A stretch of 64,000 nucleotides of DNA, taken from positions 558,001-622,000 of the forward strand of contig JACCLO010000004.1 in NCBI GenBank assembly GCA_029448655.1, in the 5' to 3' direction. Numbering within the stretch: the first letter of the stretch is position 1; every line of letters starts with the position of its first letter. Position numbers and translations under genes: made by a program. The notes below the pieces were generated by a model, which saw only the letters and a program-made list of their open reading frames with translations, did no database searches and had not been told where the DNA came from. Origin of the DNA: Wolfiporia cocos. Taxonomy: Eukaryota; Basidiomycota; Agaricomycetes; Polyporales; Phaeolaceae. Positions 1 through 64,000 of this stretch are shown here, piece by piece.

Positions 1-842
1 ACTCATTCTGCTCCCAGTTCATGAACTGGTATATGGAGCTATTAGGAAATGGCCAGTAGGGGTTATCATAGGAAACAGCGTGCGCAGAGTGTGATGGTCA
101 AGAGGAGTTATCGTGTATGGGATTGGACTGTAGCGTAGGCGTGTTGCATAGATCACTAAGACAATTCGCGTTGGGTGGGATAGATTTGGGTTCGACGGAA
201 TATCGATGAACCATACCAAAGCTATCAGGTTTTGTGCCGTGAAACGATGGTGAGGCAGGAAGAATTTGCGAGGAAGGAGATGGGGGATTTTGTATGGGAA
301 CAGACATATCACCGACAGGTGTTGGGTCGACTGCATGTGAGATGAAGTGAGGCGAGGGCGGATTGGATGGCAGGCATGGCAGGACAGACGTGCTGGTCTG
401 TGATGCTTGTGCCCTGTACGACTGACAGAGTACACATGGTCCACAGCAATGGGTGGTTTTGGTGCCGATGATGAACCCTGCACAAATTTTGGCATGGCTT
501 CCCCAGTCTGCATAGAGACTCAATAAGTACCCAAGAATTTTAAGAGCATATACATACCACATCCAAGTTTTCTGTGATTTCCACCTCCTCAAAAACTTCC
601 TGGTCAACCTCAACCCTCACTAGTTCCGCTACGCGAATGACCTCTTTGTCGTGTTCCTTTCTTTTTTTCATCATTTCCGCAAATTTTGGCTTCCGCTGCT
701 TGCAGTGTCCCATATGCATGCGGAGACCATTTTCGCTGGGAAAATCGTGGTGTCTGCAAGCCCAGCATTTTAGAGTGGTAGACCTAAGTGGCGAGTGAGT
801 CCACACCGAAGAGTCAAAAGTGAGGGATCGTAGCAAGTCCAA
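1..842 (-). pseudogene. Plavaka-type (KDZ-related) transposase, N-terminal part, broken
   Basis: Reads right to left and leaves the window at base 1. The first exon (about 842-554) encodes a C2HC-like finger (CWAC, then HMGHC about 14 residues on), followed by a charged helix. A 46-bp intron (508-553, GTATAT...TGCAG) joins it in frame to a second exon. That exon has the pattern usual in Plavaka transposase N-termini: a DSFGMVHRY block, then an acidic/Ser stretch, then NPYWPFPNSSIYQFMNW near base 1. An in-frame TGA lies at 98-100 between these blocks, so the copy looks dead. A competing donor at 557 gives another frame that does not match the family. The family call rests on remembered motif patterns. 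Confidence 0.6.
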
Positions 843-864
843 GTTAATAAGCGCTCTGTTCCTT

Positions 865-2640
865 ACCTTTGCTACTTACTTCCTCACGCGCATCTACATG
901 TTCCTCACCAAGATGATCTGACTCACAGGCTATTTTTTTCGTGTGTATCTACATGTTCCTCGTCATGCTAGGCTACTTCCTCGCATGCATCTACATGTTC
1001 CTCATCAAGAACACTCAACTAGGCTACTTACTCGTGCGGCCCTATCTCTTTTTGTGCAAGGTGAGTACATTACCCAACGTCATCGAGACTTCCCTCAGTC
1101 TCGGCCGTACACTGTACATGCTCCAGGTTTTAGGTGAGCACTTCTTCGTGTGTATCTACATGTTCTCCATAAAGACCGTCCAACTTCCTCGCCCGTGTTC
1201 GCCTCTTTTTGTGTGTGTGGTAAAGGTGCATTTTCAACAAAACATAATACCATTGAACTCTCCTACCTACATCTATCTCACGTCGAGCACATGCACTGCA
1301 CTTGTCGAATGATGCAAGCACCAGTTAATAAGTCGATCATCTCTTGGAACGCCCAGCGGAAGAAGATGCGAAGACCAACGGAACACCCAATAAATTAAAC
1401 AAAGATGCGAACACAAGAATTTGCAATTGCAGACTCTCGCGTACCCATCTGTGCCTTACCTGGATCGTCGAGCCTAATTCCTCGTGCGCATCTACATGTA
1501 AAACATCCAACTAGGCTACTTACTCGCGCAGCTCTATCTCTTTTTGTACAAGGTGAGTACATTACCCAACGTCATTGAGCCTTCCCTCAGTCTCGGTCGT
1601 ATACTGTACACACTTCTAACATAATATGTGAATAATTTCTTACCACGCATCTCTACTCTTCTAATCGAATATGAGGAAGGTGAGTGCTTAACTTGATGTC
1701 ATCAAGCCTTCCTTCGGTCTTGGTCATATACTGTACATGCTCCTGGTGCAGTAGGTAAGTGATACTATGCGCATCTCTGCTCTTCTAATCGAATATGAGG
1801 AAGTGAGTACTTAGCTTAACGTCATCGAGCCTTCCTTTGGTCTTGGTCATATACTATCCTTGATGCATTGACGGGGAATTTGGACTTTGTAGCAATGGTG
1901 ACATTGATCCACGAGTCATCTCATCTGTACACCCACACACTGTGCTCGCAGTCGATCATCTCTTGGAATGCCTAGCGGGGCGCCCAGCGGAAGAAGATGT
2001 GAAGACCAACGGAACGCCCAATAAACGAAGATGCGAACACAAGAATTTGCAATTGCAGATCTCGCGCACCTATCTATGCCTTACCCGGACCGTCGAGCCA
2101 GACTAATTCCTCGTGCACATCTACATGTTCCTTGTCATGCTAGGCTACTTCCTTGTGCGCATCTACATGTTCCTCACCAAGAACACTCAACTAGGCTACT
2201 TACTCATGTGGCTCTATCTCTTTTTGCAAAAGGTGAGTACATCACCCAACATCATCGAGCCTTCCTTCATCTCGGTCGTATATTGTACACGCTTCTAACA
2301 TCATATGTGAGTAGATTCTTACCGTGCATCTCTACTCTTCTAATCAAATATGAGGAAGGTGAGTGCTTAACTCGACGTCATCGAGCCTTCCTTCAGTCTC
2401 GGTCGTATACTGTACACGCTTCTGGTGCAATAGGTAAGTGATACTATGTGCATCTCTACTCTTCTAATCGAATATGAGGAAGTGAGTACTTAGCTTAACG
2501 TCATCGAGCCTTCCTTCTGTCTCGGTCATATACTGTACACGCTTCTAGTGTGGTAGGTAAGCATTACTATGTGCATTCCTAAGCGCATGAGTAAGGACTT
2601 AGCTTATAATACACCACAAACCTGGATTAATAAATTACAT
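865..2640. repeat. Degenerate direct repeats, about 619-bp higher-order unit
   Basis: Short blocks recur: a GCATCTACATGTTCCTC motif, an AACTAGGCTACTTACTC block, a GGTGAGTACAT-CCCAACGTCATCGAG block and a CTCGGTCGTATACTGTACA block. A longer block starting AGTCGATCATCTCTTGGAA occurs at 1331 and again at 1950, a spacing of 619 bp. Several ORFs cross the array, but they encode the same repeated peptide in different frames and show no domain. I see no TSD or terminal structure. Confidence 0.7.
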
Positions 2641-2712
2641 ATCTCTCACTCATTGCCTAGCTATTCTATATAAAACATATAGCAAAGCAGATGACATGCA
2701 CTGTATTGCAAT

Positions 2713-3314
2713 GTGGGGAGGTATGAAAGTCTGAAGTCAAAGTGGCCGAGGTCGATGACCATTTATGGAAGTCCAGAACCTTATCACAGTGGCGTCAACT
2801 CCATAATAAGTAATATGGCACTTATAGGTACGCTCGCCCACTTCAACGTTTTTTCCCTTATCTTTCCACCCACTTTGCAATGTCCTTGGACGTGTCTTGC
2901 AGTGACTTCGGACTATCCTCAGAGACTGTCCACTCCAGCGACATTATCTTTGCTCTTGACATAATTTACGCACACACTACCAATCTCATAGAAGAGTTGC
3001 AGCGCTACACTCCCCCCACTGACTCACGTGCCTTGGGCGCGACTATTCCTTTTTATCGCCCCGTTGCCTATAGAATGCTTGAAGATTCTCTTTCAATTGC
3101 TCATTGGGCAACTTGGCTCTCTTCAGTATTACTAGGTGACTTTCATAATGCTGATGTCAAAAACCCGCACAAGTGGCATAACTCGTGGGAGGCCACCTGC
3201 ACTACTACTGCAGTCCTCTTCCAAGCGTTAGGAAATGTAATATGCGGCCTGGACAAGCGTGGCCAAGGAAGGATGGAGGATAGACGAGACTCAATTACTC
3301 AAGCTCAGGGGTGA
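2713..3314 (+). CDS. Hypothetical protein fragment(s)
   Basis: Two overlapping ORFs (2713-2964 and 2880-3314) could be exons of one gene, but the candidate intron between them does not give a consistent phase. The longer product (144 aa) has a helical, slightly hydrophobic middle (LSIAHWATWLSSVLLGDF) and no motif I recognise. It runs into the 3350-3725 repeat array. It may be a degraded gene. Confidence 0.25.
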
Positions 3315-3349
3315 GCTAGCGCAAGGGTAGAATGTCAACTGAGCATGCA

Positions 3350-3730
3350 TAACGATCAAAGCGATCATGTAATTCATACCGTACTGGAGAAATGGATGAG
3401 ACTCAATTGCTCAAGCTCAGGCTTAATTCATTCTCACTCTGCAGGAAGCACAAGATCAGCAACAGTGCAGGGCCACTCCCTCAACTTCTCGCGCCTCCAT
3501 AGACAGCACGAATTATTATCAAAGCGATCATGTAATTGTTACCGTACTGGAGAAATGGACAAGACTCAATTGCTCAAGCTCAAGAAATAATTAGCCTCGC
3601 TCTACAGGGAGCACAAGAACCGCTAAGCGCAGGGCCGCTTCCTCAACTTCTCGTGCCTTCGTGAACTATATTATCAAATCGACCATGTAATCGAGACACG
3701 GTACCGGAGAAATGGACGATCAATTACTCA
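3350..3730. repeat. Tandem repeat of about 142-168 bp, with a further copy at 5320-5470
   Basis: A block with GATCATGTAATT, ACCGTACTGGAGAAATGGA and ACTCAATTGCTCAAGCTCA starts near 3360, 3524 and 3666. Each is preceded by a GCAGGGCCAC-TCCCTCAACTTCTCG block. Another copy lies at about 5320-5470, beyond the solo LTR at 4406-5027. Confidence 0.7.
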
Positions 3731-4405
3731 AGCGTGAGCGCGCATTGACCAAATGTGTAACCCTAACTACTATTGAAACTCAGATAAACCCCAAACCTTC
3801 ATCTGGGTGGCTGAAGTGGCTGAAGCAGATTTCGACATCATTCGACTTGTGCAGCCCACAGCTACGGCAACACATTGTTAAAAATTCTGAAACTCCTCAC
3901 ATACAGTATAGGATATACTGTATACCTAAGCACTGTGATCATGATTGTATCGTTGTTCTTTGGTGAGTGGTGTAGGAAAATATCGAGAAAGTCAGTGCCG
4001 AAACAGACATGCAGTCGTAGAACATGTGCTACGTGAGATCTTTACGGCTACATGGCGTATAAATATACTCATATTATCTCAATATAATGAAAAAGATTAT
4101 ACTATCATAGCGCCCACCCGATTGTGCCTGTTAATATTGTGTGCCTATTCAAATGTTGGTATGTGTTTTAGACACCACCCAATGGAACACCCCACCAATC
4201 ACTGAGAACCAATCCTGAAATCATGAAAATATTCTGATACATAGTTCATATGATGTAGTATACTGTACAATGGCAAAAGAAACAGATAATACGGATTGAA
4301 CTCTCTACCACTTTGCAACCTTGGAGACACTGTGCATCATAGTGCGCGGTATTTATAGTAGTAAATACGCTTAGACACGCATTGTTATTCTCAGAAGTAT
4401 ATTTC
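3731..4405. other. No feature recognised
   Basis: AT-rich sequence with short ORFs only. I see no domain, repeat or terminal structure here. Confidence 0.5.
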
Positions 4406-5027
4406 TGTCACAGATTTGGGACATTCTACAAATTTTCCTATATTTTTACCTATTTTTCCCGCATTTCTACGAGCATATTCAAGCTCGCTGCTATAAGCGC
4501 CTGTAGACACGTACACCAAACCAAACAAACCGTACATAACACGCTATCACGTCCACTGTTCATAACAACACGTAAATAATGTGCACGTCATGTACTATAC
4601 GAAAGCGGCCCCGAGGTTTATCACAAGCCAACGCCTTAGATGACTCATATCCCGATACCGGCATATTTCATCATGCTTATTCGGCTTACAAACACTTGTA
4701 GCCACAATGTCAACGTGGGCCTACTGGTCCAAAGCCCGTTTCTTACTGGTGCGGCCATTACCGGCGCACATGGTCTATTATATATTACGACTTAGCTGTA
4801 ATATTTGTATCTGCACACAGACCGTCTCTGTGTTTGGCTCTGTAAGACGACCAAATACTAGATATGTATATAAGTAGGAATAGCACTACGTTATTCTTTA
4901 GATTTGTTCTCTTGCATTCGCACTTTAGCACATCACTCCTGCTGCGCATACTAGCCCCTCACCTCGCCCTTAAGCCCCTCAAGCTTTATAGTTGAGTAAA
5001 GTGAATCCCACAACCTAGTTTGTGTCA
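4406..5027 (+). mobile_element. Solo LTR, family A, copy 1
   Basis: It runs from TGTCACAGAT to GTTTGTGTCA, 622 bp, and is flanked on both sides by the 5-bp TSD ATTTC (4401-4405 and 5028-5032). A TATA box (ATGTATATAA) near 4865 is followed by the AATAGC palindrome and then the ATTTGTTCTC region. Related copies are at 37804-38416 and, inverted, at 59549-61177. The 5-bp TSD and the promoter layout argue for an LTR rather than a MITE. Confidence 0.92.
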
Positions 5028-5862
5028 ATTTCTCCACTGGTCTGTATACTTTATATACATTATCTTGACCACATATCTCATCTAATTGATTGACAGTAGC
5101 ATGTCTGACATTTAGCTGCCATGTGGAACACTCGCAGACTTCAACTTCAAGGAGAGACCTTGTATTGCTACAATATTAACTCTCTCAGGAGCTCTAGCAA
5201 TTTAGAGTTGTCAAACGCTAAGGACTAAGCTCAGAATCAAGTGGGAGGTTGGAGGCGCCATAGGAGGAACCAGCCACCGACGCATCAGGATGCGTCACGT
5301 CTTCAGATTCATGCCTCGCTCTGCAGAAGCACAAGATCAGAGATAGTGCAGGGCCACTTTCTCAACTACTCGCACCTTCCTAGACAGTGCGAATTATTAT
5401 TTAAGTGATCATATAATTGAGAACGTATCTGAGAAATGGACGAGACTCAATTACTCAAGCTCAAGGGTGAACTGGCGCATGAGTAGAATGTCCACTCATC
5501 ATACAGCGTGCATAAAAAGCAAACTTTTCGTTTAATTAGAAACGTATGGGCGAAGATAGCGGCCCAAGAATATGCAAGATGAATCTTTCAGCACAATCAT
5601 GTGATATAATGCGCATGTCTTGAACGCGTCGGTGGCTGCTGCCTCCTCGTGCAGTGCTTCTGACTTTTCACCTTGATTGCGAAGTAATTTGCTGATAGTT
5701 TGAAATGCTGTTGAGAAGGGAGATGGCGGAGATCGAGCACTACGTCGACTCGGCGCAAGGAGCATGTATGAATCCGTTCAGATGACACCGATGACGCATT
5801 AAGCCCTAACCTTACTGCATCACAATGACAGTGGCTGTCACATGATCACATACCCGCCATAA
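5028..5862. other. Repeat remnant and unassigned sequence
   Basis: This holds the outlying copy of the 3350-3730 repeat (about 5320-5470). The rest shows only short ORFs (5532-5788, minus) with no recognisable domain. Confidence 0.5.
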
Positions 5863-7969
5863 ATGACAGCCCACCGGCCGCAAATTCCCTTCACAACTGA
5901 ATCTCATACCTCCATCTTCCCCTACAAAAAATCCCTTACTATGTCTCGTGGTGTCAAGTCTCGCCACCTGATGCCAAGGCCAGCATACAAGAATGCAACA
6001 CTCAATAAAGAGCAGCCCAGAAAACGTGTCTGTACGACCTATGAAGAAGAGCAAGACGTCGCGACTACATCACACCGAGCCCCAGAATCTCGCCACGTGA
6101 GCGTTGTGCCCAGCGCCAAGAAGGGGCATCATATCCAATCCCAGCATGTCGCCGACGTCGAACATTGTGAACGCAAAAATACTGAAGAAGACAAAGATGG
6201 CTCCGAAGATGAACAGGTCTTCAAAAGCTTGATTGTTCAGATGAGATTGTTGAACGAAAACCCTTCCCACGACGAAAACGAGTATTTTTTCTTCCTTTGC
6301 ATGCGCATATAGCCTACTATTAATGAGGACATTCAGATCTCACCTCAAGATATACAAGCTGGCTGGGCGATACATTCCGCACTGTATCAACCCTTTCATG
6401 AAGGTCGATCACATGATTGCGCTTGGCATTCGCCTCTACGGTGTTCCCAGGGGTGAATGGGGTGCAAATGATCTTCCCAATGAAGTGTACGTATATGGAA
6501 GCGCACATATATGCACTGATTCGGACTCTGTCGTGTCGCTAGCTCGATGGAAGATGCTCGCCAAGACCTTGGCTACTATGAAGAGCTTCTGGGCATCTGT
6601 CCCATCCTTCATAAGCAGATTCGCTACTTAGAAGGAAAAGAGAAGGCTTTGTTACATCTTGCGCAATACGTGAGTTTTTGCAACATTCTTCAGTCGTATA
6701 GCTTATACTTCACTGTATGCATAGCTCGACTGACACTCCAGATACGCCTGATCCGACGGCTGTACTAAAATCAAAAACAACTGCCTCAAGTATCTCCCTG
6801 ATTTGAGGTGCGGTGATATTCCAGCCATTCCAGTCGACTTACCCAAGGCCAAGCGAGGCTACGAGAATGTCGCTACAGCACGAGTATTAGTGCCGCACAT
6901 CTACCGCAATGAGTTTGATGAGAATCCCAAGGCGTACGTGGTAACAGTCATTATCTTCCTCGACTGACGAGTTTCCCAGATTCGAGGTTGACGCCGGTGA
7001 CCTCCCCTCGTTCCTCTACCCCGAGAATGGGTATGATGATGAAAAGCCTGAACAGAATCTGCTAATGTCTCCTATTCTTGTCGCGGTATGATCTGTATCT
7101 AATTGCATAGTATATGCTGATAGTGTGCGCAGAATTTCCGCTGTCTCTTTAAGGGACCCAGTGCTGCTCAAAGTTTCTCTGTTGTGGATGCAAAGAAAGG
7201 TGGCGGACACCCCCCTCTTTGTAAGATCTACAGCCTTAATGAGGTTACTCCCAAGCAAATCACATATACTGCTCTGATCGTGCATCCTGCTCTCTGAAAT
7301 TATTTGTTGCTGACTGTACCGTTTGGCAGACTTGCTTCGGATATGCATCCCAGAACGTCTGGGATGATAATGACGGCACATTCCTCAGCGCAGAATTTTA
7401 TAATTACATCTTGAACATGTTCAAGAATGATGCTGAATGGGGTGTGCGGATGCTGGCCTGGTTCAACAAGTGAGTACTTGTGCTAATTATATGGTAATCT
7501 AACTGTTTTATCTAGGGAGGTCTACAGCAAGGGTACGCAGACTGTCGCACCGAACGGCGTCAAAATTCGCAAGCACGAGGGACCGTCTCTCATTGAGAGG
7601 ATCAACAAGCGGCTTGCTGAAGCTTCCAAGGCCGCTTCCCACCCTGAGAGTGATGACATACCCATCCCTCTTCGGAGGAAATCACCACTGGGGCTCTTTG
7701 AAAGTTTTAACGACGACGAAGACAAGGAGGTGGTTGCTGCGCAGGTTGACGGTGGGGAGCAGGTGGAGGCACAGGTTGACGGCGAGGCGCAGGTGGAGGC
7801 GCAGGTCGATGGTGAGGAGCAGGTGGAGGAGCAGGTGGACGGTGAGCAGGGTGAGGGTGTAGACGAGCTCATGGAAGAGGATGGAGAGGAGGAGGCTGGC
7901 GATGACGAGGCCGAGGCCGAGGACGAAGACGAAGACGGCGAGGAAGACGGCGAGGAAGAGGACGACTAG
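5863..7969 (+). pseudogene. DUF6698-like basidiomycete protein, probably one nonsense mutation
   Basis: Multi-exon gene of a basidiomycete family of unknown function. The start is 5863 or 5941. Introns read as 6282-6336, 6487-6542, about 6696-6741, 6934-6979, 7086-7132, 7280-7329 and 7470-7515. All are 46-56 bp with GT/AG ends and, except at the third, keep frame. Family-like blocks in order are IYKLAGRYIPHCINPF, YYEELLGICPILHKQI, CLKYLPDL, LPKAKRGYENVATARVLVP, FRCLFKGPSAA, ITYTALITCFGYASQ and EFYNYILNMF. The C-terminus carries QVDGE-type repeats and a long acidic tail ending at 7969. In the best reading a TGA at 6749-6751 stands where an Arg codon would fit, a CpG-type C-to-T change. A different splice choice could still avoid it. 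Confidence 0.6.
7735..7850 (+). repeat. Minisatellite inside the DUF6698-like gene (QVDGE repeat)
   Basis: A 24-30 bp unit around CAGGTGGAGG(C/A)GCAGGT(T/C)GA is repeated about four times in frame. The encoded Gln/Val/Asp/Glu repeats lead into the acidic C-terminus. Variation in copy number would change protein length without breaking the frame. Confidence 0.8.
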
Positions 7970-8232
7970 ATCGGCGTGCACAATGGCATACTTGGACTGC
8001 TTTGGCTCTCTGGCGACTTTTGGCTCTGGTTACACGCTGCTGCTTTGCTCCATCAGGCTGTGTCTTGTGCTCGACTCTTTGATCCTCAGTGCTCTGTGAT
8101 ATGTGCTTGGTGGCCCCATCTGCTCAGGAGCCTGCTCTTCTGACGGTGTTGTGCACATGTGTACTACTTAAAGAATTTTATTGGCACTGTACTATGTGTA
8201 TTAATATATTCCATGAGCTGCATTTTTGGAAC

Positions 8233-8480
8233 CGGTACCCTAGAGCGGCCCCCCCCTGCAGACTGCTCAGAGAATCACTATTGTGCGGTCCCTGCAATAG
8301 CAAGGACCTCAGCTAAGGTCCTCGCAGTAGCGAAGGCCCTCAGGTGAGGTCCTCGCAGTAGCAAAGGCCCTCAGGTGAGGTCCTCGCAACAGCATGGGCC
8401 TCAGGTGAGGTCCTTGCAGGAACCCATCCCCTGGGCGCTTGCTATTGCGAGGACCTGCTACTATAAGGGGGTTATACATG
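8233..8480. repeat. 31-bp tandem repeat with inverted flanks
   Basis: The unit AGGTCCTCGCAGTAGC-AAAGGCCCTCAGGTG starts at 8316, 8347, 8378 and 8408, so the period is 31, 31 and 30 bp. Inverted versions of the same words (CAATAGCAAGGACCTC on the left, GCTATTGCGAGGACCTGC on the right) bracket the array. There are no spacers between units, so this is not a CRISPR array. Confidence 0.8.
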
Positions 8481-8957
8481 AGTATACCGGTCCGGATATA
8501 GTCACAGGACCTGCTTGGTATATCTACGTAGATACCAGTAGATCTTCGGTCTCGCACTTTGCTGATTAGTACCGGTAGACCTGCAGTTACTCTCCATGGC
8601 ACGAATGTAATCATTGATGCACTTGACAAATAATGTGTTTCCACCAAAATCTGGTGCATACTGTTCCAGGATGTCTGCCAAAGTTCCCATGCTGAGGCCT
8701 CTCTCGTCTATGAGCTGTGGTCCATGCACCGAGCTATGATTCTAACGCTTGATTGAATGCTGCCCATCAATCGATTACATGTACAGCATCTCGGTCATAT
8801 TATAGTCACATGACAAAACCCCTATTATGTTAAGCCTTTTACTATAAGACTATGAATTACACACCACACTTTACCACCACATTACTCTACACCCACCACT
8901 CATTACACCTTACCACACTACTCTACCCTTACTACGGTCTTCATTGACTGCCACACA
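8481..8957. other. Unassigned, one short ORF
   Basis: A 75-aa minus-strand ORF (8502-8729) has a protein-like stretch (TLADILEQYAPDFGGNTLF). I recognise no family. The rest is AC-rich sequence with nothing identifiable. Confidence 0.3.
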
Positions 8958-9700
8958 TCCATAGTATAATGGGAGCTCACACCATAGGTGCTTGTGTGTC
9001 GCTAGCGTGGACGCCACGTTTGCTGTGTGGTGTCCATGGGCGTCATTCCTGCTCCCATTAGATAGGGCACCTGGTGCCGGTGAATTCCCATGCCCAGCAC
9101 CTGCAAGGCGTGCTGCTAGCTTGCATTTTGCGCGCTGTTCCTGCCCTGCACCACGGGGACTCATGCCATGGGGATTCATACTCCACACCACAGGGATTCA
9201 TGCCCCACACCACAGGAATCTGTGGCCCATTCCATGGGGGTTTGTGGCCCATGCCACAGGGATTTGTGTCCTGTGGCATGGGGATTTTGTAATGTAAATA
9301 CCCCACACCACGGGGATTTGTACCCTGTGCCACAGGGATTTGCACCCCAATTCCACAGGGATATGTGCCACGTGCCATGGGGATTTGTGCCCTGTGCCAC
9401 GGGGATTTTTGTGATGTAAATACCCTACACCATGGGGATTTGTGGCCCATGCCACAGGGATTTGTGTGTCCTGTGCCACGGGGATGTGTACCCCCTGCCA
9501 CAGTGATTTGCACCCCAATGCCACAGGGGTGAATTCCCATGCCCAGCGCCTGCAAGGCACATGTGCCGGTTGCACATTTTACAAGTGAAGTGACAACAAT
9601 ACCAAACATCAGCGAGGTGGAGGAGTGGTGGAGCGGGCAGAGACTAAAATATATTCTTAAGACATAACGTTTGTGGCAAAGCCACAGGTAATTAAGCTAG
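8958..9700 (+). mobile_element. Non-autonomous Helitron H1
   Basis: The 5' end TCCATAGTATAATGGGAGC is preceded by A. The 3' end has a hairpin GTGGCAAAGCCAC (9673-9685), then 11 bases, then CTAG, followed by T. This fits the Helitron rule (TC...CTRR, insertion between A and T, no TSD). The interior carries a roughly 30-bp minisatellite (9125-9535). No Rep/helicase ORF is present, so the copy is non-autonomous. Related copies are at 28950-32442 and 46123-46623. Confidence 0.85.
9125..9535. repeat. Helitron-internal minisatellite, about 30-bp unit
   Basis: Alternating words of the type CACCACGGGGATTTGT and GCCACAGGGATTTG are repeated about a dozen times. Many units contain the short palindrome-like CCATGGGG or CCACAGGG. 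The apparent ORFs on both strands (Gly/Trp/His or Pro-rich) are by-products of the repeat. Confidence 0.85.
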
Positions 9701-9718
9701 TCTAAATACTAAAGGGCC

Positions 9719-9930
9719 ATGGAAGAAAACCATGTGGTTCTCGCATGGCAACCGTGCATTCATCGGCCTGTAGGGCATGCGTCACCATCCCCATGCCATT
9801 TCCCACGGATGGCACCTACAACACGCGTGCAGCGTTCAAGTCCCTTCGACCGTGTTTCACGCATCCTCCCTGTGCTTTCAGGCACCTATATGATACCCCA
9901 TTTGGAAGGCACACCACAGAGCACCGTGCC
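9719..9930. repeat. Helitron-interior-like fragment
   Basis: Words such as GTTCAAGTCCCTTCG and CGCATCCTCCCTG match the interior of the Helitron at 46123-46623. No ends were found, so this is probably an older fragment. Confidence 0.4.
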
Positions 9931-10047
9931 GGTGAAATGATGATTTCACACTATAATTCACTAATCATTGAAGATCCTGGAGCTTGGCTTTGTCAGAAGA
10001 TAGTTAAAGAAGGTATGTTATAAGGTTGTGTGGCTACAGTGATGATT

Positions 10048-10186
10048 ATCCTCACAGTGTCAGGCCCCGGGCAAGCCCCAGGCCAGGCCGGGCCAAGCCA
10101 TGGGCCGTCAATGGGGGCCCGGCTTGAAGCCAAGGCCATCCAAAGCCGGGGGCTTTCAGGCCGGGCCGGGCCGGCACATCACTACA
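10048..10186. mobile_element. GC-rich remnant of a hAT-like MITE
   Basis: GGCC-rich sequence ends in GGCACATCACTA, matching the right terminus of the intact hAT-like MITE at 26409-27014. The left terminus does not match and no TSD was found. It directly abuts a FunK1 gene fragment. Confidence 0.5.
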
Positions 10187-10454
10187 CGACGGTCGTTCCT
10201 GTTCGGGCCATAGGCCATGCAGTCAATATTTGTGGTTCCGACGAGTTGGTAGTGAAGATCGTGTGGCCTGTTAAATCGGGACGAGACAGAGTGTATCAGA
10301 AAGAGACGCAATGTGCTCGCTCAGAGGAAGCCATCGGCCCTCAAGCATATCGTCGAACTTTATGTTATATGTCGCGCGAAACCGGCGAACTCGAACTTCC
10401 TCGTGCATACCTTGGAACGAGGGTGTGCGCAATGCCGCTGGCATCATCAAATAC
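10187..10454 (+). pseudogene. FunK1 kinase gene fragment
   Basis: The bases correspond closely to the middle of the FunK1 gene at 46915-49806 (about 48520-48770): the TTVVPVRATGHAV block, the AKIAWPVK lysine block and the LPRAYLGTRV block. The fragment has frameshifts and no start or end. The left border is the hAT-like remnant and the right border is the Gypsy insertion at 10455. Confidence 0.85.
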
Positions 10455-10825
10455 TGACACAAGCGTATTCTCAAGCAACTACTCAGGGGAATATTACTCG
10501 CGTGGAAGCGTATTCCTAGTCTGAGGCTACTCAAGGCAACAAAGGCCAAGACGAGTCTGGGGTGCTCCCTGCTCGTCTGGCTGGTATATATGCTCGTAGG
10601 CTGTTTGTACATGTTTGGCTACTATACAGTATTACGTAAGCTGATAGACCGTTTAGAGTATGGTAAACCCTATCGTAGGTGTAGAGCCACAACAAGGGTG
10701 TCCGGGGTCTGTGTAGGCACGTGTGGGGTGTTCGGGGTCCTTGCACGTGATGCATAGGCGGGCGCTTAGATAAGATAAGGGTTGTCTCTAGTCGCAAGCA
10801 AGTTGGAGAAAATCGGCTTGTGACA
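10455..10825 (-). repeat. 3' LTR of the Gypsy element
   Basis: 371 bp, identical to the 5' LTR except at four positions. In element orientation it starts TGTCACAAGC and ends GCTTGTGTCA. The pol ORF runs 38 bp into it and stops at 10788. Confidence 0.97.
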
Positions 10826-13150
10826 GTACCCCCTCTTCTAGCTGCGTGTCCCCACGCCCAGCAATCACTTTGTACATAGTTTGGTCAACATGGCATGGGT
10901 GATCTACGGTTTTCTTGCAGATGTGTGGGTTCGCGAGTTGGAGGGTGTTTAGAACCGGGTAGATCCAGTATCCTTTCGATTCAGGTATAGTGGATTCTAT
11001 CGGTTGTCCAACCCGTATCCCATATTGCATGACCCGTGTTCGTGGATCGCAGAACCAGAAATTTCGTGCGACGAGCTTCTTTTCGTAGGCATAGAATGGT
11101 ATACTGCCTTTGACGAGAAGCGTAATGTCTATGTCGTCGTATATTATGAATTCCTTCGGGTTCTCCCTAAGTCCCATTTCCTGAGCTTTTCGTTCGAAGT
11201 CCTCCCACTCTGGGTCCCATCTGGTGTCAGAGTGGTCCCAGCCAGTGTTCCTGTTTTTCCACTGGTTGCCTGGGGCGGATGGTCTGGCTTCGAAGAACTT
11301 TGTGACTAGCTCTTGATAATGGTTCAATCCACGTTTTCGTTCCCATGTTTTAGTCCCATCAGACCACTCGACTTCTAGCTCGATTCGCCCTCGGTCTTCC
11401 CTGGATTCGAGGATCCTGAGAGGCCTGCGAACGTCATTGCTTTCCGTCACTTTACTATGGTCTTGATTGGGGAAGGCGGGCGGTGTGTATGGTAGGAGTA
11501 AGACCTCATTGAATACTGGGTATATTCCGCGCATGTCTGCGGGGAGGTCTAATTCGTATGCTCCGTGTCCGACCTTCTTCGTGACCTTGTACGGTCCAAA
11601 CCGCTTGGAGTCAAGCTTCTTGGTTGGGTGGCCCATGTTTATGTTACGGCCGTCGACCCATACCAAGTCGCCTTCAGAGTATGACAGTGGCGATGCCCGT
11701 TTCCTATTGTAGTACTCTTTCATGCGTAGCTTAGCTTTCTCCAGGTTCTGTGAAGCGAGTTTGGATATGGTGTGCATGTGTTCGACCCAATCTCGTGCTA
11801 CCCCCTCTTCTTGTTCCGGCGCTTCTACACCTGTGAAGGGGTGGTATCCGTGCGTAAGGTAAAAGGGACTATATCCCGTGCTACTGTGTACGTGTGTCTT
11901 GTACGCAAAGCTTGCCAGCGGGAGTAAGTCCGGCCAGTTCGTGTGAGTATCATTGATAAATAACCTAAGGTAAACCTCGAGTTCCTGGTTCATACGTTCC
12001 GTTTGCCCGTCTGTCTGTGGGTGGAACGCGGTACTCGGGTTTCCCTGTATGCCTAGTCTACGATATACGTCTTTTATAAATTCTGCTACGAATTGTGGTC
12101 CTCTGTCGCTAAATACTTTCTTTGGTAGTCCGTGTTGTGTATATACTTTGTCTATAAATATGTTGGCCCATCCTTCGGCCGATAGTTTAGTCGTTGTTGG
12201 TACAGCTATATAGTCCTTTGACTTCATATCTACTACTACAATGATTGCGTCGCGACCCTTGGAAATGGGGAGTCCGGTGATCATATCGACGGAAATGTTC
12301 TCCCAGTTGTGTGCTGGAGTCGGGTTTGGGTTGAGTGGAGCCGCGCGTTTGGATCGGTCCGGCTTAGCGGCCTGGCACTTGATACAAGCTTTGACGTACT
12401 GGCGGATGTCTGAACGCATCTTGGGCCACCAGTAGTGTCGATGTATGGCTGTGTACGTATTTTCGGTGCCAGGGTGTCCCGCTGAGACGGTGTCGTGGAA
12501 TGAAGAAATGATTTTTCCGATTAATTCTTCGTCCCGAGGGATAATTAACCTCCCCCTCCTATATCGCAGACCGTCCTCGGTCGTTTCCCCTACTTCTACT
12601 CCTTCCTTTCCATCGTAGAGAGCGGCTTCCGCTTTGACCCTCTCTTTTACTTCGTCGTGGGTGATACCCTTGACTACAGTATAGAATGAGGATCGCAGCC
12701 TTTCTGTGCTATCTTGGACGAAGAGGTGTGGCTTCAGGACGACTTGCCCTTCGAGGTGATCTTTGTCGTTGCCGTGATCACTTCTTCGGGAAAGCCCATC
12801 GGCCCTTCCATTGGTCTTCCCGGGGATGTGCACGAGTTGTAGGTCATACTCGGCAAGTTCCGTCATCCACCGGGCTTGTCGCGGATTAATTTTCTGCGGG
12901 GTCTTAAAATATTCTAGGTTCTTATGGTCCGTTAGTACTTCTACAGGGTGTTTGCCACCCATTACGAAATGCCACCATTCGTCAAGTGCGCACATGATGG
13001 CGAGGAGTTCTCTGTCGTAGATTTCGTAGTTTCGTTCTGCCGGTAGCATCGTTTTGCTCTGGTAGGCGATGGGTTTCCAGATGCCGTCCTGTTTCTGCAT
13101 GAGGCAGGCTCCGGTTGCAAAGTCCGATGAGTCTGCCTCGATGCGGAAGG
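10788..13150 (-). CDS. Gypsy pol, downstream part: RNase H, integrase, chromodomain-like tail
   Basis: This frame continues pol after the frameshift near 13149; the first Met is at 13100. RNase H has its acidic residues in NYEIYDRELL, VLTDHKNLEYF and NGRADGLSR. The integrase zinc region (H-H-C-C, about residues 205-242) is followed by a DDE core: D in SVDMITGLP, D in FSDRGPQF and E in QTERMNQ, with roughly 35 residues between the last two. Around residues 553-605 lies a chromodomain-like segment (PLRILESREDRGR...EVEWSDGTKTWE), typical of chromoviruses and thought to guide integration. An unrecognised extension of about 160 residues follows, crosses the polypurine tract and ends inside the 3' LTR. 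Confidence 0.93.
10829..10839 (-). promoter_or_regulatory. Polypurine tract
   Basis: On the element strand it reads AGAAGAGGGGG, followed by TAC and the 3' LTR. The element at 54595-56789 has a matching tract (AAAAGAGGGGG then TTA) in the same place. This is the expected plus-strand primer. Confidence 0.85.
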
Positions 13151-16100
13151 GTCGTCGTCATTTGGTATCCCTAACACGGGTGCTTCGATAAATATTTTCT
13201 TTAACTTATCGAAACACTCTTGTTCCGCCGTACCCCACTGCCAAGGCGTGTCCTTGGTTAGGTTTATCAGTGGTCGTGCTACCGTGGAGAATTTAGGAAT
13301 AAATCTCTGGTAGAAGTTTGCGAATCCTATGAAGGACTGCACTTCTTTCTTGTTCCGAGGTGCGGGCCATTCAGCCACTGCCGCCACCTTCGCGGGATCC
13401 ATACGGATTTCCCCGTGAGAGATTATATGTCCTAAGTATTCTACTTCCGACTTCATAAACTCGCATTTCTCTGGTTTACAGGTTAACTTATTTTGACGGA
13501 GAACGAGCAGAACCTTGCGCAGGATCTCTTTGTGTTCTGCCTCGGTCTCCGTGAAAACAAGTATGTCGTCTAAATATACAATGACCTTTCCAGTCATTAT
13601 CAGGTCTCGGAAGATGTCGTTCATCAAGGTCTGGAACGTGCCCGGTGCGTTGCACATTCCAAAGAACATCACTAAGGGTTCGTATAATCCCCTATTAGTG
13701 ATGAAGGTGGCTTTTTCTTCGTCGCCTTCCTTGATTCTGACGTTCGTGTATCCCCAACGAATGTCCAATTTAGAGAAGTACTTAGCTCGTTTCAGCTTGT
13801 TGAGCAGCTCCGTGATCAGAGGGAGCGGGTACCGGTTCTTTTTGGTCATCTGGTTCAGTTTCCGATAGTCCTGAATGGGTCTCAGTTTCCCATCCTTCTT
13901 CTTGACAAAGAAGAATGGTGCCCCCCATGGCGACTTGGATGGTCGTATGCGTCCAGTCCGTAACTGTTCTTCTAGAAAGTCGTCTAACGCCTCTTGTTCT
14001 CGAGGTGATAGGGCATAGATCTTGCCGGCGTAGGGTTCGGAGTTCGGTAGGAGTTCTATGGCGTGATCCCACGGTCGCCTTTCGGGGAGGTGGTCGAATT
14101 CCGTTTCCTTAAACACGTCTTCGAATTCGTGTAAGTACTCAGGTACCACTTCCTCGAAAGTCTTGGCTTCCGTGGTTTTGCCGGTGGCGATGGCGATCTC
14201 GGTTGCCTTCGTCGCGCGGACTCGCTCAGTGATGTCGGCCCGGCACTCGTCCCTATTCCGTAACCATGCGTCAGCAAAGATGTAATAGATATGGTCACCG
14301 TCCTCGATCTGCTCGTGTTCGCAGTCGCAGGTGAAGGTGATTTGGCGTTTCTTCCAGTCGATGGTGGGATTGTGATCTTCCAACCAATCGAAGCCGAGGA
14401 ATATGTCGGCCGAGCTCAGCTCGGTGACGTGGAACTTGCGCGTTTCCAAATGCGTGTCGATCTGCATCTGGAGTTCGACATAGTGCGTCATTTTGCCCGC
14501 AGCGTTGGTACTACCGTCAGCGTTGTACAGTTTGACGGGTCGGTCTAGTGGGAGTTGCTCGAGTTTGTGTTCCTCCACGTAGGCACGACTGATGACCGAT
14601 CCCGTTGAACCGGAGTCTATCAATGCCTTTGTGAAGAGGGCACGTCCGTCAGGGCGGTGGAGGGTGATCGGTACTTCGATCTGCCGTCCCCGTTTTCCCG
14701 TCTGGATTACCACTACATTCCCTCTGAGTTTCTCACCAGTAGAGCCGAACCCCTGTGTTCCGCGTCTGGTTTCCCTGATGCTTTTTACTATGCGCGTGTC
14801 TGGTGTCATATTGCATTCGAGTATAAACTGGGCGATTCTGTCCCCGTACTCGACCTGATAATCTGTTCCAGTTTGATTATTCAGTATGACTTTTACTCGA
14901 CCGGTGTAGTCTTCATCGACTACACCGGCCTCCACGTCGACTCCCTTCAAGGCGAGTCCAGATCGTGGAGCTATGCGGCCGTATACACCGGGTGGCATGC
15001 GGATCATTATGCCTGTGTCCACGGTGATACGCTTCCCATTGGGTATAACGACTTCCTCCGCAGAGTGAAGGTCGTAACCCGCGGCTCCTTCGCTTTTGCG
15101 CTCAGGGGGGATTGCTCGCGGGTGGTCTAGGTATATGTCGAGCGTGACAGCCTTCTTCTTGGCTCGTCGACGCCGCACTTTCTTTTCCGTCTTTTTCTGG
15201 ACTGTAGGCTTAGATGCGTCTGCCATTTGCACATCTGGGTCTACAACCGGGTCTACGTCCATTGGCACATAGTTTACATTAATAGTAGAGGAATTAAGCA
15301 CGGTTTTGTCCTCCCGCCAAGCTCCGGTGGGAGGCTCCTCTGAGGCTGTTACAAACGAATCGTCGGAGCATGTTGAAGCTCCGTCGTCGTCACCAGGCGC
15401 CAAATCTACAGAACGTGGTACAGATACGTAATCAAATATCGGGGCCCCGGTTCCTAGCCCATATAGTCCATCCACCGGTTCGTTACCCTCCGAGGCAGAT
15501 TCGGAGATAGAGACATTTACTGGTTCCTCGATCTCCAGAACTGAAAATTTATTATTAGAGAGGGGACGTACCTGAGTGAATCCGGCTTCCTTCGCAGCCT
15601 CCGGATTTTCCTTGGCCCATGCCGATACCATTCGCACAAAATCCTCCTGGGATACTTCCCCGAGGACTTTTTCTGCTGGTGGTGCTTCGACGGCCTGGCG
15701 GGTGCGCGCCGGTTGTGAGGGTCCAGCACCGGTGTTCCCTCCACTGGTAGCTGCTCGGGGCTTCCAGTTGGGTTGGTGCCAGACGGGCTTGTTGCAGCCC
15801 TTCCCTGGTGCTTCTGATTGCATCTTGCTGCAAGAGTGGCACTTCCTCTTGAGCAAGTTGGCCCGTTCTTCTGCGGTGGGCTCGGACCGCGTGGTTCCCG
15901 ATGTCGATGTTGTCGCCCGACCTTTCCCTTTGTCGGCGACGCCCTTACCCGTGTCTCGACCGTGGCGCAGCTTTTCTTCATCGCGGAGGCGACGCATCAC
16001 GTTGTCTGTGCGTAGGATGGCCTGTTTCCAAGACTCGTAGTCTTCTGGAATCTGGATGTTGTATCCTCGCTGCGATTTGTCGTTTACCGTGGCGGCGACG

Positions 16101-17506
16101 AAAGCGGAGTGTACTGCCGTGTAAATTTCTTTCGGTATGGCAGAGGTGACCCAGCGATGTACTATCTGGTTCTCCTTGTCATATCTTGCCTCCGAGAGAA
16201 GTCGTTCCAGCTCCTGGAAGTACTCTTCGCCTTTACCGATGGTCATGCTCAACTTTTCGGCTGCGACCGCCGACTTCTTTTCTAAGTCGGGGTCGTCGAA
16301 CTTCTGGTGTAGTTCCCAGATAAATCGAAGCCAGCTGAGGTGCCATTGTCCGTCACGGTAGTGCTCCCGTGTGAATGCCGTTACCCATGAGTCTACCTTA
16401 GGTCCCCGTATCAGCGAGATGGCCGTGCCGATCTTTTTGCTGTCTGTGAAGAGCAGCGGCCGGTTGTCGTCGATGTACAGTTTCAGGCGCATTACCCAGG
16501 CGATGAAGTTGTCGCCGGTGAAGGGTTCGGGTTCGCGCACCTTAGACTTGTACCGGGGGTCAGGCTGCGGCTCCGGGAGCATTGAGTAAGCATCCCATTG
16601 CGAGCTCGCCGGTTTCTCAGGCCGCCACATGGACGCTTGCGTTCCCGGGAGAGGTGCGGCTCTCCAGGTGTTCACGTGCGCCGTCCGTGGTGCTACTGAC
16701 GGAGGGACCGGGGACTGTGCTGCCATGACCGAGAAGGGGACCTGGGGTGTGAGGACTGGGGGGGTGTAGCCGGGCAGGAAGGGGTTCGTCTGCCCGGAGC
16801 GGTTCGATCCTGGCCGGGTTGCGGGGTTCACCGGTGGGGGAGATCCCATGTGGACGGACCTCACCCAGTTTTCGACCGGCCAGAAACGTTCTTCCGGGAC
16901 CGATGGTACTGACCGACGGGGGGCGGAGTGCTGGCTGTGTAACGAAGCCGCGTCTCCTGCTGCAATGGCGTCTGCCTGGAGGCGTTGTGCCTCCCGCAGG
17001 AACCTTGCCCCCATGTCGGCGTTCCACACACCAGTTTGAACCATGGTAGCCGCTACCGTCTGACACCGAAAACCGAAATCCGCCGCTGTTGGGTTGGGGG
17101 GGAACGCCCATTGTAGAGCTAGGGGCGAGTCGATGTGGGCGAGGGGGCTCGCTCCACGAATCGTGTTCGACTGTTCCCGTGCCAGGTGGAAAGCCTGGTC
17201 CAACCTTTCAATGCCGGGGCCTTGGTCCTCCACCGATGCGCCGTATGGGAGTGATCGGGCGGGTTGGTTACCGTCGAATGTACCGGTGTGGACCGAGGCG
17301 ACCTCTACTCGGGGGGCGTGGATGCTGTCTGCCACCGAGAGCAAGGCGAAGTCGTCGGGTAGACCATGTACCTGGTAGTTCACCCACTGCCCTGGGTGGA
17401 ACGGGTTGTTGGTGACCATGGGGGTGCCGATGATGGTGCCACCGGGGAGCGGTACGTGCTCGGCTCGGGGTCCGCGGATGTAGTCGAGGTCGTGTTGGAC
17501 GGACAT
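13148..17506 (-). CDS. Gypsy gag-dUTPase-protease-reverse transcriptase
   Basis: One long frame of about 1450 codons before the frameshift at 13148-13151. The capsid-like region lies around residues 320-520 (PFTGDNFIAWVMRLKLY). A degenerate Cys/His knuckle is near 554-580. A trimeric-type dUTPase sits at about 787-930 with all five motifs visible: AAGYDLHSAE, PRSGLALKG, the GVVDEDYTG block, GDRIAQFI and RRGTQGFGSTG. A retropepsin with DSGSTGS follows near 964. Reverse transcriptase starts near 1140 and has YLDD near 1310. There is no stop between gag and pol. After 13148 the frame is out of register with RNase H; a single lost base in a short C run explains this. Confidence 0.95.
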
Positions 17507-18271
17507 TGTACGTATAGAAGATTATGTATGGGAATGTAGAGTCGCGACGTTTGACTGCGCTACCCGCCCACTGTGGATCAGCCTATAGCTGCGATCGGGG
17601 TGGTAACTAGAAACAGTCGGTGTCCACTCTATTCAGGAACCACCTCTTTTCGGAGATGTGCCAAGAAACGCTAAGGGGTTTTCGTCCCAAAGCCGGCGAG
17701 AAATTCCTGCCTCCGAAGCCTCGTCCAGCCCCGAAGCTAATTCGGGATACCGGGGGCACGGGATCTAAACCCTTGTGATGGAGGGTCTAAAAACTATCGT
17801 ATTTGGGCCAAGTGGCCGTATGTGTGAGCTGTGTCGCGCTCCTTCAGCCGCCTTGTGGGGCGCTGGGTTGTTATAGTAACGGGGGGGCGGTAATGCCCGT
17901 ACGTGGCGCGGTAATGCGCGTAAATAGACGACCAGTGCCTCAGTACACTGCCACAGGGCCCCTTAACGCCTTTGATTATTACGCGTCGGGTGCACAATTA
18001 CTGTGGTGGGGTTTTAACCCAAGACCTTTACGCCGCGTTGCACGACGGTGGTCCAGTAGCTTTGAAGCAACGGTAGGAGAGGTCCCCTACACGCTGTTCG
18101 CAAGTATGATCCCCCAGAACCCTGTTCCCTTGTCCCTGGGATACGGGAGGATAAGAGTTTAACACCCGAATCGACCGAAGTCAACTCGAGGGCGAAGAAA
18201 CAATGCACTTTGCCCCTAGTGCGCCGGGGTTGATCTGGAATGAACTCAGATCGGGGTGGAGACTCGTCTTA
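17507..18271 (-). other. Gypsy leader region
   Basis: About 765 bp between the 5' LTR and the gag start. No long ORF. It begins with the primer-binding sequence described separately. Confidence 0.7.
18260..18271 (-). promoter_or_regulatory. Self-priming type primer-binding site
   Basis: On the element strand, one T after the LTR is followed by AAGACGAGTCT. Its reverse complement, AGACTCGTCTT, occurs once in the LTR (18365-18375), starting 26 bases downstream of the TATATA box. This is the layout of Tf1-like self-priming. No TGG-type tRNA primer site is visible here. Confidence 0.75.
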
Positions 18272-18642
18272 TGACACAAGCATATTCTCAAGCAACTACT
18301 CAGGGGAATATTACTCGCATGGAAGCGTATTCCTAGTCTGAGGCTACTCAAGGCAACAAAGGCCAAGACGAGTCTGGGGTGCTCCCTGCTCGTCTGGCTG
18401 GTATATATGCTCGTAGGCTGTTTGTACATGTTTGGCTACTATACAGTATTACGTAAGCTGATAGACCGTTTAGAGTATGGTAAACCCTATCGTAGGTGTA
18501 GAGCCACAACAAGGGTGTCCGGGGTCTGTGTAGGCACGTGTGGGGTGTTCGGGGTCCTTGCACGTGATGCATAGGCGAGCGCTTAGATAAGATAAGGGTT
18601 GTCTCTAGTTGCAAGCAAGTTGGAGAAAATCGGCTTGTGACA
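18272..18642 (-). repeat. 5' LTR of the Gypsy element
   Basis: 371 bp. On the element strand a TATATA box (18402-18407) is followed by AGACGAG and, after a loop, by CTCGTCT, so a palindrome lies across the expected transcription start. Related solo LTRs are at 35222-36133 and 44879-45250. Confidence 0.97.
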
Positions 18643-20110
18643 AATACCTACGGGTACAATGGGTGGTGAAAGATGAGTAACAGAGAAATGGACGCGCATC
18701 TCGCTGTTAATGTGGCTGCCGCTTCGTCGTCACTGTCCTCGTGAATAGCACTTCCTGTTGTTACCAAACGTGTCATATCGTCATAGTTGAAGCTCTGTCC
18801 GAATCACATGTAGTCATGTTTATATATCCTCTCTCTCTCGTCGCTTGCTCCTTTCCTCAGTCATTATACCACCGTCACGACTGAGGTACGTTCCCCTACG
18901 CTACGATACACCACCACTCGCATACTGATATGTAGTAACCCCTAGATAGGCTAATCGGCTATCTAGGTACTACAATATAGTCGTTATACCACCGTCACGA
19001 CTGAGATAGGCTAATCGGCTATCTAGGTTCTACACTTCCAACATGCTCCTGCGAACTCCTCGCTCTCCCGAATGCAGTCACAACTCCATGCTATGGCCGG
19101 CTTCGCCGCCATGGAGGATCATGGCACCCAGTGAGCATCGCTATAGATACACATCCGCTTGGCGTATCTTCCCTCCATATCCGAGCATTCTGGTTCGTAC
19201 ACCCAAGCACTCACATCAACGGCGGCCAGCGCGGACGCATAAATGCTTAATTTCGAGTTGCACATACGCCTTGTCGCGCCTCCATGTCCACCCGCACTGA
19301 CAGATGACTCTCACATCTCTTAAATACGCAACGCGACAGTGCTGTGCTCGTTTCCGCCGAGACCAAACCCGTATCGCGGCAGAAGTGCCGGTTTCCCGAG
19401 ACGATCTATGTATAATGTAACAATCCCGCATGTGCGGGCGCCGCGCGATTCTTGCACATATCGACGGTATCCGTGTCTATGGTCATTCTCGTGGGCAGAT
19501 CGTGCGTGGGGACCGCACCCGAGGTGTCTTCGCCATCGTGTGTGCAGGGGCAACTTATGAGGCAGCCGTTGGATCCGCTTCTTGACGCACAGCATGGTAA
19601 GATGGTGCGTCTGTGATGGGCAGAACAAGGACAGACCTCGAGGTTGACGTCGTGATCCGAGGCGTGATCCTTATCCGGGTGGTGGTCGGATGTCAGCCAT
19701 GCGAATGAATCTATCGCACTATACGCGACAAACGTTATGAATTGCACGTGTTGGCTATGCTCTCTTCATCAAATAAGTCGCCACAAACGTCGCCATGGCG
19801 GCCTTGAGTAGCTAGCAGGATCTGACAGCTCGATGTGGAGGCCCAAACGATAGAGTCGTGGTATTCAAGTTCAAATGCGAGCCTAATAGCATATCTGAAG
19901 GACTAGACTCAGTAGTTGGACAAGTTTCGCGGATCAGATTGGCTCACCGTGTGATCAATAAATATTATCATAAAGTTAAGCCTGAGTGAAGCAGCAAATT
20001 ACAACGTGATTGCTTAGAGATTTCGACCTACCGCACTCGCTACGGTCACGGCATACAATATGGCGATGCGGTATGAATACGTCTGTGTCTGCTGAAGTAT
20101 ACCATCACCA
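18643..20110. other. Intergenic; short direct repeats
   Basis: TTATACCACCGTCACGACTGAG occurs near 18867 and 18983. TAGATAGGCTAATCGGCTATC occurs near 18943, with a close second copy (GAGATAGGCTAATCGG...) near 19003. Several overlapping ORFs at 19043-19750 have no recognisable domain. I see no gene here. Confidence 0.6.
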
Positions 20111-23100
20111 TCATATAGCATCTTCACCTATAGTTCCCATGAACCTCTCGTAGGTGCATTCATCGTTCTGCTCTGCTTTCAGTTGTCGAATTTGGCTTCT
20201 GCAATCGTGCTCGTCAGAAATGAACTTTCTACGTCGCTTCTCTTCATTTGGTCCACATCTTGCAATCTGATCGACCAGGTGGTCTATTCTCCTCCGATGA
20301 CTACTGATGTTGGAGGATTTCTTTGCGATTTCATCGAACATAAATGATAGCGAAGAGGTCCAATCCCTGGCGAGGTCCTTGAAGCCTCTATCTGCCTGGT
20401 TCTGAAATGTTCGTTCAAACACAACTGGGTTCTCGAGAAAGGTTCTTTTCTTTTCGTTAACTTGTCCGAGATCTGCCGACTCCCATTCATAGATGCGGCC
20501 GAGTCTGTGCTGCTTGACATCGAACGTGGCACAGACATAAACGAGCAAGTAGAAGAACGACTCCAGATCATGGCGATATCGGTGCGCTGACACGCTGCCT
20601 TCAGTTAGTAGGTCGATGGCCATGAACGGTGCAGTGCCTGTGCGGTACCGTAGAGGCTCCGGTGGGAGCTCCAACTCTGCTGTCCCCGATTCCGTCTCTG
20701 GAACATCCTGAGCTTCGGACGGTGACGGCTTGCCGACATTCTTTGTGGTAAATGATCCCTCCGCGCGCAAGTTCGCCTTCCAGTTCAAAGAGCCGGCGTT
20801 CCCAGCGGGTCGTTCAGCTTTGGAGGCGGGGTCACCACTTTGATCTTCCGACTCTTCCGGATCATCGACAGGTGCTGCCGCTTGATCCCAGTCGCACAGT
20901 ACGCCGCGGACGCTCCTGCCATCGCGGTAGAACATCACATTGTTCGAGCTGATGTCTTGATGTAGGATATTGGTCTCCTTGTATACCCAGCGATGAGCTT
21001 TCCATTGTATCAGCGCGCAAATCTAAGTGAAACGTGCGACAGACTAACCACGGACGACATCAACGAAGATAATCTTGAACTCTGCAGCATTGTTCATGGC
21101 CTCTAGACGATCGTACTTCTCGAGGATCATTGTGCGAAATATCCGCTCATCAAGCACCCTCGTTCCAAGATACGCACGAGGGAGTTCGAGTTCGTCGATT
21201 TCGCGCGACAGATAGCATTTCAGCTCGACGATGTGCTTGAGGACCGACTTCTTCTTCTTAGCGAGAGCATTGCGTATCTTTCTGATACACTCTGTCTCGT
21301 CCCGATTCTGGCGTTTCACAGGCCACGCGATCTTCGCTACCAGCTCGCCCGAACCACAAACATCGACTGCATGTCCTGTGGCCCGAACGGGGACGACCGT
21401 CGTGCCTCGCCCGACGATCCCAAAATCCGTGAACACGTCGTTCTCGTTCCTCGCTGTCACTTCAAACTCGAGTGGCTCCTTGACGTCCTCGCCTCCTGAG
21501 TCCTTGACATCTTGATCAACACCAAGCACCAGCTTCGCGTTCCGGTATGTCGTGAACTTGCGCTTCGAGGTGTTGAACTCCATCAGGTGGCAGATTCCCA
21601 TCTGGTAGATGTCGGCCTGTCCCATCGCCGCCACGGTGTAGAGCAGCAGTTCGGGCTCCTCGATCATATGGATCGGTCTCGAGACGATGATGCCCATTCG
21701 ATCCGCGTACCACAGCTGCAATGTCATGTCACGGAACAGAACACCAGATCCATATGAACGGACGTTGTGAGACATCTGCTCGTTGATGTATTTCAGCATT
21801 TGCACCTCATCGTCGGTAAGCCTCAATTGTTTGCTGATTTTTTGAATGTCGGCAGCGTCGATCTCCCAACCGTGCCCGTCCGTATCGCTCGTGTCCTTCC
21901 GTGTATTTTCATGACCTCGAGACTGTCGTGTATCGGTCGCTTCCGTCACATTCTCCGTCGACAGCCGCGCCCGCTTGCCTGGCTTGATCATCTCGGGATC
22001 TACCTTGTCGCCTCGCTTCCGTTTCGCTCCTGGCCTATCGATGCACTGAGGATAGTTTTTCAAGTATCTCTGAGGGCATATTAGAAATCTGGTGAGCCGA
22101 CGCGTCCATTTACGTACATGTTTCAGCCCGTCCAGATCGATCTTGATGTCTTCCTTTCCCCACATCCACTCGCACTTTACTTTCTTCACCTCTATGGAAG
22201 CCAAGCTCCATGACCAGGCCTGCGATTGTCGGTCTTCGTTCGTGCTGAACATCATGTCCGGCTTTGCACGGCTATAGCTCCCTGTCACAATCCTGTTGTT
22301 CATGTTCACAAATTGACCGTCGAGAGGCCGAGCCATGTTGGGGACATTCGTAGGAACCGTCTTCTGACTAGCCATCTGCTTGATAGGGTTGAACAGTACG
22401 TTGCGAATCCGTTTCAGACCTCTGTTCTTGCGGTCCCGCAACGATCGCGAACATCCAGGAGCGCCATAGTCGGGGTCGCCGAAAAGCTGCCGGTGCAGAG
22501 ATTCAATGAATTCAATGAGTGGATCGTAGCACAGATCTTCCTTAGACGTGTCACAATACGCCTTGGCCAGCTTCTGCACAACAGTATAATGGTCCGTAGA
22601 TGAGGTCTCCGTCGTGGGGTGAGGAATGTCACGAATGTCTGTGGGCTCCAAGCCCCATGTACTTCGTATCAGTTCAACAGGATCGTGGTTCCATGAGATC
22701 TTGTCTGGATATTCGTCCTTGATCCATCTCACCACCGCCGCGCTCTCAATCCCGTTCTTGCTTATTACCGAGCCTATCGCAGTGCTTCGATAGATTGGTA
22801 ACGGCTCTGAGAGTCACAGATTTCATCATCAAGGCGTCCCATCACAGTATACGTATACTCACGCGTTGCCGCCAGGCGTGGAGGGGGCATCTTATTAAGT
22901 GGAGGATCATTGCCAGTGTCAGCAGATTGGCATTGACGAGGGGCGGGGACGGCGGTCGTAAAGGGTAGTTCCCTTTGTGGCACGGGAACTGGTTCATAGT
23001 TGTCTGTCACGGACTCATCATGAGAACAATCATCGTCGCTGTCTGTCGACTGCATGACGATGTGGTCGGGGACTCGGTGGAGGGATAGGGGAATGTGGCG

Positions 23101-23142
23101 GAAGAGGTGAGAAATCCACGTAGAGGGAGAGAATATGGCCAT
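20111..23142 (-). CDS. FunK1-type protein kinase, copy 1, intact
   Basis: Exons 23142-22863, 22806-22118, 22069-21049 and 20997-20111 join in frame to 958 codons. Introns are 22807-22862 (56 bp), 22070-22117 (48 bp) and 20998-21048 (51 bp). The 48-bp intron is a multiple of three and could be read through; copy 2, where it is 49 bp, shows it is an intron. FunK1 is a large kinase family expanded in mushrooms. The glycine-loop/lysine region is TVVPVRATG...LVAKIAWPVK. The catalytic loop is HQDISSNNVM in place of HRD, and the metal-binding motif is CDWDQA. The N-terminal half is the conserved FunK1 extension, with a YINEQMSHNVRSYG block. Substrate unknown. Start chosen as the first Met in exon 1. 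Confidence 0.9.
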
Positions 23143-23603
23143 GTTTGTGGCTTAGTATTTATTAAAAACAGATTGCCGACGCGTGGTGGGCCACTGTGGC
23201 CCGTTGTGACAGCCTCGGCTAGGGTATCGGTATCGTTGATGGGAAATCGAACACAAGACGCGCCTGTGGCAGCTGGCCGATCGCCGATCGCGAATTCGAT
23301 CGCGCTATCCCACGTGACTGGCAGCCCTGGGCAAACACTCGTGCCCCGACCAGCTAACCTGTCCGCGAGCGGGCATGCTTTAGAGTCTTTACACCTCACC
23401 CGCTACATTATTGCGTGATGCGTATACGCCATCCGTGATTGTCGGCTATATCAAGCTCTCGAGCAGTTTACCATAACTGCAACTCTACGCGCCAACGGCT
23501 CTCAGGACTAGGCAGAACGTGCCATCGTGAGCTCTCAGCCTGAGTATCGCATTGATCGATCCCAGCCGGTGACGCTATGTAAGTACACTAAATAGTAACC
23601 AAT

Positions 23604-24308
23604 TCAGTCAAGCTCATCCAACATCATGCCGTCGCGCTTCAAGAAGTGAAGCAGGACACTCCCGACATCCTCCCCGACGTGCAGAACCTTCTTCCAATTG
23701 ATCGCCTCGCTGGCGTCCGTGGGGTCGGCCACCGCGCATCTCATGACGTCGGCCTCGAATGCGCGCGCAAGGACCGGGTTTTCGCGCCTGAGGAAGTGCA
23801 GCAGCACGCCGCCAACGTCTTCACCGATGTGTAGGACCTTCTTCCAGTTTATAGCCGCGCTCGCGTCGGTGGGATCGGCAACGGCGCGTTTCATGACATT
23901 TGCCTCGAACTCGCGGGCAAGGATGGGGTTCTCTCGTCGCAGGAAGTGGAGCAGGACGCTGCCGACGTCTACCCCGATGTGCAGGACCTTCTTCCAATTG
24001 ATCGCCTCGCTCGCGTCGATGGCCGCGGGTACGTCGCGCACCATAATTTTATGCTCGAGTGAGCGGGCGAGCACGGGATTCTCGCGCTTGAGGAAGTAGA
24101 GGAGAACGCTGCCGATATCCTCGCCGACGTGAAGGACCTTCTTCCAGTTCATTGCTTCGCTAGCATCTGCAGGAACCGCATCTGCCCGAGCGATCAGCTC
24201 GTCTTGGAAAGCGCGTGCAAGCAAAGCATCGTTCGAGACTGGGCGCGCTATCGCAGGGATTGCGCTGGCAGCGGCGAGGACAGCGGCGAGGATGACGGAG
24301 GCACGCAT
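23604..24308 (-). CDS. Secreted four-repeat protein, possible peptide precursor
   Basis: 234 aa without introns. The N-terminus is a clear signal peptide (RASVILAAVLAAASA). The mature part is four repeats with an exact 50-residue period; DAS occurs at residues 48, 98, 148 and 198. Each repeat has a conserved core INWKKVLHVGEDVGSVLLHFL, likely an amphipathic helix, followed by KR or RR (74-75, 124-125, 174-175, 224-225). An additional KR is at 140-141. Such dibasic sites suit Kex2-like processing and would release helix-containing peptides. The segment after the signal peptide resembles the repeat linker. I recognise no family. It lies 461 bp upstream of the FunK1 gene on the same strand. Confidence 0.85.
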   Translation of the reverse strand: MRASVILAAVLAAASAIPAIARPVSNDALLARAFQDELIARADAVPADASEAMNWKKVLHVGEDIGSVLLYFLKRENPVLARSLEHKIMVRDVPAAIDASEAINWKKVLHIGVDVGSVLLHFLRRENPILAREFEANVMKRAVADPTDASAAINWKKVLHIGEDVGGVLLHFLRRENPVLARAFEADVMRCAVADPTDASEAINWKKVLHVGEDVGSVLLHFLKRDGMMLDELD

Positions 24309-26060
24309 GGTGATATGGTATAGGCATGTCGTGAGGAGAGTCGTGAACGTCCCGGTGTTGATGGTTGGTCGTGACAGGGATTAAGATGGAATCGAAGGTC
24401 GAAAAGGAATGCGAGGAACAAGAAAAAGCTAGGCTGGAATAGTCATGGTCAGTATCGTTTCCCAGGTAAGGGTGGCGAGGACGTACTAGCCAGCACCTAT
24501 GCTTGTACGTTCTGAGCTCAGAAAAGAAAAGGCTGAGAGCTGGAGTTCCTTGGCTAACAGGGCGCGGTTTTTATATTGCGAGCCCCACTACTTCCGGCCA
24601 AGCAATGCCAGGCGCACTTGCCATCAGCGGTGTTCGGACGAGCCTCAACACACCACCGGCCACGCTCAGCCACCTTGTTGAAGTTTCAGCACGTATCTAC
24701 CATCGCACCCGTTGTCAGAGATGACAAGCGTGAACAATCTATTTTGGCCAGAATGCTATTTCCGGATGTGGCTGTGCATCCAGGCCCGCGTTTGGATATC
24801 CATATCCTGCACGCGCCATGCGGATGCACGTCGCTTGGATAGGCTCGGGTCGACACATAATCACGAAGGCAGTGTTACGAGCGACGAAGGACGGACAGGA
24901 CAAAATGAATGGACATAGTCCAATTCAAATACGCCTATGGTTTAACAGAAGATGTGATGACGATGACGATGTGGTTTTTGACATGAGTTATAGTCATTGA
25001 GTACACTACAGCAGTGCGCTATGGGGTGTATAACAGTCAAGGCTCGAGGCCAGACGAGAAGTAGGCGGCAACAAGGCGCCATCACGGCGCCCGGCCTGGG
25101 CGGATCGCGAGATGTTGGCAGCACATGTCTGGCGATTACTTATATTGCATTAAAGCTTAGCGGTGACGTTCAGACAGCTGGTCAACGCGGGGGAGACATC
25201 GTTGATGATGGTGTCAGATGGAGTCCGAAACAGCTTCTAAGTGTTCCCCCGCTTGGATTCTCAAGATCGTGTTCTGGCACAACCACGATGAACCATAGCT
25301 AATAGCTGTCCTCCTAACACTTGTAATCATGTTATTGTATTGTGGGTGGATGCCCACGTCAGTCAACAAGAGGCAGGCCAGGCACGGATCCCGCGCGCAA
25401 TGTCACATCCACGTGTGCTCACCGTCACGGCGTGCATCCTCTGACTTTTAAACTTGTCAACAATCTGCGTACCATCCTATTTTTATTCTTTATTCTTTAT
25501 GAGCGGATGTATCATGACACTTTCATCGTGATAAACGGTAGGCTACCCTCATCCCAACGCTAAGAGTCAGAGCACAGCTCGTATTTGAGCATGTGGACGA
25601 TACGGATTGCGCACGAAATTATTTGTGATTATCTTCCTTTGTGCCACCGTCTTTGACTTACATTATGTTGCCTATCAGGCCTTCAGATTTGGCAGGCAAA
25701 GCAGCAGCATTCCAGGTAATGTAAATTTCACAGCCTGGCAAGTCTCATGCATTGAACAACAATGACAATCAACCATCACATGCAGGACGAGTACAGTACA
25801 GATTGTTGCAGATGCGTTTTGTTTGGCTCATTGCTCAACAGCTTAGTGGTGGGGCCGGCCTCTCCCGGCTGAAGGGCTCAACGTCCGGGAGAGCAAGATT
25901 ACTATGTGCTCGTGCGCATGCTCTTTGCTTCTCTTCCCCTTCTGCGCATTGTTCACCAGCCCGCACCGGTGCCTTCAGCGATGCCATCTCCCTGTTTCTG
26001 CTCTCCCTCCACACCCTTTGCCACTATCCTGCCGCATTTTCCGATGCGCTGACTTCCCGA
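24309..26060. other. No gene recognised
   Basis: Contains the promoter side of the secreted repeat protein, then overlapping short ORFs (24499-25563 and 25752-26132, plus) with no domain or consistent exon structure. I see no repeat ends until 26069. Confidence 0.5.
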
Positions 26061-26068
26061 AGGGACTT

Positions 26069-27330
26069 CAGTGCCGGAGATGCATATTTAGAAACACCGC
26101 AGATGCATCTGAGGCTCTCTAAGCAATCTTAACACCCAAGCACGCTGCATAGATGCATCTGAATAAAATAAGATGCATCTGCACAAGAAATACCTGTGCA
26201 GGGTTCGAATGCTTGACCTAGGATAAGCGAAGTCACAACCTGTACCACTTCATCAAATGGTCTTGGTATCCGGTCACATACTTGTCAATATGATCCATTT
26301 AATGTCCTTTCATCACTGTAGCTGTTAATTGTCAAGTCACACCACAATGTTCACATATTGCCCTGTAGGTGATTTATGACAACATCCTTACCTCATTGCA
26401 GATACATATAGTGATGTGCAAAGCACGGCTCGGCTCAAAGCCCGGGGCTTGGGCCCGGCTTTGAAGGGCTCGGGCTCAGCGAAATGTCAAGCCGGGCCCT
26501 CCTTGACGGCTCAGGCCGGCTTGGGCCCGGCTCAGGCTCAGGCCAGGGCTTATGGGTAATCAGGTAGGACCTCGGAATTATTGGCTTGTGCAGTTCAAAT
26601 GACAGCACAACATATTCAGAATGCTTATATGTCTACTATTTGTTGATAATCTGATCTACAAGTGTTTTTACAGCTGCTTATGATGTTGACCAAAAATTCA
26701 GATCTCGATCACAACCCCTATCGCAACAGTAGTCACAACGTTCCGCACCGTGTTAGCAGATCACAGGTCATTGTAATGGCTGTTGAGATCATATAAGGTG
26801 AATTGATGCAAAATCTTAAACCATTTTCGCTAATTTTAACAACACCACAGCTGCGTGCCTAAAGCCGCCGGCTCAGGGCTCGGCTATGGCCGGCTCACGA
26901 TCCAAGCCAGGCCCTGAGCCATCTTAAGCTGCCCCCCAGGCTTGGCTCGGCCTGGCTTAAGTCGGCTCGGCCAGGCCCGGCTCACGGCTTTGAGCTGTGC
27001 TTTGCACATCACTAGATACATATGGGTTGTGGGATACATTAATAAAGAGATGCATTCTGAGTTCAAGGAACACTTGAGCTTACTGACATATGAGCAGAAT
27101 GTTCAATTTTTTACAACCATTATTATATCATATATATTTGCACAAGACCTTCCTTTCACTAACCACTTTAGCTGAGTGGTTTCAGCTGCTGTTTTGCCGA
27201 GGTCTCGTGGTTCCTGGTTTGATTCCTGGCTTGCAATGCTTTATTTTGGTACTAATGGGCGCCTAATTTCGATGACTTAGAGTGCCCCAGATGCATCTGC
27301 GGTGTTTCTAAAGATGCATCTGTGGCACTG
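26069..27330. mobile_element. Inverted-repeat element with tRNA-like arms
   Basis: The left end CAGTGCCGGAGATGCAT and the inverted right end CAGTGCCACAGATGCAT begin about 45 bp of matching terminal repeat, each with two copies of the palindrome AGATGCATCT. Inside are two tRNA-like segments with box A/B-like words (about 26190-26270, minus; 27170-27235, plus). A second copy, cut at its right side, is at 62549-63095. A hAT-like MITE (26409-27014) is inserted within. No TSD was found for the element, so its exact limits are uncertain. Confidence 0.6.
26409..27014. mobile_element. hAT-like MITE with 8-bp TSD and known empty site
   Basis: The termini are TAGTGATGTGCAAAGC and, inverted, the same. 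The 8-bp TSD GATACATA lies at 26401-26408 and 27015-27022. The GGCTCGG/GCCCGGCT-rich interior has no ORF. The related repeat at 62549-63095 reads straight through GATACATA near 62858 without the insertion, so the empty site confirms both ends. Confidence 0.93.
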
Positions 27331-27332
27331 AA

Positions 27333-27818
27333 TGTCACAGATTCTGTGACGTATGAACTAATGCCCCTCCTCTATAAGACCTTACATCTAATTGAGGACC
27401 CAAGACCTAATGTCTAAGGTTGTGGGCGACTGGATGGGTGTTGATAGACGACCCAAGGTAGATGGTAACTAAGAAGTAGCATCGACCACCAGTCTAGCAC
27501 ACAGAGGTTCAGAGAGTAACTGAGGGACTCGCCCCTAAGACGATGATATCAAGTCTGAGGTAGTAAGACCTCAGACGGTGGCTTATATACATGAGTCGCG
27601 TGCACTACTTATTGTAAGTACTGGCCCTAAAGTAAAGGTCCGTGCACAGGCGCTGTAGCGCCACTGACTAAGCCATATCACGTGACCAATGTACTACATA
27701 CTGGAGTACGCTCATACCACTACACTACCAGGCACAGATCATGTGACTACAACGCATGAGATCCCTGGTTCGACCCAGGGAGGGGGTAATTAGAATAATG
27801 CCCCAGAAATCTGTGACA
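27333..27818 (-). mobile_element. Solo LTR
   Basis: 486 bp from TGTCACAGATTCTG to AAATCTGTGACA, TSD CTGAA at 27328-27332 and 27819-27823. On the minus strand TATATAAG is followed by the palindrome arms TCTGAGG and CCTCAGA, then GGGGCGAGTCCC. It inserted exactly at the right end of the 26069-27330 element. Confidence 0.92.
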
Positions 27819-28949
27819 CTGAAACTCTACCTCCCCGACACGCTGGCACCTTTCCCGTTGCCTGTGAATGCCATTTCTGTATATGTAGCTACCTTCGTTC
27901 CATATAGTGATAAGATGTGTCCACCTCCATGACTTGTCTTGCCATCGTCGCACTCAATGCACCTCTTGCCAATCATATGGGATGGAGGACCTGTCTACCC
28001 AGCAGCTCCTGCATCTCCTGCATCCGATTCTGCCAGCTGACACTGGATAATGGCATCAGCAAAAGAGCACTTTGCTGACTTCCTAGATTTATGTGGGTGG
28101 GGTAGATCTATTAAGTGTATGTAGATTTACCTAGAATAACATAGATCAACTGCTTGGTCCCAGCATTATATGTGGAATATTGCAAACTAAGAGATGAGCT
28201 GTGCATTATTGACCTAAGTGGCTGCTGAGTGCACACCAGTCATTGAAGCCCTCCTGCTCATGGGCAAAACACACCAGCATGATAGTAGCCCAGAAATACT
28301 AGTGGGAATGAGCTAGCCATACAAAAGCTAATTCAGAACTGTTGGACTTGGAGAAGTTGCAATCTAAACATGTTCAAAAGTATGTTCATGTGACGTCTTA
28401 CCGATGCGTTTGTGGTGTATCAGCACGTCATAATAGGAATTAGGCTCCACTTTGAGTTTGTCCAGTGACTCCACTGCTGCTTCCTCTTTTTTCTCGTCGT
28501 ATTCCATCCCGCTTTCTCAAACACCTGCTTACAGTATATCACCATTCCTTTACCCACGCCCACTCCTTTACCCACTCAGCTCTAACTCCTCCCCCACTTT
28601 GAATTATGCTCCCATTTTTAGATGCACCTTTGTATATGCTCTATGCTTATGCTCAAATTTTTTTGTCAAGTTCTGACAAACGATTTGTTGCCAGTGAACA
28701 CACATATATCTGTGATTGCCTAATTTAGATGAAATGCACTATGTCTCGAACAACTGTAGTCTACAGTTGAAATAGATCATGAATCTAATAGCTTCTAGAT
28801 TTACTGAAGCCATGTGTAAGTACATTTCCCTTCAAGATGTAGAGGATCTGAATGAGATTGAGGCCACCAAAAATGATGGAAAGTAGGCATGACAAATGAG
28901 TGACATGTATGGAATGCATATGAGAGCTTGCACGATGTGGCAATTCGAA
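27819..28949. other. No feature recognised
   Basis: AT-rich, with short ORFs such as 28452-28676 (plus, Ser/Pro/Tyr-rich). I see no domain or repeat end. Confidence 0.5.
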
Positions 28950-29235
28950 TCTGCTCTTATGATGGGAGCTTGAACGGGAAGCACTCGCATGCTGCTAGCA
29001 TGTTGCTAGCATTTTGCACACATGGCAAGCACATTTGCCATGTGGTGGCACCTGTAGGGCACCCATCAAGTGTGCTCTGGTGCCTGCAAGGCACACATGC
29101 CGGTTGCAAAGGTGCTACAAGCGAAGCGACAATGAGGCCGAGCATCAGTGAGGTGGAGGAGTGGCTGAGCAGGCAGAGATAAGCAACAACTCCTAAAGTA
29201 CAAAATTGTGGTGAAGCCTCAGGTGATTAAGCTAG
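28950..29235 (+). mobile_element. Helitron H2 (first of a head-to-tail array)
   Basis: It starts TCTGCTCTTATGATGGGAGC after an A. It ends with the GTGGTGAAGCC(T/C) hairpin region and CTAG at 29232-29235. 286 bp, no ORF. The next Helitron begins at the following base. Confidence 0.7.
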
Positions 29236-30028
29236 TCTATATGTAATGGGAGCTCAAACGGGAAGTGTTCGCATGTTGCTAGTGTGCAGCTAGCATGTCA
29301 CTCACGTTTTGTGCACATGGATGCCACGTTTGCTGTGTGGCATCCATGTGCATCATTGATCCTCCTCCCATTAGATAGGGCACCTGTGACCCGGGGAGTT
29401 GGCTGGTAGATTCCCACGCCTGGCACCTGCAAGGTGTGCGTGCTGCTAGCTTGTGATTTGCGCACTGTTCCTGCCCCGCACCACGGGGATTCGTGCCCCA
29501 CACCACAGGGATTCATGGCCCATTCCATGGGGGTTTGTGGCCCATGACACAGGGATTTGTGTCCTGTGGCATGGGGATTTTGTAGTGTAGATACCCCACA
29601 CCACGGGGATTTGTACCCTGTGACACAGGAATTTGCACCCCAATGCCACAGGGATTTGTGTCCCATGCCATGGGGATTTGTGCTCTGTGCCACAGGGATT
29701 TTTGTAACATAAATGGCCTGTGCTGTAGATGCCTGCCAAAAGATTGCAAAAAATGAAGAACATTTTGACACCACATTACACAGTATTACAAGCAAAGCAA
29801 CGATGAGACCGAGCATCAGCGAGGTGTCAGAAGTGCCTGAGCAGGCAGGGACAAGAGACAAAAGAGGCAAGTTGGGGAACTCATGGGTAATGCACAGGAA
29901 ATTCATGGGGGATCCACAGGTAACTTAAAAAACCCCACAATTATCTGAGAGGCACACATGGATTGGAATAATATATTGAAGTGGAAAAAGCAGTGTGACC
30001 ATGGCGAAGCCACGGGTAATCAACCTAG
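29236..30028 (+). mobile_element. Helitron H3
   Basis: It starts TCTATATGTAATGGGAGC directly after the CTAG of H2. The interior includes the CACGGGGATTTG minisatellite (29465-29705). It ends with the hairpin ATGGCGAAGCCAC and CCTAG at 30024-30028. The next copy starts immediately. Confidence 0.8.
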
Positions 30029-30522
30029 TCCATAATATAACGAGAGCTTGCACCAGAAGCACTCGCATGCAGCTAGCGTGGATGCCACATTTGCCACATG
30101 GCATCCATGGGCATCTTTCCTGCTCCCATTAGACAGTGTCACAGATTTATTCGTGCAGCCCCTATTTTAGCTCTACAGACCCCTATATTCGGGTACCAGG
30201 CTTAGGACTAAAGGTGCTACTGCATCCCAAAAGTTATCAGATCATGTGACCTACTAAACTTCTAGATTAGATAGCAGCACTAGGCACCATCACAGGTGCC
30301 TTGTCAGGTGCTCAAGATCTTATCTGGTTAAGGACTTAGCAATCACAGGCCTCTAGGAGCATGACATCATCAAAGTCCAGACATCATGACATCATTATGA
30401 CATCAGGGCCCATACTGGCCCAGTCTATGACATCACAGGACCTATACTTGGCACAGTCCAATCACAGAGCTGTAGCCTATCTACATAGTTACCCCTCCCA
30501 CAAGTATTACATATATCAAAGA

Positions 30523-31785
30523 TGTCACAGAATACCCAGTGGGGGGTTCTACGACGTCCCTTAGTTTGTATTGCAAAGGTGCCCCTAGGTGTGGGGCTAA
30601 CTCCTTACTTACAACCTTTCCTCCACGACATGCCTCGTATCTCTTACTAGACCACCTGACCCACTAGATAAGCGCTGTAGGGTAGCGCACGCCTCAGGTA
30701 CCGCACATTATGGTCACACAGTTACATGTTACGTTACGGTAGTTACATAGTCATGTGCTCTCTTAGTTACGGCGCACAGGCCCGGTACTTTAGTATCACA
30801 AGATGAACTCGCTGTGGTATTTCCTCTAAACCCCTAGGCACTAGCCTTGATTCGGCGTAGTCGAAGGGAGAACCCAAGTGCTTGGCGTATAGCCAGAGGC
30901 GAACCCTCAGTCGAGCAAGACGAGGCAGGGGAGGCACACAGGGCTAAGTCTATCAAGGGGGGCGAAGCCCCAAGATGAGAATCTTAGTTCTGAGGTCCTA
31001 GTGACCTCAGGCTAGGATATATACATCATGGGCAAGGTAACTATTCTGTAACTACCTGCCCTAATGTAAAGGTCCATGCGCAGCCCTAACGGCGTTGCTA
31101 TGACCATCATAATGTTATATAAGCGGCCGGCCAGTAATGGCAGCTGCCGATGAGTCATTGACAAGGCATCAGAGATGCGGTGTCATGATCATATGGTCAG
31201 GTGCCACCTACACGGTCACCTGCCTACATGTCATGGTCACGTGCTACCTATCTGCACGATCCCTAAGACCGACGTGACCAGTAATGGCATGCCGGGTTGG
31301 CCTAGGCCTTTGGCTAGGTTTATCAGGGGGCCCTGCCAGGCCGCATTGAGGGGTTAGCTGTGTGGTAAACCCTAGAATTAAAGGAACAAATGGGCGATGC
31401 CAGCCCTTAGGCTTTCTTGTGACATTTAGGGCAGCCATTACTGGCCAGCTACAGCATGTATAAGTATGACGGAATGAGGACTTACATCCTCATTCCTAAG
31501 ATTCTCGACAATGGGGCTTGCCCCCCTTTCTTCTCGTTCTGCGTGATGCTGGCGTGCGACATGCCCTCTCTCTCTCTCCACCTCACTAGTCTGGTACATC
31601 GACAGAGTGGTAGCCGTACCCACACAGAGCACCTTTGGTGCTCCTGGTGGACTACTTTCAGTAGTCCCACCTGGGCAGCGGTTTATGTGCAATGTTCACT
31701 GCTGCTGGACGTGCTTGTGCGCTGTGGGCGTTATGGGCCCCCCTGTCCTTGTAGGCCAGTCCCACAGACCCATAAGTCTGTGTCA
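30523..31785 (+). mobile_element. Solo LTR, family G, nested in F
   Basis: It runs from TGTCACAGAATACCC to AAGTCTGTGTCA with TSD AAAGA (30518-30522, 31786-31790). Palindrome arms GAATGAGG (31472-31479) and CCTCATTC (31488-31495) are followed by ATTCTCGAC and GGGGCTTGCCCCC. It contains another LTR at 30794-31424. Relatives form the inverted pair at 39657-40779. Confidence 0.92.
30794..31424 (-). mobile_element. Solo LTR nested in G (fourth nesting level)
   Basis: 631 bp from TATCACAAGATG (first TG changed to TA) to TTTCTTGTGACA, TSD TTTAG (30789-30793, 31425-31429). On the minus strand a TATATAT box is followed by TGAGGT/ACCTCA arms, ATTCTCATC and GGGGCTTCGCCCC. Confidence 0.9.
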
Positions 31786-32442
31786 AAAGAGGCCAGAACT
31801 ATATCACCTTCTAGACCATATAACCACTATGACATCACATATGATGAGGTTATGAGGTTATTACTTACCAACCAATGCTAACTATAGCATTTACTTACAA
31901 CCCAGGCTAAAGATAGACAAAGCTACCCGCTTGCACCACCACCACACCATTATGATGCCATTACAGGCAATTATGACATATGTGCACAGACCAGCTGTAG
32001 ACACTTCTACCAGTAGTACAAGGTATCCAAACATGTATATATACCAGGCAGTCTGAGGCTTACACCTCAGACTAATCAATTTGACTATGGGGCGATTGCC
32101 CCCAACTCTTAACCTTACTACCCCAGTGTGTGGCATTCCTCTACTTAGACTCTTGTCTTCCTGGTGAATCACCTAGCAGTAGGATGACTAGCTTGACCTC
32201 TGGGAGCTAGGGTATGGGATGTTAGTGATGGGATGTTAGGGTTATAAGATTTGTGACAGATAGGGTGCCTGACACTGGTGGATTCCCACACCCGGCACCT
32301 GCAAGGTACGCGTGCTGGTTGCAAAGATTTTACAAGCGAAGTGATGATGAGGCCGAGTGTCAGCAAGGTGGCTGAGCGGGCAGAGATAAACAACAACTCC
32401 TAAAGTACAAGATTGTGGTGAAGCCACAGGTAATTAAGCTAG

Positions 32443-33899
32443 TGTTACATAATGAGCGCTTGAGCGCACATGGTTGAGACTTAGAGTTTCCAAATTGCGG
32501 TGTAGTCACGCTGGGTAAAGGAGTGGTTTTTGTGACATTCTGTTACTTTGGCATGTTTTACCTGATACTCCATACGTTCACTAGCAATACCTCAGACATC
32601 TTTAATATGTATAATATGTTTGTTGATGTATCCCACTCATTACTTTGGAGGGGGGTGCATTAGCCAATCGACGAAAAATTGAGTTCAAAGCGGTGGGTAA
32701 AGGAATGGTAGTACACTGTACTTCCTGAGCTATTTAGATCATGACTTGAACTGCGACGGCTTGGGAGGCTCTGGACACTCCCATAGCCCTGACGTTATTG
32801 TGTTTCTAAGCACTGCAACTGTGGAAACTTGGGTCACGCCAGACAATGGCCATGCCCTACAGCCCGCCTGGGACCCCGTTATGGTGTGGTGGGTTCTGGT
32901 AATAAATGTGTAGCAGTCCAACATCAACTGCTATGCCTTTATACTAACGGGCCATCATACCATATTCCGGCACTACCATACCCGGGTCCGGTCCATCCAC
33001 CCCTATTCTACCAGGGGTACTACTGCTCCCATGCCATGGTGACGAGATTGCACCCATGTGCTGTGCCCGATGTGTGCACTTCCAATGCATCGATTAGGGC
33101 GCATTCAAGCGCGCTATCGATGCATATGCATGTGCACCTACCTGATTTGCAGTGTAATCTCATTGTTATGCACGGCTACGCATCAATTAGGGTACATATA
33201 TGCATAATTCATTTATATACTGTGTGCTGTCATCTGCCTCTTGACATGGTGACATTTATTGACCATGCTGCAAATCGGAAAATGTGCTTGCGCATACAGT
33301 CAATCAATTCCATAGCCTACTCCAGATCCAGATGATGTCTTCGATCTCAAAGCATAAAGACTACATATCCAGTCACACCAACTCGCTCAATGCTATTTAT
33401 AAATTCATAAGTCAATACTACATTATCGGACAATATCTGCTAATGACAAGTGGACAGATCTCGGTTGTCATCTCCCATGCATTTGCAGACAATTGGAAGA
33501 ACTTCAAGTGCAACTACTTCAAGTGCAACTTCTTCCATTGCCTATGCTGAAATCCTGGTGCGTGTCGATTTTAATGCCATATCTATCCTAATGCCATATT
33601 TATTCTAATGAATGAGAATCGTCAGGGCCAACATGCAATTTTGTATACCTGCCTTCAAAACCTTGCTTGCACCATTCAACTCTGGTGTTCAACATCATCT
33701 TGTGACCGGACACACCACTCTCCCACATAGTCTACAGCTCGATCATTTGTCAGCTCATATATCCAATAGTTTGCATGCACAGTAACTCACCCTTGGTAGC
33801 CCACTCTTATCCATGTTGCATGTGTCAGAATAAAATAAATATGATGGTTTTTGTGGTAGCCAGTGGTCTGCTATGTGCACAAAGCTGAATAGAACAAGT
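32443..33899. other. No feature recognised
   Basis: Short ORFs only (such as 32829-33335, plus), without a domain. No terminal repeats found. Confidence 0.5.
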
Positions 33900-34292
33900 T
33901 ATCACAGTACCTCAGGGACCGTGATATACGCGCCGTAGGCCCAAAGCCTTGCAGTATGCAGTGGGCGCCCTCAGACTAGCAGTGACTATGTGTGAGGCAG
34001 GGCAGACAGCACACAGGGTGTGAGATACCAGGTACTGGACCTGAGGATGAGAATACTATGTCTGAGGTGCTAACCTCAGATGTCGTGCTGTAAGTACATG
34101 TCACACCACTACACTACCACCTGCCCTAAAGGGGTCAAGGTGCATGTGATGTCATAACTACTGTGATGCACACTGTAACTAACGTGACCTGTGGGATGGC
34201 GCTACCACCCCATCTTATCTACGACATATCATATCTAATCTACCTACATCATGTTACTATACACCGAGGGCATGCCACAGCATACTGTGACA
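33900..34292 (-). mobile_element. Solo LTR, E-like
   Basis: 393 bp from TATCACAGTACC to ATACTGTGACA, TSD CAAGT (33895-33899, 34293-34297). On the minus strand the arms CTGAGGT/ACCTCAG are followed by TATTCTCAT and a second stem CAGGT/ACCTG. Confidence 0.9.
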
Positions 34293-34587
34293 CAAGTACA
34301 ATATCAACAGGTAGGTAAACATTGTCCAGGTCCAGCCTAGACGACTCATACTGCCCTGTAAGCTGGCTATATGGCAGTCGAAGGTATACCCTGGGCCATT
34401 TAAAACCTTACAGATACAGGCTGATCAAGAGCTGCCGGGCTGGGGGAGAGCTGATACAGGGCATGCAGTTGTAGATCCCAGATGGAAATCTGTTTGTCTG
34501 TGAGGTGTAGTTAATTCCTGAGATTATGTTGATGTAGGTTTATCTGAGTTGATCTGCCAATATCAGGGAAATGAAGTTTTGCTGATG

Positions 34588-35210
34588 TCAACTAGAAAAC
34601 ACATTACAGATGTTGTATCTACTGATTTGTAAGTTCTGTGTTACATACAAGTGTATCGGTGAGCAGTACCACACAGTCCTGGGATCTACGGTAAATGTGG
34701 GGCTTGGGTCGTAATTCTTCTCCGTGGGTATTCCAAGACATTGAAGACGCACCACCGTTGACAATTTGGTCTTCAGACATGTGCTGAAAGTTATATCTAC
34801 ATCATTTTCTGATAGTAATAGTAGCATTCAAAGTTTCCAAACTGACAGTGTGCATTTGCTCTGGAGTAATAATGATACTGATAAAATACTCTTCATTTCA
34901 TGAGATTTAGGGTCACAAGATAGACATACCAATGTACCTGTATAAGAGTACATCACTTCTTTATCTGGCTGCAATGCAACAGTAGCAAAGCAGCTATCTC
35001 TGACATATGTCAACCCCAGGTGGAATTGTTCACCCGTGATGTTGGCAATGTTGCCTGCTTTGAAGGTTTCTGACCCTGCACTATGTAACTATCCACCCTT
35101 CGATGATGTGTCATGCATGTACACTTGAATACTACTTCCTGCACTTTCTCTAATCTGTCAGCTATCAAAGGTAATGTTTCTGTGCCTTTAAATGGTTTCA
35201 TGCTATCCAA
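34588..35210 (-). pseudogene. Unidentified gene fragment
   Basis: Adjacent minus-strand ORFs (35210-35010, 35013-34828, 34827-34588) read as a broken protein with natural-looking blocks (KGTETLPLIADRLEKVQEVVF, LTYVRDSCFATVALQPDKEV). I do not recognise it. The solo LTR at 35222 sits just upstream and may have separated it from its 5' end. Confidence 0.35.
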
Positions 35211-35221
35211 TATGGAATGTC

Positions 35222-36133
35222 TGACACAAGCAACAACTCAAGCAACAACTCAGGGGAATAGAACTCGTGCAAAGGCATATTCCTGATCTGAGGCTACTCA
35301 AGGCATATAAGGCCAAGATGAGTCTGGGGTGCTACCCAGCTCGCCAGCCAGTATATATGCTATTCTACTGTTTGTACATGTTTGGCTGCTGTATAGTTAT
35401 TACATAAGCTGATAGTCCATTATAATGTAGGTGTTACGGATCGAATATCCGTTCAGCTGAAATAACTAAGTCGAGTTACTCAGCGTGTCGAGCAGCGCAC
35501 TACTCGTTGGACTCAGCAGAGTCGAGCATCGATATACCAGCTGTGAGATTAATTGCTCAAGCCTTTGAGAACGAGTATAAGATCCTTGTAATTCAACAAG
35601 GTCAAGCTGAGGAACTCGACCAGTATTTACAGCAGGGCTTTTATACTACAATTCTGTAATCGGGGTCATAGTGTCCTTGGTACTGCTACCACTAAGTCCA
35701 TAAGGCTAGTACGCTAAGATAACTAAGCCGAAATGTTGCGGTTGAGCGCAACAGCGGCTGAAACGCAGAAGCTCTGTGGCTATACAACAGATATCACCTA
35801 GAACCTGATACGCTACAAGACCATGGGCATAGGGTTGTTGTACATGAAACGAGGGTCGCTGGTTGAACAGGGAACCCTGGAAATAAACGCACGATACAGC
35901 GGTTGAATGCTAAGTCCTCCTTTCCAGTGAGGCATCAAAGGTATTCAGATCTGCACGGACTGTAACAGTAGGTAACCTTATAATGGGTGTTAGTACACGG
36001 CATAGAGTGTCCAGGGGTCTGGCAACACGTGATAGGGTGTTTGGGGTCTCTGCACGTGACTGGATAGGTGTGCACTTAGATAGGATAAGGGTTTCAGAGT
36101 CATTGGCTAGTTGGAAGAAATCGGCTTGTGACA
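35222..36133 (-). mobile_element. Solo LTR of the Gypsy (10455) family, split by another LTR
   Basis: It runs from TGACACAAGC to CGGCTTGTGACA with TSD ATGTC (35217-35221, 36134-36138). Without the insert its length is 371 bp, equal to the LTRs of the full element at 10455-18642. Confidence 0.95.
35432..35967 (-). mobile_element. Solo LTR of a different family, nested
   Basis: 536 bp from TGTTACGGATCG to GGACTGTAACA, TSD GTAGG (35427-35431, 35968-35972). On the minus strand TATAAAA is followed further down by CTTGT/ACAAG arms. The termini differ from the TGTCACA group. Confidence 0.92.
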
Positions 36134-36354
36134 ATGTCACAGATTTTCCCATATTTTTGGTCACTTTTCCTACATTTCTATGAGTTTTCCAGTAGTTAGC
36201 GTCACACCAAGTCCTTATCCACATATTATAACCTAACCTTTCAGTTACGGTATCCATAGCACTAGACTTGCCTAGACACAGACCATTCTAGTACATTCTA
36301 TACATTTCCACAACATTCTACAGGTTTCCATGGCCTTCGGCCATTATCACATGC

Positions 36355-37749
36355 TGTCACAGATTTATCTGGGACTAGCATTTTTCCGCTATTTTTAGCA
36401 ATTTACCTGGGATTTATAGTCTACTTACAAGTTATCCAGGACTTATCCCATATTGCCACATGACAAGATCCTAACATGGCCTTATAGCTTATGTAACATA
36501 ATGACACGCTACTAAGCTCCCATGACTATGCATAACACGCTAGTCAGGACTTCCACATCATCCCAACGTCATAGCTACAGCCATCACGGCCCCAGCCCAC
36601 ACTAATGACACCATGACACCATGGCAACATCACCATCAGCTATCTTAGCTATGATATTGCATCATAGTCCAGACTCAGCTACGTCAACTGGTCCAGCCCT
36701 ACAGGCCAGACCAATACATCATTGTTCAATCAGAAGATGATGTCACACGTCGCACCATCCTTACAACAGTGACACAAACTACTCAGACGTACGTCACCCC
36801 CTATACCCCCATGTCCTAGCCACCTAGCGAGACGAGACGTCGAGTGTCTCTCCAATGTCTCACTGTCTTGGTGCATTGCTAAGCCGGGTCTCTAAGGGTG
36901 CACGCCTAGTGGAAGCAGAGAGGAGGGCTATCGCCCATACATCAGAATAACAAGTCTGGGGAGTAAGCCCCAGACGACGCAGTATATGTACATGTAGAGG
37001 CAGTGTAACTAAGGCGGCGCGGCCCACCCTAAAGGGGGCCGTGCACTCCAATGCCATCTGGTCACGCTATTGCACCTTCTACATACCACGTGTACCGGAC
37101 TGGCGGGGCGGGTGTACCGTATTGTACCCGCTATCTACGATGCGCTTTATCTAATCTATTAGTCATGTGACCTCGCATCCACCCGTTCATGCATTCGACC
37201 CACAGCGAGGGCATTTGGCATGCCACAGATAAAATCTGTGACAAACAGAATGGTGCCATAGCATCATAATAGCTCTACGCTATTAATGCTACTGGTCCGG
37301 CTTATCCTGGCCTTGTCTATACCCGGGCTGTGCCCACATGTTCATGTCTGCCTCATGGTGGAACCACACACTATGTCTGTTACCATTGGTCCGGCCATTA
37401 CCGGCGGACCACGGCCTTTGTAGAGTAGTGCATGTACCTTGGTCACCTTCATGGCAACCAAGCCTCACGTTCATTTATGGTATGTACTATACAGTAGCAC
37501 ATGACCATTATTATGCATGTATATATGTAGGAGCTAGATGCTCTTTACTTTAGTTCTATTCTCCTCGGCTTACCTTGAGTGCCCACGTGGAGTACCTTTG
37601 GTACTCCCAGTGGAATCCTATCAGGATTCCCAAGCTTCTTGGTGTGTGCCTGTAGGGCTTACTCTCACTCCTTACTGCGCTTGACTGGGTCATCTTACCT
37701 CCCTCCCCACATTGGATAGGTGGTGAGTCCCACAGCCTAGTCTGTGTCA
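36355..37749 (+). mobile_element. Solo LTR, family B, copy 1, split by family C
   Basis: It runs from TGTCACAGATTTATC to AGTCTGTGTCA with TSD CATGC (36350-36354, 37750-37754), about 916 bp without the insert. The TATATATG box near 37518 is followed by GAGC/GCTC arms and ATTCTC. The inverted copy at 58718-61265 lacks the family C insertion, showing the empty site AACAG. Confidence 0.92.
36770..37243 (-). mobile_element. Solo LTR, family C, nested in B
   Basis: 474 bp from TGACACAAACTACTC to AAATCTGTGACA, TSD AACAG (36765-36769, 37244-37248). On the minus strand the arms GTCTGGGG/CCCCAGAC are followed by TATTCTGAT and GGGCGATAGCCC. Confidence 0.94.
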
Positions 37750-37803
37750 CATGCATGCTAGTCAGTGTGTGACCCGCTGACTGACTGCCTTGGTCATAGC
37801 CTC

Positions 37804-38416
37804 TGTCACAGATCTGGGACATTCTACAGATTTTCCTATATTATAACCTATTTTTCCCGCATTTCTACGAGCATACTCAAGCTCGCTGATATAAGCGCCC
37901 ATAGACACGTACACCAAACCAAATAACATGCTATCACGTCCACTGTTCATAAACAACACGTAAATAATGCACACGTCATGTACTAAACGTAAGCGGCCCC
38001 GAGGTTTATCACAAGCCAATGCCTTAGATGACTCATATCCCAATACCGGCATATGTCATCACGCTTACTTGGCTTACAAACCCTTGTAGCCACCACGTCA
38101 ATGCGGACCTACTGGTCCAAAGCCTGTTTCTTATTGGTGCGGCCATTACCAGCGCACATGGTCTATTGTATATTACGACTTAGCTGTAATATTTGTACGA
38201 GCACACAGACCCGGTACTTTAGGGCAGACCATTACCGGCTGCTGTCGCTACATGTATATAAGTAGGAATAGCTCTATGCTATTCTTGAGATTTGTTCTCC
38301 TGCATTCGCACTTCAGCACATCACTCCTGCTGCACCTACTAAGCCCCTCACCTTGCCCTTAAGCCCCTCAAGCTTTCTAGTCGAGTAAAGTGAGTCCCAC
38401 AACTTAGTTTGTGTCA
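37804..38416 (+). mobile_element. Solo LTR, family A, copy 2
   Basis: 613 bp, TSD GCCTC (37799-37803, 38417-38421). The TATATAAG box near 38262 is followed by AATAGC/GCTATT arms. Closely matches 4406-5027. Confidence 0.94.
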
Positions 38417-38682
38417 GCCTCAGTCTTACTCATTGGTCACATGCCTCCTTACTAATGTAGAGTACCTTAGGGCCTACCGGTGTTAGTGGGCCTATACCAT
38501 CATGTATATATACCCTAGTCCTGAGGTGCTTAGACCTCAGTTCTATTCATCTTGACATTTGACTACAGCTTAACCAGCTACTTCCATTGTTGCCTTACTT
38601 GTGTTATTACACCTCTAAGCTGTCTTCAGAAACCCTCAAGACATCAGCTTGACTTATAGTGAGTGGCTTGTGTCAGACAATG

Positions 38683-39074
38683 TGACCCAGGAATCCTGCC
38701 TGAGGTCGGCATCTCATACTGAGGGATCGCAGAGGCTGGGTACACAACGTCCAGACGAGCGAGTCTAGTCACACAGCAGAGGTTAAGGAGTTCAAGGAGG
38801 GAACACCCCCATAGTCGAGATTGATAAGTCTGAGGAGTACGCCTCAGACTTGAGAACGTTATATACATGCAGTGCACCGCTACCTAAAGGGTCGCCCTAA
38901 AGTACTGCGCAATGGCCCAAGCGCAGCGCCTAAGCAATCCATGGAATGCTTACATAATACGCCGCATACTATTCTACTTGAATACCCAGTGGTAACCTAA
39001 GCTCCCTATGTTAAATGCAACAGGTCATGTGATCGCTGCGCGCTATACCTCATGTCGCAGAATTAACTGTGACA
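38683..39074 (-). mobile_element. Solo LTR, family E, copy 1
   Basis: 392 bp from TGACCCAGGAATCC to AACTGTGACA, TSD CAATG (38678-38682, 39075-39079). On the minus strand TATATAAC is followed by AGTCTGAGG/CCTCAGACT arms, then CTCGACTAT and GGGGGTGTTCCC. Confidence 0.93.
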
Positions 39075-39656
39075 CAATGTCATTGGTATAAAGGCAGTAC
39101 GTTTGTTCTCCATCAATTATTTGGACTTGGCAGCAGGACGAGAGCTGTAATACATACAAAAATGCAGAGTCTCAATCTTACCACCCATTAAATGGCTTGA
39201 GTCCACAGGTATACACAGAGTACTACAATTGTCTCAGTTGAGTAGCTGCAATGCAGTATAATGCAGTGGATACCTCAATTGTTAATCCAAGGTTATACTT
39301 TAAGGCATAGTCACATGTAGGTCACACGAGGGTACAACTATACAGACCAAGCCAGCATTGTAAGCCAGCATCCACTTCAGCTATTCTGTGCCTCCTTGCT
39401 AGCCTCTTGATCGGTCCATCTGCTCCACCAGTTGAGAAGATATGTACTGATGCTGACTGTGATCACACTCAACAGCAGCCATGTGGCCAGTACAGGAATG
39501 TTGACATGAAAGTGTGATTTTGTGTTGAATGTATTACCTGGAATGCCTGTACTGCATTGCTGCATAAATATGGGCTCAGCTATACTGACACAATGTACAA
39601 TGATCAAGGATGCACTAAAAAAAGAAAGCCTTTGCCATAGTGAAAAATACCAGGCT

Positions 39657-40779
39657 TGTCACAGAACGCCCAGTGGGGCTCTATGACATCCCTCAGCAGG
39701 TTCTTGCCCACAACCGCCTCAAGCCGTGACCGTGCCATACTCCTGCTCTGCCTCCACATCCATCCCTAGATACCGACAAGGTCGCCTGACTCAGTAGATA
39801 GCGCCCTTGGGTGGCGCACGCTTGCATTCACTCACATGACGGTCACACTAGTTACATGTAGCGTTACTAGGTAGTTCCCTTAGTTACGACTGTGGCACGG
39901 TACACAGACCTCTAGTTTAGGGCAGACCAGTAATACAAACCGCACATGTATATATTACAATGAGATGAGGTCTTACAACCTCATCTTTAGGATTCTCGAC
40001 ATTTGGGTGTATGCCCCTTTCTTGCAACCTCTCTGTGTGCACTGGTCAACACTGCCCCTCATTCCCTCTTGTCTGACTTGTCTGGGGTGCTACCTCGGCT
40101 TATAAGGTCCAAACTCACCTGAAGGCTCAGCACTGGTACGCTAGCCTAGCTGGATGCTTGGCCATAGAGAATCCCCAGCTGCACCGGTCATACAGACATT
40201 GTGAGTCTGTGTCATATATGACACAGACACACCTTGGCTGTGGGACCGGCCTACATAGGATGGGGGAAACCCCTAACACCTGCATGTCCAACGCTGAATG
40301 GGGCATAGAGGTAAGCTGACAGGGGGCATAACATCCTTTGGCCGACTTGCACCCAGTCGGAGTGGATGAGAAGGGCATGGGGGCATCCCGAGCCAGTCAC
40401 ATGCAGTCAGAGGGTATGAAAGGGGCCTAAGCCCATATGTCGAGAATCCAAGAGATGGATTGTAAGACCCATCTCACTACCATACATGTAGTGTCTACGC
40501 TAGCGGCATGCCCTAAAGTAGTGGTCTGTGCGTACATACAGGCATAACTATGGGTGACCATGAGGTAACGTAACTATGGAACAGGGGAAGTGACCATCAT
40601 GTGAGTTAGTGCGAGCACATGCTGCCCAAGGGCACTGTATCTACAGGGTCAGGTGACTTGTCAGTATCTAGGGAGATGAGGAGGCGGGACAGGGGTACAG
40701 TGCAGTCATGGCTCGAGGCAGTCATGGACAAGAACCTGTAGAGGGATGCCGTTAGAGCCCCACTGGGTGTTCTGTGACA
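39657..40779. mobile_element. Inverted pair of family G LTRs joined tail-to-tail by TATA
   Basis: LTR G1 (39657-40214, plus) and LTR G2 (40219-40779, minus) face each other. The junction reads TGTGTCATATATGACACA. Only the outer ends carry a TSD, AGGCT (39652-39656, 40780-40784). The LTRs are clearly diverged; their promoter palindromes are GATGAGGT/ACCTCATC and GAGATGG/CCATCTC. The whole unit interrupts the SNG1-like gene. Confidence 0.92.
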
Positions 40780-41265
40780 AGGCTGCAATATGACGGGATA
40801 TTCGGTGGTGGAAACATTCATAATGATCTGACAATAGCATAACAGTGACAATGAGTGTGACATTTTGCTCAGTTTGGAACGTGAATGAGACACACCAGTG
40901 TGATCAGAAAGAAGGGTGTGTAATGAATTGTAAGCATGCTGATGGTGAACTCAGTTGTGAGCCCTACCACATCCATGAAGACATACACAATGATCCAGAA
41001 CAGGAAGAATTCTTGAGCTTCTGTGTACTTTGCGCTAATTGGGACGTGAAATGGTAATGAGACCATAGCAAACACAAGCAAAAGCAGGATGTAAGCCAGA
41101 AGTGGTGCAAAAATGCGCAATGCAATGTAGGAGCCTATTGAGAGATGTGGCAATGAAGTGGGCAGAGAGAACAATTTGCTATCATCTATTGGAATCAGGA
41201 AATAGGCATCAGCAAAAGGGGACACATGAGCAGATGTGCAACACAATGTACGAGAAAAAATGAGA

Positions 41266-41648
41266 TGACCCAGGAATCCTGCCTGAGGTCGGCATCTCAT
41301 ACTGAGGATATGTGTTCGTCCTGGGTAGCCCTACCAGACTAGCGCATATAGTTCACAACAGCAGAGGTTAAGGATAAGAGAGGGACATGCCCCAATGGTA
41401 CATTGATAAGTCTGAGGAGAACACCTCAGACTTATGAGCCTTAAGTACATGCAACACCGCACACCACAACTACCCTAAAGCAGTGCCTACAACTACCGCC
41501 CAGAATAGTCCTATGGAATGCTTACATAATATGCTACTATACTATATACCCTTGAGTACCCAGTGGTAACCTAAGCTCCCTATGTTAAATGCTACAGGTC
41601 ATGTGATCGCTGCGTGCTATACCTCATGTCGCAGAATTAACTGTGACA
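41266..41648 (-). mobile_element. Solo LTR, family E, copy 2
   Basis: 383 bp, matching 38683-39074 from TGACCCAGGAATCC to AACTGTGACA. The flanks TGAGA and CAAGA match only partly, so the TSD has decayed. On the minus strand the arms AAGTCTGAGG/CCTCAGACTT are intact. It lies inside the SNG1-like gene. Confidence 0.85.
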
Positions 41649-42470
41649 CAAGAGAATGCAGATAACGATTAGCCTGACCTCTGTGAGTGCCATGACAACA
41701 GGTGCATCAAACGGGCACAGGTTGATAATCTCAAATGTTACACTGCCTCCTGTACCAGTCTGACCACTTATGCTGCACACCTACACAAACTGCTGGAGAG
41801 CAGTCTGGTTATGAGCATTTGTGGCAACGAACTGGGAAGTCAAATTTGAAGAAAGGCGTGCAGCCGTTGGTAAAATGAAGTTGGTGATGTACAGAATGAG
41901 ATAGAATGCAGAGGCGTAGTTGTTCCTTGCTTCTGCATAGTAGATGGATATGGCTGTGATGTTCTGGGAGCCACCTGCGTCCCCCACGTAGGTAATGAGA
42001 AGGGAACTTGTTGCGTTCGCATTGACTGTATGTGGGTATCATCTTGGAAGAGCTAGGAAATGGAGATAGAGATGGTTTCACTCACCTAGAATTACTGCCC
42101 ATACTTGCTCGTTCAGCATGCTCTGCACAATTGCCTGGTCAGAATCGACTGAGCTACTAGTGCTGTCGACAATCTGCCATCCTAGAGTCAGGGTACTATC
42201 CCCATGTGTAATCTCCCAGCGCACAGCATCCAGCACTCCGCTTCCTATAATAGACATGTCACAATCGACAACCCACACCTTCAGGGCATGTGTATGTGCA
42301 TTCGTGTAGGCCAGCGATGCCCAATAGATGGGAAGCACGGCCCATATGAGGAGGACAATGAGCGCCATGTAGACGTAGTATGCCTTGAGATAGTGATTGC
42401 GCTGCTTTGCAATGGCAGAACTGAAGAGACTGTGACAGGAAGAGAAGTCAGAGGACTTGGAAACATGCAT

Positions 42471-43157
42471 AGCATTGTCCGAACTGGTGCTTGCTGCTGG
42501 GGAACTCGATGAGAAGACTTATGGACTGTGGTTTGCTGCATGGTCTCGAGATGCACAGGCTTGCAATATGTACATCCTGCGCAGACGATATGCTGTGGAC
42601 AGACTGGGAGAGGAGGCTGACAGGGTGGATGACAATTGGGTGGACAAATCGAAGAGGAAACATAAAGCCAAGACAGATGCAGCTGCTCCCACTGACGCAC
42701 ACATGGATCTGAGAGTCTTCCAGGAATCGCTTCGCTGTATGAAATCATGCATCTTAGTGGCAGAACAGCATGGAGTCAGCAGAGGCGAGAGTAAATGATT
42801 AGCATGAAAGTTCATTGAGAAAGAGGTGCAGTAGATGATGATGATGGAATTCTGGCTGTGCTCATAAATATCGTGTAAGAGAGTCCGGGCTCATCATCGC
42901 ATTGGGCGGGGCCGGAATCATAGGAGAAGCACAAGCCACTGGGTGGGTGGGGCCATGGGCTGAGGCACCCCATTTCCTTATCGATCTCTTCCCTTTCTAA
43001 TATGGTATTCGATCATGGCTGACTCTGCTTACTAAGGATGGACACAGGTTGCAAAACTTTCAGAAAGTCGTCGATAGTAAATTCAGCGTGCCGCCGTTTG
43101 CCACTGGATCTTTTCAGATGGATAGCCAGGTATCCTGTCTATGGGACAAAAATATGT
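42471..43157. other. No gene recognised
   Basis: Overlapping ORFs on both strands (42457-42815) lie just upstream of the SNG1-like gene. None shows a domain or a splice-consistent N-terminal exon. Confidence 0.45.
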
Positions 43158-43920
43158 AGAGTTTCAGTCAATTATCTTAATCTGCCAACTGCCCTTCGCT
43201 TAAGAAATCGCAGTTGCGAGCTAGGTTTGCACGCAGATTAATCTGCTAGCTGCGGCAGATTAATCTACTGTGACAATAAAATGGTACATCCCGGATTCGA
43301 ACCAAGGACCTTAGCACAGATGAGAATAACAGCATCGCAGCATAATTAGCCAACTGCGCCATAGTGGCAACAGTTACCATGGACCCATCAAAATATATAT
43401 AAAACAAATTTTACACACAATTTTCACAAATCATCAAGGCAACTAACTGCTCCAACAAGCATACACAGAAATCAATGATAGTGGTAGCTTGATTTACCAT
43501 GCTTTCCCTGGAGCAACTCACCATGGGAAAGCTGAATACACTGGAATCACAGGTCTTTAGAGGCAGATTCATTTGTATTTGTGTTATGGAAGATGTTAAA
43601 CTGCGAAAATGAAGTTTACAAAATACTCTATATATTGCTTAAAATGGGGCAGACACTAGTTCCACTGTAGCTCAGTTGGCTAATGTATGATGCAATGCTG
43701 TTATTCTCATCTGCACTAAGGTCCTTGGTTCGACCCCGGGATGTACCATTTTATTGTCACAGTAGATTAATCTGCCGCAGCTAGCAGATTAATCTGCGTG
43801 CAAACCTAGCTCGCAACTGCGTGCAAACCTAGCTCGCAACTGCGTGCAAACCTAGCTCGCAACTGCAATTTCTTAAGCGAAGGGCAGTTGGCAGATTAAG
43901 ATAATTGACTGAAGTCCCTC
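43158..43920. repeat. Foldback element with a tRNA-like sequence in each arm
   Basis: Arms of about 210 bp (43158-43375 and 43655-43920) are inverted copies beginning CAGTCAATTATCTTAATC, around a centre of about 280 bp. Each arm includes box A-like GC(T/G)CAGTTGGCTAA, a CTCAT stretch that could hold a CAU anticodon, AAGGTCCTTGGTTCGA and GGGATGTACCA. The right arm has a 22-bp unit (GCGTGCAAACCTAGCTCGCAACT-like) in three copies. No TSD was found. Confidence 0.75.
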
Positions 43921-44802
43921 AAAAATATAATGTCAATGGATGAGTATGTTGAATGAGTGAGCAAGACATTCCAAGTGGAGGGTGTCAAATGGACAGAGGT
44001 TGCAAAATTATGTCACAGATCATCACACACTGCTGCGCATGCCGAGATTGCGATTGCAGCAGTCAGCTGGCTTGCCCGGCATGTAGGTCTTACCATGATT
44101 CGGGCCACTGAAGGACTTATGATCAGACCTCTGTCAGGATACTGAGAACCAAAACAGATATATGTTCAAACTAACGGTGTGCAAATGCTGTTTATAAGTC
44201 ACTGCCAATGTTCGATGGCAAATAGAAGGGATAAGCAGAGTGATAGTAAGTGTCACCACCGCTATTTCTGCGAATTTGACTGCTGAGAACTTTGGCCTTA
44301 GGCATTGCTGATGCTGGTTCATGTGGGAGAAGACAGCACATCCAGCTCACGGCAGCAAGGTGGCCAACATGCCGAAGTGGCCGAAACGGAGTTTGATTGT
44401 GTGAGATTGCATGAATTCCTTTTTGAGTAATGAACCAGTGCTTTGTTGCATTTGAACATTGTTCCATAATTCTACACACAGTCTGTACCACAATGAGGAC
44501 CGGGGATTGATCATAAGAGTGATATTAGGTATATTACATTGCTCAAAGAAGAGTGAGACGTTTCAATCACTCAGGGATCGGACTAGATCTGGAAATCAAT
44601 GCATGAATTTCACAATCTTGGAGGCATTTGTGACACTAATGATTTTTCACAGTGTCCATCACTTGGAAATAGCACAGTATTCTGGAATCAAATTCAAGAT
44701 CAGAAGCATGGGTATTGTTATGATTATTTCAGGGGGCAAGCCCTTATCTCGCTATGTGAACCAGTTTGCAACCTGTGTCCGCTTTGCAACCTGTGTCCAT
44801 CC
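43921..44802. other. No gene recognised
   Basis: ORFs at 43957-44145 and 44459-44811 (plus) and 44134-44491 (minus) show no domain. No repeat ends seen. Confidence 0.45.
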
Positions 44803-44878
44803 TTAGTATAGTTGAAGACCTCATAATGCATGGCCTGACCTGGTCACCGACCTCGTCTGCAGGGATTTTGACACAAGC

Positions 44879-45250
44879 AACACTTCAAGCAACTACTCAG
44901 GGGAATAGAACTTGCACAAAGGCGTATTCCTGATCTGAGGCTACTCAAGGCGTATAAGGCCAAGACGAGTCTGGGGTGCTACCCTGCTCGTCGGCCAGTA
45001 TATATGCTATTCTACCATTTGTACATGGTTGGCTACTGTACAGTTATTACGTAAGCTGATGGTCTGAGATAATGTAGGTAACCCTATAATGGGTGTAGGT
45101 ACACGGCACAGAGTGTCCGGGGGTCTGGCAACACGTGATAGGGTGATCGGGGTCTTTGCACGTGACTGCTTAGGCGCGCGCTTAGATAAGATAAGGGTTT
45201 AGGCTCTAGTCACTAGTCGCTGGCTAGGCGAAAGAAATCGGCTTGTGACA
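44879..45250 (-). mobile_element. Solo LTR of the Gypsy (10455) family
   Basis: 372 bp from TGACACAAGC to CGGCTTGTGACA, TSD GATTT (44874-44878, 45251-45255). On the minus strand the arms CGACGAG/CTCGTC follow the TATATA box, as in the full element. Confidence 0.96.
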
Positions 45251-45679
45251 GATTTATGCATGGAATCTCATATTGCATAATGCATAAGCAATCAGGCAAT
45301 TATGCATTAGTAGATCTTCCATATATAGTAATAAATGTCTTATTTGCGAACATCACGGTGCAAAATCAAAGCAAATAATCCAATTTTGGCTTGCGCAGCT
45401 TCACAGTTCGCCCTTAAGCGCCTTCCCACGTGACACACAGTGACCTCGAGGCTGCAGGTTGCAGAAACAGACAGCATCTTGGTGCTCATGTTGCAATTTG
45501 GGAATGGCGGGCTGCCGCCGCCTTTGTCAGGGACCGTCAGTGCGCTAGCAAGCGTGATATTAACTTTTCCTGTTTCATCCACTAGTCTACTCAACGCCAG
45601 GCACCTGTAGCACGCTAGTACTTACATAGTATACCGTAGCTACATTTATACCAGCCGCATGAGTACCGGATGCCCCAGA

Positions 45680-45850
45680 GGCTTACCTTTGGAGCATCCG
45701 CGTACGTATCTCCCTTCTGTCTTGTTCCCGCCTGTACTTACATGCCACAGTGACGCAAACGTATCCGCGTCACTTTAGGTACGACATATAGAGAGGCTTA
45801 CCTTTGGAGCATCCGCTGATGCAAACGTATCCGCGTCACTTTAGCCCTCC
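45680..45850 (+). repeat. Short direct repeats
   Basis: AGGCTTACCTTTGGAGCATC occurs near 45678 and 45794. GCAAACGTATCCGCGTCACT occurs near 45755 and 45821. The pair suggests a local duplication of about 66-116 bp. No gene here. Confidence 0.75.
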
Positions 45851-46122
45851 GGTCTGCGTGCTGAGACTCCTGCCGTATCCGCTGCACCAATCCGCTCCGG
45901 ATCGCCTTGCCCAATCACGTTGTAGCGCGATAACTCACACTGCAGCAGTTGTGCAAATTCTGTGCTCATCTTCACAAGGATAACCTCACATCAATGGAAC
46001 AAGTAACACTAGATTGATACTGGGGTACATAGCTATGTTATTTCTACGGAGTCACGCTGGGTCACATAATGTGACATCTTGTGACAAATTTGATACATAA
46101 AGAAATCCGGTCACCACCGTTA

Positions 46123-46623
46123 TCATATAATAAAGGGACGACCGTTGCGTGGGAACTGCCATGTGCTTTTCCACGTGCGCCACGTGCTGTCCGTCGTCCC
46201 ATAGGGCTCGCGCCACCGACCCGGGGAGTTGGCCAGTATATTCCCACGCCCGGCGCCTGCAAGGCGCGCGTTCAAATCCCTTCGGCGAAAAACGTTTCGC
46301 GCGTCCTCCCTGCGCTGTGCCACGGGGATTTTGTAGCTGTTGTAACGTAGATGGCCTGTACTGTAGATACACGCGATTAATTAAGAGAATTCAGGGAGTT
46401 TTTTGAGGCACCACACAATGTTACAAGCGAAGCGACGACGACACCGAGCATCAGCGAGGTGGAGGGCAGAGAACAAAGGACAGGTGCAACAGGGTGATCA
46501 CACACCCTGGAGGTTGGGTGGACTCATAATGTCTCCATCCAGTGTTTTTTTCCCTTATTCTATTAGTTATCTCACTTAAGTGACAATTGATATTCGTGGC
46601 GAAGCCATGGGTAATTAAACTCG
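46123..46623 (+). mobile_element. Non-autonomous Helitron H5
   Basis: 501 bp. The 5' end TCATATAATAAAGGGACG follows A. The 3' end has the hairpin GTGGCGAAGCCAT (46596-46608), then a spacer, then CTCG before T; the usual CTAG has changed by one base. Only one copy of the CACGGGGATTTTG word remains inside. Confidence 0.8.
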
Positions 46624-46914
46624 TGCATTATGAGGTCTTCAACTGTACTTAGTTGCGCGCGATAGCCAATCACATGAATCGCGATCACGATCGGCTGCTG
46701 GCCACACGTCAACGCGTCCTGAGGCCTGATTTCCCATCAACGGTGCTAGGCTGTCAAACGGTGCTAGGCTGTTACAACAAAGCAGAGCCACAAGGTGTGT
46801 CGGCAACTTGCTTATTATAAGAATCAGGCTACAAACGCGGCCGTATCACCTGCATCTACGTGGACCCTTGACATCTTCTGCCACTTTGCCCCGACGCCAT
46901 ACCGAGACATCGCC

Positions 46915-49806
46915 ATGCAGACCGCCGACGGCCACGACCACCATGAATGCGCACAGAAAAGCTATGAGCCAAAATCTACGTTTCAGAGACAAGTCCCATT
47001 CACGACTGCTATCCCCGCCCCGCGACAATGTCGATCAGTTGGGATTGATTATCGTTCGGCTGCAACGAGTGGGTTTTTGCAAAATCTGATAGCATGCCGC
47101 AGCTTAAATCATTCTCATTGTCAGAGCCGTCACTATTGTCAGAGCCGTCACTAAAGTACCGAAGCACCGCACAGGGCTCTCTAATAAGCAAGAACGGGAT
47201 TGAGAACAAGGCGGTCGTGGACTGGATCAAGCGCGAATACCCAGACAAGATCTCATGGGACTGTGATCCTGTCGAGCTCATACGGAGTGTATGGGGTCTG
47301 GAACCCACGGGCATTTGCCAAAATGCGCACCTCAAGATGGAGACCTCATCTACGGGCCAGTATACCATTATAAAGAAGCTGGCCAAGGCATATTGTGATG
47401 CGTCCGAGGGAAGGCATTGCTACGCATCCCTCCTCAGATTCCTTGGATCTCTCCATCGACAGCTCTTTGGTGACCCAGACCTTAACGTTCCGAGTTCTTC
47501 GCAAACGTTGCGGGACCTCAAAAGCCGAGGTTCAAACCGGATCGAGAACGCGTTGTCCAAGCGCCCCGCCAGCCGCAAGACGTTCGTGACGAACGTGCCC
47601 GAAACAGCGAGGCCTCTCGATGGTCGATTTTTGCACATGAAAAACAGGATTGTGTCAGGGAGGTATTACCGCGCAAGGCCGATCGTGATGTTCAGCACGA
47701 ATGAAGGCGGGCAATCTCAGGACTGGTCATGGAGTTTGGCTTGTGCAGAGGTCACGAAAGGAGAGTGCGAGTGGATATGGGGAGAGGAAGACATCATGAT
47801 TGATCTGGATGAGCTTAAGCATGTACGTGAATCGACGCGTCGGCTCACCAACGTCACTGATATGGCCTTAGAGATACCTGAGGGACTATCCTCAATGTAT
47901 CACAAGAGCAGGAGAGAAACGGAAGCGAAGCGACAAGGTAGATCTAGAGATGATCAAGTCGGGCAAGCGGGCGCTGCTGTCTGCGGAGAATATGACAGAA
48001 GCGACCAATACACAAGAGTCTCTAAGACGTGGAGATGCACGGGAGGATGCGACCGATAAGGACTACCAAGGCCGGGAATCCGACGGTATCAAACGACTGG
48101 ACCTTACGGGCGACGAGGCGCAAGTTCTCACACACATCAACGAGCAGATGTCTCACAATGTTCGTTCGTACGGATCTGGCATCCTATTTCGTAACATGAC
48201 ATTGCAGCTGTGGTACGCGGATCGAATGGGCATCATCGTCTCGAGACCGATCCATATGATCGAGGAGCCCGAACTGCTGCTCTACACTGTGGCGGCGATG
48301 GGACAGGCCGACATCTACCAGATGGGAATATGCCACCTGATGGAATTCAACACCTCCAAGCGCAAATTTGCGACATATCGGAATGCAAAGCTGGTGCTTG
48401 GTGTCGATCAAGATGTCAAGGACTCAGGAGGCGAGGACGTCAAGGAGCCACTCGAGTTTGAAGTGACAGCGAGGAACGAGAACGACGTGTTCACGGATTT
48501 TGGGATCGTCGGGCGAGGCACGACGGTCGTCCCCGTTCGGGCCACAGGACATGCAGTCGATGTTTGTGGTTCGGGCGAGCTGGTAGCGAAGATCGCGTGG
48601 CCTGTGAAACGCCAAAATCGGGATGAGACAGAGTGCATTAGGAGAATTCGCAATGGACTCCGTAAGAAGAACCCATCGATCCTCAAGCACATCGTCGAGC
48701 TGAAGTTTTACATGTCACGCGAAATTGACAAATTCGGACTCCCTCGTACGTATCTTGGAACGAGGGTGCTTGATGAGCGAATATTCCGCACAATGATCCT
48801 CAGGAAGTACGATCGTCTAGAGGCCATGAACAATGCTGCAGAGTTCAAGACCATCTTCATTGATGCCGTCCGCGGTTAGTCTGTCGCATATTTCACTAGA
48901 TTTGCGCTGACACAATCGAAAGCTCATCGCTGGGTATATGAGACAACCAATATCCTACATCAAGACATCAGCTCGAACAATGTGATGTTCTACCGCGATG
49001 GCAGGAGCGTCCGCGGCGTGCTGTGTGACTGGGATCAAGCAGCAGCACCTGCCGATGATCCGGAAGAGTCGGAAGATCAAAGTGATGACCCCGCGTGGTC
49101 CGCTTCCAAAGTCGAACGACCCACTGGAAACGCCGACTCTCTGCACTGGAAGGCGAACTTGCTCGCGGATGGGTCGTTTACCCCAAAGAATGTCGGCAAG
49201 CCGTCACCGTCCGGAACTCAGGATGTTCCAGAGACGGAATCGGGAGCAGCAGAGTCGGAGCTCCCACCGGAGCCTCTACGGTACCGCACAGGCACTGCAC
49301 CATTCATGGCCATCGACCTACTAACTGAAGGCAGCGTGTCAGCGCACCGATATCGCCATGATCTGGAGTCGTTCTTCTACTTGCTCGTTTATGTCTGTGC
49401 CACGTTCGATGTCAAGCAGCACAGACTCGGCCGCATCTATGAATGGGAGTCGGCAGATCTCGGACAAGTTAACGAAAAGAAAAGAACCTTTCTCGAGAAC
49501 CCAGTTGTGTTTAATGACACATTCCAGAATCAGACCGATCCAGGCCTCAAACATCTCGCTGAGGATTGGGCTAGACTGTTAAAGATTATGTTCTTCAAGA
49601 TAGCACACAAGTCCTCCGATATCATGAGTCTTCGTGAGCAGCGAGACTACCTAGTCAGGTACAGGTTGAGTGACGAGAAGCGACGTAAACAGTCCATCCC
49701 TGACGAGCACGAGATCCGAAGCCAAATCCGACAACTGAAAGCAGAACAGAACGAGCAATGCACCTACGAGAGGTTCATGGAGATAATAGGTGCAGCTGCT
49801 AGTTGA
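46915..49806 (+). CDS. FunK1-type protein kinase, copy 2
   Basis: Exons 46915-47068, 47143-47822, 47872-48874 and 48923-49806 join in frame to 906 codons. Introns are 74, 49 and 48 bp. The second exon has two in-frame acceptors 18 bp apart (after 47124 or 47142), both ending GTCAG, inside a short direct duplication. The start used by copy 1 corresponds here to a changed codon (GCG near 46838), so translation probably starts at 46915 or uses another upstream frame. Motifs are as in copy 1: GRGTTVVPVRATG, AKIAWPVK, HQDISSNNVM and CDWDQA. Substrate unknown. It lies in opposite orientation to copy 1, 24 kb away, and the similarity extends into the upstream region. Confidence 0.87.
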
Positions 49807-50073
49807 TGGTACATCCAGACACCCAAGCATTCATATGGCATTACCGTATTGTATGGCATCACCGTATTGTATGCAGTCCGAGCTCGTCGTCGCAGCGGTG
49901 GGTAATGGGAAGCGGCAATGCAGCGCGCTGTGAGTGTTGATAAGTTGGGCGGGACCGGCGTTAGCCGGAACGGACACAGGAGATGTAGGAGCCGCTTACC
50001 AGAGAAAGCGCAGAGGCGCACCGCGGCGAAAGCAGGGACAGCGCGCCGCCCGCCCAACCCAGAGCCGATGCCC
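49807..50073. other. Spacer between the FunK1 gene and the recombinase gene
   Basis: The two genes are convergent, their stop codons 267 bp apart. The repeated ATGGCAT(T/C)ACCGTATTGTATG near 49834-49870 is the only structure seen. Confidence 0.6.
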
Positions 50074-51138
50074 TCAGAAACCGTAGGCGGCCCCAGCGCC
50101 GGCTAAGTGATGCGAAGTGACCTGTTCAAAGGCCCGAATGTACGTTTCGTAGGCCAGGGACTTCCAGCGTCCGAGGAGGCGCACGACCTCCGGGTCGACC
50201 TTCTGTGAAAGGAGGAAGGAGGCACCTCCGATGCGGAACGAGTGGCCAAAAGAAGTGCCCCACCCCAGGATGGAGAAAACCGCGTTCACACGGCGCAACG
50301 CCGCGGACTTGACCAGAGGTCGCGTCGTGCCGGCACGGTCGACCCAGCAGAACAGGGGGTCGTCGGGGCCAGCGGGGCAGATGGTGCGTAGGTTGAGCAG
50401 TGCGTCGATGGGGCACAGATTGCCCTGGCGTGCAAGCCAAATGTGTTGCACCTCCCCCGGCCGGGCCGTCTTGGCGGACGGCAGGTCAAGGCGTGCGTAC
50501 TGCTTGCCATCCAGATCAAAGGAAACGAGGGCGTCACGGCGCTTGAGGTGCATGGTGCCGCAGAATGCAGCGCGAGAGGATACCGACACCTCACCGAAAC
50601 GCATGAGACCCCAGAAGGCGCAGCAGGCGGCGGCCCAGACGCACGCGTCGAAAGGATCAGAGAGCACCAGGACCTCCTTGAGGGCTGCGAGCATGTGCAA
50701 GGTCACTGACGGCCGCGGTGGGCGTCGCCGCGAGCCAACCAGGCGCTCCAGACCGCGCAGCGACCAGTCGATGCGGGCATGTGCGTCGTCGTCAAGGGGC
50801 GGCGGCCAGCCCTGGGCGATGTGCCACGCCCGGACGCCTGCGAGGTACTTCTTGACAGAGCCCACAGAGATGGGCTCGAAGGGTGGACCGTCAGCGAAGG
50901 CGGGGTCGTCGGGGTCTGGGTCGGCCACGGCCCACAGGGCAAAGGAGTGCAGGACGGCAAAAGAGGCGGGTAGGCGGTCCGTCTCTGGCACAGAAAATAT
51001 GTCACAACACAAGTGAAACTTGCGCAGCCCAGAGCCGTATCGCGAAGTGATGCGCGTGATGCAATGTCCGCTAGGTGCTTCAGCACAGGTCGGTCGATGA
51101 CTTGAGGAATTCCCAGTGAAAATTTGAATATATCTCAA
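50074..51138 (-). CDS. Tyrosine recombinase (transposon-type integrase)
   Basis: 354 aa in one frame. The N-terminal half is helical (SRYGSGLRKFHLCCDIF...LHSFALWAV), like the core-binding domain of tyrosine recombinases. The catalytic half has Arg in FWGLMRFGEV (about residue 178), His-x-x-Arg in FGHSFRIGGAS (about 296), GRW, and the likely Tyr nucleophile in YETYIRAFE (about 330). These are the R-H-R-Y residues expected for strand cutting and joining. Related genes in mushrooms are usually parts of DIRS- or Crypton-like transposons. No reverse transcriptase or split repeats were found here, so it may be a lone Crypton-like gene or a remnant. Start at the first Met is tentative. Confidence 0.85.
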   Translation of the reverse strand: MRYIQIFTGNSSSHRPTCAEAPSGHCITRITSRYGSGLRKFHLCCDIFSVPETDRLPASFAVLHSFALWAVADPDPDDPAFADGPPFEPISVGSVKKYLAGVRAWHIAQGWPPPLDDDAHARIDWSLRGLERLVGSRRRPPRPSVTLHMLAALKEVLVLSDPFDACVWAAACCAFWGLMRFGEVSVSSRAAFCGTMHLKRRDALVSFDLDGKQYARLDLPSAKTARPGEVQHIWLARQGNLCPIDALLNLRTICPAGPDDPLFCWVDRAGTTRPLVKSAALRRVNAVFSILGWGTSFGHSFRIGGASFLLSQKVDPEVVRLLGRWKSLAYETYIRAFEQVTSHHLAGAGAAYGF

Positions 51139-52042
51139 TGAATCCTGATGTATATAAATCTATCCAGAAAAGTTCAATGTACCGAAATCTATCCAATGTA
51201 ATCCAAATGTATCCACAGATCATGTGACCTGCTTCGTAGATTTGCCATTGAACGACAGATCTGACGGTAAGGTTGCGTTAACGTTGCGTAAGTTGCGCAC
51301 GTGTACGGTTGCATTTTGTATGAGCAAGGGAGTTGCATCCAGAGTCATGCATATATTGTTGCGGTTAGCATGCTTATGGTGCTATGCTTCGTTGCTGCCC
51401 TCTGTACCGCCGTACTACTGTTTGTGCGTCCATCCATACCCCTGCTTTTTATCAAATCATATTAATTACACTATGCCTGTAGAAATTGACAACAATTGGA
51501 TCAGAACTAATTTCTGTGGCTGTGGTGAACAATTCCAGAAGAGGATATCTCCTTTTGTGGCAGAACCACCTCCTATAGCTACAAAGCAGCAAAGACACAT
51601 TGTGCGCCATCCACGTCAGGTTTGTTGTGTATATTGGACATGTTTTTGCTGATGATGCAGCTTGCAGCCGACTCCTTCTTGTCTTCACATCACACCTTAG
51701 CCACAATCCATTTATGGTAACGCTTCTACCTGAACTCGCAGTATCATCACGTCATTTCCCTTCGTGGTTTCATTTTAGGTTCATTCACTATTCTGTTGTC
51801 CCTTGAACCTTATTCCCTCACTACACATAAGCGGGCTCACGGCACGGTTCAGTCTATCTCTATCTTGTCTTCTCCCTGTGCTTTTCTTACATCTAGTTGG
51901 TCTCTGGTCTTGGCAAGGCGACACCATCCCCTCCAGCTCAAGAAAAGCCAAACGACCACACGTGAGTAAACAACCCCCCATGTGCATAAGTACTTGAGCC
52001 GTTAGTTTCTAGTTTAGTCTTGTCTACCTACATGAGCCCATT
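51139..52042. other. Unassigned; one possible small exon
   Basis: A frame opening near 51474 (MPVEIDNNWIRTNFCGCGEQF) runs to a possible donor after 51629. It has a CGCG cysteine cluster and no recognised family. Short ORFs further on lack support. Confidence 0.3.
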
Positions 52043-52084
52043 CAGTGACAGTAGGTGACGGTTCAGGTCAGCTGGTCATCGGCC

Positions 52085-52480
52085 CATGCCTTAACTGTCA
52101 GGACTACCCTCGGGTGGGCCCACATTTTCCATGAACAGATGGTCATGATGGTCACGGGTCAGCCCACAACTGCTGCAACTGGATGGTTGTGATGGTTGTG
52201 GGTCGGCCCATGACAACCACAACCAGACAGTTGTGATGGTTGCGGGTCAGCCCATAACCATCACGACTTGACAGTCATGATGGTTGCAGGTTGGCCCACC
52301 AATGCCATGACCAAATGATTGTGATAGTTGCAGGTTGGCCCACAACTTCCATGATCAGACTGTTATGACAGTCACATGTCGGCCCATGACTGCCACAACT
52401 GGACGGTTATGATGGTTGTGGGTTGGCCCACAACTGCTGCAACCTGGCAGTAATGACAGTTGTGGGTTGGCCCACAACCA
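52085..52480. repeat. Minisatellite, GTTGTGG-TCGGCCCA type
   Basis: Units of roughly 45-65 bp contain GGT(C/T)GGCCCA(C/T)AAC and its partial inverse GATGGTTGTGG, so each unit can fold back on itself. A related array is at 56790-57060. Confidence 0.75.
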
Positions 52481-52935
52481 TGGCATGTTGCCATGACCTC
52501 TGCATCTGCAACTTTGGCGACCTCCACGACCTTTGCGACCTTTGCAACCTCTGTGACCTTCGTGGCCTCCGTGACCTCCGTGACCTTTGCAACCTTCACA
52601 GCCTCTGCAACCTTCACAGCCTTCGTGACCTCCATGACCTCTGTGACCTCTGTGACCTTCACAACCTCCACGACCTTCACGGCCTCTGTGACCTTCACAG
52701 CCTCCGTGACCTCTGCAACCTCTGCAACCTCTGTGACCTCCACGGCCTCCACAACCTCCATGACCTTTGTGACCTCCACAACCTTTGTGACCTTCACAAC
52801 CTTCATGACCTTCGTGGCCTCCGCGACCTCCATGACCTATGCGACCTCTGCAACCTTCGTGACCTCCATGACCTTTGTGGCCTTCATGGCCTTCATGACC
52901 TCCATGACATCTGAAAGTTGCAGATGTGGAGGTCA
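52480..52935. repeat. Short-period repeat, GACCTC(C/T)GTGACCTTTGCAACC type
   Basis: A 9-12 bp degenerate period over about 450 bp keeps all plus frames and several minus frames open (Leu/Asp/His or Thr/Ser/Phe, and Gly/His/Glu on the other strand). The long ORFs here are artefacts of the repeat. Confidence 0.85.
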
Positions 52936-52940
52936 CAGAG

Positions 52941-53836
52941 TGTCACGGATCTCCTTGTGACGTCTTATCCCTAAGGTTCAAGCTTGTCGCACTAGACTTA
53001 GGCTGCAATCCAACTAGGAAGCGGCTTATTCAAGGCAAGCAGGTGGCAAAGAGGTAAAGGGTGGAGAGGAAATAGGGAAAGGGGAAACACCCCCAACACT
53101 CATAGTAGAATGCTTAGAATATTGAGTCTAAGGTTTAGACCCTAGACCACCTGGTTATATACATATTTGGAGACCTTGTACTACTGGTAGCAATGTCTGC
53201 CCTAAATGTAGCTGGTCTGTGCACATATAGTCATGTCATAATTGCCTGTAATGGCTTTATAATGAGGTGATAGTGGTGCCATAAGGTACCTTGTCTATCT
53301 TTAACCTGGTTTGTAAGTAAAATGCTATTGTTAGCATTGGTTTGTAAGTAATGACCTCAGAACCTCATCATGTGTGATGTCATAGTGGCTCTGTGGTCTA
53401 GACGATGATATCATATAGTTCTGGCCTCTTTGATATATGTAATACCTGTGGGAGGGGTAACTATGTAGATAGGTTTCAGCCCTGTAATTGGACCTGCTAA
53501 GTATAGGCTCCTAAATATAAGCCTGATGTCATAGACTGGACCTGTATGGGCCCTGATGTCATAATGATGTGGACTCTTGATGATGTCATGCCTCAGGAGG
53601 CCTTTGACGACTAAGTACTTAGCCAGATAAGATCTTGAGCACCTGACAAGGTGCCTGTGGTGGTGCCTAGTGCCGCTATCTAATCTTGAAGTTTGGTAGG
53701 TCACGTGACCTCAATTCAGTAGGTCACATGATTCGATAACTTTTGGGACGCTGTAGCGCCTTCAGTTATAAGCCTAGTACCCGAGTACAGGGGTCTGGAG
53801 GGCTAAAATGGGGGTTGCATGAATAAATCTGTGACA
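52941..53836 (-). mobile_element. Solo LTR, family F, copy 2
   Basis: 896 bp from TGTCACGGATCTCC to AAATCTGTGACA, TSD CAGAG (52936-52940, 53837-53841). The arms GTCTAAGG (53126-53133) and CCCTAGAC (53140-53147) replace GTCTGAGG/CCTCAGAC of copy 1 but still pair. Confidence 0.94.
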
Positions 53837-53841
53837 CAGAG

Positions 53842-54594
53842 GTCACAGAAGTTGCAGACATGGAGGTCATGGAGGTTGTGAAAGTTGCATATGCAGAGGG
53901 CATGGAGGTCATGGAGGTCGAGGAGGTCGAGGAGGTCGTGAAGGTCGTGAAGGTCACGAAGGTCATGGAGGTTGTGGAGGTTGCGGAGGTCATGGAGGTT
54001 GCGGAGGTCACGGAGGTTGCGGAGGTCGACGGAGGTTGCGGAGGTCGTGAAGGTTGCGGAGGTTGCGGAGCAACTTCTGCAACCCAGTTGTTGCTGCTAT
54101 GCCTGTTGCAACCTCTTATTCACTTTTACACTCCCTGTGACTTATAAAATCTGCAACCATGACCCTCCTCCTGGTCCTTATGACCTGTACCCACAACCTC
54201 CACAAGTTTCATAACTTCTGTGGCTTTTTAGCCTCTGTGATTTCTATGGCTCAATTGGCACTACCACGCCTGCTGTGACCACAGTAATTTAGTTTTTACT
54301 ATATCTGCAACCTCTGCAACCTGTGACCGTGACCCACCGTGACTCCCGTGACCTGAGAATGCGACTTTTGCGACTTTCACAACTTATGCAGCTCTCACAA
54401 CCTCTGCAAACCCTGCAACCTTTGTCACATCATACCGTGGCTCTTGTAGCCTTCACACCTTGTCACCACAATTTCCATGACTTCTGCAACTTGCAGCCGC
54501 GACCAACCACGACCCTCGCGGCCTGTGATCGTGACCTCTGTGACCTTCATGACCTCTGTGACTTTTGCAACCTCCACAACCTCCACACCCTGTT
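53842..54594. repeat. Short-period repeat, GAGGTCATGGAGGTTG type and inverse
   Basis: The first part (to about 54070) is the inverse of the 52480-52935 array in base content. The second part (54300-54594) returns to CAACCTCTGCAACC words. ORFs across it are low-complexity. Confidence 0.8.
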
Positions 54595-54894
54595 TGTCAC
54601 AGTTTTTGCACTGTGACATGACCCTGCTATTGCTTTGATTTTACAGGGTTTTCTGGCCATTGTGCGGCCCCTGGATCCTATGGTAGCACCTCCACGTCCC
54701 TCCCTCTCATGTTAGATGCCTGACCCAGTAGATTACGGATAAGATAAGATGTACGGCACTAGGGGTAGCGTGCTCCCATCACGTTACGGTCACACTATGT
54801 ACGTGGTACGTTACGGTAGTTACATGTCATGAGGACCTCTAGATACAGTGCACAGACTGTGTCTTTAGGGTAGGCCACTAGTAGCTACCAGCCA

Positions 54895-54945
54895 TGTATA
54901 TAACATACGACGAGATGAGGGTTAGCCTCATCTCTATGATTCTCA
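54895..54945 (+). promoter_or_regulatory. LTR promoter with start-site palindrome
   Basis: A TATATAA box (about 54897-54903) is followed by arms GAGATGAGG and CCTCATCTC. The predicted RNA start ATCTCTATGATT (54930-54941) is the exact reverse complement of 55639-55650, just after the LTR. Confidence 0.75.
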
Positions 54946-55104
54946 GCAATGGGTACAAGGCCCCTCTCTTACACCTGACTCCCTGTGTGCCGCCTTGCTA
55001 AGACGCCTCCAACATGCTCGTCTCCCTCTAAGCTCACTAGTCTGGTAGTGGCGCCCTACAGCCGGACTCACCGCCTTACGTACGTCAGCCACTGGAGACT
55101 AGGA

Positions 55105-55572
55105 TGTCACGGTTTTTACCGTGGCATGGGTTCAATCCCGTACCTCCTCAGACATACGGTCACATGATTACGCGCAGCTTTAGTGTAGTGGTAGGATCGC
55201 CCCCATAGTAGCGTAACTAACCACGTGTATAGGTTGCCTCTTGCTTACGTACTATAGCACATGACTGACATGCGCGCACGGTCCCTTACTGTAGGGTAGG
55301 ACTTACGTCGCGCCTCTGTAGTACAGCATGTATATAGTCTACTGCGCTGGGGCCTTACAGCCCCATGCTTGTTATTCTCGACGTTGGGGCTTGTCCCCCT
55401 GTATACCATCTCTACCCCTGCATGCGCCTGCTGGCTTAGCCACCTCTTATACCTGCTCGTCTGCGCCTCGTCACTACGGTGTGGGGATACCCCCAAAGGA
55501 CTTGCGTGTTAGGTTGAGGGCCACTAGGACAGCGGTACACAGGATATACGGTATGAGGGTATATCTGTGTCA
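55105..55572 (+). mobile_element. Solo LTR L, nested in the J 5' LTR
   Basis: 468 bp from TGTCACGGTTTTTACC to TATCTGTGTCA, TSD TAGGA (55100-55104, 55573-55577). The TATATAG box near 55331 is followed by GGGGC/GCCCC arms, ATTCTCGAC and GGGGCTTGTCCCC. Confidence 0.93.
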
Positions 55573-55638
55573 TAGGAGTTAGAGCATTAGGGGGGTTCCC
55601 CGCTTGCGCGGTCCCACAGTCTGGTAAGACTGTGTCAT

Positions 55639-55650
55639 AATCATAGAGAT
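55639..55650 (+). promoter_or_regulatory. Self-priming type primer-binding site of J
   Basis: AATCATAGAGAT begins one base after the 5' LTR. Its reverse complement lies in the 5' LTR at 54930-54941, 27 bases after the TATA box. The 3' LTR has a different sequence at this point. Confidence 0.75.
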
Positions 55651-56789
55651 ATTTTACTCCCCCCCCGCGCTGTACGTTGGCGCGGGCTGGAGGGTTTTCT
55701 ACATGCAGGTTCCCATGGCGACACGGCAGGGTAGCCTCTGACACAAGCGTCAGGGGTCCGTACTTTTACGAGCCCCCACTAAGTGTCTAGCCTACGCGTG
55801 GAGCCGCATGGAATGAAACACGAAAGGCCGCCCCCTTTATTATAGGTAGTGGGGGACTAGGGTACGTACATCAGCGTTACCCCCCCTGGGCGGTGGGCCT
55901 CGCCAAGAATCACTGACCTATGGGTATGCGAAGGGACCTTCGGGTCCCAACCCCATATCGACCAGTCACGAAGGCAAGACGACGACACGCACCTTAGACA
56001 CCAACGCGGGATGTCCACTGATGCACGCCAGGGGGAGACGGACTCCCCACCGCCCGACACACCTATTTCAAAGAAGCTAAGTAAAGTAATAGGTGGACAC
56101 GTAGTAAACAACAACCGCGGTAACTACACCAAGGCCGCTGCATCCACCGACCTCAACAACTGCGTTAAGACTTCACCATAGGTATATCGTCAGGGACGAC
56201 GATTTTAAAAGAGGGGGTTATGTCACAGATTTACATCTGTGACATGGCCCTGCTATTTCTTTGCTTTTTACAGGGTTTTCTGGCATTCATGCGGCCCCTG
56301 GAGCGGTAGTTAGCACCTCCACGTCTATCCCTCTCACGTTAGATGCCTGACCTAGTAGATAACGATAAGATAAGATGTACGTGCACACTTGGGTACGCAC
56401 CTATCCCCATCACATTACCAGTCACAGTATGTACATGTTACGTTACGGTCATTGCACATCACATGGACCTTTAGGTACGGCGCACGGACCGCACCTTTAG
56501 GGTAGGCCATTAGTAGCAACCATACATGTATATAACGTACAACAGAATGAGGCTTACTCCTCATTCTTGAGATTCTACGACTTTGGGCATAAGGCCCCTC
56601 TCCTCCTCTCTGTGTGCACCTGCGCCTGTCGGTCCCGACCTGCTCGTCTCCCCTCATATGCGCTAGTCTGGTAGCGACGTCCTGTCTCTGGACTCACCGC
56701 CCCACGTCCGCTCGTCCCTGTGGAGAAGGAGTTAGAGCTTTAGGGAGATCCCCGCTTGTGCGGTCCCACAGTCAGGTAAAACTGTGTCA

Positions 56790-57062
56790 CGCGGCAACAG
56801 GCCGTGGTTGTGGGCTGACCCACAACCATTGCTACTGTCTGGTTGTGGCAGTTGTGGGCCGACCCACAACCATCATAACTGTCAAGTCATGACAGTTGTG
56901 GGCCAACCTGCAACCGTCATAACCATCAAGTCACAGCAGTCATGGCAGTTGTGCGCCAACCTTCAACTGTCATTACTGTCAGGTTGCAGCAGTGGTGGGC
57001 CGACCCACAACTGTCACTACCATCTGATTGTGGGCCCACCTAATGGTAGGCCTAATGGTTAA
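56790..57062. repeat. Minisatellite, GTTGTGGGCCGACCCACAAC type
   Basis: Units of about 50-60 bp centred on the palindrome GTGGG(C/T)(C/T)GACCCACAAC. Related to 52085-52480 and probably the other side of the same repeat block. Confidence 0.75.
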
Positions 57063-57132
57063 GTCATGGGCCGATGGCCGGCTGACCTGAATCAATAGGG
57101 ATTGGTACAAGCCGGTTCACCAGTACCGTCAC

Positions 57133-58444
57133 CTACCATCGCTGAAAGGTGTGAGTAAGATGCATGATATCTGCTGGGAAGCCACCAGGAATTCTGAGAA
57201 AGCAATCAGCAGGGAATCCACCAAATAAGCTTGGCTTGCATATCCCTGTCTCTAGACGAATCTTTTCGTACTCGTGTTGAGTCGATGCATTCAGCAGGCA
57301 TTCTAAGTTGGCATAGTAGCAAGAATAGGCTTCCCCAGAGTCCAAGATTGCATCGTGCAGGGTCTGGGTAGGTGCAATTAGGAACAGAATAGTTGTGGGG
57401 AAGCTGGCATGCAGGATAGTGATGGCTTCCACTGGGCTTGTGACGTCCCTTCAGTGGACAATAAAGTCGGCAACCCTGAGCCCCAGAGTGGCCCACCGTG
57501 CCATTGAGATAGGTCATTGCAGGACCATTGGCAGTGCCAAAGACAAAGCAGAGCTTGGACTCATATAGCCCACGCCACTTGCACCAGATTTTGAGCTTCT
57601 CATGCTGTCCCATGAAACTAGCAACATGTCAAAGACTAGGAAGTATGAATGAGTCTATGTTCGTTGGCTTGTTGGGGCCTGGAATGAAGCAGGCAGGCAT
57701 TATATGTGTTTTTCTATAGTGAACGTCAGGTGCATAATCCAGAAGTACCCAGATAAACATCCAGCAGTCTGAAAGCTTGCTGGCATAGAGCTGTGTGCCG
57801 TTGATAGAAAACATGAGACAGGTATCTTCATCCTTGATATCACTGCATACGACAGCTTTGAGATAGTCTTTACCATGTATGTAGTCGCTAATTTTTTCAA
57901 GCTCGCCATTGGTCTCCTGAAGTGAAGCAAGAGCCTGCCAAGTAGCTGTGGCATGGTACTCAGCTGCACGAGACCCCTCTGTTGAGCGTTGCATGGCCTG
58001 AATCACAGGAGCAATTGGAAATAGTTGTTGACTGCTTCCTTGGAACACGTCTGCACTTGCGTCTGCATTTTAATTCCTCATAGTGTAGCTCGTTGCGATA
58101 ATTACACTTATCCAGCTCACTGTAGATTCCTGTATATGCCATGCAGGAGTTGACGTAGCAGTCGTGGTGTAGTGAAAAAATGCTGGTGAGGTTCTCAATG
58201 TAGGACTTGACAACACAGTATAAGAGAAGCTCGAGATGAGGCGGACAGTGAAGAAGTGCAGAATGGAAGTGATCATATGTTTTCTGAGAGCACTCATTGA
58301 GCCCAAGGTATATTTCAACAGATAATACCTTGACGAGATCATCAATGTCGAATGGCTGCTGTTACGGTTATTTCGAATTTTCAAGTGCTCACAGAACTCA
58401 CCATCAGGCAAATACGATACAGGGATTTGTTGTGCAACCAACAC
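57133..58444 (-). pseudogene. Plavaka-type transposase, middle part, broken
   Basis: Blocks in order on the minus strand: 58048-57632 (YIHGKDYLKAV, DIKDEDTCLMFSINGTQLYA, SDCWMFIWVLLDYAPD, IPGPNKPTNIDSF), 57628-57370 (KIWC...ANGPAMTYLNGTVGHSG, CRLYC, HHYPACQLPHNYSVPNC) and 57366-57150 (KPSLFGGFPADCF, FPADIMHL). These match the usual order in Plavaka/KDZ-type transposases, cut-and-paste enzymes common in mushrooms. An in-frame TGA at 57629-57631 and a frameshift near 57366 disable it. The catalytic C-terminal part is missing; the sequence stops at the possible inverted-repeat element ending at 57144. Confidence 0.85.
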
Positions 58445-59548
58445 CCCTGGCTACTCGTGACTCTACCGGGCACAACCCCGGTTGTATTAGTGTACAGGGT
58501 CTGATTCATCTAGGGGCAGATGCAACTCTGCCCTCATTTCGAATTTATCATTTCCTGATTGACAGATGGCGTTCAACCGCCATATCATTACTATCTATCA
58601 TTTCGGATATATCATTACATACCTATCAAACATTTCAACCTAAGACGTAGATAGTAGCAGTGACATCTGGGACATATAGGATTCCTAAAACCTAGTGTCA
58701 CAGATCCGACATCATAAACAGGGTCATGTGCTACTGTATAGTACATACCCTAGAACGAATGTGTGGCTTGGTTGCCATGTGGCGACCAAGGTACATGTGC
58801 TACTCTACAAAGGCCGTGATCGCCGGTAATGGCCAGTCCATTGGTAAAAGACATAGTGTGTGGTTCCACCATGAGGCGGACATGAACATGTGGGCGCAGC
58901 CTGGGTATAGACAAGGCCGGTAAGCCGGTACCTTGAGGGTGATCCGCCATTGGGCAGGATCCGTGCTGACAAAGGTGAGACATCAAGTCAGATGTGCCAT
59001 TGACTACCCCTAGTCTCATTACTAAGGATGGTAGTTAGGGCATGATGTCATAGACCGGACCGTAAGGTAACCAATCATGACGGAGCGGTCTAAGACCAGG
59101 AATTGGACTTCGCCGGAAGGCTAGAAGCCCAGGAGTCTGCAAGTGCCGGAGCCCGTGGTAACCGGCGGATGCCGGACCAGTAGCATTAATAGCGTAGAGC
59201 TATTATTATGCCATGGCACCATTCTGTTGTAAGGATGGCGCGACGTGTGACATTATCTTCTGATAGAACAATGATGTATTGGTCTGGCCTGTAGGGCTGG
59301 ACCGGTTGATGTAGCTGAGTCTGGACTATGATGCAATATCGTAGCTAAGATAGCTGATGATGATGTTGCCATGGTGTCGTTAGTCTGGGCTGGGGCCGTG
59401 ATGGCTGTAGCTATGATGTTGGGATGATGTGGAAATCCTGACTAGCGTGTTATGCGTAGTCATGGGAGCTTAGTAGCATGTCATTATGTTACGTAAGCTA
59501 TAAGGCCATGTTAGGACCTTATTGTGTGGCAATATGGGATAAGTCCCG

Positions 59549-61177
59549 TGACACAAACTAGTTGTGGGACTCACTTTACTCGACTATAAAGCTTGAGGGG
59601 CCCAAGGGGCGAGGTGAGGGACTAGTAGCGCAGCAGGAGTGATGTGCAGGAGTTGCGAATGCAAAAGAACAAATCTAAAGAATAGCGTAGAGCTATTCCT
59701 ACTTATATACATTGTCACAAGCCAATTTCAAAGCCTAGTAGAACACCCTAGGTTGACACCCCATTCACGCCATAAGCACGCTACAGCACTCTATCCGAGC
59801 CCAGCTGGAATCCTACGGCAACGCTAGTAGAAGCCCTCCGCTATACAGGACACTACGGGCACTAGCAGGCCACCAGCAGTCTAACCCTAAACTCAGTCCA
59901 AGTCCCGGCAGCATGAGCCATACGCTGCCTAGTCCCTAAACCACGGAGTCACGAGTCGACCCCTAGAGCCCAACAGGCTACGATAGCACGACGGTACGCC
60001 TTGCGCACACACCCAGGCTAAACCACCGCCGTACAATGTGCTATACGCCGACTAGGGGCACGACCTACACTCGCACGTGACCCAGAACACTAAACCTACC
60101 ACCTCGCGTCCCTACCGCACGGACACTCGCCATTACTGGCATAGACACTATACTATACCCCGTATGCACCCTGACCTACGAGTACAACAGGCAGGGATAA
60201 TACCTCCAGGCTCTGCACGACTGAGAACCCTACCAGTCACAGAGCGCTACACCCCGATCGCAGCCGATCATGCTCGATCAACCTACGCTACACCCGGCCC
60301 GTACTAGCCAGCCCCCGATCGTGGCAGACCACGCCAGATCACGGACTTAGAACCCCGCCATTACCGGCACACCTACGATCGACGAGAACCACCGATCGAA
60401 CCCGACCAATTGGCTATTCCTTTGATCCGACCCTTATACACTACGTCGCCATGGACATCCTCACGTACCCCAGCGCTCCGATGCCATTACCGGCACATAG
60501 CTCATAGCCAGTTAGATACCAGTACGTAGAGGCCTCTGAGCCACCGTACACAAACATGTACCAATAGATTAGGAGTATATATGCCGGACAGTCTTGAGCG
60601 TAAACCTCAGACTTGTCTTGGCCTTTTGTGCCTTGAGATGCCCGGACCAGGAAGGCGCTTTCATGCGACCCACCTTCCCCCGGTGTGTGTCTTAAGGTTG
60701 CGCTTGTGTCATACATGCAGCGACAGCAGCTGGTAATGGTCTGCCCTGAGTACTGGGTCTGTGCGCTTGTACAGATATTACAGCTAAGTCGTAATATACA
60801 ATAGACCATGTGCGCCAGTAATGGCCGCACCAGTAAGAAACAAGCTTTGGACCAGTAGGTCCACATTGACATTGTGGCTACAAGGGTTTGTAAGCCGAGT
60901 AAGCATGATGACATATGCCAGTATCGGGATATGAGTCATCTAAGGCGTTGGCTTGTGATAAACCTTGGGGCCGCTTACATATAGTACATGACATGCGCAT
61001 TATTTACGTGTTGTTATGAACAGTGGATGTGATAGCGCATTATGTACATGCTATTTGGTTTGGTGTACGTGTCTACAGGTGCTTATGGCAGCGAGCTTGA
61101 ATATGCTCGTAGAAATGCAGGAAAAATAGGTAAAAAAAAAAATAGGAAAATTCGTAGAATGTCCCAGATCTGTGACA
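59549..61177 (-). mobile_element. Solo LTR, family A, copy 3, nested in B, split by LTR K
   Basis: It runs from TGACACAAACTAG to AGATCTGTGACA with TSD TCCCG (59544-59548, 61178-61182), about 625 bp without the insert. Confidence 0.94.
59713..60711 (+). mobile_element. Solo LTR K, nested in A
   Basis: 999 bp from TGTCACAAGCC to GCGCTTGTGTCA, TSD TACAT (59708-59712, 60712-60716). The TATATATG box near 60576 is followed by AGTCTTGAG/CTCAGACT arms. A second copy starts at 63190 in the other orientation. Confidence 0.95.
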
Positions 61178-61265
61178 TCCCGGATAACTTGTAGGTAGAC
61201 GTATAAATCCCAGATAAAATGCTAAAAATAGCGGAAAAATGCTTGTCCCAGATAAATCTGTGACA

Positions 61266-62363
61266 CATAACAGAATATACGAACAGGTATACGACCCATA
61301 ACAGCTGCTGGAGCGGATTGCGAATGCGATGCAATATAGCAGTATCCTTGATTCATCTTCTAGATGTGCATTTGCATTTTTATGGTGTGACGAAGCTCTG
61401 CTAGAGTGATTGTCTGTGGATATTCCAACTCACCAGGTTGTTGGTTCGCATCATTGGGATTTTCTTCTTCTTCTTCTGCAAGTCCAACAGGTAGAACTCC
61501 ACTTAGATGTGCATTGAAGTATTCTTCCTCTTCCTGCTCATCGTCACGGCACATAGCTTCAAGACTTCCAGCATCGGTGTAGGATTGATAGACACCGGTG
61601 CCATGGTTAGGAACTAGCACATGATCACAAGCGAGATCTTGGTGTGCAGAGTCCTTGCCAATGTTATTCTGCACAAGTCGCTGTGCATATAGTCACTGAT
61701 ATATTCCATGAAAGAATTCAACATACATGTGTAGAGTCACCTCGAGTACTTGGTGCATCTAGATATATCTGTCTCTGTTCCTGAGGCTGACTGGAGGTAT
61801 TGAAACTGCTGTCCACTTGGCTCTCTGGGTTTGCGACGAGATCTTCCACTTTGTGGCTAATTAAAAATATGAATGGTTATATAAAATCTATATGCACTGG
61901 TTTCACTGTTTAAAATGCCGTGACTTTTCTCTGGCTCCCACAAACTGGTATCATCTTGAGAGGCTGTCCTATGTACGTGCACCACTTTAAGACTGATAGA
62001 TGATAGTGAGAGTAAACTGATATTCACCTGCATCTGCTGTAGAGGCAGAGCCAGATCCCTCTGCACTTGTTATGGCATTTTCCTCAGGCTAAATTATATG
62101 TGTGGTGAGTCCGATTTTTTTTGTCGTGTGTGCATCACATCTTGGATATATGCGCCATGTAAACTCACTGTCAGATCGATCCTTGTGGGAGGCCTAATAG
62201 TCTCAGGAGAGTTCCCTTCTTCCAATAATTTTTGCTTCTTTTTGTGGCAGAAGTATGTGCTGCGAGTGACTTTGACGCATTTATTATAGCAGTATAGTGC
62301 ACACGAGCAATAGTACTCTTGTTCTCCACTCGCAGAGAGTACATACTGTGCAGCTTTGGGCAT
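61266..62363 (-). pseudogene. Plavaka-type transposase, N-terminal part
   Basis: The first exon (62363-about 62186) encodes a cysteine/histidine finger (YYCSCALYCYNKCVKVTRSTYFCH) of the type found at Plavaka N-termini. Short exons follow, separated by GTGAGT/GTGAAT...AG introns (PEENAITSAEGSGSASTADA near 62040-62100). The 61674-61360 frame has an acidic linker and ITLAELRHTIKMQMHI. It is cut at 61265 by the family B LTR. The fragment at 57133-58444 on the far side has the same orientation and may be the rest of the same gene. Confidence 0.7.
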
Positions 62364-62548
62364 TTGTACTTGGAGTGATGGCGGAGTGTGTATCAGAGTA
62401 TCGTCTGCTCAAATCACAGGATAGGCATGTAATCTGCACATCAGCTCAGTACATGGCTTTTCGACTTGTCGTCCACTCAAGGCTTTTTGGTATTGGTGCC
62501 CACTCGAATCTTTTCGACTTGACATCAACTTGCAGGAGGGACTTCAGT

Positions 62549-63095
62549 GCCGGAGATGCATCTTTAGAGACACCACAGATGCATCTGAGGCTCTCTAAGC
62601 AATCTTTACGCCCAAGCGCGCTGCATAGATGCATCTGTGCAAGAAATACCTGTGCAGGGTTCGAACATTTGACCTGGGATCAGCAAAGTCGTAACCTGTA
62701 CCACTTCACCAAATGGTCTTGGTATCTGGTCACATACTTGTCAATATGATCCATTGAATGTCCTTTCATTGCTGTAGCTGTTAATTGTCAAGTCACACCA
62801 CAATGTTCCCATATTGCCCTGTAGGTAATTTACGACAGCATCCTTACCTTATTGCAGATACATATGGATTGTGGGATATATTAATAAAGAGATGCATTCT
62901 GAGTTCAAGGAACACTTGAGCTTACTGACATATGAGCAGAATGTTGAATTTTTTACAACCATTATTATATCAACTACTGAATATATATTTGCACAAGACC
63001 TTCCTTTCACTAACCACTTTAGCTGAGTGGTTTCAGCTGCTGTTTCGCCGAGGTCTCATGGTTCCTGGTTCAATTCCCGGCTTGTTATGCTTTAT
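62549..63095. mobile_element. Second copy of the 26069-27330 inverted-repeat element
   Basis: It begins CAGTGCCGGAGATGCATC and matches 26069-26400 and then 27015-27240 without the hAT-like MITE, thus showing the empty site (GATACATA near 62858). The right terminal repeat is missing. tRNA-like segments are at about 62650-62720 (minus) and 63012-63085 (plus). Confidence 0.8.
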
Positions 63096-63189
63096 TTTAT
63101 TGAGCCGCTGTCTCCTCTGACTTCAGGTACATCCTACATATGCCCCTCAATGGTTCAATCCTGCTGACTCGTTGTGTCTGAGCTGCTAT

Positions 63190-64000
63190 TGACACAAGCA
63201 ACAAACTAGCACTCAGCGGGGGAAGGGGGCTCGCTCAAAGGCGCCTTCCTGGTCCCGCGAACACTAGCCGTCAAAGGCCAAGACAAGTCTGAGGTTTACG
63301 CTCAAGACTGCCTGGCATATATACTCCTAGACTATTTGTACATGTTTGTGTATGGTGGCTCAGAGGCCTCTACGTACTGGTATCTAACTGGCTATGAGCT
63401 ATGTGCCGGTAATGGCATCGGAGCGCTGGGGTACGCGAAGATGTCCATGGCGACGTAGCGTATAAGGGGCGGATCAGTAGAGTAGCCAATCTATCGGGTT
63501 CGATCAATGGTTCTCGTCGATCGTGGGTGCACCGGTAATGGCGGGGTTCTAAGTCCGTGATCGGGCGTGGACTGCCACGATCGGGTATAGCGCTCTGTGA
63601 CTGGTAGGGTTCTCAGTCGTGCAGAGCCTGGGGTTATTATCCCTGCCTGGTGTACTCGTAGGTCAGGGTGCGTATGAGGTATAGTATAATGTCTATGCCA
63701 GTAATGGCGAGTGTCCGTGCGGTATGGACGCGAGGTGGTAGGTTTAGTGTTCTGGGTCACGTGCGAGTGTAGGTCGTGCCCCTAGTCGGCGTATAGCACA
63801 TTGTACGGCGGTGGTTTAGCCTGGGTGTGTGCGCAAGGCGTACCGTCATGCTATCGTAGCCTGTTGGGCTCTAGGGGTCGACTCGTGACTCCGTGGTTTA
63901 GGGACTAGGCAGCGTATGGCTCATGCTGCCGGGACTTGGACTGAGTTTAGGGTTAGACTGCTGGTGGCCTGCTAGTGCCCGTAGTGTCCTGTATAGCGGA
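63190..64000 (-). mobile_element. LTR K, second copy, running off the window
   Basis: It starts TGACACAAGCAAC and matches the inverse of 59713-60711 down to about base 59836 of that copy, so about 120 bp are beyond the window. It lacks a block of about 62 bp (GGCTGGCTAG... to TGCGATCGGG) present in copy 1. It may be the end of a full-length element. Confidence 0.9.

Follow-up and report, generated by a model that had tools for sequence, protein, structure and literature searches.

In the window, the whole 64-kb stretch of DNA that was analysed, two kinds of LTR retrotransposon, the Gypsy element G and the superfamily to which element J belongs, probably prime minus-strand DNA synthesis with the 5′ end of the element RNA itself, in the manner of Tf1. 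On sequence patterns, we give this reading, taken as the whole explanation, a probability of about 0.88. Transcription would start at the A of R, as judged from the TATA spacing and the usual end of the complement, and the first ~11 nt of the RNA (10 in the types of G and of L, a solo LTR in the window) would pair with a primer-binding site (PBS) located just after the sequence CA|TA. In J types, a short second helix would form between the LTR end and the bases that follow the primer. By analogy with Tf1, the RNA would then be cut behind the primer by RNase H and extended by reverse transcriptase, and the resulting cDNA would extend past the LTR by 2 bp, which are presumably trimmed at integration. 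J-type elements and those of Q, a solo LTR nested in J, would use another element's proteins in trans, and a predicted hairpin between the end of U3 and the start of R changes in step with the primer.

Elements of the window

An earlier note on this DNA had based the proposal of self-priming on one complement in G and one in J, both of which proved exact. Element G lies on the minus strand, with a 371-bp 5′ LTR (TGTCACAAGCC...GCTTGTGTCA) at 18272–18642, a 3′ LTR of 98.9% identity at 10455–10825, and the target-site duplication (TSD) GTATT flanking it on both sides. Its PBS AAGACGAGTCT (18260–18270, minus) begins 1 nt past the LTR and, read from 18270 to 18260, is the exact reverse complement over 11 nt of the predicted RNA start and self-primer AGACTCGTCTT, read from 18375 to 18365. 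The TATA box TATATA (18402–18407, minus) is at LTR position 236 and the R start at 268, and minimum-energy folding predicts a hairpin between U3 and the beginning of R at 18366–18395 (minus). A polypurine tract (PPT), AGAAGAGGGGG, is found at 10829–10839 (minus), immediately upstream of TAC and the 3′ LTR. Two overlapping frames (10788–17521, minus) encode domains recognized by Pfam as dUTPase, protease, RT, RNase H, integrase, and a Tf2-1-like SH3 (SH3_Tf2-1). The chromodomain match of G (Chromo, 13.1 bits) is below the Pfam cut-off of 25.1, and PF00385 is present in many related proteins. Among named proteins, the top match comes from Wolfiporia cocos (82% over 61% of the query). G is abundant in the genome, with at least 150 RT matches (150 scored of 1572 candidates), many of them in frames >2000 aa; viral contigs yielded 0 matches to a PBS pattern and no relatives of the G protein. 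The dUTPase domain directly precedes the protease (12962–17521, minus).

Element J, on the plus strand, consists of a 5′ LTR (54595–55637), an interior (55638–56220), and a 3′ LTR of 569 bp (56221–56789). The 5′ LTR spans 1043 bp because it includes the nested solo LTR Q (TGTCACGG...CTGTGTCA; 55105–55572, plus), which is bounded by the TSD TAGGA at 55100–55104 and 55573–55577, so that the true J LTR is ~570 bp long. Q, which belongs to a family other than J's, is high-copy in the genome independently of J. The TATA box TATATAA of J (54897–54903) is followed by a hairpin pairing U3 with the R start (GAGATGAGG-GTTAG-CCTCATCTC, 54912–54934, predicted by fold with z −4.5) and by the predicted RNA start and self-primer ATCTCTATGATT (54930–54941). 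The latter is the exact 12-nt reverse complement of the PBS AATCATAGAGAT (55639–55650), 1 nt past the LTR; if TA is a 2-bp spacer, the 11-nt core of this PBS is 55640–55650. The PPT, AAAAGAGGGGG, lies at 56207–56217. The two J LTRs are 74.8% identical over 500 bp and 89% over 64 bp, their R starts differ, and no TSD was found, the flanks being CTGTT and CGCGG; J is therefore old or recombinant. The superfamily that it belongs to has been mobile recently, is TRIM-like, and apparently lacks coding capacity. On either side of J, at 52113–54030 and 56793–57024, lie repeat arrays with units of 9 and 44 bases, partly as inverted copies.

Further LTRs of the same kind occur in the window. Solo LTR K, of J type (30523–31785, plus; TSD AAAGA), has the R start ATTCCTAAGATT, and the PBS expected from it, AATCTTAGGAAT, also exists in the genome, at the loci L100, L103, and L115. 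Solo LTR L (59713–60711, plus; TSD TACAT) has the R start AGACTTGTCTT, matching the PBS AAGACAAGTCT that is present elsewhere in the genome. In M (39657–40779), two J-type LTRs stand tail to tail, joined by TATA, with a single TSD, AGGCT, around both (39652–40784). No tRNAs were detected in the 64-kb window by ARAGORN, run with the bacterial code.

G and J had been presented in the earlier note as two unrelated, independent elements. Their LTRs indeed have no significant overall similarity, but the independence does not fully stand, since the two share their LTR termini (TGTCACA...TGTGTCA), the CA|TA sequence, and their overall arrangement, and each has a G-rich PPT.

Primers and primer-binding sites across the genome

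The proposal was examined among further members in the window's own genome, a 64.4-Mb assembly. The 11-nt complement was found in 30/30 Gypsy G loci, collected by similarity to the R-U5-leader of G and with 99–104 nt from R to the LTR end; the G copies being alike, these loci represent little independent evidence. J-type loci numbered 56, of which 40 were retrieved via similarity to the J post-LTR region and 16 via a PBS pattern, and R could be located in 55 of them by its own motif, without use of the PBS. The complement was exact over 12 nt in 51/56, compared to a mean of 8.5 and a maximum of 17 of 55 when R starts were shuffled among loci (2000 shuffles). For the L-type sister PBS AAGACAAGTCT, 5/6 loci were exact. 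The members whose post-LTR bases fail to complement the R start are limited to L067 (R unrecognised), L069 (8/12), L091 (9/12), L111 (10/12), and L112 (11/12) among J types and L119 (9/11) among L types; L069 and L091, whose R starts belong to other types, are apparently recombinant. These counts support the self-priming reading. The underlying patterns were also frequent genome-wide, with 222 matches to the J-type PBS pattern (9 for the control) and 230 to the G/L pattern (0 for the control).

Across the fetched loci we distinguished 19 PBS types, 18 of which are matched exactly, over 11–13 nt, by one or more R starts, a number that comes from rows picked for a match, the unselected counts being the 30/30, 51/56, and 5/6 given above. 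Seven of the types are not of J type and include five found by match scanning (two Q types, L003, L007, and L035), so that only the remaining types constitute tests. Exact J types vary at R positions 3, 4, 5, 7, and 8. Many primer and PBS types have thus changed jointly within one genome, which amounts to a natural mutational experiment, and at the sequence level this joint change argues strongly that self-priming occurs outside yeast.

Priming by a host tRNA or tRNA fragment, with an LTR complement that is incidental or serves another RNA fold, is highly improbable in view of this variation: the PBS types of the J superfamily differ by 1–4 bases and the R start changes along, which a tRNA could not follow. 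As had been noted earlier, TGG is also absent directly after the 5′ LTR in both G and J. Some LTR families of this genome may nevertheless be tRNA-primed, since an LTR-end-like motif followed by TGG gave 81 genomic matches vs. 35 for the control.

The complements could alternatively be functionless, arising by chance or from a shared ancestry of LTR ends, and end motifs are indeed common to the families. We searched random window positions for complements of at least 11 nt starting 0–2 nt after the position, with the partner 60–760 nt upstream, after exclusion of the main repeats, palindromes, and these LTRs. Such complements did occur, at 67 of 46,136 positions, but only two positions combined a complement of at least 10 nt with a correctly spaced TATA box, in keeping with the earlier judgement that these matches are unlikely by chance. 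With fewer repeats excluded, the corresponding numbers were 154 and 6 of 35,757 positions. LTR-end-like motifs in the window and 100 loci had an upstream complement of at least 10 nt in 81/404 cases, which fell into 15 kinds, 14 of them in LTRs and one (window position 9784) that looks spurious, being in a repeat with no TATA box. Since PBS, R start, U3 arm, and LTR-end helix also vary together, we regard a functionless origin as having next to no probability.

RNA start, hairpin, and side helices

The edge of the complement coincides with the expected position of transcription initiation: a TATA box starts 30–35 nt before the predicted start, R+1, in 36/38 distinct segments, a recognisable one being absent in L061 and L102. 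The complement rarely extends past the A of R: in only 2/55 J-type loci (L112 and L121) does the nucleotide preceding R+1 pair with the one that follows the PBS. The PBS is copied from the primer in every reverse-transcription cycle, and the edge of the complement is therefore best read as the RNA 5′ end. In silico, the primer pairs with the PBS in 16/16 folds of RNAs begun at R+1.

The start of R is also engaged in a second potential pairing. Minimum-energy folds pair U3 with the R start by at least three pairs in 36/37 distinct segments (the exception being L035), with a mean z of −3.4 vs. dinucleotide shuffles, in a set whose segments are mutually related and were picked for a PBS match. 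L121, offset by one, was excluded from this set and from the next. In that set, of 46 segments, nine of them from LTRs picked otherwise, several pair types are seen at R positions 2–5, and position 3 alone pairs as C-G in 26, T-A in 7, A-T in 6, and G-C in 2, with 5 unpaired. This covariation means that the primer is constrained by the PBS and by the U3 arm at once. The window's own locus, L001, was dropped from a hairpin run, from the test for a third helix (see below), and from the complement and TATA scans.

The prevalence of this hairpin, whose 3′ arm overlaps the primer, raises the alternative that the primer is this arm within a longer RNA started upstream and cut at the hairpin foot. 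For such a start, however, the distance to the TATA box would be well below 25 nt, and a stop of the complement at the A of R, with the next base pairing in so few J-type loci, likewise argues against it. Adding 34 nt of upstream U3 to the folds further reduced the expected primer-PBS pairs from 10.0 to 0.1 in G and in one L-type RNA, and to 2.3 in L061, the other 13/16 keeping 7.2–10.5; upstream U3 thus eliminates primer-PBS pairing in G and the L type and lowers it in the majority of folds. We consider a cut hairpin arm a very unlikely primer, and prefer priming by the 5′ end of an RNA begun at R+1.

With self-priming from R+1, an RNA that starts where it should has no U3 arm at the 5′ end but has one beside the 3′ copy of R, and our guess is that the hairpin sequesters the primer sequence of the 3′ LTR and of read-through RNA. 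It offers a testable idea of how an RNA with two primer copies picks the right one. Judging from the folds, such a guard role is plausible, if unproven, and would be complete in G and the one L-type RNA, strong in L061, and partial or weak in 13/16; the hairpin may affect transcription or RNA 3′ ends. One could go further and view the hairpin as a proofreading device by which only the correct RNA 5′ end primes, with U3 arm, primer, PBS, and LTR end co-evolving, and with non-coding elements that keep the device and borrow the enzymes, a speculative extension that we think is rather unlikely to hold in full.

A further helix is suggested by the J-type LTR ends, which read either TGTGTCA or TGTGACA. 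The sequence at a distance of three bases past the 12-nt R start follows this difference, being GACA (or GACG, GGCA) with TGTGTCA and GTCA (or GTCG) with TGTGACA. A standard pair is kept at the swapped base in 52/53 J-type loci, R not having been found in L067, L091, and L111 among the 56; the one locus without it is L069, whose PBS match is likewise inexact. The swap is seen even inside single primer types (ATCTTTAGGATT, ATCCTTAAGATT, and ATCTCTAAGATT), which indicates that the second helix reflects more than family inheritance alone. In J itself, which has decayed, this helix is mutated, with AGCA vs. GACA in its relatives. A side duplex in G and the L type was seen by fold only. A third helix of Tf1 type, between post-PBS bases and LTR sequence behind the primer, was overall not above shuffles.

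Non-coding carriers, cDNA ends, and known systems

Several J-type and Q elements have LTRs that are nearly or fully identical, and they seem to be non-coding. The J-type elements L121–L124 have LTRs of 559–579 bp that are 99.6–100% identical (the L121 repeat includes a few flanking bases), and the interiors of L122–L124 are 768–797 bp long. L124, the sole element with frames listed, has no frame >135 aa. TSDs were identified for L123 (CTGGG) and L124 (CAGTG); L122 is without one, and L121 seems to belong to a tandem array. Among Q copies, L009 has LTRs 99.6% identical, an interior of 620 bp, and the TSD TTTGG, and L007 has LTRs 100% identical, an interior of 571 bp, and the TSD GACCT. Seeming non-coding, these elements would need proteins in trans, for which a G-like Gypsy element, sharing LTR ends and PPT style, is a plausible donor. 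This suggests that protein-less LTR elements can carry their own primer, without need for a host tRNA. J-type PBS sites also recur every 1346–1374 bases, in a tandem-array-like arrangement of LTR plus short interior, at three places of the assembly (G000:C1:741103-743814, C5:1591400-1595472, and C7:519306-520699).

Junctions between elements provide information on the cDNA ends. M looks like two cDNA U5 ends joined before a single integration; a genome-wide pattern for M-like junctions matched M and one other place, the latter in U5-to-U3 form. At L003 (1501–3440, G000:C15), the sequence TAAA links a Q-type LTR to a full element that has 100% identical LTRs and is of a different family, and one TSD, GCTGC, encloses both parts, so that this composite looks like a chimeric cDNA concatemer. 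The arrangement TGTGTCA-TAAA-TGTCAC was found at least 6 times among the matches listed (100 of 136 junction-like ones), and a reversed control pattern gave 41 matches of any junction. These sequences suggest that unprocessed cDNAs, extending past each LTR by 2 bp (TA at U5 and AA at U3), were joined end to end, in which case the primer 3′ end would adjoin TA. From these few junctions, we infer that 10 nt serve as primer in G and L, and that the J, Q, L003, L007, and L035 types use 11 nt.

Self-priming itself is known from the Tf1/sushi group, and a survey of Cryptococcus is said to have reported self-primed elements. It is established for Tf1 and, in the accessible portions of the papers, predicted for many Tf1/sushi elements as well as for plant Tcn1 and TAR (PMC4600332, PMC6317226, PMC10085805). 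As in Tf1/sushi elements (Tf1, Tf2, Tj1, Tosmo, Tcry), the PBS of the elements described here complements the RNA 5′ end, with the CA of the LTR directly before it, and G encodes a Tf2-1-like SH3. A side duplex adjoining the PBS is likewise shared, and the J-type second helix is the counterpart of one side duplex in the “pretzel” structure, as far as the accessible part of its description goes (PMC10085805). In contrast to that group, the J and Q types seem non-coding, the primer is 10 nt in G and L, the third duplex does not rise above shuffles, the G chromodomain falls under the Pfam cut-off, and the U3/R hairpin covaries, a feature unmentioned in the accessible part of PMC10085805.

The non-coding carriers resemble TRIMs in having a short non-coding interior between LTRs, a PBS and PPT, and recent copies. 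TRIMs are described, in the accessible part of the source, as <1 kb in total, with LTRs of 100–250 bp and a tRNA-complementary PBS, and a bivalve TRIM is assigned no mechanism there (PMC6934838). In the elements described here, LTRs are 470–579 bp, totals ~1.5–2 kb, and the PBS is of self type; given this PBS and the longer LTRs, we call them only “TRIM-like”. For plant Tcn1 and TAR elements, self-priming has similarly been predicted from an LTR complement, in both Ty3/Gypsy and Ty1/Copia, and what is accessible of that report presents them as protein-coding and polyprotein-classified (PMC6317226), whereas our evidence comprises within-family co-variation and non-coding carriers. The literature searched, mostly without subscription papers and partly in excerpts, contained no description of self-priming in non-coding elements and none of a covarying U3/R-border hairpin containing a primer copy; these two features were thus not found described. 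G is further comparable, by domain presence, to the dUTPase-encoding basidiomycete Gypsy element PosPlaTy3 of Postia placenta, in which, according to the accessible text, the dUTPase position in the polyprotein varies and includes the amino end of Pol (PMC2864245), that of G being just before the protease.

Other genes of the window include a 258-aa frame (23604–24380, minus) with 50-residue repeats and, by eye, a secretion-signal-like start, for which the Pfam match is only sub-threshold. A 361-aa frame (50074–51159, minus) has no Pfam match. By eye, it resembles a tyrosine recombinase. Finally, two inverted Pkinase_fungal genes (20041–22810 and 47139–49866), ~83% alike, have broken or split frames.
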